A stretch of 64,000 nt of DNA from Williamsia faeni (GTDB taxonomy: Bacteria > Actinomycetota > Actinomycetes > Mycobacteriales > Mycobacteriaceae): contig QJJF01000006.1 in assembly GCA_003202005.1 (NCBI GenBank), positions 174,171 through 238,170 on the forward strand. The letters are read 5' to 3'. The position numbers and the translations under genes were made by a program. This document shows positions 1 through 64,000 of this stretch, piece after piece (position 1 is the first letter of the stretch; every line of letters begins with the position of its first letter). Under the pieces are notes generated by a model that made no database searches, was not told the DNA's origin, and saw only the letters and a program-made list of their open reading frames with translations.

Positions 1-738
1 CCGTACACCACCATCTGGTCCGCCGCCGACGGAATCAACCTGAACACCCGCCCCGCCGAACTGATCCGCGCCACAGTCGAATCCGGCGAAATGAGCGCCT
101 GGGCCGGCGTCGACCATTCCTTCCCCGGCTTCGCAGACGCCATCGCCAACGCCACCGACTACAACGGCGACTGGGGCGACACCACCCAACCACCCAGACC
201 CGACAACCTGAAAACTCGTGACTGGAGACTGTTCGCCCGACACATCACAACCCTGAACGCCACCGATAACCACGTCACCGCCCGTATTTGCAATCTCCAC
301 CTCCCCCTCCTCGACGAGGACTTCGTCGTCACACCCAAGGCTGAACTCGACAGCTTCCGGTCGGTCACCCGACCAATTACCTTTGACGTCACCCTTACCA
401 AACCCACCGACACCACCTCCGGCACCAGTAGCCAACCCGACACCAAACCTGACACGCGCAATCCGAGCGCCCTCGACACGCCGAACTGGAACGTCTTCTC
501 CCCCTGGACGATCAGCTCCATCACAGTCCTCGAAACCGTCAATAACTACTACGGCGACGAACCCGAATGCATGGCCTGGTGGCGCCAGAAATACCCCGGC
601 TGGGACGGCACCTCACTGACCTTCGGACCACCCACCCCCATCACCACCGACACCGGGTTCTTCGAAGCACTCATGATCACCCGGCCCGGACCACCCAACT
701 ACCCCGAATGGTTGGGTCCCAAAGGCGCTGACGCCTGA
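1..738 (+). CDS. Hypothetical protein, 5' end outside the window
   Basis: The frame is open from base 1 and ends with TGA at 736-738, so 245 C-terminal codons of a longer gene are visible. I do not recognise the family. The visible part is rich in Pro, Thr, Asp and Trp, has no membrane segment, and carries a Thr/Ser/Pro-rich stretch around visible residues 135-160 that looks like a linker between two ordered parts. The tail contains NNYYGDEPECMAWWRQKYPG. Codon use leans strongly to ACC and CCC. The gene converges on truA, and a long inverted repeat lies between the two. An exported or phage-derived protein is possible, but nothing visible decides it. Confidence 0.6.
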   Translation, partial: PYTTIWSAADGINLNTRPAELIRATVESGEMSAWAGVDHSFPGFADAIANATDYNGDWGDTTQPPRPDNLKTRDWRLFARHITTLNATDNHVTARICNLHLPLLDEDFVVTPKAELDSFRSVTRPITFDVTLTKPTDTTSGTSSQPDTKPDTRNPSALDTPNWNVFSPWTISSITVLETVNNYYGDEPECMAWWRQKYPGWDGTSLTFGPPTPITTDTGFFEALMITRPGPPNYPEWLGPKGADA

Positions 739-771
739 AACCGAAACCGATCCGGAATGGACCTCGCAGCA

Positions 772-832
772 GATGATGTGGTGTTCTGGCGAACAAACGC
801 CCAGCTCGCGACCGCCAAAACGGCACATCATC
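772..832. repeat. Long inverted repeat between convergent genes (copy 1)
   Basis: Arms 772-791 and 813-832 are complementary at 17 of 20 positions around a 21-nt centre. It sits in the 103-nt gap between the stop codons of the partial gene on the left and truA, so it could act as a bidirectional terminator. The same arm sequence, including GAACA after the left arm and CATCATCGGG at the right end, recurs at 54103-54198. Confidence 0.75.
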
Positions 833-841
833 GGGGGTGGG

Positions 842-1744
842 TCAGTCGCCGCAGCAGCCGGAGGGTTCGATCGCGGCCCGGGTTTCGCGGGTGATCGCAT
901 TACGTTGCGCCAGTGCATTATCCGCCGGGTAGTCGACACCGATCAGGGTCAGTCCACCTGCCGGGGCAACCGGGATCTCACTGGATCGAGTGCGTTGCTG
1001 CAACAGCCCGGCGCACCACGCGACCGAACGGCGACCCTCGCCGACAGTTGCGACGGCTCCGACGAGTGATCGAACCATCGACCAGCAGAACGCATCTGCG
1101 CTGACCTGGGCCACCAGTACGCCGTGGTCGTCCCGCATCCAGGTGAACTGCTGCAGATCGCGGACCGTGGTCGCACCATCGCGCCTCTTGCAGAAGGCCG
1201 CAAAGTCGTTGAGGCCGAGCAAGGTGGCGGCCGCTTCGTCGAGAAGGTCGGCGTTCAGTGGCCGGTTCCAGGCCGCGGTGGTGCGGGCGACAACCGGTTC
1301 GGCGCCCCACGGGTCGTCGGTCAATCGGTATTCGTAGTGGCGGCGCAGGGCAGAGAAGCGCGCATCGAACTCCGCAGGCGCTTCTTCGATGTCCTTGACC
1401 CGGACATCGGTGGGGAGCATCTTGGCAAGCCGCCGAACGAGTTTGGCCGGATCCCCGTCGATCGACCGGGTCTGCAAAGCAAGCTCGGGCACGTCGAAGT
1501 GTGCCACCTGACCGGTGGCGTGCACGCCGGCGTCGGTGCGCCCGGCGACGGTGAGCGTCACCGGTTCTCGCAGGACGGTGCCGAGGGTTTCTTCCAGAAC
1601 GCCACACACAGTTCGCTGGCCGGGCTGACGCGCCCACCCCGCGAAGTCGGTTCCGTCATAACCGATCTGCATCCGCAGCCGGACAAAAGGTCCCTCGAAA
1701 TGACGAGACCCGCCACCGGAAATTCCGGTGGCGGGCTCAGACAT
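842..1744 (-). CDS. truA: tRNA pseudouridine synthase A
   Basis: This enzyme isomerises uridines 38-40 in the anticodon stem-loop of many tRNAs. The family signature [18 protein letters not shown] is present and carries the catalytic Asp. The product has 300 residues from the ATG at 1744, close to the usual 250-290. Longer frames reach back into rplQ, but the ATG at 1744 (MSEPATG) lies just after the rplQ stop, leaving a 19-nt gap. It is the last gene of the infA-rpmJ-rpsM-rpsK-rpsD-rpoA-rplQ-truA group, the same order as in mycobacteria, so it is probably co-transcribed with the ribosomal genes. Confidence 0.96.
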
Positions 1745-1763
1745 TGCCAACTCGTTCAGTCGA

Positions 1764-2327
1764 CTACTTCTCGTCAGCCTTGGCGTCAGCAGCGGTGGCA
1801 GCGGTCGACTCGTCGTCGACGGCTTCGGCCACAGCATCTGCGTTCTCGACCTCGGCGTCGGTGGCGTCGGCTTCAACAGCCTCGACCACGTTCTCCTCGG
1901 TTGCGGCTTCTTCAGACTTCTTCTTCGATGCCGCTGCGCGGGTGGCGCGATCGGCTTCCGACGAAGCAGTCTTGTCCCGGACCAGTTCGATCACTGCCAT
2001 GGGGGCGTTGTCGCCCTTGCGCGGCAGGGTCTTGATGATGCGGGTGTAGCCGCCGTCGCGGTCCGCGTAGAACGGGCCGATCTCGGCGAACAGGGCATGC
2101 ACGATGTCCTTGTTGCGGATGACTTTCAGCACCTCACGGCGATGCGCGAGGTTACCGGCCTTGGCATGCGTGATGAGCTTTTCCGCGTACGGACGCAGAC
2201 GCTTCGCCTTGGTCTCGGTGGTGGTGATCCGGCCGTGCTCGAAGAGCGAGGTGGCGAGGTTCGCCAGCATCGCTTTCTGGTGCGAAGCCGACCCGCCGAG
2301 GCGGGTACCCTTTGTGGGCTTGGGCAT
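1764..2327 (-). CDS. rplQ: 50S ribosomal protein L17 with acidic C-terminal tail
   Basis: L17 is a large-subunit protein near the peptide exit tunnel. The core (residues 1-118, starting [17 protein letters not shown]) matches the family. The product has 187 residues against about 120 in E. coli. The extra 65 or so residues form a low-complexity Ala/Glu/Asp tail with a short Lys patch ([11 protein letters not shown]), probably disordered and exposed. Long tails of this kind are known in actinobacterial L17. The gene follows rpoA with a 53-nt gap and precedes truA. Confidence 0.98.
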
Positions 2328-2380
2328 TTCGAACTCCTAGGGTTCGCTCTCGACCTCTCGGCCGTGAGCTGGGGGTCTTG

Positions 2381-3436
2381 TTAAAGCTGTTCGGTTTCCG
2401 CGAAATCTTCGCCGGCATCGGCGTCGGCGAAGGAGGTGTCATCGGTCCAGGTGCCGGTGGCAACGTCGTATCCGGCCACCTGGGACGGATCGAAGCTTGC
2501 CGGGCTGTCCTTGAGTGCCAGGCCGAGTGCGTGCAGCTTGACCTTGACCTCGTCGATGGACTTCTGACCGAAGTTGCGGATGTCCAGCAGATCCGATTCG
2601 GTCCGGGCCACCAGCTCGCCGACGGTGTGAACTCCCTCGCGCTTGAGGCAGTTGTACGACCGGACGGTGAGTTCGAGGTCCTCGATCGGGAGGCTGAACG
2701 ACGCGATGTGATCGGCCTCGGCGGGCGAGGGTCCGATCTCCACACCTTCTGCTTCGATGTTGAGTTCACGGGCCAGACCGAACAGCTCTACGAGGGTCTT
2801 ACCGGCCGAGGCCAGTGCGTCCCGCGCGGAGATCGAGTTCTTGGTTTCCACATCGAGAACGAGCCGATCGAAGTCGGTGCGCTGCTCGACGCGGGTGGCC
2901 TCCACCTTGTACGTGACCTTGAGAACCGGCGAGTAGATCGAGTCGACCGGGATACGGCCGATCTCGGCGCCGGACGCCTTGTTCTGGACGGCGGGGACAT
3001 AGCCGCGACCGCGCTCGACAACGAGCTCGATCTCCAACTTGCCCTTGTCGTTCAGGGTGGCGATATGCAGGTCCGGGTTATGCACGGTGACGCCGGCCGG
3101 CGGCACGATGTCGGCACCGGTGACAGCACCGGGGCCCTGCTTGCGCACGTACATCGTGACCGGCTCGTCCTCTTCGGAGCTCACGACGAGGCCCTTGAGG
3201 TTCAGGATGATGTCGGTGACATCTTCCTTGACCCCGGGGACAGTGGTGAACTCGTGCAGGACTCCGTCGATCCGGATGCTGGTGACAGCGGCTCCGGGGA
3301 TCGACGACAGCAGGGTGCGGCGCAGCGAGTTGCCGAGCGTGTACCCGAAACCTGGCTCGAGGGGCTCGATGACGAACTTCGAGCGGTCTCCCGAGATGAT
3401 CTCTTCGGACAGTGTGGGTCGCTGTGAAATCAGCAT
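2381..3436 (-). CDS. rpoA: RNA polymerase alpha subunit
   Basis: This subunit dimerises to start RNA polymerase assembly and contacts UP elements and activators. Visible parts are the N-terminal assembly domain (about residues 1-230, with [20 protein letters not shown]), a short linker, and the C-terminal DNA-binding domain (about 250-315, with [20 protein letters not shown]). An acidic tail ends in [12 protein letters not shown]. The length of 351 is normal for actinobacteria. It follows rpsD with a 90-nt gap, as is usual in the alpha operon. Confidence 0.99.
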
Positions 3437-3526
3437 TGAATCTTCTTCTCCTCTTGGACGTCCGCTATATGACGACCGGTTAGGTGCCGAAAGTGCTGCC
3501 GGACATACGGATCCGACAACCGGCGA

Positions 3527-4132
3527 TTACTTCGAGTAGAACTCGACGATGAGCTGCTCCGACAAAGGCACGTCGATCTGTGCGCGCTCGGGCTCCGAGT
3601 GCACCAGGATGCGCAGCGTGTTCGGCACGACCTGCAGCCAACCCGGGACCGGACGATCGCCCTGGATCTCCTTGGCGATCTGGAACGGCACGGTCTGCAT
3701 CGACTTCGGGCGGACATCGATGATGTCGTAGCGCGAAACGCGGTAGCTGGGCACGTCGACCTTGACACCGTTGACGGTCAGGTGGCCATGGCTGACCATC
3801 TGACGCGCCTGGCGGCGGGTACGAGCGAGTCCGGCGCGGTAGACGACGTTGTCGAGACGGGTCTCGAGCAGACGCAGCAGCTCGTCACCGGTCTTGCCGT
3901 TGCGACGGTTGGCCTCTGCGTAGTAAAGGCGGAACTGCTTCTCCATGACGCCGTAGGTGAAGCGAGCCTTCTGCTTCTCCTGCAGCTGGAGCAGGTATTC
4001 GCTCTCCTTGATCCGCGCGCGACCATGCTGGCCGGGCGGGTAGGGGCGACGCTCGAACGCCTGGTCTCCGCCGACGAGGTCGACGCGCAGACGGCGAGAT
4101 TTGCGGGTTGCGGGTCCGGTATAACGAGCCAT
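3527..4132 (-). CDS. rpsD: 30S ribosomal protein S4, zinc-free form
   Basis: S4 starts assembly of the small subunit by binding the 5' domain of 16S rRNA. In many bacteria it also represses its own operon. The S4 RNA-binding module (LDNVVYRAGLARTRRQARQM) lies at about residues 92-150. The N-terminus (MARYTGPATRKSRRLRVDLV) lacks the four cysteines found in zinc-binding S4 proteins, so this is the C-minus type. Length is 201, as expected. It sits 23 nt after rpsK. Confidence 0.99.
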   Translation of the reverse strand: MARYTGPATRKSRRLRVDLVGGDQAFERRPYPPGQHGRARIKESEYLLQLQEKQKARFTYGVMEKQFRLYYAEANRRNGKTGDELLRLLETRLDNVVYRAGLARTRRQARQMVSHGHLTVNGVKVDVPSYRVSRYDIIDVRPKSMQTVPFQIAKEIQGDRPVPGWLQVVPNTLRILVHSEPERAQIDVPLSEQLIVEFYSK

Positions 4133-4155
4133 TTTTTAAAGTCCTCTTCTTCCGA

Positions 4156-4563
4156 CTAGACCCGGCGCCGCTTGGGCGGGCGGCAGCCGTTGTGCGGCTG
4201 CGGGGTGACATCGGAAATGGTGCCGACCTCGAGGCCTGCGGCCTGGAGTGATCGGATAGCGGTCTCACGACCCGAACCCGGGCCCTTCACGAAGACGTCG
4301 ACCTTCTTGACGCCGTGTTCCTGTGCCTTGCGGGCAGCGTTCTCGGCAGCGAGCTGCGCAGCGAACGGGGTGCTCTTACGAGAACCCTTGAAACCGACAT
4401 GGCCGGACGATGCCCAGGCGATGACGTTTCCGGCAGGATCGGAAATGGAGACGATGGTGTTGTTGAACGTGCTCTTGATGTGCGCGCTGCCGTGCGGGAC
4501 GTTCTTCTTCTCGCGACGACGAGTGCCCTTCTTGGGGCCGGCGCTACGTGACTTAGGAGGCAT
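4156..4563 (-). CDS. rpsK: 30S ribosomal protein S11
   Basis: S11 lies on the platform of the small subunit and helps form the E-site region. The 135-residue product has a basic N-terminus ([20 protein letters not shown]) and the family signature at the C-terminus ([20 protein letters not shown]). It starts 3 nt after rpsM and precedes rpsD by 23 nt, so translation is probably coupled along the operon. Confidence 0.99.
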
Positions 4564-4566
4564 GGA

Positions 4567-4935
4567 TTACTTCTTCTTCCCGGCGATGGTCTTCTTCGGG
4601 CCCTTACGGGTCCGAGCGTTGGTCTTGGTGCGCTGACCACGAACGGGCAGGCCACGACGGTGACGCAGACCCTGGTAGCAGCCGATTTCGATCTTGCGAC
4701 GAATGTCGGCCTGCACCTCGCGACGCAGATCACCTTCGACCTTGACCGAGGATTCGAGGTATTCACGAAGCTTCGAAACGTCTTCGTCGGTGAGGTCCTT
4801 GGCCCGCAGGTCGGCGCTCAGGCCGGTGGCGGCAAGGATCTCTTTGGAGGTGGTACGACCAACTCCGTAGATGTACGTGAGTGCGATCTCAAGGCGCTTT
4901 TCGCGCGGAAGATCAACACCAGCAACACGTGCCAT
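4567..4935 (-). CDS. rpsM: 30S ribosomal protein S13
   Basis: S13 is in the head of the small subunit, bridges to the large subunit and touches the P-site tRNA. The 122-residue product starts [20 protein letters not shown] and contains the C-terminal signature [20 protein letters not shown] followed by a Lys-rich tail. It is separated from rpmJ by 182 nt containing two stable hairpins, and from rpsK by only 3 nt. The spacer is where autoregulation of this group would be expected. Confidence 0.99.
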
Positions 4936-4994
4936 GTGGTGTTTCCTTTGGTTCTCGGAGGTCTGCTCCCAATCCGTCCCCGACTCTTGCAGGG

Positions 4995-5040
4995 CCCCGG
5001 CCTCCGTGCCGGGGGTAGGCGGACTCGCGTATGAGTCCGC
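4995..5040 (-). promoter_or_regulatory. Two tandem hairpins in the rpmJ-rpsM spacer
   Basis: Perfect stems are formed by 4995-5001 with 5008-5014 (7 bp) and by 5019-5026 with 5033-5040 (8 bp). They lie in the leader of rpsM, about 60-105 nt upstream of its start. By analogy with the alpha operon of E. coli, where S4 binds a structured leader before rpsM, this could be the S4-responsive site, or a partial terminator or processing site. The function is inferred. Confidence 0.45.
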
Positions 5041-5117
5041 TGGTGTTGAGAGGTCATCTTTTGTTGCCTGTATTCAGTTGTGGTCGCTCTTTACAAGCGA
5101 TCAGGTCGAAGTGCTGA

Positions 5118-5231
5118 TCAGCCCTGGCGCTGCTTGTGACGCAGGTTCTCGCAGATCACCATGACGCGGCCGTTACGCCGGATCACTTTGCACTTCTCGC
5201 AGATCGGCTTGACGCTCGGATTAACCTTCAC
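5118..5231 (-). CDS. rpmJ: 50S ribosomal protein L36, zinc-binding form
   Basis: This 37-residue protein starts with GTG at 5231 ([20 protein letters not shown]) and ends with TGA at 5118. L36 stabilises 23S rRNA near the base of the stalk. The zinc-ribbon ligands are present: Cys11, Cys14, Cys27 and His33. It is therefore the C-plus type, which in many actinobacteria is the zinc-replete version of a pair. It lies between infA (134 nt away) and rpsM, the conserved order. Confidence 0.97.
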
Positions 5232-5365
5232 GTCACTCTCTCCTTTGCCTGTGACCACCGCCGCGAACGGTCGGTACTCACGGATCTACTTCAAAGCACA
5301 GGGACAGCCAGAAGCTGTCCCCAGCTGGGTTTCCTACCCGGAGGGATCCGGGAAGTCTGTGGGTC

Positions 5366-5584
5366 TTACTTGTATCGGTAAACGATGCGGCCGCGAGTCA
5401 GGTCGTAGGGCGAAAGCTCCACGACCACGCGGTCTTCCGGCAGGATCCGGATGTAGTGCTGCCGCATCTTGCCGCTGATGTGGGCGAGTACCTTGTGGCC
5501 GTTCTCCAGCTCAATGCGGAACATCGCATTGGGCAGGGGTTCGACAACGCGGCCCTCCACCTCGATGGCGCCTTCTTTGGCCAT
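5366..5584 (-). CDS. infA: Translation initiation factor IF-1
   Basis: IF-1 binds the A site of the 30S subunit during initiation. The 72-residue product is a single OB-fold S1-like domain that starts [19 protein letters not shown] and ends [11 protein letters not shown]. The frame stays open further upstream, but the family length and a GGAGGC ribosome site just before the ATG at 5584 fix the start. It is the first gene of the infA-to-truA group. The 333-nt gap to the divergent rhamnose operon must hold its promoter; its leader includes a small inverted repeat at 5600-5616 (6-bp stem). Confidence 0.99.
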
Positions 5585-5833
5585 AGCCTCCACGATTCTG
5601 GTGTGTTGACCACACCTGAACTGTTGTGTTCGATTACCGTCATGACACGCACGTGATCCGGGCTCTTCGAGTGGCAGCCGGCAGGCGAATCGAGCAAGCT
5701 CTGCGGATCTGGGCACAAAAACAATCCGGCGCGCGTGCGCACCGTTGATCAACATTACGCTGCCGCGCAGCTCAGGACAAATAAGCGCATTCCTCGGTGG
5801 ACCCCGACTCCCCCAGCGACCACGATTTTGGTC

Positions 5834-5861
5834 TTGACGCAATCCGATAGTTCAGTTTATG
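5834..5861 (+). promoter_or_regulatory. Candidate promoter of the rhamnose operon
   Basis: TTGACG at 5834-5839 and TTTATG at 5856-5861 are separated by 16 nt, a fair match to a housekeeping promoter. The LacI-type operator starts about 14 nt further on, covering the expected transcription start, which fits repression. Hexamer matching alone is weak evidence; the position relative to the operator adds weight. Confidence 0.5.
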
Positions 5862-5874
5862 GTGATCCCACTCA

Positions 5875-5896
5875 CAAATTGAAACGTTTCAAATTG
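5875..5896. promoter_or_regulatory. LacI-family operator upstream of the rha operon
   Basis: A 22-bp palindrome with one mismatched pair, built on the perfect 14-bp core TTGAAACGTTTCAA (5879-5892), with the central CG typical of LacI/GalR-family operators. It lies just downstream of the candidate promoter and 22 nt before the mutarotase start. A second core lies inside rhaI. The likely ligand is the LacI-type regulator encoded at 13853-14863. Confidence 0.85.
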
Positions 5897-5917
5897 CCGA
5901 TCAAGACAGGCCCACTC

Positions 5918-6271
5918 ATGCACAACGACGAACCGCCAACAGGCACCCCACGTCAGCGGGTGTGTTTCACCATGAACGTGCGGCCCGACCGCATCGACGA
6001 CTACCTGGCCGCCCACGAGCACGTGTGGCCGGACATGCTCGACGCACTTCGCGAGACCGGCTGGTCCAACTACTCGCTGTTCATGCAGCCCGGCACCGGA
6101 CTGGTGGTCGGCTACGTGGAAACCGACAACTTCGACCGTGCGCACGAACTGATGGCACAGACCGCGGTGAACTCCCGCTGGCAGGCATCCATGGCGCAGT
6201 ACTTCGCCGATCCCACGGCCGGACCTGACACGACCATGAGCCGACTCGACCACTACTTCCATCTCGCCTGA
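5918..6271 (+). CDS. rhaM: L-rhamnose mutarotase
   Basis: This enzyme interconverts the alpha and beta anomers of L-rhamnose so that the isomerase gets its preferred form. The 117-residue product shows the family pattern: an N-terminal FTMNVRPDRIDDYLAAHEHV with the catalytic-region His, then VWPDMLDALRETGWSNYSLF, and a C-terminal SRLDHYFHLA. The longer open frame starts upstream of the operator; the ATG at 5918 after the operator gives the normal length. It is the first gene of the rhamnose operon, 90 nt before the transporter. Confidence 0.9.
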   Translation: MHNDEPPTGTPRQRVCFTMNVRPDRIDDYLAAHEHVWPDMLDALRETGWSNYSLFMQPGTGLVVGYVETDNFDRAHELMAQTAVNSRWQASMAQYFADPTAGPDTTMSRLDHYFHLA

Positions 6272-6361
6272 ACCCACACTCATCTCCACCAAGCCCGACC
6301 CAGCGTTCATCTCCACCCCGCCCGACCCACTACCCTTCGTCCACACCCCAAAGGAGCGCCC

Positions 6362-7738
6362 ATGAAACTCGGGGCCAAGAACACCACCGGTTGGAAGGCA
6401 ACGATCTCCGTTGCCATGTCCAACTACATCGAGGCCGGATCGATCATCGCGATCGCCACCAGCCTCGGTTTCTGGCAAGACGAGTTCGGCATCAGCAACT
6501 TTGCCGTCGGCTTGCTGGCCGCCTTGAGCGCCAACGCCTTCGGCGCCGCAGTCGGTGCCGCTGTGGGCGGCCCGCTGTGTGATCGCTACGGACGCAAGGC
6601 GATCTACACGTACGACCTGATGGTCTACATGGCCGGCGTGCTGATCGCAGCCTTTGCCTTCAACTTCGGGATGTTGCTGATCGCCTTTGTGGTCACCGGC
6701 CTCGCGGTCGGCGCAGGCGTCCCGGCATCGTGGACCTACATCGCCGAGCAGGCCCCTTCGGGAGCGCGGGCCAGACACGTCGGTACCGCCCAGCTCGCCT
6801 GGTCCATCGGACCGCTGGTCGGGTTCGCACTGGCTGCCGCCCTCGCCCCGCTCGGGCTCCTCGGTTCACGGCTGATCTTCCTGCACCTGTTCGTGGTCGC
6901 CGCGGTGGTCTGGTGGATCCGTCAGGGTTTGACCGAATCCAAGATCTGGACCGAAGAGGGTCGCGATTCCGCGACCACCGAAACCAAGGGTGCTCCTGCT
7001 CAGGTCTCGGCCGCGGGTGGTGAAGGTCTGCGTGGCCTGTTCTCCAAGAAGGTGAACATCACCGCGTTGCTGGTGCTGATCGGTATCTACGGTTTCTGGA
7101 ACACCGTTGCCGGCCAGGCGGGCATCTTCATGCCGCGGGTCTACGAGACCGCAGGTGTCGACAGTGCTGTCCAGCAGGACCTGCTGCAGGTCCTGGTGTG
7201 GGGCATGACCGTTCTCGCGACGTACTTCGTCTTCATGCGACTCGCCGACCACATGTCCCAACGACTGCTGTTCGCACTCGGCGCCATCCCCGGAATCTTC
7301 GCCTGGGCCGTGCTGGTCATGTTCACCGACGGCGGGATGCCGACACTGCTCATCTTCGCCATCTGCTGGGGTATCTCGAGTGGTGTCGGAGCACAGGCCT
7401 TCTACAGCCTGTGGGCCAGCGAATTGTTCGCCACCCCGTACCGGGCCAGCGCACAGGGCTTCATGTTCTTCGTGGTCCGCTCCGCAACCGGCGCGCTGAG
7501 CTACTTCTTCCCCACCCTGCTCGCCGCAACCGGGCTGGCCTGGGTCGGACTCATCCTGATCAGCTGCTTGACGATCTCGTTGATCATCGGTGTCGTCTGG
7601 GCCCCGAACACCCGTGGCAAGGAGCTCAAAGACATCGAAATCGAGCGGTACGGGCAACCCATCAGCCCCGAACTCACCGGCGCATCCACCTTCGCAACCA
7701 CCCCGGCCTATTCAGCCGGCCCTGCTGGGAGCAACTGA
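6362..7738 (+). CDS. MFS sugar transporter, probably L-rhamnose uptake
   Basis: A 458-residue membrane protein with about 12 hydrophobic segments. The major-facilitator motif A (GGPLCDRYGRKAIY) lies between the second and third segments and the sequence resembles the sugar:H+ symporter branch. The start is the ATG at 6362, preceded by AAGGAGCG. It ends one base before the rhaI ATG, so the two are translationally linked. Rhamnose as substrate is inferred from the operon, not from residues. The cytoplasmic loop around residues 195-225 is longer and polar. Confidence 0.88.
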   Translation: MKLGAKNTTGWKATISVAMSNYIEAGSIIAIATSLGFWQDEFGISNFAVGLLAALSANAFGAAVGAAVGGPLCDRYGRKAIYTYDLMVYMAGVLIAAFAFNFGMLLIAFVVTGLAVGAGVPASWTYIAEQAPSGARARHVGTAQLAWSIGPLVGFALAAALAPLGLLGSRLIFLHLFVVAAVVWWIRQGLTESKIWTEEGRDSATTETKGAPAQVSAAGGEGLRGLFSKKVNITALLVLIGIYGFWNTVAGQAGIFMPRVYETAGVDSAVQQDLLQVLVWGMTVLATYFVFMRLADHMSQRLLFALGAIPGIFAWAVLVMFTDGGMPTLLIFAICWGISSGVGAQAFYSLWASELFATPYRASAQGFMFFVVRSATGALSYFFPTLLAATGLAWVGLILISCLTISLIIGVVWAPNTRGKELKDIEIERYGQPISPELTGASTFATTPAYSAGPAGSN

Positions 7739-7739
7739 C

Positions 7740-8909
7740 ATGAAAAACTTTGACACCGCCAAGATTGAAACGTTTCAGAACTTGGCCATCGAGCTGCCTT
7801 CCTGGGCTTTCGGCAACTCCGGCACCCGCTTCAAGGTCTTCGGAACCCCCGGAACCCCGCGCACCATCGAAGAGAAGATCTCCGATGCCGCGACCGTGCA
7901 CCGGTTCACCGGACTCGCGCCCACCGTCGCACTGCACATCCCGTGGGATCTCGTCGACGACTTCGGTGCGCTGCGCCGCTACGCCGCCGATCAGGGTGTC
8001 GGCCTGGGCACGATCAACTCCAACACCTTCCAGGACGACGACTACAAGTTCGGCAGCCTGACCCACACCGACAAGAACATCCGGCAGAAGGCCATCGACC
8101 ATCACCTCGCCTGCATCGAGGTCATGAACGCGACCGGATCGCGTGACCTGAAGATCTGGCTCGCCGACGGCACCAACTACCCCGGGCAGGGCGACATCCG
8201 CGGCCGCCAGGACCGCCTCGCCGAATCGCTGTCGACGATCTACCAGCACATCGGCAAAGAGCAGCGGATGGTGCTCGAGTACAAGTTCTTCGAGCCGGCC
8301 ACCTACATGACCGATGTTCCGGACTGGGGCACGTCGTACGCCCAGGTCAGCGCACTCGGCGAACGGGCCCTGGTCTGTCTCGACACCGGCCACCACGCCC
8401 CGGGCACCAACATCGAATTCATCGTCGCGCAGCTGCTCCGCCTCGGAAAGCTGGGTTCATTCGACTTCAACTCGCGCTTCTACGCCGACGACGACCTGAT
8501 CGTCGGGGCCGCTGATCCGTTCCAGTTGTTCCGCATCATGTTCGAGGTCATCCGCGGCGGCGGCCTCGACACCGGCTCCCCCGTCGCGCTGATGCTCGAC
8601 CAGTGCCACAACGTCGAGGAGAAGATCCCCGGTCAGCTCCGTTCGGTGCTCAACGTCCAGGAGATGACCGCTCGCGCCTTGCTGGTCGACACCGAGGCGC
8701 TGACCGCCGCCCAGGACGCCGGCGATGTACTCGGCGCCAACGGAATCTTCATGGACGCGTTCTACACCGACGTCCGGCCCGAGCTCGCACAGTGGCGCGC
8801 CGAGCGCGGACTCCCCGCCGATCCGATGGCCGCGTACGCCGAGTCGGGCTACCGGGAAAAGATCGTGGCCGAGCGCGTCGGCGGCACCCAGTCCTCTTGG
8901 GGCGCTTGA
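7740..8909 (+). CDS. rhaI: L-rhamnose isomerase
   Basis: Converts L-rhamnose to L-rhamnulose in the cytoplasm. The 389-residue product belongs to the xylose-isomerase-like TIM-barrel type found in Pseudomonas stutzeri and actinobacteria, rather than the E. coli RhaA type. Conserved stretches include WLADGTNYPGQGDIRGRQDR, LVCLDTGHHAPGTNIEF and FDFNSRFYADDDLIVGA, which carry the expected metal ligands and substrate-binding residues. The start is the ATG at 7740, right after the transporter stop. A copy of the LacI-type operator core lies inside the gene at codons 9-13. Confidence 0.93.
   Translation: MKNFDTAKIETFQNLAIELPSWAFGNSGTRFKVFGTPGTPRTIEEKISDAATVHRFTGLAPTVALHIPWDLVDDFGALRRYAADQGVGLGTINSNTFQDDDYKFGSLTHTDKNIRQKAIDHHLACIEVMNATGSRDLKIWLADGTNYPGQGDIRGRQDRLAESLSTIYQHIGKEQRMVLEYKFFEPATYMTDVPDWGTSYAQVSALGERALVCLDTGHHAPGTNIEFIVAQLLRLGKLGSFDFNSRFYADDDLIVGAADPFQLFRIMFEVIRGGGLDTGSPVALMLDQCHNVEEKIPGQLRSVLNVQEMTARALLVDTEALTAAQDAGDVLGANGIFMDAFYTDVRPELAQWRAERGLPADPMAAYAESGYREKIVAERVGGTQSSWGA
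7766..7777. promoter_or_regulatory. Intragenic LacI-family operator core in rhaI
   Basis: The 12-bp palindrome TGAAACGTTTCA repeats the core of the operator at 5879-5892. It lies 26 bases inside the rhaI coding region and is read as codons for IETFQ. The spacing to the first site is about 1.89 kb. It could act as a transcription roadblock, as a DNA-looping partner, or control an internal promoter. Confidence 0.7.
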
Positions 8910-8972
8910 GTTCTCACCTTTGACTCAGTCAGTTTTTGAACACTTGTTTTCTCGATATCTGTAAGGAATGCC

Positions 8973-11009
8973 ATGACCAACCCCACCGTCAAACAACTCA
9001 TCGAACGTTCCAACCGGCTCGGCGCCGATCCCAAGAACACGAACTACGCGGGCGGCAACACCTCCGCCAAAGGCGTCGACCGTGATCCCGTCACCGGCCA
9101 GGACGTCGATCTGATGTGGGTGAAGGGTTCGGGCGGCGACCTCGGAACCCTCACCGAGAGCGGCCTGGCCGTGCTGCGCCTCGACCGCCTGCGGGCCCTC
9201 GTCGACGTGTACCCCGGCCTGGACCACGAGGACGAGATGGTCGCCGCATTCGATTACACGCTGCACGGTCGCGGCGGCGCTGCGCCATCGATCGACACCG
9301 CGATGCACGGACTGGTCGACGCGCAGCACGTCGATCACCTGCATCCCGATTCGGGCATCGCCTTGGCCACCGCGGCCGACGGCGAGGCGATCACCAAGGC
9401 GATCTTCGGCGATCGGGTGATCTGGGTGCCATGGCGCCGTCCCGGTTTCCAGCTCGGCCTCGACATCTCCGAGGTCAAGCGGGCGAACCCGCAGGCCATC
9501 GGCACCATCCTCGGCGGACACGGCATCACCGCCTGGGGCGAGACCTCCGAAGAGGCCGAGGCCAATTCCCTCGAGATCATCAAGGCCGCGGAGGACTACC
9601 TCGCCGAAAACGGCAAGCCGCAGCCGTTCGGTCCCCCACTCCGCGGATTCGGACCGCTGAGCCCGGCCGAGCGCCGCGCCAAGGCAGCCGCACTCGCGCC
9701 GACCCTGCGCGGACTGGCATCGACCGACAACGCCCAGGTCGGACATTTCGACGACTCTGATCCGGTTCTCGAATTCCTCACCGCCGCAGAACATCCCCGG
9801 CTCGCTTCACTCGGTACGTCCTGCCCGGACCACTTCCTGCGCACCAAGGTCAAGCCGATGGTGCTCGACCTGCCCGCCGACGCCTCCATCGAGGACTGCA
9901 TCGCTCGCTTGAAGGACCTGCATACCTCGTACCGGGCGGACTACACCGCGTACTACAACCGGCACGCCACCGAGGATTCCCCCGCGATGCGCGGCGCCGA
10001 TCCGGCGATCATCCTGATCCCGGGCGTCGGAATGTTCAGCTACGGCAAGAACAAGCAGACCGCGCGCGTTGCCGGCGAGTTCTACCTCAACGCGATCAAC
10101 GTGATGCGCGGCGCCGAGTCCGTCTCGACGTACTACCCCATCGACGAGGTCGAGAAGTTCAACATCGAGTACTGGGCCCTGGAAGAAGCCAAGCTCGCCC
10201 GCATGCCCAAGCCCAAGCCGCTCGCCACCCGTATCGCGCTGGTGACCGGTGCCGCCTCCGGCATCGGCAAGGCCATCGCGACCCGCCTCGCCGCCGAGGG
10301 CGCCTGCGTGGTCATCGCCGACCTCGACGAGGAGAAGGCCCAGGCCGCCGCGGCCGAGATCGGATCGTCCGACGTGGCGATCGGCGTCCGCGCCGACGTG
10401 ACCGACGAAGGGCAGGTGCAGGCTGCGGTCGACGCGTGTGTGCTGGCCTTCGGCGGTATCGACCTGGTGGTCAACAACGCCGGACTGTCGTTGTCGAAGT
10501 CGCTGCTGGAAACCAGTGCGGCCGACTGGGATCTGCAGCACAACGTGATGGCCCGTGGTTCGTTCCTGGTGTCGAAGGCGGCCGCAAAGGCCCTCATCGA
10601 TCAGCAGATGGGCGGCGACATCCTCTACATCTCGTCGAAGAACTCGGTGTTCGCCGGACCGAACAACATCGCGTACTCCGCCACCAAAGCCGATCAGGCA
10701 CACCAGGTTCGCTTGCTGGCCGCCGAGCTCGGTGAGCACGGGATCAAGGTCAACGGCATCAATCCCGACGGCGTGGTCCGGGGCTCGGGCATCTTCGCCG
10801 GCGGCTGGGGCGCCAAGCGCGCCGCGGTCTACGGGGTCCCGGAAGAAGAGCTTGGCGAGTTCTACGCCCAGCGCACCCTGCTCAAGCGGGAAGTGCTGCC
10901 GGAGAACATCGCCAACGCCGCGTTTGTGCTCTGCAGCTCGGACATGTCACACACCACCGGACTGCATGTGCCGGTCGATGCCGGTGTCGCCGCGGCATTC
11001 CTCCGATGA
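8973..11009 (+). CDS. rhaEW: Bifunctional rhamnulose-1-phosphate aldolase / L-lactaldehyde dehydrogenase
   Basis: A 678-residue fusion. Residues 1-400 form a class II (zinc) aldolase that splits L-rhamnulose 1-phosphate into DHAP and L-lactaldehyde; HLHPDSGIALA carries typical metal ligands. Residues 415-678 form a short-chain dehydrogenase with the NAD motif VTGAASGIGKAIATRLAAEG and the active-site YSATKADQ, expected to oxidise L-lactaldehyde to L-lactate. This fusion is known in several Gram-positive and alphaproteobacterial rhamnose operons. It starts 63 nt after rhaI behind a TAAGGAA ribosome site and overlaps the kinase by 4 nt. Confidence 0.94.
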   Translation: MTNPTVKQLIERSNRLGADPKNTNYAGGNTSAKGVDRDPVTGQDVDLMWVKGSGGDLGTLTESGLAVLRLDRLRALVDVYPGLDHEDEMVAAFDYTLHGRGGAAPSIDTAMHGLVDAQHVDHLHPDSGIALATAADGEAITKAIFGDRVIWVPWRRPGFQLGLDISEVKRANPQAIGTILGGHGITAWGETSEEAEANSLEIIKAAEDYLAENGKPQPFGPPLRGFGPLSPAERRAKAAALAPTLRGLASTDNAQVGHFDDSDPVLEFLTAAEHPRLASLGTSCPDHFLRTKVKPMVLDLPADASIEDCIARLKDLHTSYRADYTAYYNRHATEDSPAMRGADPAIILIPGVGMFSYGKNKQTARVAGEFYLNAINVMRGAESVSTYYPIDEVEKFNIEYWALEEAKLARMPKPKPLATRIALVTGAASGIGKAIATRLAAEGACVVIADLDEEKAQAAAAEIGSSDVAIGVRADVTDEGQVQAAVDACVLAFGGIDLVVNNAGLSLSKSLLETSAADWDLQHNVMARGSFLVSKAAAKALIDQQMGGDILYISSKNSVFAGPNNIAYSATKADQAHQVRLLAAELGEHGIKVNGINPDGVVRGSGIFAGGWGAKRAAVYGVPEEELGEFYAQRTLLKREVLPENIANAAFVLCSSDMSHTTGLHVPVDAGVAAAFLR

Positions 11010-12487
11010 GTCCGGGCACCCGCACCCGGAAGCTGGCAGCGGTCGATCTCGGCGCCACCAGCGGCCGGGTGATGCTGGCCGAGGTCGGCCCGGATCTGCT
11101 CCAGATCCGGGAGGTGACCCGTTTCGCCAACGGTCCACTCCCGATCTGGAACGGCCACCGGACCGCACTGCACTGGGATGTCCCCGGGCTGTTCGCGCAC
11201 ATCCGCGAAGGACTTGCGGCGGCCGGACGCGACGCCGGCGACCTGGCCGCGATCGGTATCGATTCCTGGGCGGTCGACTACGGACTGCTCCGTGACGGCC
11301 GCCTTCTGGGACTTCCGTACCACTACCGCGACGACCGCAACAACGACGGCGTCTCGGCGGTTCACAGTGCCATCGACCCGGCAGATCTATACACCCGCAA
11401 CGGTTTGCAGTTCCTGCCGTTCAACACCGTGTATCAGCTGATGGCCGAGAAGCAGGCCGGCACACTGGACCTGGCGGATCACGCACTTCTGGTTCCCGAC
11501 CTGATCGGGTACTGGCTGACCGGCGAGATGGCCACCGAACGCACCAACGCCTCGACCACCGGGCTGCTCGGCGCCGACGGTCGCTGGGACGACGAACTCC
11601 AGCGCATCCTCGGACTGCCCACCGGTCTGTTCCCCGGATTGATCGAACCCGCATCACAGCTCGGCACGCTACTGCCGGACATCGCGTCCGGACTCGGTCT
11701 CTCGTCGTCCGTGTCGGTCAATGCCGTGGCGTCCCACGACACCGCCTCGGCGGTGGTCGCCGTGCCCATGCGGCCGGAGTCGTCCGCGTATATATCGTGC
11801 GGCACCTGGGGTCTGGTCGGGGTCGAGTTGACCTCGTGGGTCACCGATCCGGCCGCGCGGGTCGCCAACTTCACCAACGAGGTCGGGGCCGACGGTCGGA
11901 TCCGGTTCCTGCGGAACGTGATGGGTCTGTGGCTGCTGAGCGAGTCGGTGCGGCAGTGGGAACGCGCCGGCGCCACCATCGATCTGGCCGAACTGCTCGA
12001 TCAGGCCGCCGCCGCAGCGCCACCGGCCGAACTCTTCGACACCGACGACCCCGAGTTCCTGTCGCCCGGCGACATGCCGGGCCGGATCGCCCACTGGTAC
12101 GCCGCTCGCGGTCTGCCGGCGCCCGGCGGACCGGCGCAGATGGTGCGGGCGATCCTCGAGAGCCTGGCCGGCGCCTTCGCCCGGCGGGTGCACGAGGCGG
12201 CGTCGTTGTCCGGCACAGCGGTCGAGACCGTCCACCTCGTCGGCGGCGGTGCCCGCAACCGGCTGCTGTGCCAGCTCACCGCCGACCGGCTCGGCATGCC
12301 GGTGCTCGCCGGACCCGTCGAGGCGACCGCGATCGGTAATGTCCTGATCACCGCCCGCGCCCAAAACCTGATCGCCGACGACCTCGAGAGCGCACGAGCG
12401 ATGGTCGCCGCAACCTTCCCACCAGAGCGCTACGAGCCCCGTACGACGGCTTCGGATCGCAACGATTTTGTAGGGGTATCACAATGA
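11006..12487 (+). CDS. rhaB: Rhamnulokinase
   Basis: FGGY-family kinase of 493 residues that phosphorylates L-rhamnulose at C1. The N-terminal phosphate-binding signature [18 protein letters not shown] and the C-terminal adenosine-binding region [20 protein letters not shown] are present. The start overlaps the stop of the aldolase/dehydrogenase gene (ATGA), so translation is probably coupled, and the end overlaps the next gene in the same way. This order keeps kinase and aldolase synthesis matched. Confidence 0.95.
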
Positions 12488-13731
12488 AACGGCAGTTCCC
12501 CAAGGTCCACGACCTGGCGCCACTGATGAAGTTCAAGAAGCCCGAGATCAATGGCAAGAAACGGCGCCTCGATTCGGCACTGACCATCGAGGACCTCCGG
12601 AAAATCGCCAAACGGCGCACACCGCGCCCGGCCTTCGACTACACCGACGGTTCGGCCGAGGCCGAGATCTCGATCAGCCGGGCCCGCGAGGCGTTCACCG
12701 ACATCCAGTTCAACCCGGCGATCCTGCGCGACGTCTCCACGGTGAACACCGGGTGGGACGTCCTCGGAGCCCCGGTGGCGTTGCCGTTCGGTATCGCGCC
12801 CACCGGCTTCACCCGGATGATGCAGACCGAAGGTGAGATCGCCGGCGCCCACGCCGCGGCGAGGGCCGGTATCCCCTTCTCCCTGTCGACGATGGGCACC
12901 GCGTCCATCGAGGACGTGAAGGCCGCCAACCCGAATGGCCGCAACTGGTTTCAGCTCTACATGTGGAAAGAGCGCGAGCGTTCGATGGCGCTGGTCGATC
13001 GCGCGGCCGCCGCGGGATACGACACCCTGCTGGTGACCGTTGACGTCCCGGTCGCCGGAGCCCGTCTGCGCGACAAGCGCAACGGCATGTCCATCCCGCC
13101 GGCACTGACACCGGGCACCGTCATCAACGCGTTGCCGCGCCCACAGTGGTGGATCGACTTCCTCACCACCGAACCGCTGGCATTCGCCTCGCTCGATCGC
13201 TGGTCCGGAACGGTGGCAGAACTCCTCGACACCATGTTCGACCCCACGGTCACCTTCGAGGATCTCGCGTGGATCCGCGATCAGTGGCCCGGCAAGATCG
13301 TGGTCAAGGGCATCCAGACCGTCGCCGACGCGAAAGCTGTTGTCGATCTGGGTGTGGACGGGATCGTGCTGTCCAACCATGGTGGCCGCCAACTCGATCG
13401 GGCCCCGATCCCGTTCCACCTGTTGCCGGAGGTCGCGACCGAGGTCGGCAACGACACCGAGATCGTGCTCGACACCGGCATCATGTCCGGCGCCGACATC
13501 GTGGCATCGATCGCACTCGGAGCCCGCTTCACCCTCATCGGCCGGGCCTACCTGTACGGCCTGATGGCCGGTGGCGAGGCCGGCGTGGACCGCGCGATCG
13601 AAATCCTTCGAGAGCAGGTCGAACGCACCATGCGACTGCTGGGTGTGGTCGCCCTCGAAGAGCTGACACCCGCGCATGTCACGCAGCTGACCCGCCTGGC
13701 GCCACGTGCACGTACCGCCGAGCGCGTCTGA
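12484..13731 (+). CDS. lldD: FMN-dependent L-lactate dehydrogenase
   Basis: A 415-residue alpha-hydroxy-acid oxidase family protein, predicted to oxidise L-lactate to pyruvate. The active-site signature [16 protein letters not shown] carries the catalytic His and the Arg that binds the substrate carboxylate; the FMN phosphate region is [20 protein letters not shown]. It overlaps rhaB by 4 nt and closes the operon, which gives a direct route from lactaldehyde via lactate to pyruvate. No membrane segment is visible; members are often peripheral membrane enzymes feeding quinones. Confidence 0.92.
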
Positions 13732-13768
13732 GCCGAGTTAGCCTGTCCCATGGACCCCGTTGGTCTCG

Positions 13769-13800
13769 AGTTCCCGCCGCCACCGGTGACGGCGGGAACT
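13769..13800 (+). terminator. Hairpin terminator after the rhamnose operon
   Basis: A perfect 11-bp GC-rich stem (13769-13779 with 13790-13800) and a 10-nt loop, 37 nt after the lldD stop. No strong T run follows, which is common for actinobacterial terminators. It separates the operon from the regulator gene. Confidence 0.65.
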
Positions 13801-13852
13801 AGTTGCGGGTTCGGTAAATGGCAGTCTGAGACAAGGGTACGAAAGGCAAGCG

Positions 13853-14863
13853 ATGGCGGTGAGCATGCGCGATGTGGCGGCGAGCGCCGCCGTCTCGATC
13901 GGCACCGTGTCGAATGTCCTGAACTCCCCGGAGAAGGTTGCCCCCGCGACTGTCGAGCGGGTTCACAAGGCGATCGCCGAACTCGGTTTCGTCCGCAATG
14001 ACGCCGCCCGCCAGCTCAAGGCCGGACGGTCGCGATGCGTCGGTCTGATCGTCCTGGATGTCGGCAACCCGTTCTTCACCGACCTCGCCCGGGCCGCCGA
14101 ACGCCAGGCCGCCGACAACCATCTCACCCTGCTGCTGGGTACGTCCGACGATGACGTCGACCGCGAGCACACCTACCTCGACACATTCGATGAGCAGCGG
14201 GTGTACGGCGTGCTGGTCTCGCCGGTCGGCGACGACCTCAGCAGACTCGAAGCGTTGCAACAGCGCGGCACACCCGTGGTCCTGGTGGACCGCAACGGCG
14301 AAAACACCCCGTTTCCCTCGGTGTCGGTCGACGACGTCGCCGGCGGCGCCATGGCCTGCCGCCACCTCTGCGACACGGGGCGGCGGCGGATCGCCTTTGT
14401 CGGAGGTCCACTGGCAATCCGTCAGGTCGCGGACCGACTGCAAGGGGCCCGCGAGACCATCGACCAGGTCCCCGGCGCCACGCTCGAGGTCGTCAAGACC
14501 CGGTCCCTGAGCGTCTTGGCCGGACGCGCCGCGGGTGAAGAGATCCGACGCCGGCCGGCTGCGGAGCGCCCGGATGCAGTGTTCTGCGCCAACGACCTGC
14601 TCGCCGTCGGGGTCCTGCAGGCTCTGACGATGGTCGGCGACGTCGCCGTACCCGGCGACATCGCGCTCATCGGCTACGACGACATCGACTTCGCCGAAGC
14701 CGCAGTGGTGCCGTTGTCGTCGATCAGCCAGCCGAGCCGCCGGCTCGGGTCCCGCGCCATCGACCTCCTGGTCGCCGAGGCCACCCGGACCTCGGACGAC
14801 CCACCCCGTCACGTGCGTTTTCAGCCACGTCTGGTCGTTCGCGCGTCGACCGCCCCCGCCTGA
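13853..14863 (+). CDS. LacI-family transcriptional regulator, probable rhamnose repressor
   Basis: A 336-residue regulator. Residues 1-55 form the helix-turn-helix and hinge region (MRDVAASAAVSIGTVSNVLN, then AIAELGFVRNDAARQLKAGR); residues 60-330 form the periplasmic-binding-protein-like sensor with VGLIVLDVGNPFFTDLARAA. It lies 121 nt after lldD, past a hairpin, on the same strand. The two operator-like palindromes in the rha operon have the LacI-family form, so control of that operon is a strong inference. The effector is likely a rhamnose pathway intermediate. No operator copy was seen before its own start. Confidence 0.93.
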   Translation: MAVSMRDVAASAAVSIGTVSNVLNSPEKVAPATVERVHKAIAELGFVRNDAARQLKAGRSRCVGLIVLDVGNPFFTDLARAAERQAADNHLTLLLGTSDDDVDREHTYLDTFDEQRVYGVLVSPVGDDLSRLEALQQRGTPVVLVDRNGENTPFPSVSVDDVAGGAMACRHLCDTGRRRIAFVGGPLAIRQVADRLQGARETIDQVPGATLEVVKTRSLSVLAGRAAGEEIRRRPAAERPDAVFCANDLLAVGVLQALTMVGDVAVPGDIALIGYDDIDFAEAAVVPLSSISQPSRRLGSRAIDLLVAEATRTSDDPPRHVRFQPRLVVRASTAPA

Positions 14864-14952
14864 TCTCGTCTCGCCAACACGTGGCATCAAGCCACCCAAC
14901 GTGAAACACTCGTAGTCAGATGTGAACTCCAAATCACCAGGGAGATGTGCTC

Positions 14953-17223
14953 ATGGCGCAGGAGAAGACCACCTACTGCCGGATCTGCGAACCGCTGTGC
15001 GGGATGATTGCGACCGTCGAGGACGGCGAGCTGCTGTCACTGCGGCCCGACCCGCACAATCCGCTGTCGAAGGGTTTCGCCTGCCCGAAGGGGATCGCCT
15101 TCACCGAGATCGTCAACGACCCCGACCGGGTCCTGCATCCACTCCGCAGGAACGCGCAGGGCGAGTTCGAGCAGGTCTCGTGGGAGACGGCGATGGGCGA
15201 CATCACCCGCAGACTCGCCGCGATCCACCGCCGCGACGGGGCCTCGGCCGTCGGCTGGTATTTCGGCAATCCGGCGACGTTCTCCGCCGGACATGTCATG
15301 TGGGCGGCCATGTTCCTCAATCTGCTGGGAACACCGCACGTCTATTCGGCGGGCTCACAGGATGTGAACCAACGGTTCGCGGCCAGCCATTTCTTGTACG
15401 GCAACCCCGTCGCCGCCCCGATCCCCGACATCAACCGGGTTCAGTTCCTGGTCATCATCGGCGCCAATCCCGTTGTCTCCCACGGCAGTGTGATGAGTTC
15501 CCCGCGCATCCGGGAGGGCCTGACCGCAATCACCAAACGCGGCGGACGGGTCCTGGTGATCGACCCACGCCGCACCGAGACCGCGCGCGAATTCGACTGG
15601 CAGCCCATCGTGCCCGACACCGATGCACTGCTGCTGCTCTCGCTCTTGCACGTCATGTTCGACGAACAACTCGCAGATGAACGACGTCTCGATGCCCGCA
15701 GCACCGGGCTGGCGACGATCAAGGATGTGGCACAGAGGTATTCACCTGAGACCACGGCCGAGCGCACCGGTATCGACGCCGAGACGGTACGCGCCCTCGC
15801 GCGTGAACTGGTGTCCACCGAGCGGGCCGCGGTGTACGGCCGGGTGGGTACATCACTCGGCCGCACGGGCACTCTGACCACCGCACTCCTGGACATCGTG
15901 AACCTGGTGGCCGGCAACCTCGACGAGGTCGGTGGGTCGATGTTCGGCGACCTGGGCATCCCCGGACAACGACTCGGCGTTGCTGCACTGCAGCATGTTC
16001 CGAACTTTGCCTGGGCGGGCCGGCGGAGCCGGATCGGTAACCTGCCGCAGATCATCGGAACCGCTCCGGCGTCGGTCATGGCCAAAGAGATGACCACGCC
16101 GGGACCCGGTCAACTCAAGGCGATGTTCATCAGTGCCGGCAATCCCGTGCTCTCGGTGCCCAACGGCGCGGAGTTGAGTGCGGCACTCGATGACGTGGAA
16201 CTGTTTGTCTCACTGGACATCTACCAGAACGAGACCAACGCAAACGCCGACTACATCCTCCCGACGACGACCATGTACGAGCGATCCGACTTCCTGTTGC
16301 CGTTCCAGGCATTGTTCACCACACCGTTCAAACAGGCCACCGATGCGGTGATCCCACCACGCGGCGAGGCCCGCGAGGAATGGGTGATCATCAACGAATT
16401 GGTGGCGGCACTGGCCACCGCCAGGGCACCGCTGGTCGGCGCCCTGCATCTGTGGAACCGGCTGGGCGAACGCATCGGCAAGCCCTGGACGCCGGATCGG
16501 CTGTCAGATCTGGTGATCCGGATCGGCGCCGGCGGAGATCGATTCGGCTTGCGGAAAGCGGGCCTCAACCTGCGCACGCTCACCACAAAATTCCCGAACG
16601 GCAAGATCGTCGCCGACCACCTCACACCCGGACAGCTCGGTGGCATCGTCACGCACCGCGGCCGCAAGATCCGATTGGACGCACCGGAGCTGATCGCAGA
16701 GCTCGACCGCCTCGACCCCACCGCCGACCCGGCATACCCGCTGCGGCTCATCGGTATGCGCGAGATCCGCTCAGAGAACAGCTGGCAGCACAACGCTCCA
16801 ATGTTGCTCCGCGGCGGACGCACCCACGCGGCCCGAATGCATCCGCTTGATGCCCAGGCCCGCGACATCGCCGAAGGTGAACTCATCAGCGTCCGTTCCC
16901 GGCACGGACAGATAGCCCTGCCCGTCATGGTCACCGACGACATCAAACCGGGAGTTGTTGCGATACCGCATGGTTGGGGTCACAACGGGACCGGTGGCTG
17001 GACTCAGGCCAACACCGCTGCGGAAAACGACCTGGGAACCGGTGGCGCGAATATCAATGCCCTGATCTCGTCGGACCCGAAAGACCTCGAGCGACTTGCC
17101 GGCATGGCGAACATGACCGGTGTGCCGATCGAGGTCGAGGCCCTCGAGCAGTCCGTCCGCGCGCAATGTGCCTCGCAAACAGCAGAACTCGCCAGAGGGT
17201 CAGACCGCGCTCAGATCAGCTGA
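14953..17223 (+). CDS. Molybdopterin-dependent oxidoreductase (DMSO reductase family)
   Basis: A 756-residue protein. The N-terminus has the 4Fe-4S pattern CRICEPLCGM followed later by CPKG, then the molybdopterin domains and a C-terminal MopB-type dinucleotide-binding domain (about 600-730, with HPLDAQARDIAEGELISVRS). Similar proteins are often annotated as nitrate reductase or formate dehydrogenase-like, but substrate cannot be read here. There is no Tat signal, so it is probably cytoplasmic. I chose ATG 14953 because GGGAG lies 8 nt upstream; GTG at 14947 is possible. Its last 13 nt overlap the convergent LLM gene. Confidence 0.9.
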   Translation: MAQEKTTYCRICEPLCGMIATVEDGELLSLRPDPHNPLSKGFACPKGIAFTEIVNDPDRVLHPLRRNAQGEFEQVSWETAMGDITRRLAAIHRRDGASAVGWYFGNPATFSAGHVMWAAMFLNLLGTPHVYSAGSQDVNQRFAASHFLYGNPVAAPIPDINRVQFLVIIGANPVVSHGSVMSSPRIREGLTAITKRGGRVLVIDPRRTETAREFDWQPIVPDTDALLLLSLLHVMFDEQLADERRLDARSTGLATIKDVAQRYSPETTAERTGIDAETVRALARELVSTERAAVYGRVGTSLGRTGTLTTALLDIVNLVAGNLDEVGGSMFGDLGIPGQRLGVAALQHVPNFAWAGRRSRIGNLPQIIGTAPASVMAKEMTTPGPGQLKAMFISAGNPVLSVPNGAELSAALDDVELFVSLDIYQNETNANADYILPTTTMYERSDFLLPFQALFTTPFKQATDAVIPPRGEAREEWVIINELVAALATARAPLVGALHLWNRLGERIGKPWTPDRLSDLVIRIGAGGDRFGLRKAGLNLRTLTTKFPNGKIVADHLTPGQLGGIVTHRGRKIRLDAPELIAELDRLDPTADPAYPLRLIGMREIRSENSWQHNAPMLLRGGRTHAARMHPLDAQARDIAEGELISVRSRHGQIALPVMVTDDIKPGVVAIPHGWGHNGTGGWTQANTAAENDLGTGGANINALISSDPKDLERLAGMANMTGVPIEVEALEQSVRAQCASQTAELARGSDRAQIS

Positions 17224-18020
17224 CTGAGAACCTCGACGATGTCGACGTCGCCGAGCACACGGATCGCGACGTGGTCGGCACCCTGGCCGACGTGGGCGGC
17301 GAGCTGTTCGCGGACAGCTGCCACACTGCCGTGTGCGACCAGCGCGTCGATCAACTCATCGGTGCCACCGTCGGCGATATCGGCATCGGTGTAGCCCAAG
17401 CGCTTCAGGTTGTTGCTGTAATTCTGCAGATGCAGGTAGGGCTGGTCGACGAACGGGCGCCCCACTGACCGGGCCAACTCCACGTCTTCGGTGAGCATGA
17501 CGGTGTGCTCAGGGGCCAGGAACTTCCCCGGTCCGAGGATCTTTCGGGCGTACGCACTATGCGCCGCGGGGACGAGGTACGGGTGGGAGCCGAACGAACG
17601 ATCCCGGGCCAGTCGCAACATACGGGGTCCGAGAGCCGCGATCACCCGACGATCGACAGGCACACCTCCGGCGTCGAGCCCATCGAGGTAGGTCACCAGG
17701 GAGTCGTAGGGGCTCTGGTATTCGTCGATCGCCTCTGGATGACTCACGCCGATGCCGAGCAGAAAGCGGCCGGGAAAGTCGTCTTCGAGCGCTCTGAACT
17801 CCTCTGCGATCTCGGCCGGATCGGTATTCCAGATGCTGGTGATCCCCGTGGCCAGACAAATCGAATCGGTCGCCTCGAGCAATTCCCGTGCCGGACTCAG
17901 TGACGGAGGCGAACCTCCGAGCCAGATGGTGCCGTAGCCGAGCTTTTCGATCTGCTGCGCCTGCTCCGGCGAAATCATCGAAGCGCGCGCCCACACACCA
18001 TGCGTTCCAAAATCAATCAT
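17211..18020 (-). CDS. LLM-class F420-dependent oxidoreductase
   Basis: A 269-residue luciferase-like TIM-barrel protein, of the group annotated in mycobacteria as probable F420-dependent oxidoreductases. Typical stretches are QAQQIEKLGYGTIWLGGSPP near the N-terminus, FLLGIGVSH in the middle, and a C-terminal TDELIDALVAHGSVAAVREQ helix pair. The frame is open for another 112 codons upstream, but MIDFGTHGVW at 18020 is where family members begin. The substrate is unknown. The stop overlaps the 3' end of the molybdopterin gene tail-to-tail. Confidence 0.88.
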   Translation of the reverse strand: MIDFGTHGVWARASMISPEQAQQIEKLGYGTIWLGGSPPSLSPARELLEATDSICLATGITSIWNTDPAEIAEEFRALEDDFPGRFLLGIGVSHPEAIDEYQSPYDSLVTYLDGLDAGGVPVDRRVIAALGPRMLRLARDRSFGSHPYLVPAAHSAYARKILGPGKFLAPEHTVMLTEDVELARSVGRPFVDQPYLHLQNYSNNLKRLGYTDADIADGGTDELIDALVAHGSVAAVREQLAAHVGQGADHVAIRVLGDVDIVEVLSQLI

Positions 18021-18132
18021 CCATTCATGCAACCCCACGTCCCCGCCGGAGTACTCGTTGGGGTCGTTCAACTGCTTTAATCTGCGCGCAGGGGTTTCAA
18101 ACGCGTGGCCGACAGCCCGTAGTGTCGCGACC

Positions 18133-18786
18133 ATGCGGACCGCCGTAGCCCTGGTTGTCATCCTGATCTCACTGCTCTGCGCGTGCTCCACGCAGGATCC
18201 CGATTCCGACCGCTCGACGAAGGCGACCACTCCCGTGGCCACCACCGAGGTCCGCACGATCAACCCGTTCGGACCCGATCGCGACGGCATGCTGGTCGAG
18301 GGATACACCACCCACGACGTCGCCACGCTTGCTCCGCTGAAGTGCTTCACGGACATCAGCGGCGGTTACCGCTGTTCCGACACCCCGGAAGGACTCAGGT
18401 TCTGCTGGCAGGCCGCCGAGAACACCGCCGCGTGTATGGCCAACCCCCGCGATCGGGAATTGGGCACGATGGGTGCCACGTTCGTGATGATGTCCGACGT
18501 CAGTCCCTACATCCCGGCCGGGCTCGACCTCGCCGACGGCTCCCGGTGCACCCTCGGCCGCAACCCCATGGCCGTGGCGACCGGCGACGTGCGGTACGAA
18601 CATGTCTACGGCTGCACGGGCGGACCGACGAAGGGCATCTACACCGAGCCCCTCCCCGGGATCGGCAATCCGGTCCGAGACGTCGTCGACACGTCAACCG
18701 CGCCGTGGACGGTGCAGGGTGGGGACGAGAGCGCACCCACCGGACCGGTCGAGGTCGTCGTCGCGTACCAACTCACCGCTGATTGA
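18133..18786 (+). CDS. Putative lipoprotein of unknown function
   Basis: A 217-residue protein that starts MRTAVALVVILISLLCACST: a short positive N-terminus, a hydrophobic core, and a lipobox-like LCAC with the acylated Cys at about residue 18. The Cys in the -3 to -1 region is unusual. After a Ser/Thr/Asp-rich linker comes a domain with several conserved-looking cysteines (CFTDISGGYRC, FCWQAAENTAACM, SRCTL, YGC), probably paired as disulfides outside the membrane. I do not recognise the domain. A start further upstream (18058) would bury the signal peptide. It reads away from the LLM gene across a 112-nt gap. Confidence 0.8.
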   Translation: MRTAVALVVILISLLCACSTQDPDSDRSTKATTPVATTEVRTINPFGPDRDGMLVEGYTTHDVATLAPLKCFTDISGGYRCSDTPEGLRFCWQAAENTAACMANPRDRELGTMGATFVMMSDVSPYIPAGLDLADGSRCTLGRNPMAVATGDVRYEHVYGCTGGPTKGIYTEPLPGIGNPVRDVVDTSTAPWTVQGGDESAPTGPVEVVVAYQLTAD

Positions 18787-18810
18787 CCCACCACTGGTTG
18801 AATTGGCCGG

Positions 18811-19248
18811 GTGAAGGCACTCTTGCAACGCGTCACCTCGGCCTCCGTCAGCGTCGACGGTGTGGCCGTGGGTGCACTGTCACTGACCGACGGCGCCCAG
18901 GGTCTGGTCGCGCTCATCGGGGTCACCCACGACGACACCGGGGCACAGGCCGCGACGCTCGCCGAGAAGATCTGGCGCCTGCGCATTTTGGATGGAGAAC
19001 GCTCGGCAGCCGACCTCGATGCGCCGATACTCGCGATCAGTCAGTTCACGCTGTACGCCAACACCGCAAAAGGCCGGCGTCCGTCGTGGAACGCGGCGGC
19101 GCCCGGACCCGTCGCGGAACCACTCGTCGAGAAGGTGGTTTCCGAATTGCGGGCGCTCGGTGCCCATGTGGAGACCGGCCGATTCGGCGCGCACATGCAG
19201 GTCGCGCTGGTCAACGACGGCCCGGTCACGATAGCTCTCGAGGTGTAG
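18811..19248 (+). CDS. dtd: D-aminoacyl-tRNA deacylase
   Basis: Removes D-amino acids (and glycine from tRNA-Ala) wrongly attached to tRNA. The 145-residue product has the family motifs [20 protein letters not shown] and [11 protein letters not shown], the latter being the conserved N-x-G-P-x-T segment that holds the cross-subunit proline. It starts with GTG at 18811, 24 nt after the lipoprotein stop, and converges on map with an 11-nt gap. Confidence 0.96.
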
Positions 19249-19259
19249 CGCCGGAGAGG

Positions 19260-20051
19260 CTAGGGCCGGGTGGTGAGAATCCGTGGTCCGTCGCCGGTGA
19301 CGACGACAGTGTGCTCCCAATGCGACGCCCGGGTGCCGTCGTCGGTGACCACGGTCCATTCGTCTTCGAGCACGGTGGTGTCGACCGTACCGAGCGTCAA
19401 CATCGGCTCGATGGCCAGAGTCGATCCGATCACCAGAACCGGACCGCGGCCGGCCTTGCCCTCGTTGGCCAGGAACGGATCGAGATGCATCTCGCGCCCG
19501 ATGCCGTGGCCGCCATAGCCGTCCACGATCCCGAAGGAACGGCCAAAGGTCTTCTCGGCAGCGCGGGTCGCGGTTTCGATCGCGTGGGAGATGTCGGTGA
19601 GCCGGCCACCGTCGACCATGGCGGCGATGCCGGCTTCGAGCGCCAGGCGCGTGGCGTTGTTCAGATCGTCATCGGCCTGCGACAAATCACCGACACCGAA
19701 GGTCCACGCCGAATCACCGTGCCAGCCGTCGAGAATCGCACCGCAGTCGATCGAGACCAGGTCGTGCTCGGCAAGGACCACATCTTTCGACGGAATGCCA
19801 TGCACGACAACATCATTCACCGAGCTGCAGATGGACCCCGTGAAGCCGTGGTAGCCCAGGAACGATGGGACTGCGCCGGCATCACGGATCACCGATTCGG
19901 CAATCGCGTCCAGTTCCAGAGTCGTGACGCCGGGCTTGGAAGCCTCGCGTACGGCAACCAGTGCCCGGCCGACAATCGCTCCGGCAGCCGCCATCGCGTC
20001 CACTTCACCGGCACTGCGGAACGGGACCGGTTTCGCTTTACGAAACCCCAT
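19260..20051 (-). CDS. map: Type I methionine aminopeptidase
   Basis: Removes the initiator Met from new proteins. The 263-residue product has the five metal ligands in order: Asp in [12 protein letters not shown], Asp in WHGDSAWTF, His in [12 protein letters not shown], Glu in LAIEPM and Glu in [15 protein letters not shown]. The ATG at 20051 is preceded by TAGGTGGTC; a GTG two codons upstream is the alternative. It is the third gene of secY-adk-map, 27 nt after adk, the conserved order downstream of the spc operon. Confidence 0.97.
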
Positions 20052-20078
20052 GACCACCTACTGATTCGTTGACGGGGC

Positions 20079-20624
20079 TCAGGCGCCCAGGGCGCGCAGC
20101 ACTCGCTGGTGCACCTCGTTGACGTCGCCCATTGCGTCGATCGACTTGACTGCATCCGCATAGTAATCACGCAGCGGCGACGTCTCTTTTTCGTAGACGT
20201 GCATGCGGTTACGGATGACCTCTTCGGTGTCATCGGCGCGGCCACGGGCCAGCATCCGCTTGACGACCACGTCTTCGTCGACACTGAACGACAGCACGGC
20301 GTCGAGTTTGGTGTCGAGACCCGCAAGGATCTCGGTCAACGCGTCGGCCTGCTCGGTCGAACGCGGGAACCCGTCGAGGATGAAGCCTTTGGCCGCATCC
20401 GGCTCTGCGACGCGTGCGCGCACCATGTCGACGGTGATCTGCGACGGCACCAGGTTGCCGGAGTCGAGGTACTTCTTCGCCTCGAGACCGATCGGCGTGC
20501 CCTGCGAGATGTTGGCGCGAAACAGATCGCCGGTCGAGATGTGGGGGATACCAACGCTCTCAGAGAGCAGTTCGGCTTGTGTACCCTTGCCGGCTCCGGG
20601 TGGGCCAAGAAACACCAGTCTCAC
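20079..20624 (-). CDS. adk: Adenylate kinase, short form
   Basis: Interconverts AMP and ATP with two ADP. The P-loop [12 protein letters not shown] is at residues 5-16 and the signature [16 protein letters not shown] near residue 80. The 181-residue length and the short LID ([15 protein letters not shown]) mark the short actinobacterial type without a zinc LID. The GTG start shares four bases with the secY stop (GTGA), so translation is coupled to secY. Confidence 0.98.
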
Positions 20625-21946
20625 TTGAGGAACCCTTCATACTTGCGCTGCATGAGCTGCGAATTGATCTGTTTGACGGTGTCCAATCCGACGCCGACCA
20701 TAATCAGCACCGCGGTACCACCAAACGGAATGTTCTGAACACCACCCGAATTACCGATCTCGAGGAAGAGGTTCGGCAGGACGGCGATGATGCCCAAGTA
20801 TATGGATCCGGGCAGTGTGATCCGGCTCAACACGTAGCCGAGGTAATCGGCGGTCGGCTGACCCGGACGGATGCCAGGGATGAATCCGCCGTACTTCTTC
20901 ATCTCGTCTGCACGTTCCTGCGGGTTGAACGTGACAGCCACATAGAAGTAGGTGAAGAAGATGATCATGAGGAAGTACACGAGGATGTAGACCGGGTTGC
21001 TCGGGTCCACCAGGTACGTCTGGATCGAACGCTGCCACCACGAAGCTTCTTCGGTCTGGCTCTGCGTCAGCTGCAGGATCAGGTTGGGCAAGTAGAGCAG
21101 CGACGACGCGAAGATCACGGGGATGACGCCGGCCTGGTTGACCTTCAACGGCAGGTACGTCGACGATCCGCCGTACATCTTCCGTCCGACCATGCGCTTG
21201 GCGTACTGCACCGGGATCCGGCGCTGGCCCTGCTCGACGAACACCACGCTGGCGATGATCGCGAGTGCGGCCAGCAACACCAGGCAGAACACGAGGGCAC
21301 CGCGGGTGTCGAGGATCGTCTTGCCCTCGCCCGGGATACGGGCGGCGATACCGGCGAAGATCATCAGCGACATGCCGTTGCCGATACCCCGCTCGGTGAT
21401 CAGCTCACCGAACCACATCACCACACAGGCGCCGGCCGTCATGACCAGCACGATGATGAACAGCGAGAAGAAATTTGTATCGCGCAGGATCGCATCGCCG
21501 TTCGAACAGCCCTGCAGCAGGTTGCCCCGTGCTGCGAGCGCAACGATGCCGGTCGATTGGAGCAACGCCAGCGCCACCGTCAGGTAACGCGTGTACTGCG
21601 TCATCTTGGCCTGACCGGACTGGCCTTCCTTGCGCAACTGCTCGAAGCGCGGGATGACCACGGTCAACAGCTGCACGATGATGCTCGCGGTGATGTACGG
21701 CATGATGCCGATCGCGAACACGGACAGCTTGAGCAGTGCTCCACCGGAGAACATGTTGATCAGAGAGTAGATACCCGCGGAATCTCCACGCGAGACCTCA
21801 TTGAGGCAGGTCTGGACCTCTTGGTAATCGACACCGGGCGACGGGACCGTCGCACCGAGACGATAAAGGACGATGATTCCCAGAGTGAAGAGAATCTTCC
21901 GCCTCAGGTCGGGTGTCCTGAAGGCCGATATGACGGCGGAACGCAC
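20621..21946 (-). CDS. secY: Preprotein translocase subunit SecY
   Basis: The channel-forming subunit of the Sec translocon, with ten membrane segments over 441 residues. Typical stretches are [20 protein letters not shown] at the N-terminus, the plug region, and the ribosome-contacting loops such as [21 protein letters not shown] longer open frame begins at 21988, but GTG at 21946 ([14 protein letters not shown]) has an AGGAGG site 5 nt upstream and matches family starts. It follows rplO after 187 nt containing a hairpin, and overlaps adk by 4 nt. Confidence 0.98.
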
Positions 21947-22062
21947 TAACTCCTCCTGGGCAAAGTCGCTCCGGCAGCAGCGTTGCACCGGGCTACGAAC
22001 AACTCTTGAACTCTAACAGTCACCGGTTCGGGGATCCGATCGGCAACCACTGAAGTGACGAA

Positions 22063-22087
22063 CGGCGCGGAAATGATGTCCGCGCCG
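22063..22087 (-). terminator. Hairpin between rplO and secY
   Basis: A perfect 9-bp stem (22063-22071 with 22079-22087) with a 7-nt loop in the 187-nt spacer downstream of rplO. It may end or attenuate the rpsH-rplO transcript, with secY-adk-map then reading through or starting from their own promoter in the remaining spacer. No long U tract follows on the minus strand. Confidence 0.5.
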
Positions 22088-22133
22088 TCCGCCACTGTAG
22101 CGAGTTCGGGTGATTGATGGACTGCGGCTGCCT

Positions 22134-22574
22134 TTACAGGACAGTCGTCGTACCGCCGGCAGCAGCGATCTTCTCGCTGGCCGACGACGAGAACTTGTTG
22201 GCGCTGACCTGTACGGCCACCGTCAATTCGCCCTCTCCGAGCACCTTCACCAGTTCGTTCTTACGAACCGCACCCTTGGCGACCAACTCTTCGACACCGA
22301 TGGTGCCCCCTTCGGGGAACAAACGGGCGATGTCGCCGAGGTTGACAACCTGGTACTCGACCCGGTTGCGGTTCTTGAAGCCCTTGAGCTTCGGCAGCCG
22401 CATGTGGATGGGCATCTGCCCACCCTCGAAGCCGGCCGGCACGTTCTTGCGTGCCTTGGTGCCCTTGGTGCCGCGACCCGCGGTCTTACCCTTGGAGCCC
22501 TCGCCACGACCCACGCGGGTCTTCTCTGTCTTCGACCCCGGGGCGGGGCGAAGATGATGCAATTTGATTGTCAT
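22134..22574 (-). CDS. rplO: 50S ribosomal protein L15
   Basis: A late-assembly protein of the large subunit. The 146-residue product starts [20 protein letters not shown] and has the Gly/Arg-rich extension [20 protein letters not shown] that threads into 23S rRNA, then the globular C-terminal domain. It lies 6 nt after rpmD and is the last gene of the rpsH-rplF-rplR-rpsE-rpmD-rplO block. Confidence 0.99.
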
Positions 22575-22580
22575 TGTGAC

Positions 22581-22760
22581 TTAAACCTCTTCGACGGTCA
22601 CGAGGTGCCGAACCGCTTTGATCAAGCCACGGTTCTGCGAGTTGTCCTCGCGGGTGACGGTCTGGCGGATCTTTCGGAGACCGAGGGTCCGCAGGCTGTC
22701 ACGCTGATTGCTCTTGGTACCGATGGTGCTCTTCACCTGGGTGATCTTCAGCTCGGCCAT
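22581..22760 (-). CDS. rpmD: 50S ribosomal protein L30
   Basis: A 59-residue protein, [20 protein letters not shown] onward, the normal size for bacterial L30. The frame is open far upstream within rpsE, but the ATG at 22760, one base after the rpsE stop, gives the family length and start. It precedes rplO by 6 nt. Confidence 0.98.
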
Positions 22761-22761
22761 A

Positions 22762-23421
22762 TCAGACTCCCTGTCCTGCTCGGGCGCGCAACATACCGGC
22801 CGGTGCGACGTCCTCGATGGGCAGACCGCGACGAGCGGCAACCTCTTCGGGGCGCTGCAGCATCTTGAGCGCTGCAACGGTCGCGTGGACCACGTTGATG
22901 GCATTGTCCGAACCGAGGCTCTTGCCGAGGATGTCATGGACACCCGCGCACTCGAGCACGGCACGCACCGCGCCACCGGCGATAACACCGGTACCGGGGC
23001 TGGCCGGACGCAGCATCACAACACCGGCAGCGGCTTCGCCCTGCACGGGGTGAGTGATGGTCGCGCCGATCATCGGGACGCGGAAGAAGCTCTTACGAGC
23101 CTCCTCGACACCCTTCTGAATTGCGGCCGGAACCTCTTTGGCCTTGCCGTAGCCGACGCCGACCAGTCCGTTGCCGTCACCGACGACAACAAGAGCGGTG
23201 AAGGAGAACCGACGTCCACCCTTGACCACCTTCGAGACGCGGTTGATGGCAACCACGCGCTCGAGCTGATTCTTGTCCTCACGGCCGCCACCGCGCTGGT
23301 TGTCGCGCCGATCGCGGTTGCCGCCGCCACCGCGACGGTCACCTGAGTTGTTGCTGTTGGGGTCGTTAGCCCCGGCGGGTCCGCTTCCGGTACCGCCATC
23401 ACGCCGCTGACGTCCCGGCAT
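22762..23421 (-). CDS. rpsE: 30S ribosomal protein S5
   Basis: S5 supports decoding accuracy and mRNA unwinding at the entry tunnel. The conserved part starts at about residue 50 ([20 protein letters not shown]) and includes [20 protein letters not shown]. It is preceded by a 45-residue low-complexity extension rich in Gly, Arg, Asp and Asn, typical of actinobacterial S5. The ATG at 23421 ([10 protein letters not shown]) gives 219 residues. It lies 37 nt after rplR and 1 nt before rpmD. Confidence 0.98.
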
Positions 23422-23458
23422 CAGATGGTCCTTCCATTGCAAATCGTTGTGGTCGACA

Positions 23459-23863
23459 TCAGAACTCGAGCCCTCCCTCACGGGCGGCGTCCGCCAATGC
23501 GGCGATACGGCCGTGGTAGCCGTGGCCACCATGGTCGAACACCACGGTCTGCACACCGGCAGCCTTGGCGCGGGCGGCGATCAGTTCGCCGACCTTCTTG
23601 CTCTGTGCCGACTTGTCGCCACCGGTCGCGCGGACATCGGCCTCGATGGTCGAGGCTGCGGCCACGGTGTTACCGGCGAGATCGTCGACCAGCTGCACGT
23701 GGATGTGACGCGAGCTGCGCTTGACCACGAGACGGGGACGCTCGGGGGTGCCGCTGATCTTCTTGCGCAGCCGGAAGTGCCGGCGTGCGTTCGAGACCCG
23801 ACGACGGGTCGATGCGTCCTTACCGAGAGGCAGACGCTTGGGCTTTACTGTTGCTTCACTCAT
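23459..23863 (-). CDS. rplR: 50S ribosomal protein L18
   Basis: Binds 5S rRNA with L5 and L25 in the central protuberance. The 134-residue product starts [20 protein letters not shown], has the basic [20 protein letters not shown] segment and ends in [17 protein letters not shown], the family C-terminus. The ATG at 23863 is one base after the rplF stop. Confidence 0.99.
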
Positions 23864-23864
23864 G

Positions 23865-24401
23865 TCACTTACCCGTCTTTCCGACCTTGCGACGGATCTG
23901 CTCACCCTCGAAGCGAACGCCCTTGCCCTTGTACGGGTCCGGACGGCGCAGGCGGCGGATGTTCGCCGAGATCTGTCCGACTTGTTGCTTGTCGATTCCC
24001 GTTACCGAGAATTTGGTGGGCGATTCCACCGCGAAGGTGATCCCTGCAGGAGCCTTGATCGGCACCGGGTGGCTGTATCCGAGCGCGAACTCGAGATCGC
24101 TGCCCTTCAGTGCGACACGGTAACCAACACCGAAGATCTCCAACTTGCGGGTGTAACCCTCGGTGACTCCGACGACCAGGTTCTGGACGAGGGTGCGGCT
24201 CAGGCCGTGCAGTGCACGGTTGCGGCGCTCGTCGTTGGGGCGAGTGACCACAACGGTCTTCTCGTCAACGGCGACATTGATCGGCTCAGAGATCGTGACC
24301 GAGAGTTCGCCCTTGGGGCCCTTCACGGTGACGAGCTGTCCGTCGATCTTCACGTCTACTCCGGCCGGAATTGCGACCGGGTTCTTTCCAATACGCGACA
24401 T
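23865..24401 (-). CDS. rplF: 50S ribosomal protein L6
   Basis: L6 sits near the factor-binding site of the large subunit. The 178-residue product starts [20 protein letters not shown], shows the two duplicated L6 folds, and carries the C-terminal signature [16 protein letters not shown]. It lies 12 nt after rpsH. Confidence 0.99.
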
Positions 24402-24413
24402 TAGTTTCGCCCC

Positions 24414-24812
24414 TTACCAGACGTACGCGAGGACTTCGCCGCCCACGCCCTGGTTGGCAGCTTGGCGATCGGTCAGGAGACCTGTGGACGTGGAGATGAT
24501 CGCCACGCCCAGGCCGCCGAGGACCTTTGGCAGATTGGTGGACTTGGCGTACACCCGCAGACCCGGCTTGGAGACGCGGCGCAGGCCGGCGATGCTCCGC
24601 TCGCGGGTGGGGCCGTACTTCAGCGAGACAACGAGGCTCTTGCCGACTTCGGCATCCTCGGTGCGGTAATCGGTGATGTAGCCCTCGCGCTTGAGGATCT
24701 CGGCGATGTTGGCCTTGATCTTCGAATGCGGCAGGGTCACCTCATCGTGGTACGCCGAGTTGGCGTTACGCAGACGAGTCAAGAAGTCTGCGATCGGATC
24801 AGTCATGGTCAT
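24414..24812 (-). CDS. rpsH: 30S ribosomal protein S8
   Basis: A central 16S rRNA binder; in E. coli it also represses the spc operon. The 132-residue product starts [20 protein letters not shown] and ends [11 protein letters not shown], the normal form. In most bacteria it directly follows rpsN, but here the gap from rpsN is about 2.6 kb and contains two plus-strand genes, so rpsH is the first gene of its own transcript. Its leader contains two stable hairpins. Confidence 0.99.
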
Positions 24813-25167
24813 AACAGACCGTCAACCTTTCTCGCAGCGGTTCCCATACAGCACGCGCGCACCGGTTCCCCGAATGCCTGGGCATTCTCGGGCCTTCTAC
24901 GTCACATCGTGGGCCTACTACGAAGTGAATTCTGTCCTGACCGACCGTTGCCGGTCAGGGGTGGTGCTCCCCCGAATGCACAGGTGCACTCAGGAGTTTT
25001 CAAAGCTCGTAAGGCCAAGAAAATTCTCAGCTACCCGGGCATTTCGAACCGACCGAAGGCACGGCTCTGCCGAGGCAACTGTCCCAGTGTAAGGAACGCA
25101 GCTGCTCAGGCCAAATTGTCGCCTCACCAGCCGACGGTTCTCGCCCGAAACGAGTCCGGCTGCAACA
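24813..25167. promoter_or_regulatory. Divergent gap rpsH / TerD-AIM24 gene with two hairpins
   Basis: A 355-nt gap between divergent starts that must hold the new promoter of rpsH. Two inverted repeats stand out: 24869-24892 (a 6-bp stem extended by 4 bp past a 2-nt bulge) and 24936-24959 (8-bp perfect stem, 8-nt loop). Both would lie in the rpsH leader, where S8 autoregulation is conceivable. No clear -10/-35 pair was found by eye. Confidence 0.5.
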
Positions 25168-26565
25168 ATGGACCGGGCCATGAGAGAACTAGCTCCCGGA
25201 GAAAATACTCCACTGCCCTCGCCGCTGATCAGCGTCTCCGTCACCTGCGCGTCCCCGGTCAACACGTCCGCGGTGTTGCTGACACCGGCCGGCCGGGTCC
25301 GCTCGGATGACGATCTGATCTTCTACAACCAGGCCTTCGGTCCGGGTGTCGCCTACAGCAGCGACGCCCGCAGCGACATCATCACGATCGACACCTCCCG
25401 CGTCCCAGCCGGCATCGAGACGATCGCGATCACCGCCAGCCTCGACGGCACCGGCCCCACCACCTTCGCCACCGCCGGGACATTGCGCGCCGAATTGCGC
25501 GACGGATCGGGCCGGCCGACGGTGGCATTCACCCCCGGCCGGCTGACCTCGGAATCGGCACTGGTCTGCATGGAGGTCTACCGCCGCGGCGACGCCTGGA
25601 AGGTACGCGCCGTCGGACAGGGTTACGACGACGGATTGGCCGGTCTGGCAACAGCTTTCGGCATCCAGGTCGACGACGATCCAGGCACCACCCCCCCGAC
25701 GCCGGATCCCATGCCATGGCCACCGGCCGGGCAGAGCGCGCCACCCGCACCGCCTCCTCAACCGGCCTACACCCAGACATCCGCCCAGACCCCGCCCCCA
25801 GCACAGCCCCAGCATCAGGGAGTTCCCGCCATGAACAGTGACCTATTCGCACCGGCCCATGCCGAGGTGACCGGCAGCCGTATCCAGAAGCAGGGCAGCA
25901 AGATGTGCCGTGTCGGCATGAACGGCGAGATCATGGCACGCACCGGGTCGATGGTCGCCTACCAGGGAAATCTCCATTTCGAGGCGCAGGGCTCGGGAGG
26001 TATCAGCCGTGCCATCCGGAACACCCTCACCGGCGAAGGCGTGCCGTTGATGAAGGTGACCGGTCAAGGCGACCTGTTCCTCGCCGACGCGGCCAGCGAC
26101 GTCCACCTCATCGACCTCGACGGCTCCGACGGTCTGACCATCAACGGCGCCAACGTCCTGGCCTTCGACTCGACGCTGACCTACGACGTCAAGCGCGTCC
26201 AGGGCGCCGGCGCCCAGAGCAACGCCGGGCTGTTCAACTGCGTCTTCACAGGTCGCGGCCGCATCGCGATCACCACCGACGGCAATCCGGTGGTCCTGAC
26301 CGTCGACCAGCAGACCTTCGCCGATCCCAACGCGGCGGTCGCGTGGTCGTCGAGCCTGCAGACCAGCATCAAGCGCAACGATTCGTTCAATCTCGGAACC
26401 CTGATGGGTCGCAGCACCGGCGAACGCTTCACCCTCGCCTTCAGCGGCCAGGGCTTTGTGGTGGTCCAGCCCTCCGAACTCCCGCCGGGTGGATTCATCG
26501 GCGGCACCGGTGGCGGCAGCTCATCCGGCGTCTCCGGCGGCCTCGGCGGCCTCCTCGGGCGGTAG
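25168..26565 (+). CDS. TerD domain - AIM24 domain fusion protein
   Basis: A 465-residue cytoplasmic protein. Residues 1-170 resemble the TerD stress/tellurium-resistance fold (LISVSVTCASPVNTSAVLLT, acidic DDDLIFYNQ). Residues 178-220 are a Pro/Gln/Thr-rich linker. Residues 221-445 resemble the AIM24 (TIGR00266-like) beta-rich domain (GSKMCRVGMNGEIMARTGSM to FAFSGQGFVVVQ-like end), followed by a Gly/Ser-rich tail. TerD proteins bind calcium and are linked to membrane-associated stress complexes; AIM24 function is poorly known. An ATG at 25180 is an alternative start. An internal AGGGAG-8 nt-ATG at 25817-25833 could give a free AIM24 protein. It lies between rpsH and rpsN, an unusual place. Confidence 0.82.
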   Translation: MDRAMRELAPGENTPLPSPLISVSVTCASPVNTSAVLLTPAGRVRSDDDLIFYNQAFGPGVAYSSDARSDIITIDTSRVPAGIETIAITASLDGTGPTTFATAGTLRAELRDGSGRPTVAFTPGRLTSESALVCMEVYRRGDAWKVRAVGQGYDDGLAGLATAFGIQVDDDPGTTPPTPDPMPWPPAGQSAPPAPPPQPAYTQTSAQTPPPAQPQHQGVPAMNSDLFAPAHAEVTGSRIQKQGSKMCRVGMNGEIMARTGSMVAYQGNLHFEAQGSGGISRAIRNTLTGEGVPLMKVTGQGDLFLADAASDVHLIDLDGSDGLTINGANVLAFDSTLTYDVKRVQGAGAQSNAGLFNCVFTGRGRIAITTDGNPVVLTVDQQTFADPNAAVAWSSSLQTSIKRNDSFNLGTLMGRSTGERFTLAFSGQGFVVVQPSELPPGGFIGGTGGGSSSGVSGGLGGLLGR

Positions 26566-26583
26566 GCGCCCGCTCACTCGTAG

Positions 26584-26645
26584 ATCCACCTGTTCCAGTC
26601 AAAACCACACGTTGCAACGTGTGGTTTTGACTGGAACGGGTGGAT
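26584..26645. repeat. 62-nt near-perfect palindrome after the TerD-AIM24 gene
   Basis: Bases 26584-26645 read the same on both strands except for one pair; the inner 46 nt (26592-26637) are perfectly palindromic around GTTGCAAC. There is virtually no loop. It starts 18 nt after the TerD-AIM24 stop, so it may be a terminator of the loop-poor actinobacterial kind, but it is far longer than needed. Confidence 0.9.
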
Positions 26646-26715
26646 TTGTTGCACCGTCGCTCCATTGTCCGACAGCACTGCTCCAATGTTCGAACTCGAA
26701 CAAAGGAGCGAACCA

Positions 26716-27321
26716 ATGTCCGACTACACCACCGCCGTGAACGGCCTACCGCGCTGGCATCCCAGTCCACTCGTCAACTCGACCATCAAACGAATCCGAG
26801 TCCATGGATGGGCGATCACCGCGGTCAGCGGCGAGTGCGAGTTCGACTCGCCGGACTGCACGTCGCCCGAATGCCCCTTCGGATACACCACCGGATTCGG
26901 ATTGCATTCGATACCCGAACTTGCCGTATATGGACTCGACGCCAGGACCAGTGGACGGGTGCTCAACGAGCTGGGGGATCTCCTGCACGTCTACGACTGG
27001 CGCGCCATCGTCGACGAGTGCGCGGAGCTGTCACTCCGATCCATCGGCGCCCCCGTCCGGCTGATCGAGCTCATCGACAAGGAAGACCTGCTGATCACAA
27101 ACGAACTCTTTCCGAATTCACCTGCGCTGCAGGTTGTCTGGCCGGATGAACGCGGAAACTTCCCATGGTCGGACAGCTATACGCTGCAGCCCGACCATCA
27201 ACAGATCAAGGGCATCCTGCCGACAAAGAACAACCGGCGGCGTGGACCTCGGATCACTCCGAACGCCGGCCCCAACCGGGCCCAGCGGCGTCAGGCGCAA
27301 CGACGCAAGAACAGACCCTGA
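26716..27321 (+). CDS. DUF4262-like protein
   Basis: A 201-residue protein. The central part resembles DUF4262 (FGYTTGFGLHSIPELAVYGL, then GRVLNELGDLLHVYDWRAIV), a domain of unknown function found in many actinobacteria. A cysteine-rich insert (ECEFDSPDCTSPECPFGY) precedes it and could bind metal. The C-terminus is a basic tail ending NRAQRRQAQRRKNRP. The ATG at 26716 has AAAGGAG 8 nt upstream, which decides against the longer frames. It converges on rpsN across a strong bidirectional terminator. Confidence 0.75.
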   Translation: MSDYTTAVNGLPRWHPSPLVNSTIKRIRVHGWAITAVSGECEFDSPDCTSPECPFGYTTGFGLHSIPELAVYGLDARTSGRVLNELGDLLHVYDWRAIVDECAELSLRSIGAPVRLIELIDKEDLLITNELFPNSPALQVVWPDERGNFPWSDSYTLQPDHQQIKGILPTKNNRRRGPRITPNAGPNRAQRRQAQRRKNRP

Positions 27322-27343
27322 ATCACCGAAGCGCTCCACAAAC

Positions 27344-27379
27344 ACAAAGACGCTCCACCCGTAGGTGGAGCGTCTTTGT
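27344..27379. terminator. Bidirectional terminator between DUF4262 gene and rpsN
   Basis: A perfect 16-bp stem (27344-27359 with 27364-27379) and a 4-nt loop between the convergent genes. The stem ends in A/T-rich pairs on both sides (ACAAAGA and TCTTTGT), so it can end transcription in both directions. It implies that the rplN-rplX-rplE-rpsN transcript stops here and does not continue to rpsH. Confidence 0.9.
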
Positions 27380-27413
27380 AGAAAGTGGAGCGTTTTAGCC
27401 GAGGGCTAAAAGA

Positions 27414-27599
27414 TCACCAGCTGCTCTTCTGCACACCGGGCAGCTCGCCCGCGTGTGCCATTTCGCGCAAGCAGATACGGCACAGGCCGAACTTGCGGAA
27501 AACCGCGTGCGGGCGACCGCAACGGTTGCAGCGGGTGTAGCCACGCACGGCGAACTTGGGCTTCTTGTTGGCCTTGTTGACCAGCGCCTTCTTTGCCAT
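27414..27599 (-). CDS. rpsZ: 30S ribosomal protein S14 type Z, zinc-binding
   Basis: A 61-residue S14 of the short zinc-binding type, with Cys24-x2-Cys27 and Cys40-x2-Cys43 ([12 protein letters not shown] and [11 protein letters not shown]). It starts [16 protein letters not shown] one base after the rplE stop. Actinobacteria often carry a second, zinc-free S14 elsewhere under Zur control. Here it is the last gene of a transcript that ends at a strong terminator, whereas it normally runs on into rpsH. Confidence 0.98.
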
Positions 27600-27600
27600 G

Positions 27601-28179
27601 TCAGTTGTCCTTCGCGTTGGGGTCTTTGAACGGGAAGCCGAGCTGACGCAGCAGTGCCCGACCTTCGTCATCGTTGGTCGCGGTGGTGACGACGGTGATG
27701 TCCATGCCGCGAGGCCGATCGATGTTGTCGATGTTGATCTCATGGAACATCGACTGCTCGTTGAGACCGAAGGTGTAGTTGCCGTTGCCGTCGAACTGGC
27801 GATCGCTCAGGCCACGGAAGTCCCTGATACGCGGCAAGGCGATCGAGACGAGGCGGTCGAGGAACTCCCACATGCGGTCGCCACGCAGGGTGACGCGGGC
27901 GCCGATGGGCATACCCTCACGCAGCTTGAACTGCGCGATCGACTTGCGGGCCCGACGGACCTCCGGCTTCTGGCCGGTGATCAGTTCGAGGTCCTTGATG
28001 GCGCCGTTGATCAGCTTGGCGTCACGGGCAGCGTCGCCGACACCCATGTTGACGACAACCTTGACGACGCCCGGGATCTGCATGACGTTGTCGTATTCGA
28101 ACTGCTCGTTGAGAGCGTCCTTGATCTCCGCGCGGTAGCGGAGCTTCAGCCGAGGCTGGATCTTCTCAGTGGTGCTCAT
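27601..28179 (-). CDS. rplE: 50S ribosomal protein L5
   Basis: Binds 5S rRNA and contacts the P-site tRNA in the central protuberance. The 192-residue product starts [20 protein letters not shown] and has the family stretch [20 protein letters not shown]. Longer frames exist, but the ATG at 28179, one base after the rplX stop, fits family starts. It precedes rpsZ by one base. Confidence 0.99.
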
Positions 28180-28180
28180 G

Positions 28181-28495
28181 TCAGATGTCCTTCCCGTTCT
28201 TGCGGGAAATGCGCACGCGCTTGCCGTTGTCGTCGGTGCGGTAACCGATGCGCGTGGGGTTGCCGTCAGAGTCAACAACCATCACGTTCGAGACGTGGAT
28301 GGCGGCTTCCTGGGTGACAATGCCGCCCGAGGATGCGCCACGCTCGTTCTGCGAGGCGGAGGTGTGCTTCTTGATCCGGTTGACGCCTTCGACCAGGATC
28401 CGGTTGCGCTGCGGGTAGGACTCGATGACCTTGCCCTTTGCGCCCTTGTCCTTGCCGGCAACGACAATCACGGTATCGCCCTTGTGAACCTTCAT
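28181..28495 (-). CDS. rplX: 50S ribosomal protein L24
   Basis: One of the proteins that starts large-subunit assembly. The 104-residue product opens with the KOW motif ([20 protein letters not shown]) and has [20 protein letters not shown]. It is packed between rplN and rplE with one-base gaps on both sides. Confidence 0.99.
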
Positions 28496-28496
28496 G

Positions 28497-28865
28497 TCAG
28501 AGCACCTCCGGAGCCAGCGAGACGATCTTCATGAACTTCTTCTCACGCAGCTCGCGGCCGACCGGGCCGAAGATGCGGGTTCCACGGGGATCGCTCTCGT
28601 TCTTGATGATGACGGCAGCGTTCTCGTCGAACTTGATGTACGAGCCATCCGGACGACGGCGCTCCTTGGTGGTGCGCACGATAACCGCCTTGACGACCTC
28701 TCCCCGCTTGACGTTTCCGCCGGGGATGGCGTCTTTGACAGTGGCGACGATGACGTCACCAATGCCGGCGTAACGCCGTGACGAGCCTCCGAGCACGCGG
28801 ATGCACAAGATTTCCTTGGCACCGGTGTTGTCGGCGACCCGCAGGCGTGATTCCTGCTGGATCAC
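28497..28865 (-). CDS. rplN: 50S ribosomal protein L14
   Basis: L14 forms an inter-subunit bridge and is the target of ribosome silencing factor RsfS. The 122-residue product begins with GTG at 28865 ([20 protein letters not shown]), the normal L14 start. It is the first gene of its block, because the link to rpsQ is broken by the 8-kb island. The 207-nt gap upstream must therefore carry a promoter, unless transcription comes from the LuxR-type gene; TTGACC on the minus strand at 29022-29017 is a weak candidate -35. Confidence 0.98.
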
Positions 28866-29072
28866 TTTTTCTCCTTGACCTGGCTGGTAAATATGTGTGG
28901 CGGATTTCCGTCCCGACACACGCGGTCCGTTGCCATCGGTGGCGCGCCTGCCTGCAGTTATCCACCACAGGGGGTTCGCTGCTCGAAGTGCGGGCACAGA
29001 TGTGCCGCGGGCAACCGGTCAAGCATAGGTGAAAGACCAGGTCGGATACAAATCACCGCTGGTCGCGGTCGG

Positions 29073-29339
29073 TCACCAGTCGTCGAGTGAGGTGTAGCCG
29101 TCCTGGATCGCACGGGCCAGCAACTGCGACTTGGTTCTCGCCGAGCGGCCGACGAGGGCGTATTTCGCCCGGATCCTGGTGACGTGGGTATTGACTGTCG
29201 TCTGCGAGATGTAGAGCGACGCAGCCGCCTCCTCCTTGGAGTCAAAGGCGAACCAGGCGAGCAGGACTTCGACCTCGCGGGCCGACAGGACCGGAATCCG
29301 AGTTGCGAGCGACGGGGACAAGGAACTGTCGACACTCAT
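29073..29339 (-). CDS. Small LuxR-type HTH protein
   Basis: An 88-residue protein that is almost only a GerE/LuxR helix-turn-helix domain (residues 15-75: PVLSAREVEVLLAWFAFDSK, then AASLYISQTTVNTHVTRIRA). It has no receiver or ligand domain, so it may act as a stand-alone DNA binder; NarL-like single-domain proteins of this size occur in Mycobacteriales, often next to larger LuxR genes. It reads toward rplN on the same strand, 207 nt upstream, and so could influence that transcript. Function unknown. Confidence 0.85.
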   Translation of the reverse strand: MSVDSSLSPSLATRIPVLSAREVEVLLAWFAFDSKEEAAASLYISQTTVNTHVTRIRAKYALVGRSARTKSQLLARAIQDGYTSLDDW

Positions 29340-29493
29340 CTGGCGACTCTCTTCTGCTGGTGGCTGATGCCATGGCTCGTCCCCCGACGTCGTTCAAGCG
29401 TAGAAACCCCGGGCCAGGTCGGTAAGTCCCAGTTCTAGGGGGTCCGAGCCGGCGGTAGCTCACCTCTGGATCAGGCATAGAAGTTAGGTTGGT

Positions 29494-29658
29494 GTGACGT
29501 CGGACGGTGAGAACACCGCCACGGCAACAGTCGAAGTCGCCAGCCCCCATACCCCCGAGCCGGTCGCGATGCCGCTGGGATTTGTCTACGTCGACGGCAC
29601 GTGGAAGCTCACGACCGACGCCATCAACTCACTCGTGTCGATGGGCGGCGGTCACTGA
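29494..29658 (+). CDS. Short ORF resembling the C-terminus of a secreted low-molecular-weight antigen
   Basis: A 54-codon frame starting at GTG 29494, directly preceded by an in-frame stop, and ending TGA at 29656-29658. Its C-terminal half (PLGFVYVDGTWKLTTDAINS) is reminiscent of the C-terminal beta-strand segment in mycobacterial MTB12-like exported proteins, but there is no signal peptide or rest of the domain. A good terminator follows. I read it as the surviving 3' end of a gene that lost its front, or a very small gene; recognition is by memory of the family pattern and is uncertain. Confidence 0.4.
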   Translation: MTSDGENTATATVEVASPHTPEPVAMPLGFVYVDGTWKLTTDAINSLVSMGGGH

Positions 29659-29679
29659 CAGCTTGCCCGACAGCTGACG

Positions 29680-29708
29680 ATGCCCGGCCGCACTCTGCGG
29701 CCGGGCAT
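29680..29708 (+). terminator. Terminator hairpin after the short ORF
   Basis: A perfect 13-bp GC-rich stem (29680-29692 with 29696-29708), a 3-nt loop, then TTC. It lies 22 nt after the short ORF. A complete terminator behind a 54-codon frame supports the view that a larger gene once ended here. Confidence 0.85.
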
Positions 29709-29800
29709 TTCATGTCCATCGATCGAACGTGCCACAGCTCATACGGCCGGTCAGTTCGATTCCCTTAAGGTGGAATCAACTCTTCGTCAGAGAGGCAATC

Positions 29801-30358
29801 ATGACCGACAGCAATGGCTTTGCCGATCGCGACCGGATCGACTTGACCAAGGGTCCGCGCAACGCCTCCGGTCACGACACCACGCCGCTGCCCTCACCCG
29901 TCTCCGCACCGGAACTTCCGGAGGCCGGCTCTGACTTCTGGCAGCCGTACACCCCGTACGTCGATCCGCTGGCCGCCCTGGACCCCGCCTATCCGCCGTA
30001 CCCCGTCGCCTACCCGCAGACGCTCTACCCGACCGGTCAGTACGCGCAGGCCCAGTACTACGCCAATCCGTATCTGATGGCCCCCCAGCATGTGATGGTC
30101 CGGCCACGCTCGAACGCCATGGCCACCGGCGCGTTGATCTCCTCACTGGTCGCGTACCCCGCGATGTTCTTCTGCTTCGCCGGCGCACTGATCGCACCGG
30201 TGAGCGTGGTCCTGGGCGTCATCGCCCTCAATCAGATCAAGGACCGCCCGTACGAAAGTGGCGAAGGCCAGGCCTGGAGCGGAATCATCCTCGGCGGCCT
30301 GCTCACCGTGCTCTGCATCGGCCTGGCCGCGGCCTGGGTCGCGCTGATCGCGGGTTAG
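29801..30358 (+). CDS. DUF4190-type membrane protein
   Basis: A 185-residue protein. Residues 1-105 are polar and rich in Pro, Tyr, Ala and Gln (PPYPVAYPQTLYPTGQYAQA), probably disordered and cytoplasmic. Residues 108-150 and 160-184 form two hydrophobic segments with the short conserved link NQIKDRPYESGEGQAWSGII typical of DUF4190 proteins. The ATG at 29801 gives the clean start (MTDSNGFADRDRID). Function unknown; such proteins are common and often neighbour other cell-envelope genes. It ends 10 nt before the TetR gene, so the two are probably one transcript. Confidence 0.85.
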   Translation: MTDSNGFADRDRIDLTKGPRNASGHDTTPLPSPVSAPELPEAGSDFWQPYTPYVDPLAALDPAYPPYPVAYPQTLYPTGQYAQAQYYANPYLMAPQHVMVRPRSNAMATGALISSLVAYPAMFFCFAGALIAPVSVVLGVIALNQIKDRPYESGEGQAWSGIILGGLLTVLCIGLAAAWVALIAG

Positions 30359-30368
30359 CTCACATCCG

Positions 30369-30968
30369 ATGACCGATACGAGCCTTGACCGGGGCAAACG
30401 AGAGTTGCTCGACGCAGCCGAACGGTTGATCGCAACCCGCGGCTACGAAGTTCCCTTGCGTGACATCGCGGTTGCCGCCGGTCACCGCAACAACTCCGCG
30501 GTGCAGTACCACTACGGCAATCGCCAGGGCTTGATCTCGGCGATTGTCGCAAGGCGCCTGGGCCCGATGGAGGTCGAACGGGCGCGAATGCTGGAAGACT
30601 TTGGCGCACAAGGGAAAAGGCCCAGCGTTCGTGACCTCATCAGCATATTGGTCCTTCCGATCCTGGAGATGAAGGGCACGCACTATGCCCGATTCCTCGA
30701 GGTGACCCGGCCGTCATGGCCAGACGAATCGATTCCGACCGGGTACACCGAATGGCCCAAGGTTCTCGATCAGCTGAACCAGTCACTCTCGGGCGACACC
30801 GCAACCCGGCATCGACGAGTCGCCGCGGTGGCGACCGCGATGTTTGCATTGATCGCCGACTTCGAACGCCGCACCGAACTCGGCGATCAATCGGAATCGG
30901 AACCAGACGAGATCATCGACATGCTGACGTCGATGATGACCACACCCATTCAGACCGCGGCAACCTAG
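30369..30968 (+). CDS. TetR-family transcriptional regulator
   Basis: A 199-residue regulator. The N-terminal helix-turn-helix is at residues 10-55 (LLDAAERLIATRGYEVPLRD, then HRNNSAVQYHYGNRQGLI); the rest is an all-helical ligand domain without recognisable specificity. It follows the DUF4190 gene by 10 nt. The next gene is the protease of the four-gene unit, 76 nt downstream past an inverted repeat that could include an operator. Control of either neighbour is possible. Confidence 0.93.
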   Translation: MTDTSLDRGKRELLDAAERLIATRGYEVPLRDIAVAAGHRNNSAVQYHYGNRQGLISAIVARRLGPMEVERARMLEDFGAQGKRPSVRDLISILVLPILEMKGTHYARFLEVTRPSWPDESIPTGYTEWPKVLDQLNQSLSGDTATRHRRVAAVATAMFALIADFERRTELGDQSESEPDEIIDMLTSMMTTPIQTAAT

Positions 30969-30978
30969 AGGCGCCGGG

Positions 30979-31041
30979 GAACTTTCACGTGCGTGGCCGA
31001 CTCCTATCGGCAACAACACATCCCCACGCGACGGAAAGTTC
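30979..31041 (+). promoter_or_regulatory. Inverted repeat covering the ribosome site of the protease gene
   Basis: Arms 30979-30996 and 31024-31041 match at 14 of 18 positions, with perfect outer 8 bp (GAACTTTC / GAAAGTTC). The right arm contains the GGAAAG ribosome site of the gene starting at 31045, so the folded RNA would hide it. It may be a TetR operator pair, an attenuator, or a translational lock. Confidence 0.6.
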
Positions 31042-31044
31042 ACG

Positions 31045-31887
31045 ATGATTGAAGCCGGAATCGACTTCGAGCCAACCGATACCCAGGTTGAAGACCCGCA
31101 AACCTCCACCCTCGGGGAGTGGTCTGATCACGACATCACCTTCGATCAACCGGATGATCCCGAACCATCCGCCGAACCGGGCGAGAATGCCGGTGACGCC
31201 GACGAGTACTCCGAGCACTGGTTCCTGCAGGCCGAGGACGGCACATGTGTGCCGGCGAGCGTCGCCCAGATTGTTGCCGAGTACACCGGCGAAAACATCC
31301 AGAGCGAAGAAGCCTTTGTTCAGATGGCCCAAGAGAACGGCTATTTCGCCGGCGGCGACGTCAGCAACGGGATGTCGATCTATGCGGCCGCGGATCTGTT
31401 GGAACAGAACGGGATTCCCGCCACCGTCGAGACCGGCACGATGTCGGACCTGTCGACGGCATTGGACGAGGGCCGCGGGGTCCTGCTCTACGTCGACTCC
31501 GGCGAGTATTGGGATCCCGAGCAAGAGGAAGTCGACGAGGCCCGGGGCCGCGACCAGGGCGGCGACCACTGCGTCGTCGTCAGCGAGATCGACTACGACA
31601 AAGGCGTTGTCTACCTCAGCGATCCCGGCCATCCCGACGGTGACCGCATGGAGGTTCCGCTCGATGAGTTCGAGGAGGCCTGGGGCGACGCCGACAACAC
31701 GATGATCGTCTGCGATGAACCCTCCCCCAACAGCGGCGTCCAAGACGCAGAACCATCAGACGCCGACGGCACCACCGATCCGCTGCTGGATACCGGCACC
31801 GAAACCGAGGGCGGCCTGGACGCCGCCATCGACTGGGCCACTGCACGTCCGTGGCTGCTGCTGCCGCTGGTCATCGGTGGACACTGA
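31045..31887 (+). CDS. Papain-like (C39-type) cysteine peptidase homologue
   Basis: A 280-residue acidic protein. The core (residues 55-225) has the layout of a Peptidase_C39-like fold: Gln62 and Cys68 in LQAEDGTCVPASVAQI, His175 in GGDHCVVVSEI, and Asp193 in VVYLSDPGHP. These would form the oxyanion hole and the catalytic triad. There is no signal peptide; the first 55 residues are an acidic disordered leader. The C-terminus ends in a hydrophobic patch (ARPWLLLPLVIGGH). The nuclease gene starts 22 nt downstream, so this is probably the first gene of a four-gene unit with the ATPase. Substrate unknown. Confidence 0.72.
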   Translation: MIEAGIDFEPTDTQVEDPQTSTLGEWSDHDITFDQPDDPEPSAEPGENAGDADEYSEHWFLQAEDGTCVPASVAQIVAEYTGENIQSEEAFVQMAQENGYFAGGDVSNGMSIYAAADLLEQNGIPATVETGTMSDLSTALDEGRGVLLYVDSGEYWDPEQEEVDEARGRDQGGDHCVVVSEIDYDKGVVYLSDPGHPDGDRMEVPLDEFEEAWGDADNTMIVCDEPSPNSGVQDAEPSDADGTTDPLLDTGTETEGGLDAAIDWATARPWLLLPLVIGGH

Positions 31888-31909
31888 CGGTTGACGGTAG
31901 GTTCTGGCC

Positions 31910-32932
31910 ATGGATTGGTCGGCCCTGCCAACATCGGGAATCACTGCACTCACCGGCATCAACCCGACCGACATGGCGATCGCCCTGGACGACCTGCCCG
32001 ATGACGCGCCCGCGGTCCTTCTGATCCGACTCGATCAGGTCACCGACATTTCGCAGGTGCTGGGCGACCTCGTGGCCGTACTGGAGAACATCACCTACGA
32101 CCTCTACCCGGTGTGGCTCCCGGGGGCCGAGGTATCCCCTGGTCGGGCAACCATCGACCGCGCCGCCGCCCGGGCCCTCGCTTCGGAACTGGCTGCGCGA
32201 TCGGACCACTACCGACCGTTCCTCATGGATCTGACGTCCAACGCCATCGCGGCGCACACCCGAGTCGAGCCGCTCAGCATGGGCGACAAGTATTCCGCCG
32301 CCACCCGGATGTCCGGGCTGATCCGGGTGATCGCAACAAGTTTCGATCACGAACGGGTGGTGTTGGCGTTGTATTCACCGACACCGCTGCCGACGGAGCA
32401 GCAGCGTTGTGTGGCGGCGGTCAGCGATTGGCTGAGCGCATACGTCGGGGTCTGGCTCCTCGACGACATCACTGCTGCCGTCGACCGCTTCACGACTGTG
32501 CGGGCGATGGACAGTCCGGGCGAAGCGCTGGATGAGGCCCCGTGGACGCTGCCCGCCGCGGCGTTCCCGCCGATCTCCGGACGACCGCACCCCGCAAGCG
32601 CGGCCGAACAACGGCTCGAGTCGCACCTGGCCCGCGTTCCGTGGGCAGCGGATCGCCGATGGAACCATCTCGTGCCCACCGGCGATCTTCAACCGTTTGT
32701 ACGAGCTGATCTGCTGTTGCCGGATGCCAGAATTGTCGTGGAGATCGACGGCGCCGACCATCGAACCGCCACGAAGTACTCCGACGATCGGACGCGGGAT
32801 GTCGCACTGCAACTCGCCGGATACCTGGTGGTCCGCTTCACAAATGAACAGGTGCTGAGCGACACCGCACGCATTGCAGACATAATCGAGAAACTGCGTT
32901 CTGATCGCTTGGCTGCAAAGGAGCTCCCGTGA
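31910..32932 (+). CDS. Protein with C-terminal Vsr/DUF559-like nuclease domain
   Basis: A 340-residue protein. Residues 1-215 form a domain I do not recognise. Residues 228-325 fit the PD-(D/E)xK nuclease fold of the Vsr/DUF559 group: an N-terminal helix with Glu233 (SAAEQRLESHL), Asp267 (FVRADLLLPD), Glu278-x-Asp280 (IVVEIDGADH), then DDRTRDVALQLAGYLVVRFT. The motif order and the GYxVxRF strand are typical, so metal-dependent DNA cleavage is likely. It overlaps the winged-helix gene by 4 nt and is thus made together with it and the ATPase. Confidence 0.78.
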   Translation: MDWSALPTSGITALTGINPTDMAIALDDLPDDAPAVLLIRLDQVTDISQVLGDLVAVLENITYDLYPVWLPGAEVSPGRATIDRAAARALASELAARSDHYRPFLMDLTSNAIAAHTRVEPLSMGDKYSAATRMSGLIRVIATSFDHERVVLALYSPTPLPTEQQRCVAAVSDWLSAYVGVWLLDDITAAVDRFTTVRAMDSPGEALDEAPWTLPAAAFPPISGRPHPASAAEQRLESHLARVPWAADRRWNHLVPTGDLQPFVRADLLLPDARIVVEIDGADHRTATKYSDDRTRDVALQLAGYLVVRFTNEQVLSDTARIADIIEKLRSDRLAAKELP

Positions 32933-33591
32933 CCACTTCGGACCTCACCGGTACGGAGATGATCGTTTTGTTGGTGTTGATGGCCGAAGGTCGAGGCCTC
33001 ACCAATACCGAGATCAAGGAACGCGGGCCCGAACTCAAGGCCCCGAGTCGTCGCAAGCTCAACACGCGAGGGCTCATCGACAGCGATACGTCGAAGGTGC
33101 CGCACAAGCATTCATTGTCCGACCGCGGCTGGGCCAAATGCAACGAACTGCTCGGCACCACACCGCCCGCCGGCACCACCCCACAGGGCAAAGCGCTGTT
33201 CACCGTACTCGCCGGTCTCGGCCGCCATTTCCAACGATCCGATCTGCGATTGGCGGATGTCTTTCTGCCATTGGAAGATTCGGACCACGAAGATCCGGTC
33301 CCGCCGGCCTCATCCGAACAGCCGGCACCAGACATCGAAACCAGAGTGATCGACGCCTACCGGTCGCTCGCCCACAGGCCCGGTGCGTGGGTATCGCTGC
33401 GTAGGCTGCGTCCGGTCCTGAGCGATATCAGCCGGACCGACCTCGACGTAGCCCTGCGTTCGCTGTACACGCGACCGGGCATCATGTTGATCCCGGAAGA
33501 GAACCAGAAGACATTGACGCCCGATGACCGGGCCGCCGCCGTCTCGATCGGCGACCAAGACAAGCACCTCATCCATGTGGAGGCAGTGTGA
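32929..33591 (+). CDS. Winged-helix-like protein linking nuclease and ATPase
   Basis: A 220-residue protein with a GTG start at 32929 behind AAAGGAG. Residues 8-75 look like a winged helix (MIVLLVLMAEGRGLTNTEIK, RKLNTRGLIDSD, a beta-wing with KHSLSDRGWAKCNELL). Residues 130-205 look like a second winged helix (VIDAYRSLAHRPGAWVSLRR, then LDVALRSLYTRPGIMLIPEE). The middle is a Pro/Glu/Asp-rich linker. It shares 4 nt with both neighbours. It could be the DNA-recognition or adaptor part of a complex with the ATPase, or a regulator of the unit. Confidence 0.65.
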   Translation: MTTSDLTGTEMIVLLVLMAEGRGLTNTEIKERGPELKAPSRRKLNTRGLIDSDTSKVPHKHSLSDRGWAKCNELLGTTPPAGTTPQGKALFTVLAGLGRHFQRSDLRLADVFLPLEDSDHEDPVPPASSEQPAPDIETRVIDAYRSLAHRPGAWVSLRRLRPVLSDISRTDLDVALRSLYTRPGIMLIPEENQKTLTPDDRAAAVSIGDQDKHLIHVEAV

Positions 33592-36500
33592 CCTCCGTAT
33601 CGCCTCTCGAAGCGCTCACTAGGGCGCGCAGCGGCTTTTCCAACTCGGCGCATACCCGCGACGATGTGTGGATCTCGCACAACGACATTCACGTCGACGG
33701 ACTGCACGCGAAAGCTTGGCGAGCCATCGAACGCGCCGTTGCCGACGCACAGGAAAGTCGGGGCCCCAGTCCGCTCGGTGTGGTGCTGCAGGGGCAAGCC
33801 GGTACGGGTAAGACGCATCTCCTCGGCCAGATCCGTGAATACGTGCAAGGCCACGACGGCTACTTCGTCATGCTCGACCTGCTCGACCCGAGTGACTTCT
33901 GGCGCACGTTGCTCAGTTCATTGCTCGACTCGCTGAACCGGCAGATCGCACCGCCCGTCGACAAAACCCAACTCCACGACGTCATGCAGCGCCTCGCCGA
34001 CCTCGCCGGCACCTCGCGGGTTGCCCGGCGCGCGATCTCGGGCGAAACACTCATCACGCCCACGATTCTCGACGAATTCGTCGGCAGCCTGCGCAAACCG
34101 CTGCCTGCCCTCATCCGCAGCCACCACGCCACCCTGCGGGCGCTGGTGCTGTCCGCGGCACCGAGTTCAAGGCTCAACGACCTCGGTATCGCCTACCTCG
34201 AGAACAACATCGACGAGATCGACCCGGCAGAGCGAACCGAGTGGCAACTACCGCCCCGCGCCCTCCCCTATGAACAGACCGTCCGTGCCATCTCGGAGTA
34301 CATGGCGGTAACCGGACCCACCGTTCTGGCCATCGATCAGATCGATACCCTGATCGCGCAATCCCGATCCGGCACGGATGCCGCTACTTCCGCAGGATCC
34401 TACGCAGATGTCGTGGTCGACCTGGTAGCGCACGGCCTGATGTCGGTGCGAGAAGTCCTGCTCCGCACCGTCTGTGTGGTGTCATGTCTTCCCTCCGTCT
34501 GGACCATCATCGAAAACCAGGCGACGGCGACGGTACCGGATCGATTCCACGCCAACTTCGTCCTCCAGGGACTGCCTGACGGCGCTTTTGCCCGAACACT
34601 GGTCGAACGGCGCCTGTCCAAATCGTTTGCTGCGTCTGGCTTCACGCCGCCATATCCGACCTGGCCTGTCCAGGATCAGGCATTTGCCGCTGCCGCATCG
34701 CTGACCGCCCGGCGGTTGATCAAGCGCATCGACCGGCACATCAACGACTGTCTCGACAACGAGATCGCAACCGAGCTCGCGTCGTTGGCCGACGAGTCGA
34801 CCATCATTGTCAAGCCGCCACGGCCGCCGAAGAACCCTGACCTCGATGAGGTCTACGAACGTCACATCCGGAACGCCCTCACCGCGTCCGCAGTGGACCC
34901 GAAAAAGGAAGATGATGTGATTCCGGCGTTGTTGAACGCCGGATTACGCGCCTGGGCAGTCGAATCGGGTTCGGATGACTTCACGATCGATTACGTCGGC
35001 GGCCAGTACCGCCTCCATGCCCGGCTACGGCTGATCCTCGACGCCTTCACGGACGATGAACAGCACTGGGCGTTTCGCGCAATCTCTGCCACCAATCCCA
35101 AAGCAGTTCAATCACGCCTTCGGAACGCCTCGATCGACGCCGGCCTGTCGTCGTCGGTGCCGCGTCGTCAGCTCTTCATCCTGCGCAACATCGAGTGGCC
35201 CGGCGGCCCGAAAACGACCGACATGGTCAACGAGTTCACCGCCAATGGTGGACAGGTACTAGCGATGTCCTTCGACGACCTCGCCAGACTCAGTGCGCTC
35301 AACGAGATGACGAAGGCCATGCCAGCCGGGTTCGACGCGTGGCTCCGGTCGCATCGCCCTGCCCACCAGATCGAGTTCCTCAAAATCGCACTCACCGATG
35401 CCGGTACCATCACCGAGCGCGCGCCCGAATCGGCAGTCGATATCGATTGGATCAACCCGGAACCGCCGGCCCCAGAACCTCACACCGCCGAACCCCAAGC
35501 CGCTGAACTCGACACACCCGGAGAACCGACTCCGGAGCGGTTTGCGGAAATCACCACTGAGATACCGGTTTACGTCCCGGACGATCACCGTGATGTCCCG
35601 GTCTCGCCGGCCGCTGAGGCCCCGACAATCAACCTCGGTATCTCGCGATCGGGAACAACCGCGTCCGTCGACCTCGAAGCACTCCGGAAGCACACTGTCA
35701 TCTTCGCCGGGTCGGGTTCGGGCAAGACGGTGATGATTCGTCGGCTCATCGAAGAATGTGCGTTGCAAGGTGTTTCGGCGATCGTCCTCGATCCCAACAA
35801 CGACCTCGCACGGCTGGGAACAGCCTGGCCCGAGGCACCTTCGGGCTGGTCGGGCGATGACGCCGCCAAGGCAGTCGAGTACATCGACACAGTGGAAACC
35901 GTCATCTGGACGCCACGACTCAACGGCGGTCGTCCGTTGAGCTTTCAGCCACTCCCCGATTTCGAGGCCGTCCAAGAGAACCCGGACGAGTTCGACTTGG
36001 CCGTCGACGCAGCGGTGTCCGCGCTCAAGCCATATGCGGGGGTCAGTGGTGCGAAGGCAGCACTCCAGGAAGCAATCCTGAAGCGATCCATGGCGCTGTA
36101 CGGTCGGAAAGGCGGCGGGTCCCTCGGCGGGTACGTCGGCCTTTTGTCAGAGATGACGGACGACATGAGCGGACTGACCGACACTGAGAAGCTCGCGGGC
36201 ATCCTGGCCGAAAACCTCAAGGCCGCCATGATCATCAATCCGATGCTGGGTGGTGGCGGGACACCTGTCGACCCCTCGGTCCTGCTCACCCCAACTGCCG
36301 GCAAACGTGCCCGCATCTCGGTGATCAGCCTGATCGGCCTGCCCGACGAAAGTAACCGACAGGGTTTCGTGAATCAGCTCGAACTCGCCCTGTTCGCCTG
36401 GATCAAGAAAAATCCGGCGGGCGATCGCCCACTCGGTGCGTTGTTCGTCATGGACGAGGCCCAGACCCTGGTCCCGTCAGGGCGAGTGACCGCGTGCACG

Positions 36501-36836
36501 CGAAGCACGGTCGCGCTCGCGTCGCAGGCCCGTAAGTACGGACTCGGTCTGGTCTTCGCGACGCAAGCGCCCAAGGGCATCGACGCCAAGATCGTCGGCA
36601 ATGCGTCCACTCAGTTCTTCGGTCGCCTCAACACGCCGGTGCAGATCAACGCCGCGAACGAAATGGCATCCGCCAAGGGCAGTCGCATCAACGACATCGG
36701 CCGCCTTGGCACCGGAGAGTTCTACGTCGCCCCCGATGGCGCGTCGTTCCAGAAGGTCAACACCCCACTGTGCCTGAGCTATCATCCCTCTTCCCCGCTG
36801 TCGGACGAAGAAGTCGTCGCGCTCAGCCGACAATAG
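33588..36836 (+). CDS. Dual P-loop ATPase, AAA-like N-terminus and HerA/FtsK-like C-terminus
   Basis: A 1082-residue protein with two NTPase modules. The first has Walker A GQAGTGKTH (69-77) and Walker B-like TVLAIDQID (245-253), as in AAA/STAND ATPases. Residues 520-600 form a middle domain (RNIEWPGGPKTTDMVNEFTA). After a Pro/Glu-rich linker (620-680), the second module has Walker A AGSGSGKTV (707-715), VLDPNNDL, Walker B LFVMDEAQ (952-959) and ATQAPKGID (991-999), the pattern of HerA/VirD4/FtsK DNA pumps. There are no membrane segments, so it is not FtsK itself. It overlaps the winged-helix gene by 4 nt and ends the unit before a strong terminator. Likely role: ATP-driven DNA translocation or remodelling coupled to the nuclease (inference). 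Confidence 0.8.
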   Translation: MTSVSPLEALTRARSGFSNSAHTRDDVWISHNDIHVDGLHAKAWRAIERAVADAQESRGPSPLGVVLQGQAGTGKTHLLGQIREYVQGHDGYFVMLDLLDPSDFWRTLLSSLLDSLNRQIAPPVDKTQLHDVMQRLADLAGTSRVARRAISGETLITPTILDEFVGSLRKPLPALIRSHHATLRALVLSAAPSSRLNDLGIAYLENNIDEIDPAERTEWQLPPRALPYEQTVRAISEYMAVTGPTVLAIDQIDTLIAQSRSGTDAATSAGSYADVVVDLVAHGLMSVREVLLRTVCVVSCLPSVWTIIENQATATVPDRFHANFVLQGLPDGAFARTLVERRLSKSFAASGFTPPYPTWPVQDQAFAAAASLTARRLIKRIDRHINDCLDNEIATELASLADESTIIVKPPRPPKNPDLDEVYERHIRNALTASAVDPKKEDDVIPALLNAGLRAWAVESGSDDFTIDYVGGQYRLHARLRLILDAFTDDEQHWAFRAISATNPKAVQSRLRNASIDAGLSSSVPRRQLFILRNIEWPGGPKTTDMVNEFTANGGQVLAMSFDDLARLSALNEMTKAMPAGFDAWLRSHRPAHQIEFLKIALTDAGTITERAPESAVDIDWINPEPPAPEPHTAEPQAAELDTPGEPTPERFAEITTEIPVYVPDDHRDVPVSPAAEAPTINLGISRSGTTASVDLEALRKHTVIFAGSGSGKTVMIRRLIEECALQGVSAIVLDPNNDLARLGTAWPEAPSGWSGDDAAKAVEYIDTVETVIWTPRLNGGRPLSFQPLPDFEAVQENPDEFDLAVDAAVSALKPYAGVSGAKAALQEAILKRSMALYGRKGGGSLGGYVGLLSEMTDDMSGLTDTEKLAGILAENLKAAMIINPMLGGGGTPVDPSVLLTPTAGKRARISVISLIGLPDESNRQGFVNQLELALFAWIKKNPAGDRPLGALFVMDEAQTLVPSGRVTACTRSTVALASQARKYGLGLVFATQAPKGIDAKIVGNASTQFFGRLNTPVQINAANEMASAKGSRINDIGRLGTGEFYVAPDGASFQKVNTPLCLSYHPSSPLSDEEVVALSRQ

Positions 36837-36935
36837 GACCTAGGCTGCGGAACCCGGCCGAAATCGTCCCGCCAGAGGTCACCGAGGGAATACGCCCTCG
36901 GCCATTCCTCACGGGAGTGATCTTGGCGCACAACG

Positions 36936-36975
36936 CAAAAGCGGCCCGCCCCTTTCCAGGGACGGGCCGCTTTTG
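36936..36975. terminator. Bidirectional terminator between the ATPase gene and rpsQ
   Basis: A perfect 13-bp stem (36936-36948 with 36963-36975) extended inward by CCCT/AGGG. The left arm begins CAAAAGC and the right arm ends GCTTTTG followed by TTG, so it can stop transcription from both sides. It closes island 3 and also ends the rpsJ-to-rpsQ transcript. Confidence 0.92.
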
Positions 36976-36990
36976 TTGTAAACGTTTGGC

Positions 36991-37281
36991 TTACTTGGCC
37001 TTCTCGAGGACCTCAACCAGACGCCAGCGCTTGGTGGCGCTGGTCGGGCGGGTCTCCATCAGGCGAACGCGGTCGCCGATACCGGCGGTCTCGTTCTCGT
37101 CGTGAGCCTTGACCTTGCTGGTGGTGCGGATGATCTTGCCGTAAAGCGGGTGCTTCACGCGATCTTCCAGCTCGACCACGATGGTCTTCTGCATCTTGTC
37201 CGAGACGACGTACCCGATCCGCTCTTTGCGGCGTGCACGCTCCTCGGCGGATGTTTCTGTCACTTCCTGGTCCTTACTCAT
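36991..37281 (-). CDS. rpsQ: 30S ribosomal protein S17
   Basis: An early 16S rRNA binder with an OB fold. The 96-residue product has the family stretches [20 protein letters not shown] and [20 protein letters not shown]. The ATG at 37281 overlaps the rpmC stop by 4 nt. It is the last gene of the S10 block in this genome; a terminator lies 15 nt downstream, so rplN is cut off from it. Confidence 0.98.
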
Positions 37282-37520
37282 GCGTCGTCACCGTCCGTAG
37301 CTTCGGGTCCGGTGGCAAGGCCCAGCTCGCGTTCCCGCATGACGGTGTACACGCGCGCGATTTCGCGACGCACGGTACGCAGCCGGCGGTTGTTGTCGAG
37401 CTGGCCGGTGGCCATCTGGAACCGAAGGTTGAACAGCTCTTCCTTCGACTCACGCAAACGTTCGACCAGTTCTTCGTCACTGAGCTCGCGGAGCTCGGCG
37501 GCGGCGATTCCGATAGACAT
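37278..37520 (-). CDS. rpmC: 50S ribosomal protein L29
   Basis: L29 lies at the tunnel exit and helps dock the signal recognition particle and trigger factor. The 80-residue product has the typical two helices ([40 protein letters not shown]) and a short acidic tail. Its ATG overlaps the rplP stop by one base, and its stop overlaps rpsQ by 4 nt. Confidence 0.98.
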
Positions 37521-37936
37521 CAGAACAGCTCCTCCCTGGTCACGATGCGGGTTTTGATCGGGAGCTTGTGCTGCGCGCGGCGCAGGGCCTCGCGAGCAGT
37601 CTCCTCACTGGGGTAGCTCATCTCGAACAGGATGCGACCCGGCTTGACCGGGGCAACCCACCACTCGGGCGAACCCTTACCGGAACCCATGCGGGTCTCG
37701 GCAGGCTTCTTCGTCAGCGGGCGGTCGGGGAAGATGTTGATCCACACCTTGCCGCCACGCTTGATGTGCCGGTTGATGGCAATACGAGCTGATTCGATCT
37801 GACGGTTGGTGATGTACGCGCTTTCCAGAGCCTGGATGCCGTAGTCACCGAATGTCACCTTGGTACCGCCCGTGGCCTGACCTTTAAGGCTGGGGTGGTG
37901 CTGCTTGCGGTGCTTGACCCGACGAGGGATCAACAT
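37520..37936 (-). CDS. rplP: 50S ribosomal protein L16
   Basis: Essential for the peptidyl-transferase centre and A-site tRNA positioning. The 138-residue product starts [20 protein letters not shown] and has the signature [26 protein letters not shown] region at about 63-88. It lies 3 nt after rpsC. Confidence 0.99.
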
Positions 37937-37939
37937 GCC

Positions 37940-39177
<1,238 letters not shown>

Positions 39178-39459
39178 CTACCGACGCTTCGCTTTCCGGT
39201 CGTCTTTGATGTGTCCCTTGAAGGTGCGCGTCGGCGCGAACTCGCCGAGCTTGTGCCCGACCATCGAATCCGAGATGAACACCGGGACGTGCTTGCGACC
39301 GTCGTGGACGGCGAAAGTGTGTCCGATGAAGTCCGGAATGATGGTGGACCGACGGGACCAGGTCTTGATGACCTGCTTGGTGCCCTTTTCGTTCTGAACA
39401 TCGACCTTGCCCAACAGGTGGTCGTCGACGAACGGGCCTTTCTTGAGGCTGCGTGGCAT
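39178..39459 (-). CDS. rpsS: 30S ribosomal protein S19
   Basis: A small-subunit head protein that contacts S13. The 93-residue product starts [20 protein letters not shown] and has the signature [20 protein letters not shown]. It lies 19 nt after rplB and directly abuts rplV. Confidence 0.99.
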
Positions 39460-39478
39460 TCTCTAACTCCCTCCTGGG

Positions 39479-40315
39479 TTATCGCTTGTTCTTGCCGGTG
39501 CGGCGGCGGCGGACGATGAGCTTGTCGCTCGGCTTGTTCTTGCGGGTGCGGCCCTCGGGCTTGCCCCACGGGCTGACCGGGTGGCGACCACCGGAGGTCT
39601 TACCCTCACCACCACCGTGCGGGTGGTCGACCGGGTTCATGACGACACCACGGACGGTTGGGCGCTTGCCCTTCCAGCGCATACGGCCGGCCTTGCCCCA
39701 GTTGATGTTGCTCTGCTCGGCGTTGCCCACCTCGCCGACGGTTGCGCGGCAGCGCACGTCGACTCGACGGATTTCACCGGAAGGCAGACGCACGGTGGCG
39801 TAAGCGCCTTCCTTACCGAGCAGCTGCGCGCCGGCTCCGGCGGAACGGACCAACTTGGCTCCGCCGCCCGGACGCAGTTCCACAGCGTGGATCTGGGTAC
39901 CGGTCGGGATGTTGCGCAACGGCAGGTTGTTGCCCGGCTTGATGTCGGCGGTAGGACCGCTTTCCACCACGTCGAACTGCTTCAGGCCCTTGGGGGCGAT
40001 GATGTAACGCTTTTCGCCATCGACGAAGTGCAGCAACGCGATCCGCGCAGTGCGGTTGGGGTCGTACTCGATGTGAGCGACCTTTGCGTTGATGCCGTCT
40101 TTGTCGTTACGACGAAAGTCGATGAGACGGTAGGCCCGCTTGTGGCCACCACCCCGGTGACGGGTCGTGATGCGACCGTGCGCATTTCGTCCACCGGTGC
40201 TGTGCAACGGACGAACGAGTGACTTTTCCGGGGTGCTACGAGTCACCTCGGCGAAGTCTGCGCCAGACGAGCCACGGCGACCGGGGGTCGTCGGCTTGTA
40301 CTTACGAATTGCCAT
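39479..40315 (-). CDS. rplB: 50S ribosomal protein L2
   Basis: One of the most conserved ribosomal proteins, required for subunit joining and peptidyl-transferase activity. The 278-residue product starts [20 protein letters not shown] and has the active-site-region signature [20 protein letters not shown] with the conserved His, and a basic tail ending RTGKNKR. It lies 40 nt after rplW. Confidence 0.99.
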
Positions 40316-40355
40316 GAGTCTTCTTGTCCTCTACTTCTTCTGAGTCCGACCGGCG

Positions 40356-40661
40356 TCAGCCGACCGGGCCTCCGAAGATCTCGATGGGCTTACTGTCGGC
40401 GGCCAGGGTCACGATCGCGCGCTTGGTGTCCTTGCGCTTGCCGTAGCCGTACTTGGTCCGCTTGCGCTTACCCTGACGGTTGGCGGTGTTCACGCTCGTG
40501 ACCTGCACGTCGAAGATCTTTTCGATGGCGATCTTGATCTGGGTCTTGTTCGACTCCGGGTTCACGAAGAACGTGTACACGTTGTCCTCGATCAGTCCGT
40601 AGGACTTCTCAGAGATCACCGGGGCCAGAATGATGTCGCGGGGGTTTGCCTGAACAGTCAT
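40356..40661 (-). CDS. rplW: 50S ribosomal protein L23
   Basis: L23 sits at the tunnel exit and docks trigger factor and SRP. The 101-residue product has [20 protein letters not shown] and the long basic loop [20 protein letters not shown]. It is separated from rplD by 5 nt. Confidence 0.99.
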
Positions 40662-40666
40662 TGAAC

Positions 40667-41338
40667 TCAGGCCTCCTTCTGCTCATTGTTCGCACCATCG
40701 ATGAAGGTGCCGAGTGCTTCACGGCTGAAGACAACCTCATCGGCGTCGAGGACGTCGTAGGTGTTCAGCTGATCGGGAGCGATCGGCAGCACGTGCTGCA
40801 GGTTCGCAACGCTCTTCCATGCGGCGGTGTCCTCGCGGCCGACCACCAACAGGAACTTCTTGCGATCAGACAGCTCTTCGAGGAACAACCGTGCCGTCTT
40901 GGTCGACGGGGCCTGCCCGGCAACCAGTTCGGTGATCACGTGGATGCGCTCGTTGCGCGCCCGGTCCGAGAGGGCTCCGCGCAGGGCGGCTGCCTTCATC
41001 TTCTTGGGGGTGCGCTGGCTGTAGTCACGCGGCTGCGGGCCGTGCACAACGCCACCACCGACGAACTGAGGGGCGCGGGTCGAACCCTGACGAGCGCGAC
41101 CGGTTCCCTTCTGGCGGTAAGGCTTTGCACCGCCACCGCGGACCTGGGCCCGAGTCTTGGTGGCGTGGGTGCCCTGGCGTGCAGCGCCCAGCTGTGCGAT
41201 GACGACCTGATGCAGGAGCGAGATGTTCGCCGGCGCGTCGAAGATCTCGGCGGGCAAATCGACGGTTCCGTCGGTCTTGCCACCAAAGCTCTTCACGTCG
41301 ACCGTGCGGGTCTGCTGCTTCTCAGTGTTGACAGTCAT
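40667..41338 (-). CDS. rplD: 50S ribosomal protein L4
   Basis: Lines the exit tunnel; in E. coli it also regulates the S10 operon. The 223-residue product contains the tunnel loop region [20 protein letters not shown]. The ATG at 41338 shares one base with the rplC stop (TAATG), giving tight coupling. Confidence 0.99.
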
Positions 41339-41991
41339 TAGCTCGCACCACCCTTCATGGCGTCACGGACGATGACAACCGCGCCCTTGCGACCCGGGAT
41401 CGCTCCCTTGATCAGCAGCAGGCCCGATTCAGCGTCCACCTTGTGGACCTTCAGGTTCTGGGTGGTGACCTTGTCATTACCCATCCGACCGGCCATCCGC
41501 ATGCCCTTGAACACGCGACCGGGGGTTGCACAACCACCGATGGATCCGGGCGAGCGGTGCACGCGGTGCACACCGTGGCTCGCGCCCAGGCCCTTGAAGC
41601 CGTGACGCTTCATGACACCGGCGAAGCCCTTGCCCTTGGAGGTTCCGGTCACGTCGACGAGGGCACCGTCGGCGAAGATCTCCGCCGTCAGTTCCTGTCC
41701 GACCGTGTACGGCGAAACGTCGTGGACGCGGATCTCGGCAACATGCCGGCGCGGGGTGACCCCGGCCTTGGCAAACTGACCGGCAACCGGCTTGGTGACC
41801 TTGCGCGGGTCGATGGCGCCGTACGCGAGCTGAACGGCGGTGTAGCCGTCGGTCTCCTCGGTGCGGATCTGCGTGACCACATTCGGTCCCGCCTTGACGA
41901 CTGTCACCGGGATCACCCGGTTGTCCTCGTCGAATACCTGGGTCATCCCGAGCTTGGTGCCCAGGATTCCCTTCACATTTGTCTGAGTCAT
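41338..41991 (-). CDS. rplC: 50S ribosomal protein L3
   Basis: An early assembly protein near the peptidyl-transferase centre. The 217-residue product starts [20 protein letters not shown], with the ATG at 41991 chosen over a GTG at 42012 because the family starts there and the GTG would overlap rpsJ. The signature region with [20 protein letters not shown] is present. It follows rpsJ by 17 nt. Confidence 0.98.
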
Positions 41992-42008
41992 CTGATGATT
42001 CCCGCCAC

Positions 42009-42314
42009 TCACTGGATGTTGACGTCGACGCTGGCCGGCAGATCGATACGCATCAATGCGTCAACGGTCTTGGGCGTGGGATCGAGGATGTCGATCAGTC
42101 GCTTGTGTGTACGCATCTCGAAGTGCTCGCGCGAATCCTTGTACTTATGCGGCGAGCGGATGACGCAATACACGTTCTTTTCGGTGGGCAATGGCACCGG
42201 GCCGACCACACGCGCACCCGTACGGGTCACGGTCTCCACGATCTTGCGCGCCGACGCGTCGATCGCCTCGTGGTCATAGGCCTTGAGCCGGATGCGGATC
42301 TTTTGTCCCGCCAC
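42009..42314 (-). CDS. rpsJ: 30S ribosomal protein S10 (NusE)
   Basis: S10 is both a small-subunit head protein and, with NusB, an antitermination factor. The 101-residue product begins with GTG at 42314 ([20 protein letters not shown]) and has the signature [20 protein letters not shown]. The longer open frame upstream has no ribosomal character. It is the first gene of the S10 operon, with a leader and promoter in the following 530-nt gap. Confidence 0.99.
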
Positions 42315-42845
42315 GCTGTGTCCTCTTCCGTCAATTTCGGCTTCACAGATGAACACCTCGCGGAAACGACTGGGTCGCATCCTCGTGACCAATACCTCAC
42401 GGCGGTGATCGACGCTGTTCATCTGTCATTGTTCAAAACTCGCTTGCACGAGCCGTCGTACTACGCCCGGTTTCCCGGGCCTCCGGTCCACGCACTCGGG
42501 TGTGTCGCGATGCTTACACATGGTCAGCCCATGCGCATATCGCTTGTCCGAGTGCATCCAATCTGAACGCGGTCTATCCTTTGCACGTTGTGCACCACGA
42601 CGGAAGCTCGAACCAGTTCGTAACCGCTTAGTTCGTCCGGTGATGCTCTTCGATCGGCCAGGCGCTCTGTCGCTGATTGGAAGCACATGGCTTCCAGCCG
42701 AGACACACAGGGCTGCGCTGCCGATCCAAGGCAACCCGACAAGTATGCAATAGATCCGGCTCAGGACCAAATTTGTCCGGTCGGCACCTTGCGAACAGCG
42801 CCGGATGACATCGCAAGTGATCTTACCGGTGAGTAAGATAACGCC
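42315..42845. promoter_or_regulatory. S10 operon leader and divergent promoter region
   Basis: A 531-nt gap between divergent genes. Near the left, a small hairpin (42465-42469 with 42476-42480) lies in the presumed rpsJ leader. On the right, an operator-like palindrome lies just before the DUF4442 gene. Bases 42770-42600 carry no convincing gene: open frames across it lack family similarity and codon bias. A long structured leader, as for L4 control in E. coli, is possible, but I could not draw it with confidence. Confidence 0.5.
42820..42839. promoter_or_regulatory. Operator-like palindrome before the DUF4442 gene
   Basis: Arms ATCTTAC (42820-42826) and GTAAGAT (42833-42839) are perfectly inverted with a 6-nt spacer, 6 nt before the ATG. 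The form resembles TetR-family operators that control lipid genes in actinobacteria. The regulator is not identifiable from the window. Confidence 0.6.
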
Positions 42846-43340
42846 ATGTCGACCGCCAAAACCCCGATCAGCACCTCTCCGACCTACCGTCTGCGCCAGA
42901 AATTGCCCGCCGGCCTCCTCGGATCCGCGCTCTTCTCGGTGGGGATCTGCATCAGGGTTCCGTACTTCGCGACGATCCTGCCTTATGTGAAGGTGATGGA
43001 GCCCGGTCGATGCGAGGTCACCGCACCGAAGTGGTTCGGCATCCGCAACCATCTCGGCACCTTCCACGCCATCGCCGCGTGCAACCTGGCCGAGACCGCG
43101 ATGGGCATGCTCATGGAGGCGACCACCCCATCGACGCACCGCTGGATCCCGAAGGCGATGACGAGTCAGTACCTGACGAAAGCCACCACGGGATTGCACG
43201 CCGTCGCGACGCTCCGCGACCCACTCGATTTCAGCACCATCACCGAGGGCCGCGATGTGATCGTCAGCGTCTCCATCACCGACAAGAAGGGTGTCGAAGT
43301 GGTCCACTGCGACATCACCACCTGGGTCACTCCCGCCTGA
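42846..43340 (+). CDS. DUF4442 hotdog-fold protein, putative thioesterase
   Basis: A 164-residue protein of the DUF4442 group, which has the hotdog fold of acyl-CoA thioesterases. Typical stretches are RVPYFATILPYVKVMEPGRC, VTAPKWFGIRNHLGTFHAIA (with the polar residues expected in the active site) and NLAETAMGMLMEATTPSTHR. The C-terminal strands (DVIVSVSITDKKGVEVVHCD) complete the fold. The substrate is probably an acyl-CoA (inference from fold). A perfect inverted repeat lies just before the ATG, suggesting control by a lipid-responsive regulator. Confidence 0.8.
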   Translation: MSTAKTPISTSPTYRLRQKLPAGLLGSALFSVGICIRVPYFATILPYVKVMEPGRCEVTAPKWFGIRNHLGTFHAIAACNLAETAMGMLMEATTPSTHRWIPKAMTSQYLTKATTGLHAVATLRDPLDFSTITEGRDVIVSVSITDKKGVEVVHCDITTWVTPA

Positions 43341-43439
43341 CGCGGGACGGGACGAAAGTCCCTCAAATCTTCGCGCGGGACGAGATAGCCGCAGCTACAA
43401 AAACCGCACGCCACGTGGTGTTTGACCCCACAGCAGGAA

Positions 43440-43462
43440 AATGCGCATCTGAAGTGCGCAAT
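43440..43462. promoter_or_regulatory. NsrR-type operator
   Basis: The 23-bp site has the 11-1-11 inverted-repeat layout of NsrR operators, with 8 of 11 positions matching between arms (AATGCGCATCT, G, AAGTGCGCAAT). It ends 16 nt before the start of the NsrR-like gene, so autoregulation of the nsrR-hmp pair is expected. Confidence 0.75.
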
Positions 43463-43478
43463 AACTACGGTGAGTCCC

Positions 43479-43964
43479 ATGCAACTGACTCGATTCACCG
43501 ACCTCGGTCTGCGGGCGATGATGTTGCTCGCTGCGGCCGAGCAGGACGGCCGTCGTGTCACCACCGGCGCGATCGCAAGCAGCGTCGCCGCGTCTGAACA
43601 TCACATCGCCAAGGCCGTGTCCAGATTGGTAGACCTCGGCCTGGTGAATTCCCAGCGCGGCCGCCGCGGCGGGCTTTCCCTGACCGACGCCGGTCGCCAG
43701 GCCTCGGTCGGCTGGTTGATCCGCGAACTCGAAGGCGACAACGAGGTTGTCGAGTGCGCCGGGGACAACCCGTGCCCGCTTCTGGCGGCCTGCCGCCTGC
43801 GCCGCGCACTCGCCGACGCAAAGGAAGCGTTCTACGCCGAGCTCGACCGGCACGTCGTCAGCGACCTGGTCAGGGGCACGCAGATACCGCTGCTCCAGAT
43901 CACCACGCTCCCCCGCACTTCCACCGAGGAACAGTTGTCACCCACCGAGAGGACAGATTCATGA
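43479..43964 (+). CDS. nsrR: Rrf2-family nitric-oxide-sensing repressor
   Basis: A 161-residue winged-helix regulator of the Rrf2 family (MQLTRFTDLGLRAMMLLAAA, recognition region ASEHHIAKAVSRLVDLGLVN). Three cysteines in CAGDNPCPLLAAC have the C-x5-C-x5-C spacing that holds the Fe-S cluster of Streptomyces NsrR, where NO attack on the cluster releases DNA. The ATG at 43479 gives the normal start. It overlaps hmp by 4 nt and has a matching operator just upstream, so function is well supported. Confidence 0.93.
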   Translation: MQLTRFTDLGLRAMMLLAAAEQDGRRVTTGAIASSVAASEHHIAKAVSRLVDLGLVNSQRGRRGGLSLTDAGRQASVGWLIRELEGDNEVVECAGDNPCPLLAACRLRRALADAKEAFYAELDRHVVSDLVRGTQIPLLQITTLPRTSTEEQLSPTERTDS

Positions 43965-45208
43965 CCATCGCTCCCCTGCCCGGCCGGCTTGTCGCCACCC
44001 GGACCGACGACCTCGAACCTCATCACGCGGAGCTGATCGCCGCGACGCTGCCGCTGGTCGGAGCGAACATCGACGCCATCACCACCGAGTTCTACCGACG
44101 TCTGTTCGCCGATCACCCCGAGCTTCTCCGCAATCTGTTCAACCGGGGCAATCAGGCACAGGGCAGCCAGCAGCGCGCACTCGCAGCATCGATAGCCACG
44201 TTCGCAACGCACCTCATCGATCCGGCGTTGGAGCATCCGGCAGTACTGCTCGGCCGGATCGGGCACAAGCACGCATCGCTCGGAGTGACGGCGGATCAAT
44301 ATCCCATCGTCCACACCCATCTCTTTGCCGCAATCGTCGAGGTTCTCGGTGCCGAGACCGTGACACCCGAGATCGCCGCCGCGTGGGACCGGGTCTACTG
44401 GCTGATGGCCGACACCCTGATCGACCTCGAACGTCGGCTCTACGCAGAGGCCGGGGTCGCGGCCGGTGACGTCTTCCGACGGGCCCGTGTCGTCGACCGC
44501 ACCGACGATCCGTCCGGGACCGTGGCGCTCACCGTGGTCGATACCGCCGGAACCTTTTCGAAGTTCGTTCCAGGACAGTATGTTTCGGTCGGCGTCACGC
44601 TCCCCGACGGCGCCCGCCAGATTCGCCAGTACAGCCTGATCAACACGCCGGGAGACGGAAAACTCACGTTTGCCGTCCGTCCGGTCGCGGCGACCACAGA
44701 TGGACCGGAGGGCGAGGTGTCGACCCAGATCGCCGAGAATGTGGCCGTCGGAGATCTGCTGGACGTCAGCATCCCGTTCGGCGACCTCCCGGTCGGCGGC
44801 ATCGGAACACGGCCCCTGGTCCTGATCTCCGCGGGTATCGGCATCACGCCCATGGTCGGGATCCTCGAGCACCTCGCGGTCCACGCCCCACAGTGCCCGG
44901 TGCGGGTATTGCACGCCGACCGGTCGCCGGAAACTCATCCCCTGCAGGCGCGGCAGCGTGAGCTGGTCGAGCAGCTGGCCGCCGGTTCACTCGACACCTG
45001 GTACGAAAACCCCGGCGCGGAGGAGCCGTCGATCCATCGCGGTCTGATGCAGGTCGACACCATCACGTTCGACGACAACGCGGACTACTTCCTCTGCGGG
45101 AACACCGGATTCGTGCAAGCGGTCCGGGACCAGCTCCTCGCCCGGGGCGTGGCAGACGACCGTTTGCACTGCGAGCTCTTCTCACCCAACGACTGGTTGC
45201 TCGGCTGA
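43961..45208 (+). CDS. hmp: Flavohaemoprotein, nitric oxide dioxygenase
   Basis: Converts NO to nitrate using O2 and NAD(P)H. The 415-residue product has three parts: globin (residues 10-150, proximal His in IGHKHASLGV), FAD-binding (165-270, RQYSLINTPGDG) and NAD-binding (275-415, LISAGIGITPMVGILEHLA, FLCGNTGFVQAVRDQL). The longer frame overlaps nsrR; the ATG at 43961 gives the family start and shares ATGA with the nsrR stop. Confidence 0.96.
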   Translation: MTIAPLPGRLVATRTDDLEPHHAELIAATLPLVGANIDAITTEFYRRLFADHPELLRNLFNRGNQAQGSQQRALAASIATFATHLIDPALEHPAVLLGRIGHKHASLGVTADQYPIVHTHLFAAIVEVLGAETVTPEIAAAWDRVYWLMADTLIDLERRLYAEAGVAAGDVFRRARVVDRTDDPSGTVALTVVDTAGTFSKFVPGQYVSVGVTLPDGARQIRQYSLINTPGDGKLTFAVRPVAATTDGPEGEVSTQIAENVAVGDLLDVSIPFGDLPVGGIGTRPLVLISAGIGITPMVGILEHLAVHAPQCPVRVLHADRSPETHPLQARQRELVEQLAAGSLDTWYENPGAEEPSIHRGLMQVDTITFDDNADYFLCGNTGFVQAVRDQLLARGVADDRLHCELFSPNDWLLG

Positions 45209-45261
45209 CCTGGATCCTCCAACCTCTGCCGACCTGAGCGGATGGGCCTAGGCTCGGACGG

Positions 45262-47880
45262 ATGGTCGAACAGGCGCGCAGTGTCGGGATCGAAGAAGAG
45301 TTCCATCTCGTCGATCTCCGCACGCGCCGGCTCACCTCGCGCGCCCCGGAGCTGTTGGAGGCCCTGCCGGACAACGAGGGTTACGTCGAAGAACTGCAAC
45401 GCTGCGTCATCGAAGTCAACAGTGGTGTCTTCACCACGTTGACCTCGCTGCGCAGCGATCTGCGTGAGCATCGCGCGGTCCTGTCCCGGACAGCCGGAAA
45501 ACTGGGGATCGGCGTGGTGGCCGCCGGTGCGATGCCGCTCGCGGTCCCCACCGAACTCCAGGTCACCGAGACACCCCGTTACCGCCGGATGCTCGCCGAC
45601 TACCAGCTCCTGGCCCGGGAACAGTTGATCTGCGGTACCCAGGTGCACGTCGACATCGCCGATCGCGATCAGGCGGTGCAGATCGCGTGGCGACTGAGCC
45701 CGTACATTCCCACGCTGCTCGCGCTCTCGGCGAGTTCACCGTTTTGGTCCGACGGCGCCGACACCGGGTACGCGAGCTCGCGAACCCTCGTCTGGCAGCG
45801 CTGGCCGACGACCGGACCGTTCCCGCGGCTGAACTCGGCTGCCGAATACGACCAGGAGATCGCGCGGCTGATCAACACCGGTGTCATCAACGACCCCGGC
45901 ATGGTCTATTTCGATGTCCGCCCGTCGGCGAAACAGTCGACCCTCGAACTGCGAGTGTGCGACAGCTGCCCCTCGGTCGACACGATCACCCTGATCGCCG
46001 GTCTCTACCGGGCACTCGTGCAACGGGAGGTCACCGCGATCGCCGCAGGTGAACCCGGCATCTTCATCTCACCGACGCTATACCGGGCCGCGATCTGGCA
46101 GGCCGCGCGATCGGGCCTGGAAGCCGACCTGATCGACCTGCTCGCGGCCGCGCCCCGGCCGGCCGCCGACGTGGTTCGCGAACTCGCCGCGATGCTCGAA
46201 TCGGAGCTGCAGGCAACCGGAGACTGGGACAAGGTCACCGAACTCATCGACAGCGCCATCTCGGTCGGCAGTTCCTCGGCCCGCCAGCGCCGCGCGCTCC
46301 GACGTCGCGGGCACCTCTCCGATGTGGTCGACTCCCTCATCGCGGAGACCGCCGGCGACGCGCCCATCCCGCCCTCGATCTCCGATCCCCACAATCCGAT
46401 GCTGCACACCTACGAACCGCCGGGTGACGGCGACCGGACAGAAGGTTCGGAGAGCTACGACGAGACCTTCGCCCCGACCGGCGCCGCCCGCCCCGGCTAC
46501 CGCCGGATCGTCGACACGCTCACCGAGCTGGGGCCGGTCACCCTGCGCAATCGGCAACACCAGATGGAGAGCGAACAGAGTGCCGGCGGAATGACCTTCC
46601 GGGTCAGCGGCCAGGCCCGGGCGCAGATCTTCTCGCTGGACGCGGTCCCCCGCATCATCGAGGCGGACACGTGGAACACCATCTCCGTCGGTCTGCGCCA
46701 ACGCGCCCTCGCCTTGAACGCCTTTCTCGTCGACGTGTACGGGGCCCAGCAGATCATCGCCGACGGCGTCATTCCGAGCGAGATCCTCGACCGTGCCCCT
46801 GGCTACCGCAGCGCCGGGTCGGCACCGCGCTGGCAACAGGTCCGCACTCACATCTGCGGCACCGATCTGGTGTCCACCGGCCCCGGGGTGTTCCACGTCC
46901 TCGAAGACAATCTGCGGGTGCCGTCGGGCATCGCGTTCGCGATGACCAATCGGGTTCTGATGGACCGCTTTCTTGGTGAGCTCATCGAGAACGAGGAGAT
47001 CCTGTCGGTCGATGAGATGCCGCAGATGATCGCCGAGACGCTCGCCGCGGCCCTCCCACCGCGGGCCGATCCAGATGGGATCACGACTCTGCTGAGTGCC
47101 GGCTGGGAAGATTCGGCTTGGTTCGAGCACTCGATGATTGCCGAACGGGCCGGCCTCACCCTCGTCGACTGCGCTGATCTTCGGGCCGAAGGTGACCGGG
47201 TGATCGCGCACGTCCGCGGAAAGGACGTGCCGGTCAACGTGATCTATGCGCGGATGGACGAAGACATGCTGCTGTCGTCGTCGGGCTCCGACGGCAAACC
47301 GCTGCGGCGACCGATCCTGGCCGCACTCGAAGCCGGTACCCTCGCCATCGCGAACGCGCTCGGCAACGGTATCGCCGACGACAAGGCGGTGTATTCGTTC
47401 GTCCCGGCGATGATCAAGTACTACCTGGGCGAAGACCCCGCGATCGAGCAGATCCCGACCTGGCTGTGCGCCGAGCGGGACCAGCGCGACTATGTACTGT
47501 CGCGAATGGACGAACTGGTGATCAAACCCATCGACGGACTCGGTGGGTCGGGTGTGATGATCGGGCCGGAGGCGACGGATCAGGAATTGGCCGACCGCCG
47601 CAAAGACCTGATCGGTCACCCGGAGCGATTCGTCGCACAGGAGGTCGTACGCCTCTCGACCCACCCGACCTTCGACGGCCAGGGCCTATATCCGCATCAC
47701 GTGGACCTGCGCGCGTTCGTGCATCTGCGCGCCGATGACGAGCAACGGGTCACCGCGCACATGGCACCGGCAGCACTGACCCGGGTGGCACCGGCCGGAA
47801 GCATGATCGTGAATTCTTCTCGCGGCGGCGGCGGGAAGGACACCTGGATCAGAACCGAACCACCGACCGGAGGACGATGA
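45262..47880 (+). CDS. GCS2-type carboxylate-amine ligase fused to circularly permuted ATP-grasp
   Basis: An 872-residue fusion. Residues 1-370 are a glutamate-cysteine-ligase-2 (YbdK-like) domain (SVGIEEEFHLVDLRTRRLTS, CGTQVHVDIADRDQAVQIAW). Residues 430-865 are a circularly permuted type 2 ATP-grasp domain (PGYRSAGSAPRWQQ, KPIDGLGGSGVMIGPEAT, DLRAFVHLRADD). Both ligate amines to carboxylates using ATP, so the protein should make a small peptide or amide in two steps. Comparative work on amidoligases (Iyer, Aravind and co-workers) links such genes with AsnB and peptidases, as here. The exact substrates cannot be read. It lies 3 nt before asnB. Confidence 0.9.
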   Translation: MVEQARSVGIEEEFHLVDLRTRRLTSRAPELLEALPDNEGYVEELQRCVIEVNSGVFTTLTSLRSDLREHRAVLSRTAGKLGIGVVAAGAMPLAVPTELQVTETPRYRRMLADYQLLAREQLICGTQVHVDIADRDQAVQIAWRLSPYIPTLLALSASSPFWSDGADTGYASSRTLVWQRWPTTGPFPRLNSAAEYDQEIARLINTGVINDPGMVYFDVRPSAKQSTLELRVCDSCPSVDTITLIAGLYRALVQREVTAIAAGEPGIFISPTLYRAAIWQAARSGLEADLIDLLAAAPRPAADVVRELAAMLESELQATGDWDKVTELIDSAISVGSSSARQRRALRRRGHLSDVVDSLIAETAGDAPIPPSISDPHNPMLHTYEPPGDGDRTEGSESYDETFAPTGAARPGYRRIVDTLTELGPVTLRNRQHQMESEQSAGGMTFRVSGQARAQIFSLDAVPRIIEADTWNTISVGLRQRALALNAFLVDVYGAQQIIADGVIPSEILDRAPGYRSAGSAPRWQQVRTHICGTDLVSTGPGVFHVLEDNLRVPSGIAFAMTNRVLMDRFLGELIENEEILSVDEMPQMIAETLAAALPPRADPDGITTLLSAGWEDSAWFEHSMIAERAGLTLVDCADLRAEGDRVIAHVRGKDVPVNVIYARMDEDMLLSSSGSDGKPLRRPILAALEAGTLAIANALGNGIADDKAVYSFVPAMIKYYLGEDPAIEQIPTWLCAERDQRDYVLSRMDELVIKPIDGLGGSGVMIGPEATDQELADRRKDLIGHPERFVAQEVVRLSTHPTFDGQGLYPHHVDLRAFVHLRADDEQRVTAHMAPAALTRVAPAGSMIVNSSRGGGGKDTWIRTEPPTGGR

Positions 47881-47883
47881 CGG

Positions 47884-49689
47884 ATGTGCGGGATCTGCGG
47901 CGAGATCACATTCAACGGCGATCGGCCCGACCTGTCGGCCGTGGTGGCCATGACCGAATCGATGGCACCGCGCGGACCTGACGGCGAGGGTGTCTATCTG
48001 CATCGCCATGCGGCACTCGGACACCGGCGGCTGGAGATCATCGATCTGACCGCGCGCGGCGCCCAGCCGATGGTGGACTCGGCACTCGGATTGTCGTTGG
48101 TGTTCAACGGCTGCATCTACAACTACAAGGAACTGCGCGAGGAGCTGTCCGAAGCCGGGTATTCGTTCTTCTCCACCGCGGACAGCGAAGTGATCCTCAA
48201 GGCGTTCCATCACTGGGGACCCGACTGCGTCGGGCATCTGATCGGCATGTTCGCGTTCGCGATCGTCAACACCGACACCGGCGAACTGACACTGGCGCGT
48301 GACCGCCTCGGCATCAAACCGCTCTACCTCTCCGAAAGCGGTGCGCGCCTGCGGTTCGCATCGTCGATACCCGCCTTGCTGTGTGCCGGCGGCGTCGACA
48401 CGTCCATCGACCGCACGGCGCTTCATCACTACCTGACCTTTCACTCCGTGGTCCCCGCCCCACACACCATGTACGAGGGCATCAAGAAGTTGCCGCCGGC
48501 AACCGTGCGGACCATCTCCCCCGACGGGACCAGCACCGAAAAGCGGTATTGGGAACCAGTTTTCGAACCTCACCCGGATCGAGAGGGCTGGGACGAGGCA
48601 CGCTGGGGCAACGAGCTGATCGACTCGCTACGGGTGGCCGTCCGGCGACGCATGGTGGCCGACGTGCCCGTCGGCGTACTGCTGTCCGGCGGCATCGACT
48701 CGTCCCTCGTCGTAGCGTTGCTCGCCGAACAGGGCCAACAGGACCTCGCCACCTTCAGTATCGGATTCGATTCGGCCGCAGGAGAATCCGGCGACGAATA
48801 CGAGTACTCCGACCTGATCGCGAAGACCTTCGGCACCCGCCACCACAAGATCCACATCGATACCAACCGGCTGTTGCCGGCGATACCGGGAACCGTTGCG
48901 GCCATGAGCGAACCGATGGTCAGTCATGACTGCGTGGCCTTTTACCTGCTCTCCCAAGAGGTCAGCAAATCGATCAAGGTGGTGCAGTCGGGCCAGGGTG
49001 CGGACGAGATCCTCGGCGGTTACGACTGGTACCCGCCACTCGAACACATCGCCCGGGACAACGTCACCAAGGCCTACGCGTCGGTGTTCTTCGACCGCTC
49101 ACACGATGAACTCAATGCGCTGCTGCGTCCGGCATACCGACTCGACCACGATCCGAGCTGGCAGTTCGCCTTCGATCATCAACACGCGCCCGGAGCCCGG
49201 TCCGCTGTCGATGCCGCGCTGCGCCTGGACACCACCGTGATGCTCGTCGATGATCCGGTGAAGCGTGTCGACACCATGACGATGGCCTGGGGTCTGGAAG
49301 GCCGGGTCCCGTTCCTCGACCACGAATTCGTCGAACTGGCAGCCACCTGTCCACCCGAACTGAAGCTCGCCCATGGTGGCAAGGGTGTTCTCAAGCAGGC
49401 CAGTCGCGCTCTGTTGCCTGCCGAGGTCATCGACCGCACGAAGGGTTACTTTCCCGTCCCGGGCATCCGCCACCTCGACGGTGGGGTCCTCGAACTCGTC
49501 ACCGACACCCTGCGCGCCCGGTCGGCACAGGATCGGGCCCTCTACGACGACGCCGCCGTCGCGGCCCTGCTCGCGGCTCCGAACGAAACCCGCACCACGC
49601 TCGGATCGAACTCACTGTGGCAGCTCGCGATGCTCGAAATGTGGTTGCAGGCCATGGAAACGGCTGGTGCGGCACCGGTGGCACGATGA
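47884..49689 (+). CDS. Class II glutamine amidotransferase, AsnB / NAGGN amidotransferase type
   Basis: A 601-residue protein with an N-terminal Ntn glutaminase (catalytic Cys2 in MCGICGEITFNG; RGPDGEGVYLHRHAALGHRR) and a C-terminal synthetase with the PP-loop LLSGGIDSSLVVALLAEQ. It transfers ammonia from glutamine to an ATP-activated carboxylate. It resembles N-acetylglutaminylglutamine amidotransferases more than housekeeping AsnB, judged mainly from operon context. It lies between the double ligase and an S9 peptidase, overlapping the latter by 4 nt, so it probably amidates the peptide made by the ligase. Confidence 0.88.
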   Translation: MCGICGEITFNGDRPDLSAVVAMTESMAPRGPDGEGVYLHRHAALGHRRLEIIDLTARGAQPMVDSALGLSLVFNGCIYNYKELREELSEAGYSFFSTADSEVILKAFHHWGPDCVGHLIGMFAFAIVNTDTGELTLARDRLGIKPLYLSESGARLRFASSIPALLCAGGVDTSIDRTALHHYLTFHSVVPAPHTMYEGIKKLPPATVRTISPDGTSTEKRYWEPVFEPHPDREGWDEARWGNELIDSLRVAVRRRMVADVPVGVLLSGGIDSSLVVALLAEQGQQDLATFSIGFDSAAGESGDEYEYSDLIAKTFGTRHHKIHIDTNRLLPAIPGTVAAMSEPMVSHDCVAFYLLSQEVSKSIKVVQSGQGADEILGGYDWYPPLEHIARDNVTKAYASVFFDRSHDELNALLRPAYRLDHDPSWQFAFDHQHAPGARSAVDAALRLDTTVMLVDDPVKRVDTMTMAWGLEGRVPFLDHEFVELAATCPPELKLAHGGKGVLKQASRALLPAEVIDRTKGYFPVPGIRHLDGGVLELVTDTLRARSAQDRALYDDAAVAALLAAPNETRTTLGSNSLWQLAMLEMWLQAMETAGAAPVAR

Positions 49690-51647
49690 CGTCGAGAGTC
49701 GATGCATCATCCGATTCCACGCTCGGCCGGCGTGACCGGAGTCAGCACAGCTACGGTGCGTCAGTATCACCTGATGGTCGCGCCTTCGCCTACATCGTCG
49801 ACGACGGCACCGGCTATCCCCGGGCCGCACAGCGGACCCTTCACCGCGACGGCGCCGGACCGATGCGCGCCGTCGAGCTGCCCTGCCCAGGCCCCGTCCG
49901 CACACTCATACACTCCCCGGACGGTCACTGGCTGGCCTGCGAGGTCGCGCCCGGCGGCGGCGAACACCACCAGGTCTGGATAGTGACCACCGATCCCGAC
50001 GATCCGGCGGCCATCCGGGTCGGCGCCCCAGAAGACCTGACGGCCGGAGAGCACACCACCGGATACGCCACGGTCCAGCTCATCGGCTGGGATGCGAATC
50101 GGGTGCTGCTCAACGGCATCGAGCCCGACGGGACGGCTCACGCGCTGATGGTCGATCCCCTCACCCGGGCGGTGACCGATCTCGATGCGCGGATCGGCGG
50201 GCACCTCATCGACTCCTGGAAGGGCGCGGCCCTCCTGCGTGTCGGCCCACGCGGATATCGGGAGATGCTGTTGCTGCGCCGCGAGAGCGTCATACCGTTG
50301 CTCCCGAATGATCCCGGCGCCTCCACCGACCAGGGGGTCATCCTCGACCAGGGTTTCGAGCATGCCTCCCTCCTGTTTCCCGGCCTCGGCCTCGTCGGGC
50401 AGGACCGCGACCTCGACAGCGTGCAGGCCCTGGTACGCAGCGACTTCGATGCGGTGTACCCCCGATTGCTCGCGATCGACGTCGGACGTTACGGAATCCG
50501 ATTCACTGTGCTGGCGCAGCGGAGCGGTTACGGACTCGACGAGTTTGCCATCAGCAACGACCAGTCGACCGTCGCAATCCTGTGGAACAACAAGGGCCAC
50601 AGTGAATTACAGGTCATGACGCTACCTGAGCGAACACTGCATCCACCGATCGAACTGCCGGGTACCGTGGTCGGCGAACTATCGATCAGCGCTTCGGGTT
50701 CACTGATCGCGATGACCGTGCAGGCCCCCGACATGGCCCCCACGGTGGGCCTGATCAATTGGCGGGAGGGGCACTGGACGCCTATCGACCACGGCCGCAC
50801 CACTCCGACCGACGGTCCCGGGCCCGAGCTGGTCGAATTCTCTGCCCGCGATGGAATGCCGTTGTCAGGCTGGCTGTACCGACCGGAATCACGCCACGCC
50901 GATCCACGAACGTCCGGACAGGAGGTTCCGGGACATCGGGGTGGAGCCGGCCGCGCGCTGATCTACTTCCACGGCGGTCCAGAAGCGCAGGCCCGGCCCG
51001 AGTACAGCTTCCTGTTTCCGGCCCTGCTCGAAGCGGGTATCACGGTATTCGCTGCGAACGTGCGGGGGTCGAGCGGTTTCGGCCGGCTGTTCTCACATGC
51101 CGACGACCGGTACGGACGGTATGCGGGCATCAACGACGCCGCCGACTGCGCCAGGTTCCTCATCCGGGAAGGGTATGCCGCGCCGGACCAGATCGCCTGT
51201 GCCGGAAGGTCATACGGCGGATACCTGACCCTCGCCTGCCTGACTTTCCACGCGGAGCTCTTCGCCGCCGGGGTGTCCATCTGCGGCATGAGCGACCTGG
51301 AATCGTTCTTCTCGAATACCGAGCCGTGGATCGCGGTCGCCGCGTACACAAAATACGGGCATCCCGAAGCAGACAATGAACTGCTGCGAGACCTGTCGCC
51401 GATCCACCGCATCTCCGAGCTCCGCGCCCCCCTGCTGGTGATCCACGGTCGGCACGACACGAACGTCCCCGTCAGCGAATCCGAGCAGATCGTCGAGAAG
51501 GCCCGGGCCCTCGGCGCCCGAGCCGAGCTGATCCTGTTTCCGAACGAAGGACATGACATCGTCATCCGCGACAATCAGCGGGCACTGACCGCCGCCCTGC
51601 GTGGATGGATCGTCGACGCCTTCAACGCAGCGGCTGCGGCGCGCTGA
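49686..51647 (+). CDS. S9-family (prolyl-oligopeptidase type) serine peptidase
   Basis: A 653-residue protein: an N-terminal beta-propeller-like part (residues 1-390) and a C-terminal alpha/beta hydrolase (400-650). The triad is Ser509 (CAGRSYGGYLTLA), Asp591 (VIHGRHDTNVPVSES) and His623 (FPNEGHDIVIR). There is no signal peptide, so it should act on peptides in the cytoplasm. The ATG at 49686 shares ATGA with the asnB stop. In this context it may trim, transfer or recycle the small peptide made by the ligases. Confidence 0.9.
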   Translation: MTSRVDASSDSTLGRRDRSQHSYGASVSPDGRAFAYIVDDGTGYPRAAQRTLHRDGAGPMRAVELPCPGPVRTLIHSPDGHWLACEVAPGGGEHHQVWIVTTDPDDPAAIRVGAPEDLTAGEHTTGYATVQLIGWDANRVLLNGIEPDGTAHALMVDPLTRAVTDLDARIGGHLIDSWKGAALLRVGPRGYREMLLLRRESVIPLLPNDPGASTDQGVILDQGFEHASLLFPGLGLVGQDRDLDSVQALVRSDFDAVYPRLLAIDVGRYGIRFTVLAQRSGYGLDEFAISNDQSTVAILWNNKGHSELQVMTLPERTLHPPIELPGTVVGELSISASGSLIAMTVQAPDMAPTVGLINWREGHWTPIDHGRTTPTDGPGPELVEFSARDGMPLSGWLYRPESRHADPRTSGQEVPGHRGGAGRALIYFHGGPEAQARPEYSFLFPALLEAGITVFAANVRGSSGFGRLFSHADDRYGRYAGINDAADCARFLIREGYAAPDQIACAGRSYGGYLTLACLTFHAELFAAGVSICGMSDLESFFSNTEPWIAVAAYTKYGHPEADNELLRDLSPIHRISELRAPLLVIHGRHDTNVPVSESEQIVEKARALGARAELILFPNEGHDIVIRDNQRALTAALRGWIVDAFNAAAAAR

Positions 51648-51686
51648 CCACCGATACGCCCCACACCTCGACCCCGGAGAGACCCA

Positions 51687-52412
51687 GTGCCAGCAAACCA
51701 GCCCCATCGACCACTGGTCTCCTACCTCAGCGGGGAACTGTCGGGCAGCGCACAGGCCAGTGTCTTCGACGAACTGCGACGGGTCATCCTCGATGGCAGT
51801 GCCGCACCGGGCTCTTCGATCCCGGTCGGCAATGTTGCCGAGCTGTTCGGCGTGAGCGCGATCCCGGTCCGCGAGGCCTTGAAAACGCTTGTCGGCGAAG
51901 GCTTGGTGGACCATCGCACCGGCGGTGGGTACTACGTTGCGCAGCTGACGCTGACCGAGCTCAAAGAGATCTACATTGTTCGCGGGGTGCTCGAAGAAGC
52001 CGCCCTGACACGCGCCTGTGTCCTGGCGACCGACGCCGATCTCGACCTCGCCCGCGCCGAACACCAAGCGCTACAGGAGGCCACCATCGCCGGTGACCGC
52101 CGCGCTTATCACGTGCATTCGCGCCGATTCCATCAGGCGCTGGTCAATCCCTGCGGAATGCACCGGCTACTCAACATGTTCGACTCGACCTGGGACATCA
52201 CCGAACCCTTCAAGGTGATGCAGGCAGCGACCGGGCCCACTCAGCTCCAACTGCACGCCGACCACGAGAAGATGATCAACGCCATGGCCCGGCGCGATGC
52301 CACCGAGCTTGTTGCTGTTGCGCAGGAACACCATCGGCGTCTGGAATCTGTGATCATCGACACCGCCGCCGAACTCGACGTCGTGCGCGAGGATTCCCCG
52401 CCGGCCGGATGA
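51687..52412 (+). CDS. GntR-family regulator with FCD domain
   Basis: A 241-residue regulator: winged helix at residues 25-85 (VFDELRRVILDGSAAPGSSI, GVSAIPVREALKTLVGEGLV) and an all-helical FCD ligand domain at 95-225 with the metal-ligand pattern (AYHVHSRRFHQAL, HADHEKMINAMARRDA). It starts with GTG at 51687 behind GGAGAG. It lies 39 nt after the S9 peptidase and 146 nt before the permease, and is a good candidate to control the permease and racemase genes. Confidence 0.92.
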   Translation: MPANQPHRPLVSYLSGELSGSAQASVFDELRRVILDGSAAPGSSIPVGNVAELFGVSAIPVREALKTLVGEGLVDHRTGGGYYVAQLTLTELKEIYIVRGVLEEAALTRACVLATDADLDLARAEHQALQEATIAGDRRAYHVHSRRFHQALVNPCGMHRLLNMFDSTWDITEPFKVMQAATGPTQLQLHADHEKMINAMARRDATELVAVAQEHHRRLESVIIDTAAELDVVREDSPPAG

Positions 52413-52558
52413 CACTCGGAGAATATATTCACTCCCCTGGGCCGAACCCGCGTTAATTGTCAAGCATGTAATCCGCGGGAAATATCGAGATCCTAAATTT
52501 TCCTCAGTCCCATTCCGAGCCCGAACCCAGGCTCGATTCCGACTCTGAAGGAACGCCC

Positions 52559-54094
52559 ATGACCGATGTTCACGCCCCCGATTCAGAGGTCCCGACAAAT
52601 CAGCACAACGCTGCCGGCGAGAGCGTCATCAAACTCAGCTACGATCAGCGGCTGACCAACGAGGACCTCGCTCCCCTGCGGAACCAGACCTGGACCTGGT
52701 ACAACATCTTCGCCTTCTGGATGTCCGATGTACACAGTGTCGGCGGATATGTGTTCGCCGGCAGTCTCTTTGCCCTCGGCATCGCTGCCTGGCAGGTGTT
52801 GGTGGCTCTCGTCATCGGCATCGTGATCGTCAACGTGCTTTGCAACCTGGTCGCCAAACCCTCACAGCACGCCGGGGTTCCGTATCCGGTGACCACCCGC
52901 ATCGCCTTCGGCGTCCGCGGCGCCAATCTTCCCGCCATCATTCGCGGACTCATCGCGGTCGCCTGGTACGGCATCCAAACCTACTTGGCCTCAGTTGCTT
53001 TCGGTCTGCTGGCACTCAAGTTCTGGCCGTCTCTGGAGAAGTACAGCGAAAGTGGTGACATGTCCTTCCTGGGGCTCTCACCGCTCGGCTGGGCCGGGTT
53101 CATGCTCATGTGGGTTCTACAGGCGATCGTCTTCTGGAATGGCATGGATACGATCCGTAGATTCATCGACTTCTGCGGTCCCGCGGTCTACGTCGTCATG
53201 GTGATCCTGGCGGGTTACCTGATCGCCGAAGCCGGGTGGGACAACGTCAGTTTCGATCTTTCCGTCGGTGATTCGAAGACCGGCTGGGCCTCCGTCACCG
53301 CGCTCATCTCGGCGATAGCCCTTGTGGTGTCGTACTTTTCGGGTCCGATGCTCAACTTCGGCGATTTCTCGCGCTACGCAAAGTCGTTCAGCGAGGTCAA
53401 GAAGGGCAACTTCTGGGGCCTGCCGGTGAACTTCCTGTTCTTCTCGATCCTGGTGGTGTGCACGGTGTCTGCCGGTGCCACGGTGATCGGCAAGGACGAG
53501 GCCGGCAACATCATCACCGATCCGGTCCACATCGTCGACAAGATCGACAACACCACCGCAGCGGTGCTCGGCGTGCTCACGTTCGCCATCGCCACCATCG
53601 GCATCAACATCGTTGCCAACTTCGTCTCCCCCGCATTCGACTTCTCGAATGTGGCACCGACCAAGATCACCTGGCGTACCGGTGGCATGATCGCCGCCGT
53701 CGGATCGATCCTGATCACGCCGTGGAATCTCTACAACAATCCCGACGCCATCCACTACACGCTGGACACACTCGGCGCGGTGATCGGCCCGCTGTTCGGC
53801 ATCCTCATCGCCGACTACTACCTCATCAAGAAGCAGAAGATCGACGTCGACGATTTGTTCACGATGGACGAGAACTCCCAGTATTACTTCCGTAAGGGCG
53901 TCAATCCGGTCGCGGTAGTGGCCACCGTCGTCGCAGCGCTTGTCCCGATCGGCGTGGTCATCTGGGGTACCGCGTACCAGGCGAGTTTCACCTGGTTCAT
54001 CGGCGCGGGCATCGGATTCGTCCTCTACATGGCGGGTATGAAATATCTGCCGAAGCACATGATCTACGGCACCCGGCAGCTCGCCGAGGCCTGA
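52559..54094 (+). CDS. NCS1-family permease, allantoin/hydantoin type
   Basis: A 511-residue membrane protein with about 12 segments. The N-terminus LAPLRNQTWTWYNIFAFWMS DVHSVGGY region is typical of NCS1 transporters of the allantoin/hydantoin (Mhp1, PucI) group, as is the TWxxYNxFAFW pattern. Members bring in purine or hydantoin compounds with Na+ or H+. A racemase of the hydantoin type lies downstream past an inverted repeat, which favours hydantoin or allantoin as substrate (inference). Confidence 0.9.
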   Translation: MTDVHAPDSEVPTNQHNAAGESVIKLSYDQRLTNEDLAPLRNQTWTWYNIFAFWMSDVHSVGGYVFAGSLFALGIAAWQVLVALVIGIVIVNVLCNLVAKPSQHAGVPYPVTTRIAFGVRGANLPAIIRGLIAVAWYGIQTYLASVAFGLLALKFWPSLEKYSESGDMSFLGLSPLGWAGFMLMWVLQAIVFWNGMDTIRRFIDFCGPAVYVVMVILAGYLIAEAGWDNVSFDLSVGDSKTGWASVTALISAIALVVSYFSGPMLNFGDFSRYAKSFSEVKKGNFWGLPVNFLFFSILVVCTVSAGATVIGKDEAGNIITDPVHIVDKIDNTTAAVLGVLTFAIATIGINIVANFVSPAFDFSNVAPTKITWRTGGMIAAVGSILITPWNLYNNPDAIHYTLDTLGAVIGPLFGILIADYYLIKKQKIDVDDLFTMDENSQYYFRKGVNPVAVVATVVAALVPIGVVIWGTAYQASFTWFIGAGIGFVLYMAGMKYLPKHMIYGTRQLAEA

Positions 54095-54102
54095 CAAACA
54101 CC

Positions 54103-54198
54103 AATGATGGGGCCTTTTGGCGAACAGTCGTTTGGGTCGAGCTCCGCCTCCGGCTTCGTCTTCGCCGCAGGTCGCGGTCGCCAAAAGGCCCCATCATC
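54103..54198. repeat. Long inverted repeat between permease and racemase (copy 2)
   Basis: Arms 54103-54122 and 54179-54198 match at 19 of 20 positions around a 56-nt centre. The arms share their sequence with the element at 772-832. The repeat starts 9 nt after the permease stop and ends 29 nt before the racemase ATG, so it may attenuate or split the transcript. Confidence 0.85.
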
Positions 54199-54227
54199 GG
54201 GTGAGCATCGCTTCGTCAGGAGGAATA

Positions 54228-54968
54228 ATGCGCATCTGCGTCATCAATCCGAACACGACCGTCTCCATGACCGACCAGATCGCGAAGGCCGCCCACTCGG
54301 TGGCCGGTCCCGACACCGAGATCGTCGCGATCACACCGACGATGGGTCCGGCGTCGATCGAATCCCACTATGACGAGGCCCTCGCAGTGCCCGGTGTGCT
54401 CGAGGCGATCCTGGCATCAGAGCGTAGCGACCGCCCCGCGGATGCCTATCTGCTCGCGTGCTTCGGGGACCCGGGACTCGATGCCGCCCGCGAAATCGCC
54501 TCGGGCCCGGTGATCGGTATCGCCGAGGCAGCCATGCACGCGGCATCCATGCTGGGGCGCGGGTTCTCCGTCGTGACAACCCTGTCCCGCACGATCGGCC
54601 GTGCCGAAGAACTCGCCGAGCGATACGGAATGGCGAAGAACTGCCGCGGGTATCACGCCTGCGAGATACCGGTGCTGGAGCTGGAATCAAACCCCCGCAC
54701 CGCCGCAATCCTCGTCGACGCATGCCGCGTTGCGGCGGACCACGACCGGTCCGACGCCATCGTTCTCGGGTGCGCGGGCATGGCCGATCTGGCTCGCACC
54801 ATCAGCACCGACATCGGGCTACCGGTGATCGACGGCGTTGCCGCCGGCACCCTGCTGTTGCAGTCGTTGATCACATTGGGCGCGCAACCGGGTCGGCGCG
54901 GCGAACTCGCTCGCCCGTTGCCGAAGATCTACACGGGGATCCTGTCCGAATTCGGCCATCATCACTGA
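54228..54968 (+). CDS. Asp/Glu/hydantoin racemase family protein
   Basis: A 246-residue protein of the hydantoin/allantoin racemase group. It starts MRICVINPNTTVSMTDQIAK and has both active-site cysteines in the usual places (YLLACFGDPGLDAAR and AIVLGCAGMADLART), which act as the acid-base pair. The ATG at 54228 has AGGAGGA just upstream, which decides against the longer frame that would run through the inverted repeat. It follows the NCS1 permease and probably racemises the imported compound. No hydantoinase is visible nearby. Confidence 0.9.
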   Translation: MRICVINPNTTVSMTDQIAKAAHSVAGPDTEIVAITPTMGPASIESHYDEALAVPGVLEAILASERSDRPADAYLLACFGDPGLDAAREIASGPVIGIAEAAMHAASMLGRGFSVVTTLSRTIGRAEELAERYGMAKNCRGYHACEIPVLELESNPRTAAILVDACRVAADHDRSDAIVLGCAGMADLARTISTDIGLPVIDGVAAGTLLLQSLITLGAQPGRRGELARPLPKIYTGILSEFGHHH

Positions 54969-55059
54969 ATATTCGCTTCGGCTTCGCCTAACGAATTCAC
55001 AGCAATATCTCATGATCCTCACCCGGAAGCTCTTGGTTGTCGTCGCTACTATCGAGAAG

Positions 55060-56469
55060 ATGAAACGTCGCTCCCGCCCCAGAACCGGTATTCGCGTTCC
55101 GTCACGGGACGCGATGAATATCTTCCTGGAAAGCGACAAAGCCGACGCAAATCTTCTCCAGGTTGTCGTGGTCGACTCAGATGCAATCGACGCACCGATC
55201 ACCCTTGACACCGTTCGCGCTTGGGTCTCACCGCGCTTGGAATCACTGCCCGCGCTGCGTCGCCGGCTGCACAGTGTGCCCGGCGACGTGGCGAATCCTT
55301 ATTGGGTCGACGACGAGGGCTTTTCGCTCGATCAGCACATAACTCTCACACCCGTTATCGAGCCGGGCTGGGCTCCGCTCGGACGCCGGCTAGCCGACCT
55401 CCTGACCCGTCGGATGGACCTCGCGGAAAGTACCTGGGAACTTCACATATTCACCAATGTCACCGGTGTCGACGGCTTTCCCGAGCGAGCCTGTGTGATC
55501 GCACTCAAAGTCCATCACGCAATGATGGACGGGGTCGGCCTGGCACACACCGCGAGAACACTTTTCGGCGCCGATACCGGAAAATCGAGTCGCGGAAATA
55601 CAACCGAAGTCGCCATTGCGGGTGGTTTTGCCGAACTCGTACGATTTCCGAGAACAATTGGAAAGTTTGTCACCGAGCTCATCCGGCTCCGTCGCCACAC
55701 GTTTCCGGCAGGTCCGAACGCAACAGCGCTGCCGGCGACGCGGTTCAATCGCCCGGTCGATCCCGATCCTGTCTTGCAGCTCATCCCTTTCGACCTCCAT
55801 CGCATTCAGCGTATGAAGGCCGTGGTACCCGGCGCGACTGTGAACGACGTCATGCTCACGGTGGTCTCGATCGCATTGACGCGCTACCTCTCTGAGCTCG
55901 GCGAGCCCACATCACGCCTCGCCACGACCATTCCGATGGACCTGCGATCTGCGGCGGGCACCGACGCGGCAAATCAGGTCTCCACGGTGACGGTCGACCT
56001 GCACGCTGACATCCGTGATCCGCTGGCCCGACTCTCTGCTGTTCACGCTTCTGCAGACGCCGCAAAAGCGTGGGCCCGCAACTTGGCGGCGTCGGACCAC
56101 CCACGCCCGATGGAGATCGCGCCTCCTGCCGCACTCAAACTCGTCCGCATCGTATCCGGCCTGGTGCCGCACACGAGTAGCACTGTCGGCTCCAACACCG
56201 TGATCTCGAACGTTCCCATGGGCGACCCCGACCTCGAGTTCCTCGGCGCCAGGGCGGTTGCCGCGTTCTCACCGATGCCAATTGGCGATGGTGTCGGGCT
56301 GATCCATCACGTCTGTTCACTGGGACCGGTTGTCATGCTCTCGGTATCTGCCGAGCGCAGCATGATGGACGACTCCGAGCGCTACGCCGATCTGCTCACA
56401 GCAGCCTTCACAGAGATGGAATCAGCAACACAGGAGGCCGGCCGGTCGGGTCGATCACTGGCTTCCTGA
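55060..56469 (+). CDS. WS/DGAT-family acyltransferase 1
   Basis: A 469-residue wax ester synthase/diacylglycerol acyltransferase family protein. The active-site motif HHxxxDG is intact: His152-His153-AMM-Asp157-Gly158 in LKVHHAMMDGVGLAH. Other conserved parts are the start GIRVPSRDAMNIFLE and the PGATVNDVMLTVVSIAL region. Such enzymes join acyl-CoA to an alcohol or diacylglycerol for storage lipid. Start at 55060; 55012 is an in-frame alternative. It lies 91 nt after the racemase and 81 nt before its paralogue. A non-storage acyl transfer is also possible given the NRPS next door. Confidence 0.88.
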   Translation: MKRRSRPRTGIRVPSRDAMNIFLESDKADANLLQVVVVDSDAIDAPITLDTVRAWVSPRLESLPALRRRLHSVPGDVANPYWVDDEGFSLDQHITLTPVIEPGWAPLGRRLADLLTRRMDLAESTWELHIFTNVTGVDGFPERACVIALKVHHAMMDGVGLAHTARTLFGADTGKSSRGNTTEVAIAGGFAELVRFPRTIGKFVTELIRLRRHTFPAGPNATALPATRFNRPVDPDPVLQLIPFDLHRIQRMKAVVPGATVNDVMLTVVSIALTRYLSELGEPTSRLATTIPMDLRSAAGTDAANQVSTVTVDLHADIRDPLARLSAVHASADAAKAWARNLAASDHPRPMEIAPPAALKLVRIVSGLVPHTSSTVGSNTVISNVPMGDPDLEFLGARAVAAFSPMPIGDGVGLIHHVCSLGPVVMLSVSAERSMMDDSERYADLLTAAFTEMESATQEAGRSGRSLAS

Positions 56470-56550
56470 CGATCTTCGAAGTGCCCCATACGCAATCCTC
56501 GCTGCGGTACGGTTTCAACGTCAATCCGCTCTGGGATCATGAGGTCGCAT

Positions 56551-57981
56551 ATGGGCTATTCCCGCAGTTCACGGACCGGCGTTCGCATCCCGTCGCGAGA
56601 CGCACTCAACATCTACATCGACCGGGGCAATATCGTCGCCAACGTCGTCGCCGCGATTGTATTCGACACGACCGAATTGGCCGAGCCGATAACGCTTTCC
56701 AACGCCCGCACCTGGATGGCACAACAGCTCGGCCAAGCACCGATATTCCGGCGTCGCCTCTGGCGAATACCGCTCGACCTCGGAAATCCGTTCTGGATTC
56801 CGGTGGAAAAGACCTCGAGCGACAATCAGGTCTTCGTCACCCCGATGACCGAGCCCGGCTGGGCGCCGGTCGAGCAGTCCATCGTGAAGATCATGAACCA
56901 GCGCATCAACCTGCGTGATTCGGTGTGGGAGCTGCACGCCCTCACCGATGTCAGGGGTGTCGAGGGATTTCCGGAAGAATGCTGCATCGCGGTGTTCAAA
57001 ACGCATCACGCCGCGATCGACGGCGTGGGGATGGCCTACACCCTGCGCGCACTCTTCGCGGGCAACACCATCACGGACCAGCGCGGCGGTGACACCGTAG
57101 AACCTATTCCCGGTGCGTTACCCGAACTCGCCCGGCTGCCGGGCCGGCTGTTTCGATTCCTGCGGGCGATGCTGATCTCGCGGCGGATGCCGCTGCCTCC
57201 GTCGCCGTCACCCAAGTCGGTCCCGGCAACACGATTCAACGGACCCGTTCAACTCGATCCGTCCCTGCGACTGCAACGGATCAGCCTGGCCCGGGCCCGG
57301 CAGATAAAGAAGGCCGTTCCGGAAGCCACCGTCAACGACATCTTCATGACCGTGCTGTCCCTGGCGCTGAGCAACTACCTCGACGAGCATTCCGAACACA
57401 CGGACCAGCTCGCGACCACAATTCCGTTGGATCTGCGTCCCATCCGGGAAAGCGGTTCGGCCAATCAAACGGCGTTTCTCAGGGTCGATCTCCACGCCGA
57501 CGTCGCCGAACCGATTGCCCGGCTTCGTGCCATCCATTGGTCGGCCCTGAACATCAAGGAGTGGACAAAAGAGATAGCCGTCGCGGACCGGCCCCGCCCG
57601 TTCGAGGTGGTGCCTGCTGCCGCTCTCCGCGCGATGATGCCGCTTGCCCGATTGAATGCCAAGAAGAAGAACACCGTGGGGTCCACCACCATCTTCTCGA
57701 ATGTGACTGCCGGACCGAACAATCTCACGTTCCTCGGAGCGCCGTCATTTGCGGTCTTCTCCCCGATGCCGACGGCCGACGGCCTCGGTTTGATCCATCA
57801 GATCTGCTCGCTCGCCGACATCATCTTGCTCACCGTCACCGTCGAGAAGCAGATGATGGGCGACGTCGATCGATACATGCGCAACATCGCCGATGCCTTC
57901 GACGAGCTGGAGCAGGCGGCACTCGACCACGTCCGATCGCAAGCCGACCTTGACCCCGACCACCGCGCGTCAGGCGCCTGA
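56551..57981 (+). CDS. WS/DGAT-family acyltransferase 2
   Basis: A 476-residue paralogue of the previous gene, sharing TGVRIPSRDALNIYIDRGN, the catalytic His152-His153-AAI-Asp157 (FKTHHAAIDGVGMAY) and the PEATVNDIFMTVLSLALSNY region. The tandem pair arose by duplication and has diverged widely. The ATG at 56551 has GAGG a few bases upstream; 56539 is an alternative. It ends 36 nt from the stop of the NRPS gene on the other strand. Substrates cannot be read from sequence. Confidence 0.87.
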   Translation: MGYSRSSRTGVRIPSRDALNIYIDRGNIVANVVAAIVFDTTELAEPITLSNARTWMAQQLGQAPIFRRRLWRIPLDLGNPFWIPVEKTSSDNQVFVTPMTEPGWAPVEQSIVKIMNQRINLRDSVWELHALTDVRGVEGFPEECCIAVFKTHHAAIDGVGMAYTLRALFAGNTITDQRGGDTVEPIPGALPELARLPGRLFRFLRAMLISRRMPLPPSPSPKSVPATRFNGPVQLDPSLRLQRISLARARQIKKAVPEATVNDIFMTVLSLALSNYLDEHSEHTDQLATTIPLDLRPIRESGSANQTAFLRVDLHADVAEPIARLRAIHWSALNIKEWTKEIAVADRPRPFEVVPAAALRAMMPLARLNAKKKNTVGSTTIFSNVTAGPNNLTFLGAPSFAVFSPMPTADGLGLIHQICSLADIILLTVTVEKQMMGDVDRYMRNIADAFDELEQAALDHVRSQADLDPDHRASGA

Positions 57982-58017
57982 AGCGTTGTCCCGGTAGGTT
58001 TCTCGATCCGAGGACTC

Positions 58018-61000
58018 CTAATCCCTCAGCAGGCGATCGATGATCGGACCGATCACTGTCAGTGCCGACTCCGAGGCCATGGCCCGGTGCGGTTCTGAAA
58101 CATCCACGGCGGTGATTCGCCCAGCAACGTACGGAGCCCACGATTCGGTGTTGCGCCGACCGGAGGGGTCGTCGACCGTCGAATTGAATGTCACCACGTC
58201 ACCCTCGAAGACCGCCGGCTCGTGCTCGGACAACAGCATCGAGTTGTGGAACGCCGCCAACATCATCCGGACGATGTGTTCGTTCTCGACGATCTCGCCG
58301 ATCCCGGGAACGTCTGCGATCGCATGAGCAGCGGCCTCCACCGAGTCGAACTCGACGTCACCGACGAGATCAGAGTCGAAACCCACCGCATTCAGAATCC
58401 AGCTCAATGTGATCGCCCGCTTGGGCATGTCGGGGTCGACCCGGGCCGAATTGCAGTCGAGCAGACCCAGTAGTTCGACGTCGTCTCCCTGCGCCCGTAG
58501 TTCAGTGGCCATCGCGTGGGCGATCGTGCCTCCCAACGACCAGCCGAGCAGTCGGTATGGCCCTTCGCCCTGCACCTTCTTGATTTCCTCGACGTAGCGC
58601 TGCGCAAGTGCCGCGAGTGTCGGCGGCTCAAAGCCCTCTTCGGTCAGCGCTGGCGACTGCACGCCGTAAATCGGTGTGTCCGCATCGATGTGTGCGGCCA
58701 GCCCCACGTAACTCCAGGCAAAACCGGCGATCGGGTGAATACAGAACACTGGACGCGCCGAACCGGTGGTGCGAATCGGCAACATCACATGCAACGCGTG
58801 TTCACCCGAAGTTGCGGCACCACTGACGATCCGGGCCGCCAATGCCTCCGGTGTGGACGCTGTGAACACCCACTGCAATGCCACCTCGGCCGGGCCGGTG
58901 CGGTCATCCGTGGTCGGGGCGGAGCGCAGAGACGTGATCAATTCCATCGCGCTCAGCGAGTTACCGCCCAACTCGAAGAAGTTGTCGTCGAGACCGATGC
59001 GGTCGATACCGAGGACCTCGGAGAAGGCATCGACAACCAGGACCTCGGTAGGTGTCGACGGCGCCCGGTATGGGCGGGTCTTGTCCATCTGGACGTCGGG
59101 CAGTGCCCGGCGGTCGAGTTTGCCGTTGACGCTCAGCGGAAGCTCCCCCACGACCTCGATATGCGCGGGCAGCATGTACGCCGGCAACCGGGTTCGGGTG
59201 AACTGCAACAACCTTTCGGTATCCACAGTTGTATCCGTGTGCGGAACAACATATCCCACCAGTGACGATCCCCCGCCGAATGTCTTCACAACAGCTGCCG
59301 CTGCACTGATGCCCTCGAAACCTGCGAGAGCGGTTTCGACCTCACCGAGTTCGATCCGGAAGCCTCTCACCTTGACCTGATCATCGGTACGGGCAATGTA
59401 TTCCAGGACTCCGCGTCGGTTCCAACGCGCGGAATCCCCGGTGCGGTACAGCCGGTCGCCACCACCGAACGGGTTGGCCACAAACCGTTCCGCGGTCATA
59501 CCCGGCCTACCGAAGTAGCCCCGCGCCAATTGCTCTCCGGCGATGTACAGCTCGCCGGTCACCCCGTCGGCTACCGGCCGCAGCCGACCGTCGAGGACAT
59601 ACACCGCCACATTCGCCTCTGGGACACCGATCGGCACCGCACTTCCACTGCCGGCAATCACGGGGTGACTTGTGACGCTGACCGCCGCCTCGGTGGGACC
59701 ATAGAGATTGTCTACCGGCGCATCGCAGATCCGCGCAAACGCATCCACGGTCTCCTTCGGCAACGCCTCACCGATACACAACATCTGACGGATCGACGCG
59801 AGATCGGAAGGCTTCGCAACAGCTGTGAACGCCGCCAGCAACGACGGCACAAAATCAGCCACCGTGACACCCTCGTCGCGGACGAGACCGGCCAAATATG
59901 CCTGATCGCCGTACATCTGGGGTGCCGCAAGCACCAGCCTGGCTCCGGCGGTCAGCGGCCACCACAGTTCCCACACCGACAGATCGAACGTCGGCGCAGT
60001 CTTCTGGATCATCACATCCCCGACCCCGAGGTCATACCGGTCTGTCATCCACCGCAGCTGGTTCACCACCGCCCGATGCGATACCCCCACACCCTTCGGT
60101 CGGCCGGTGGACCCGGACGTGTAGATGACGTAGGCGAGGTCGTCGTCACGCAGTGGGCGACTACGGTCGCCATCACCCACAATTCCGCCCGAGAAGCTCT
60201 CGGTGGCAATGTCATCGATGTTGATCCGCACCGCTCGCAGACCATCGAGATCGAGTGTCTGTCCGGAATCGGTCAGTACAACCGACGGCGCCGCATCAGA
60301 CAGCACGTAGTTGGTGCGATCTGCCGGATGATCCAGATCGATCGGCAGGTACGCCGCGCCCGTCCTGGTGACTGCATGCAACGCTGTCAGCAACTCGATC
60401 GATCTCGGAATTGCCACTGCCACAAGGTCACCGGTCTTGACCCCCACGGACAGCAGGTACCTCGCGAGTCGATTGACCTCGATACCGAACTGCTGGTAGG
60501 TGTGCGAGCTCCGACCACTGGTGAGTGCAACCGCCTGCGGTGTGCGGAAAACCTGCTCGTCGAGCAGCGCGGGCAGCGGTCCGACCGGGTATGCCTTGGC
60601 AGTCTGATTGCGGTCCACGACCACCGCATCACGCTGCGACACATCGAGAAGTTCGACATCGCCGACGATGATGTCGGGGTCGGCGGTGACCGCTTCGAAT
60701 ACACGAATCAACTGTGCAGCGAACTCCTCTGCGGTCGACCGATCGAACAGCGCCTCGATGTAGGTCAGTGTGCACCCCAGGCCGGCAGCATCGGCTTCCG
60801 ATCCCTCGGTCACGATCAGATGCAGATCGAACTGCGACACATCCGGTTTGGCATCGACCGGCCGCAAACTGAGCCCCGGCAGTTCGAACTCGACCGATGC
60901 CAGGTTCTGGAACGAAAAACCGACCTGGAAGATCGGATGATGTGCGGTCGAACGTACCGGGTCTACCGTCTCGACAACTTTCTCGAACGGAACGTCCGCA

Positions 61001-64000
61001 TTGGCGAAAGCGGTCAGGTCAACTGCCCGGGCCGCACGCACCAGGTCCGTGAAACTGCGCGTCGCATCGACCTCGAGGCGCAGCGGCAGTGTGTTGACGA
61101 ACATACCCACCACATCGTCGAGTTCAGGCTCCCCACGACCAGCGGTGGGTGTACCCACAACGATGTCACCGGAACCGGCCAGCTTCGCGAGCAACACCGC
61201 AAACGCGGCGTGCACAACCATGAACGGAGTCACCGAAAGCGCTGCCGCACATCGGCGCAGACCCGCGGTGAGGTCGGCCGGAACCGTGAATGTCACATCA
61301 TTGCCCTTGAGCGACTGCACCGGCGGCCGCGTCCGGTCGGTCGGCAGTTCCAGCATCTCCGGAAGCCCGGACAACGTCGACACCCAGTGATTCAGTTGGT
61401 GATTCATCACCGACTCCGGGTCGTCCTGGGAACCGAGGACTGTTCGTTGCCACAACGCGTAGTCGGCGTATTGCACCGGCAGCGCTTGCCATCCGGGGGC
61501 CTCCCCCGCGGTGCGCGCACTGTAGGCGACCATTACGTCGCGGGCCAGTGGCCCGAGGGAGAACCCGTCGGCGGAGACGTGATGTACAACAATCGCCAGT
61601 ATCCGTTCCCGGGCTCCGGTGCGTACGAGCATTCCCCGCAGCGGAACGGCTCTGGTCACATCGAAACCGTGAGAGATGAAGGAGACAAGGCGCGTTCGCA
61701 CCTCGGCTTCGTCCACATCCTCGACCACCAGATCGAGCGCGACGTCGTCGACCGGCAAGATCACCTGTGAAGGACCGTGTTCGCCCACCGGATACACCGT
61801 CCGCAGTGATTCATGCCGGGCCAGCACATCTTTCATCGCGTCGCGTAGCGCATCCTCGTCGAGCTCACCCTCGAGTCGGATCGCCAGTGGAATGTTGTAT
61901 GCGGGAGAAGCAGTATCGAACTGGTTGAGGAACCACATACGTTGCTGCGCAAGCGACAACGGAATCTCCGGCGGACGCTCCTGCTGAACCAAAGCCGGCC
62001 GATCACCGTCTCGTTGAGCCTGATCGGCGTGGACCGCCAGGTCGGCGACCGTTGTGTTCTCGAAGATACTACGAACCCCGAGGCGCACCGAGAGCCCGGT
62101 GTTGATCCTGCCGATGACCTGAGTTGCGGTCAGCGAGTTGCCACCCAGTTCAAAGAAGTCGTCGTCGACACCAACCCGATCGACACCGAGGACGGATGCC
62201 ACCGCCTCGGCGACGATCTCCTCGGTCGGCGTCGACGGTGCGCGGTACTCGCGCACCACACCGAAATCTGCGGCCGGCAGCGCCCTTCGATCGAGTTTTC
62301 CGTTGACCGTCAGTGGCAAGGAATCGAGCACCAGGACCCTCGTGGGGACCATGTAGGCGGGCAGATGCTCCGCCGCCGCTGCCCGAATGGAGTCCTCGTC
62401 GACGGAGGCGCCGGCAGTCGGAACCACATACCCGACCAGCATCTCGCCGGCATCGGTCGGTTGCACCAATACCGCCGCGGCACCCACCGAAACATTCCCG
62501 GCCAGAACGGATTCCACTTCACCGAGCTCGATGCGGAAACCGCGGACCTTGACCTGCGCATCCGAGCGGTCGATGTAGTCGAGGTCACCGTTCTTCGTCC
62601 AGCGAACCACGTCGCCGGACCGGTACATCCGTTCACCTGCGACGAAAGGACTGGCAACGAACCTGGTCGAGGTCAGATCAGGACGGCCGAGATATGCCGG
62701 TGCGAGTTGGCGCCCGGTGACGTACAACTCGCCGGCGGCGCCGATCGGTACCGGCTGCAACCTGTCGTCCAGCACTGCCACACCCAGCCCCTTGATCGGG
62801 CCACCGATCAGGCTGCCCATCGCGGCCCCGACCAGTTCCTTCGACAATTCCTGGAAGGTCACGAAGACGGTCGTCTCGGTGATGCCGTACATGTTGACCA
62901 TCAGTGGCGCATCATCGGCGTGGCGCTCGTACCACCGACGCATCTGACCGAAGTCCAGCGCCTCGCCACCGAAGATCACATGCGTCAAAGACAGATCGGC
63001 ACAACCATTTCCACCGTCGTACTGCCGGTCCGCCTCGGCCAGCTGGTAGAACGCGGACGGCGTCTGGTTGAGCACGGTGACCTTTTCGCGAACGAGCAGT
63101 TCCAGGAAATCCGCGGGCGAGCGACTGGTCCAGTGATCGACCACCACAAGCGTCGCACCGGTGGCCAGGGCCGCCCAGATCTCCCACACGGAGAAATCAA
63201 ATGCGTACGAATGGAACAGCGTCCAGACATCGTCCTCACCGAACTGATAGTGCTCGACAAGATTGTCGAGCAGTGCGGTGACGTTCGAGTGGACGATGAT
63301 CACACCCTTGGGGCGACCGGTTGATCCGGAGGTGTAGATCACGTACGCATTTGTCGACGCGAGTGGTCCCACCGCCACCGTGCCATCTGGGGTGACCGGT
63401 TCTCCATCGGCACGGATCTCGGGTCCATCGATGACCAGCACGCCTATGTGCGAATCATCGAATCGGTGGCGGTAGTCATCACTGGTGATCAGAAGCGCTG
63501 CACCGGAATCGGCGAGGATGTACTCGACACGATCCTGGGGATGCTGTGGGTCCACCGGCACATACGCACCTCCGGCCTTCATGATGGCCAGGAGGGAGAC
63601 GATCAGGTCGATCGAGCGGTCGAGGGCAACCCCGACCATCGATGCGCGTCCGACTCCCCGGGCGGCCAGGACGGCCGCCAGCTCATCGGACCGACGGTCG
63701 AGTTCTCCGTAGTCGATCCGGTTGTCGCCGAACACAACTGCGGTCGCCGCTGGATTCACTGCAGCACGCTTCGCGAACAGCGAGACAATGGTCTCTTCCG
63801 TGGCCGGCAGGCCACCCGGGTCGACGACCGACCGCAGTCCGATCGCCCGGTCGGAATCGTCGAGAACATCGAGGTCGCGCACCAGGACATCTGGTTCAGT
63901 CGCGACTGCAGCGAGAACCGTCTCGAGACGGGTGACCAGGCTTTCGATGGTGCTGCGGTCGAAAATCGCGGTGGCGTAGGTGAGCACACATTCGAGCGGT
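58018..64000 (-). CDS. Non-ribosomal peptide synthetase, terminal modules (5' end outside the window)
   Basis: The frame stays open to the right edge, so about 1993 C-terminal residues are seen. Order from the right: end of a condensation domain; A1 (YVIYTSGSTGRPKGVIIVHS); T1 with the phosphopantetheine Ser at 62134-62136 (FFELGGNSL); C2 with HHVSADG (61584-61564); A2 (AYVIYTSGSTGRPKGVGVSH); T2 Ser at 58957-58959; and a type I thioesterase with Ser at 58537-58539 (LGWSLGG) and a late His (SEPHRAM). Reading the binding pocket by hand, A1 gives D-F-W-N-I-G-M-V-F, close to the threonine code; A2 gives about D-L-W-D-L-I-L-V-S, which I cannot assign. The thioesterase means this is the last protein of the line. 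The product is unknown. Confidence 0.95.
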   Translation of the reverse strand, partial: PLECVLTYATAIFDRSTIESLVTRLETVLAAVATEPDVLVRDLDVLDDSDRAIGLRSVVDPGGLPATEETIVSLFAKRAAVNPAATAVVFGDNRIDYGELDRRSDELAAVLAARGVGRASMVGVALDRSIDLIVSLLAIMKAGGAYVPVDPQHPQDRVEYILADSGAALLITSDDYRHRFDDSHIGVLVIDGPEIRADGEPVTPDGTVAVGPLASTNAYVIYTSGSTGRPKGVIIVHSNVTALLDNLVEHYQFGEDDVWTLFHSYAFDFSVWEIWAALATGATLVVVDHWTSRSPADFLELLVREKVTVLNQTPSAFYQLAEADRQYDGGNGCADLSLTHVIFGGEALDFGQMRRWYERHADDAPLMVNMYGITETTVFVTFQELSKELVGAAMGSLIGGPIKGLGVAVLDDRLQPVPIGAAGELYVTGRQLAPAYLGRPDLTSTRFVASPFVAGERMYRSGDVVRWTKNGDLDYIDRSDAQVKVRGFRIELGEVESVLAGNVSVGAAAVLVQPTDAGEMLVGYVVPTAGASVDEDSIRAAAAEHLPAYMVPTRVLVLDSLPLTVNGKLDRRALPAADFGVVREYRAPSTPTEEIVAEAVASVLGVDRVGVDDDFFELGGNSLTATQVIGRINTGLSVRLGVRSIFENTTVADLAVHADQAQRDGDRPALVQQERPPEIPLSLAQQRMWFLNQFDTASPAYNIPLAIRLEGELDEDALRDAMKDVLARHESLRTVYPVGEHGPSQVILPVDDVALDLVVEDVDEAEVRTRLVSFISHGFDVTRAVPLRGMLVRTGARERILAIVVHHVSADGFSLGPLARDVMVAYSARTAGEAPGWQALPVQYADYALWQRTVLGSQDDPESVMNHQLNHWVSTLSGLPEMLELPTDRTRPPVQSLKGNDVTFTVPADLTAGLRRCAAALSVTPFMVVHAAFAVLLAKLAGSGDIVVGTPTAGRGEPELDDVVGMFVNTLPLRLEVDATRSFTDLVRAARAVDLTAFANADVPFEKVVETVDPVRSTAHHPIFQVGFSFQNLASVEFELPGLSLRPVDAKPDVSQFDLHLIVTEGSEADAAGLGCTLTYIEALFDRSTAEEFAAQLIRVFEAVTADPDIIVGDVELLDVSQRDAVVVDRNQTAKAYPVGPLPALLDEQVFRTPQAVALTSGRSSHTYQQFGIEVNRLARYLLSVGVKTGDLVAVAIPRSIELLTALHAVTRTGAAYLPIDLDHPADRTNYVLSDAAPSVVLTDSGQTLDLDGLRAVRINIDDIATESFSGGIVGDGDRSRPLRDDDLAYVIYTSGSTGRPKGVGVSHRAVVNQLRWMTDRYDLGVGDVMIQKTAPTFDLSVWELWWPLTAGARLVLAAPQMYGDQAYLAGLVRDEGVTVADFVPSLLAAFTAVAKPSDLASIRQMLCIGEALPKETVDAFARICDAPVDNLYGPTEAAVSVTSHPVIAGSGSAVPIGVPEANVAVYVLDGRLRPVADGVTGELYIAGEQLARGYFGRPGMTAERFVANPFGGGDRLYRTGDSARWNRRGVLEYIARTDDQVKVRGFRIELGEVETALAGFEGISAAAAVVKTFGGGSSLVGYVVPHTDTTVDTERLLQFTRTRLPAYMLPAHIEVVGELPLSVNGKLDRRALPDVQMDKTRPYRAPSTPTEVLVVDAFSEVLGIDRIGLDDNFFELGGNSLSAMELITSLRSAPTTDDRTGPAEVALQWVFTASTPEALAARIVSGAATSGEHALHVMLPIRTTGSARPVFCIHPIAGFAWSYVGLAAHIDADTPIYGVQSPALTEEGFEPPTLAALAQRYVEEIKKVQGEGPYRLLGWSLGGTIAHAMATELRAQGDDVELLGLLDCNSARVDPDMPKRAITLSWILNAVGFDSDLVGDVEFDSVEAAAHAIADVPGIGEIVENEHIVRMMLAAFHNSMLLSEHEPAVFEGDVVTFNSTVDDPSGRRNTESWAPYVAGRITAVDVSEPHRAMASESALTVIGPIIDRLLRD

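Follow-up and report, generated by a model that had tools for sequence, protein, structure and literature searches.

A conserved nuclease, winged-helix, and AAA+/HerA ATPase operon in Williamsia faeni, probably a variant of predicted HerA/FtsK-type defense against invading DNA

The genes at positions 31910–36836 of the window (the whole 64,000-nt stretch of DNA analyzed) encode a nuclease, a winged-helix protein, and an ATPase, and form a conserved, tightly coupled operon. This triad is probably a variant of predicted HerA/FtsK-type defense against invading DNA.

Gene layout and predicted products

The window comes from Williamsia faeni, which is described as a soil-type actinobacterium. The first-pass annotation had reported four plus-strand genes separated by 22, −4, and −4 nt, and all four open reading frames (31045–31887, 31910–32932, 32929–33591, and 33588–36836) were found again with these intergenic distances. 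The features of the locus are as follows:

31045–31887 (+): C39-like protein, a neighbor judged not to be in the system; Peptidase_C39_2, E = 8e-8
31910–32932 (+): nuclease, 340 aa; N-terminal domain (aa 1–215), then a DUF559/Vsr-type nuclease domain (about aa 224–333)
32929–33591 (+): double winged-helix protein, 220 aa, from the predicted structure
33588–36836 (+): AAA+/REase-like/HerA ATPase, 1082 aa; Pfam AAA_16 (E = 1e-11) and DUF87 (E = 2e-9)
33675–34757 (+): AAA+ domain of the ATPase, about aa 30–390; Walker A GQAGTGKT (aa 69–76), Walker B DQID (aa 250–253)
34908–35318 (+): middle domain of the ATPase, aa 441–577; secondary-structure order as in REase folds in the model, without conserved catalytic acids
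35613–36833 (+): HerA motor domain of the ATPase, aa 676–1082; Walker A (aa 708–714), D956-E957, Q993
36935–36976 (no strand assigned): terminator-like hairpin, common to the end of the convergent rpsQ operon; −35.9 kcal/mol, z −5.5

The nuclease matches DUF559 in Pfam (E = 5e-11, aa 267–327), and its profile matches 3hrl in the PDB (E = 2e-12). Glu233, Asp267, Glu278, and Asp280, which had been singled out in the first-pass annotation, are present and, together with H284, D293, R296, and D297, are invariant in all 58 aligned sequences. With its active site intact, this protein is a probable DNA-cutting enzyme. The winged-helix protein is predicted to fold into two wHTH units, which bears out the earlier description of two winged helices. 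When its profile was compared with PDB sequences, the 60 matches listed were all calmodulins (E down to 6e-6); this likeness is judged spurious because the later model of the protein consists of two wHTH units.

In the AF2 model of the ATPase (pLDDT 85.8, pTM 0.59), an AAA+ domain is followed by a REase-like middle domain and a HerA motor. Both Walker A/B sets are located where they had been claimed and are conserved, although the description of the first set needs refining. Its Walker A (G72, G74, K75, T76) is kept in 53 of 54 aligned ATPases, the remaining row being a gap, and its Walker B reads D-Q-x-D in 54/54, with a Gln where the catalytic Glu usually sits. The second ATPase site (G710, K713, T714, D956, E957, Q993) is invariant in all 54 sequences. 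Profile comparison of the N-terminal half with PDB sequences gave weak and mixed matches to generic AAA+ proteins (best E = 0.003). The middle domain has no acidic residue in its invariant columns (40 aligned rows), and its profile had no convincing match in the PDB, the best being an unrelated-looking chain at E = 0.02. In the model, the REase-like domain is followed by helices (582–610) and then a disordered linker, and wing strands are absent. For the HerA half, fold comparison places HerA motors closest, several of them from antiphage HerA complexes; the best structural matches include HerA-NurA, and the fold is shared with the conjugative ATPases TrwB and VirB4. Its best PADLOC match is mad8, with E = 4e-23 in the window (aa 681–1050), 4e-27 at locus L103, and 3e-22 at locus L107.

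Conservation, distribution, and genomic neighbors

Among the 75 loci found with the ATPase, the nuclease is present in 66 and the winged-helix protein in 74. With start codons chosen by rule, the nuclease and winged-helix genes are at most 60 nt apart in 64 of the 65 loci where both were located by tblastn (61 overlap), and the same distance separates the winged-helix and ATPase genes in 69 of 72 loci (tblastn), 62 of which have overlaps of 1 or 4 nt. The triad is present in four phyla, and its gene order is identical in Actinomycetota, two Desulfobacterium MAGs, Paludisphaera, and a mobilizable MOBP megaplasmid of Methylobacterium. A search for co-occurrence, which the first-pass annotation had proposed, found these three genes together across phyla.

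The ATPase has a patchy distribution, being present in 54 of 201 genomes of the family and 4 of 296 genomes of the phylum. Within the genus, it is intact in seven of nine genomes, decayed in one (G010), and absent from another (G131), which has a short empty site. The triad is supported as an accessory unit that does not resemble a housekeeping set; it is widely spread, and its active sites are intact. Loci in the ribosomal gap account for 28 of 73, and every one is from the Mycobacteriales clade, indicating that in this clade the triad is mostly found at one chromosomal spot. Such a single spot is unlike a fast-moving island and counts against the defense reading.

The unit as originally proposed had four members and a strong closing terminator. 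Its nuclease, winged-helix protein, and ATPase hold up as a conserved, accessory, and widespread set with intact active sites, and the C39-like protease was rejected as a member. Gln62, Cys68, His175, and Asp193 are in place in the window protein, as had been claimed. The C39-like gene is present in all nine genus genomes, including the triad-less one and the one with a decayed triad, and is therefore placed outside the system; moreover, the flanks of 69 of the 75 ATPase loci yielded no such gene. Likewise, the hairpin at 36935–36976 is strong, and it was rejected as a mark of the unit. A near-identical hairpin adjoins rpsQ in L118, a triad-less relative with an empty site, so that the hairpin is equally part of the end of the convergent ribosomal operon. 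It was not listed by a terminator pattern scan.

An unrelated P-loop/TPR-like protein replaces the nuclease in 6 of the 75 loci, and carriers of this version include some Paractinoplanes, Actinoplanes, Nonomuraea, and Rhizocola. Homology between this protein and the N-terminal domain of the nuclease was not found. The replacement protein from L081, the one that was scanned, matched TPR at E = 1e-4 (below the Pfam cut-off) and helix-turn-helix at E = 0.11; a “STAND” character was considered for it and dropped, with no significant match (nSTAND3, E = 0.22). In a hand-chosen set of 20 genomes, seven retain the winged-helix/ATPase pair but lack the family nuclease, and in Gordonia and others the pair has no recognized linked effector. 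These nuclease-less pairs suggest that cutting is not always the output.

Neighboring genes were compared using PADLOC (E = 1e-10) between a near set of 130 proteins (a single representative of each cluster, taken from 43 loci without a ribosomal label) and a far set of 130 proteins drawn at random from 142. Counted as families and not as proteins, 13 were matched near and 55 far, and thus no enrichment was found beside the triad. Matches in the pooled near set include mad2 (n = 3), mad3 (n = 1), AriA (n = 1), and one protein matching type I methyltransferase models. A phosphorylase/death-domain protein in L064 accounts for two of the near-set models; it was the only protein placed when 10 selected near proteins of the 130 were rescanned. 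No relative was found among 50,697 phage records (E = 1e-3); in IMG/VR, four loci have distant matches to the HerA half (26–29%).

Proposed function and alternative explanations

The triad quite likely acts on DNA as a counter-invader system, with its role in defense inferred. The target that it recognizes would be invading DNA (plasmid, conjugating, or phage), onto which the double winged-helix protein would load the complex together with the AAA+ half. Given its DQ Walker B, the AAA+ half may be less a fast ATPase than a ring and nucleotide switch, and the REase-like middle domain, which lacks conserved catalytic residues, may provide a contact to DNA or protein. The HerA half would assemble as a hexameric translocase that pumps the DNA and hands it over to the DUF559 nuclease for cutting. 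The winged-helix/ATPase pair would form the core, with the nuclease as an effector that can be exchanged. This reading draws on the close gene coupling, the gene order kept across phyla, the invariant catalytic residues, the patchy occurrence with a decayed and an empty site, the fold and mad8 match of the HerA half, the likeness to the predicted capture systems, and the loci with a replaced nuclease. Besides the single spot in Mycobacteriales, the lack of PADLOC enrichment beside the triad, the pairs without the family nuclease, and the negative search of phage records weigh against it. A broader version of this proposal is more tentative. In it, the AAA+/REase-like/HerA protein would constitute, with the winged-helix protein, a general core that senses and pumps invading DNA with interchangeable outputs, namely a DUF559 nuclease (in most of the loci found), a P-loop/TPR-like protein, or no recognized linked effector. 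If so, HerA pumping would be a signal as well as a feed to the nuclease.

The copy on the Methylobacterium megaplasmid, the fold common to the HerA half and conjugative ATPases, and the distribution across four phyla are also consistent with a module that serves mobile elements in competition or maintenance; on behalf of its carrier, it would exclude or process conjugative DNA, whether rival or incoming, instead of protecting the cell against phages. However, 28 of 73 loci lie inside the ribosomal operon, and these copies are therefore chromosomal; moreover, no transfer gene was seen among the few annotated neighbors viewed. This explanation, which overlaps with the main reading where defense against plasmids is concerned, is rather unlikely. 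A HerA-NurA-like machine for DNA repair or chromosome processing is less probable still. Although HerA-NurA is among the top structural matches of the motor half and many Mycobacteriales carry the triad within a core operon region, the ATPase is present in only 54 of 201 family genomes and is decayed or absent in two of nine genus genomes, and its partner nuclease, which some loci lack or exchange for another protein, is not NurA. A four-gene system with the C39-like protein as a regulatory protease would agree with the intact C39-type residues and with the short spacing between the C39-like and nuclease genes in some genomes (22 nt in the window, about 0.1 kb in L032 and L033). Nevertheless, these genes are about 2 kb apart in L031, L034, and L037, with opposite-strand genes intervening, and both the occurrence of the C39-like gene in the genus with or without the triad and the failure to find it in the flanks of most ATPase loci make such a system very improbable.

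As a candidate counter-invader system, the compact triad is convenient for testing the capture of invading DNA by HerA motors, the parent class (HerA/FtsK capture) having been proposed from sequence in the text of PMC10853773. It has one fused motor protein, intact active sites, relatives that lack the nuclease or have swapped partners, and sister loci that are decayed or empty. With the gene set corrected, the protease can be omitted from a clone of the system.

Comparison with known systems

Compared with HerA-SIR2 (Nezha) and HerA-DUF4297, the triad has a DUF559 effector instead of SIR2 or DUF4297, AAA+ and REase-like domains before HerA, and an additional winged-helix protein; the four window proteins gave no Pfam, NCBIfam, or PADLOC match to a SIR2 or DUF4297 partner. 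MADS comprises eight mad genes, including a methyltransferase. Its mad8 is the best PADLOC match of the triad HerA half and the only mad model that had a match among the four window proteins. In DndFGH, the domains before HerA differ from those of the triad ATPase, and the DndF and DndG models had no match in the four window proteins. HerA-NurA and TdpAB are pairs of a motor and a nuclease without an AAA+ fusion, and the nuclease also differs, the triad partner being DUF559 and not NurA.

BREX-related capture (BRC) systems, as far as PMC12839542 outlines them, combine HerA/FtsK with AAA+ and wHTH proteins, and the triad likewise joins these three components. BREX models were not among the 13 PADLOC families matched by the 130 neighbor proteins (E = 1e-10).

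The first-pass annotation knew of no system with this gene set, which none of the titles and abstract openings listed by searches of the open-access PMC literature names. However, the HerA/FtsK capture systems with Orc/CDC6 AAA+ proteins, a 2024 prediction, have a closely similar set of domains (Rakesh, Aravind and Krishnan, 2024; PMC10853773). As far as the main text of that paper describes them, a single mobile neighborhood encodes HerA/FtsK together with AAA+, wHTH, a nuclease that is active, and a REase that is inactive; the Orc/CDC6 protein has a C-terminal wHTH after the inactive REase, and the active REase is from two described families, for one of which the main text gives a name, AbiJ. 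The triad closely resembles this domain set and shares the intact HerA/FtsK ATPase motifs and the mobile, patchy neighborhood. Unlike the systems described there, it has AAA+, middle domain, and HerA fused in a single chain, and a separate double-wHTH protein, with no wing strands seen in the model after the REase-like domain, where the capture systems have their wHTH. Its nuclease is a DUF559 protein, a name that does not appear in the main text of PMC10853773, and can be replaced or missing, which also differs from the account given there. On this comparison, the triad is probably a variant of the predicted HerA/FtsK-type defense against invading DNA.

Gene content and coupling at the ATPase loci

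The four plus-strand open reading frames described in the first-pass annotation, along with their spacing and the residues named there, were all confirmed in the window sequence. These genes encode a C39-like protein, followed by the triad of DUF559 nuclease, double winged-helix protein and AAA+/REase-like/HerA ATPase. They are located within a ribosomal gene region, between the following flanks:

28497 to about 28865, rplN
36991–37281, minus strand, rpsQ

Among named relatives, those nearest to the window ATPase are from Williamsia (about 80% identity). Near rplE, the window also contains a TerD-AIM24 fusion gene (25168–26565), whose family (cluster 19) is represented in 18 of 76 compared neighbourhoods, counting the window's, and a DUF4262-family gene (26665–27321).

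A scan of species genomes for the ATPase, in which the window protein was the query and its kin were thus favored, provided 75 loci. Partner genes were sought by tblastn in flanks of up to 10 kb, some shortened by contig ends. The complete triad was found in 60 loci, the triad plus C39 in five, and only the winged-helix and ATPase genes in eight. The last two loci have the ATPase with the nuclease (L103, Paludisphaera) and a decayed ATPase with C39 (L102). Profile comparison placed the winged-helix gene in L103 as well (E 1.9e-21, 207 columns). Taken together, the ATPase is accompanied by the winged-helix gene in 74/75 loci and by the nuclease in 66/75, with close relatives among the loci such that the counts are not independent events. 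In L102, C39 and the decayed ATPase flank a 985-aa gene (6843–9800), whose patatin match is weak (E 6e-4) and does not reach Pfam's cut-off. The triad and ribosomal context of L033, recorded as Kitasatospora arboriphila, are Williamsia-like, so this record is probably mislabelled.

With start codons set by a simple rule, the nuclease and winged-helix genes are at most 60 nt apart in 64 of 65 loci and overlap in 61 of these. The sole exception is L051 (631–9573) of Rhodococcus sp. IEGM 1381, where a single nuclease match is accompanied by two each for the winged-helix protein and the ATPase, in tandem. The distance between winged-helix and ATPase genes is no more than 60 nt in 69 of 72 loci (1- or 4-nt overlap in 62).

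Loci without the nuclease

In six of the nine nuclease-less loci, a 615–743 aa P-loop protein (GxSS[TA]GKT) that lacks homology to the nuclease is present in its stead. The one replacement scanned had a weak TPR match and insignificant helix-turn-helix and STAND matches. The other three are the decayed L102 and two loci without a recognised partner, L057 and L095, the latter with a disrupted ATPase reading frame. The six P-loop-partner genomes have a full-length family nuclease elsewhere (three), a partial one (one), or a general DUF559 match only or none (two). Next to the P-loop variant of L064 is a gene (13112–14341) whose product combines a phosphorylase with a bacterial death-like domain (bDLD3) and has PADLOC matches to PDC-M60C and a PN-superfamily effector model.

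A full-length family nuclease (E < 1e-70) is present in 12 of 20 family genomes, which were hand-picked with a bias towards those that have no nuclease next to the ATPase. Seven others have the winged-helix gene and DUF559 matches that are only general or absent, and G010, from the window's genus, has neither family nuclease nor winged-helix gene. No gene common to all was seen in the neighbourhoods of the seven nuclease-less genomes. A DEAD-box-type helicase is near the ATPase in three of them, at a position held by an annotated DEAD/DEAH helicase in nuclease-carrying Tsukamurella. In two (L134, 4882–5484; L135, 9003–9602), a co-directional DUF4262-family gene comes immediately after the ATPase and might serve as a substitute partner.

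Patchy distribution and residence in the ribosomal gap

The same-order triad is present in Actinomycetota, two Desulfobacterium MAGs (L083, L101), Paludisphaera (L103) and Methylobacterium aquaticum (L107), in the last on the mobilizable MOBP megaplasmid pMaq22A_1p:

10108–11169, nuclease
11186–11866, winged-helix gene
11863–15117, ATPase

Two further "plasmid" matches appear chromosomal, one from its ribosomal operon and the second from its size of 11.85 Mb.

Counting the window's own genome, 54 of 201 family genomes carry the ATPase, in decayed form in one case (G010), as do 4 of 296 phylum-wide genomes. Within the genus, it is intact in seven of nine; in G010 it is broken and the winged-helix gene is absent, and G131 has no ATPase. 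In G131, C39 is followed after about 100 nt by the terminator-like hairpin and the rpsQ end, and tblastn matched none of the triad genes in 19.5 kb, indicating an empty site. The triad is accessory, not housekeeping. The inclusion of C39 in the system did not hold, since this gene is kept in all nine genus genomes, including G131 without the triad.

The ribosomal-gap label was given to loci with two or more out of eight ribosomal marker clusters. It applies to 28 of 73 loci, which without exception belong to the Mycobacteriales clade, and the tree requires at least three changes of the label; L057 and L079, labelled "other", nonetheless adjoin rplE or rplX. In Mycobacteriales, the triad mostly stays in this gap, which counts against a defence role, as does the lack of defence enrichment in its flanks (PADLOC, near vs. 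far neighbour proteins). Among 130 near-neighbour proteins of 43 other loci, three matched mad2 and one mad3, and models of type I methyltransferases matched one protein each. The odds of the defence reading, and of interchangeable outputs for the winged-helix/ATPase pair, are slightly reduced by two observations: the STAND match of the P-loop replacement is not significant, and two nuclease-less genomes have DUF4262 as a possible alternative neighbour. The rplN–rpsQ gap is a recurrent home for accessory genes in Mycobacteriales (window 28866–36990; L106 9261–18670; L057). In Tsukamurella it contains the triad with a VapBC pair and the DEAD/DEAH helicase. In Gordonia, nitrate-type genes and rplE flank the winged-helix/ATPase pair.

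Probable mechanism and resemblance to predicted capture systems

Composition, coupling, conservation and accessory distribution were observed here, and domains were predicted. The triad probably acts on invading DNA, its putative target: the winged-helix protein and the AAA+ half would load the complex, the HerA half would form a ring and pump the DNA, and the nuclease would cut it. The Walker B motif of the AAA+ half is an invariant DQ, which suggests more of a switch than a fast ATPase.

In PADLOC-DB (2023), the winged-helix protein had no match, the nuclease had weak DUF559-type matches only, and the best ATPase match was mad8. Rakesh, Aravind and Krishnan predicted operons that combine an Orc/CDC6 AAA+ ATPase, an inactive REase as an insert, a second REase that is active, HerA/FtsK and wHTH; the role they proposed is the interception of invading DNA (PMC10853773). 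The same theme recurs, with BREX-related capture systems, in a 2026 BREX paper (PMC12839542). The triad resembles a compact form of the HerA/FtsK-Orc/CDC6 capture set (PMC10853773). Its AAA+ half is a candidate member of the Orc/CDC6 clade and its REase-like middle domain a candidate inactive REase; in the model no wing strands follow that domain, so that a wHTH in cis would be putative. We call it a new variant form of a class that, in the literature covered, is known from prediction alone.
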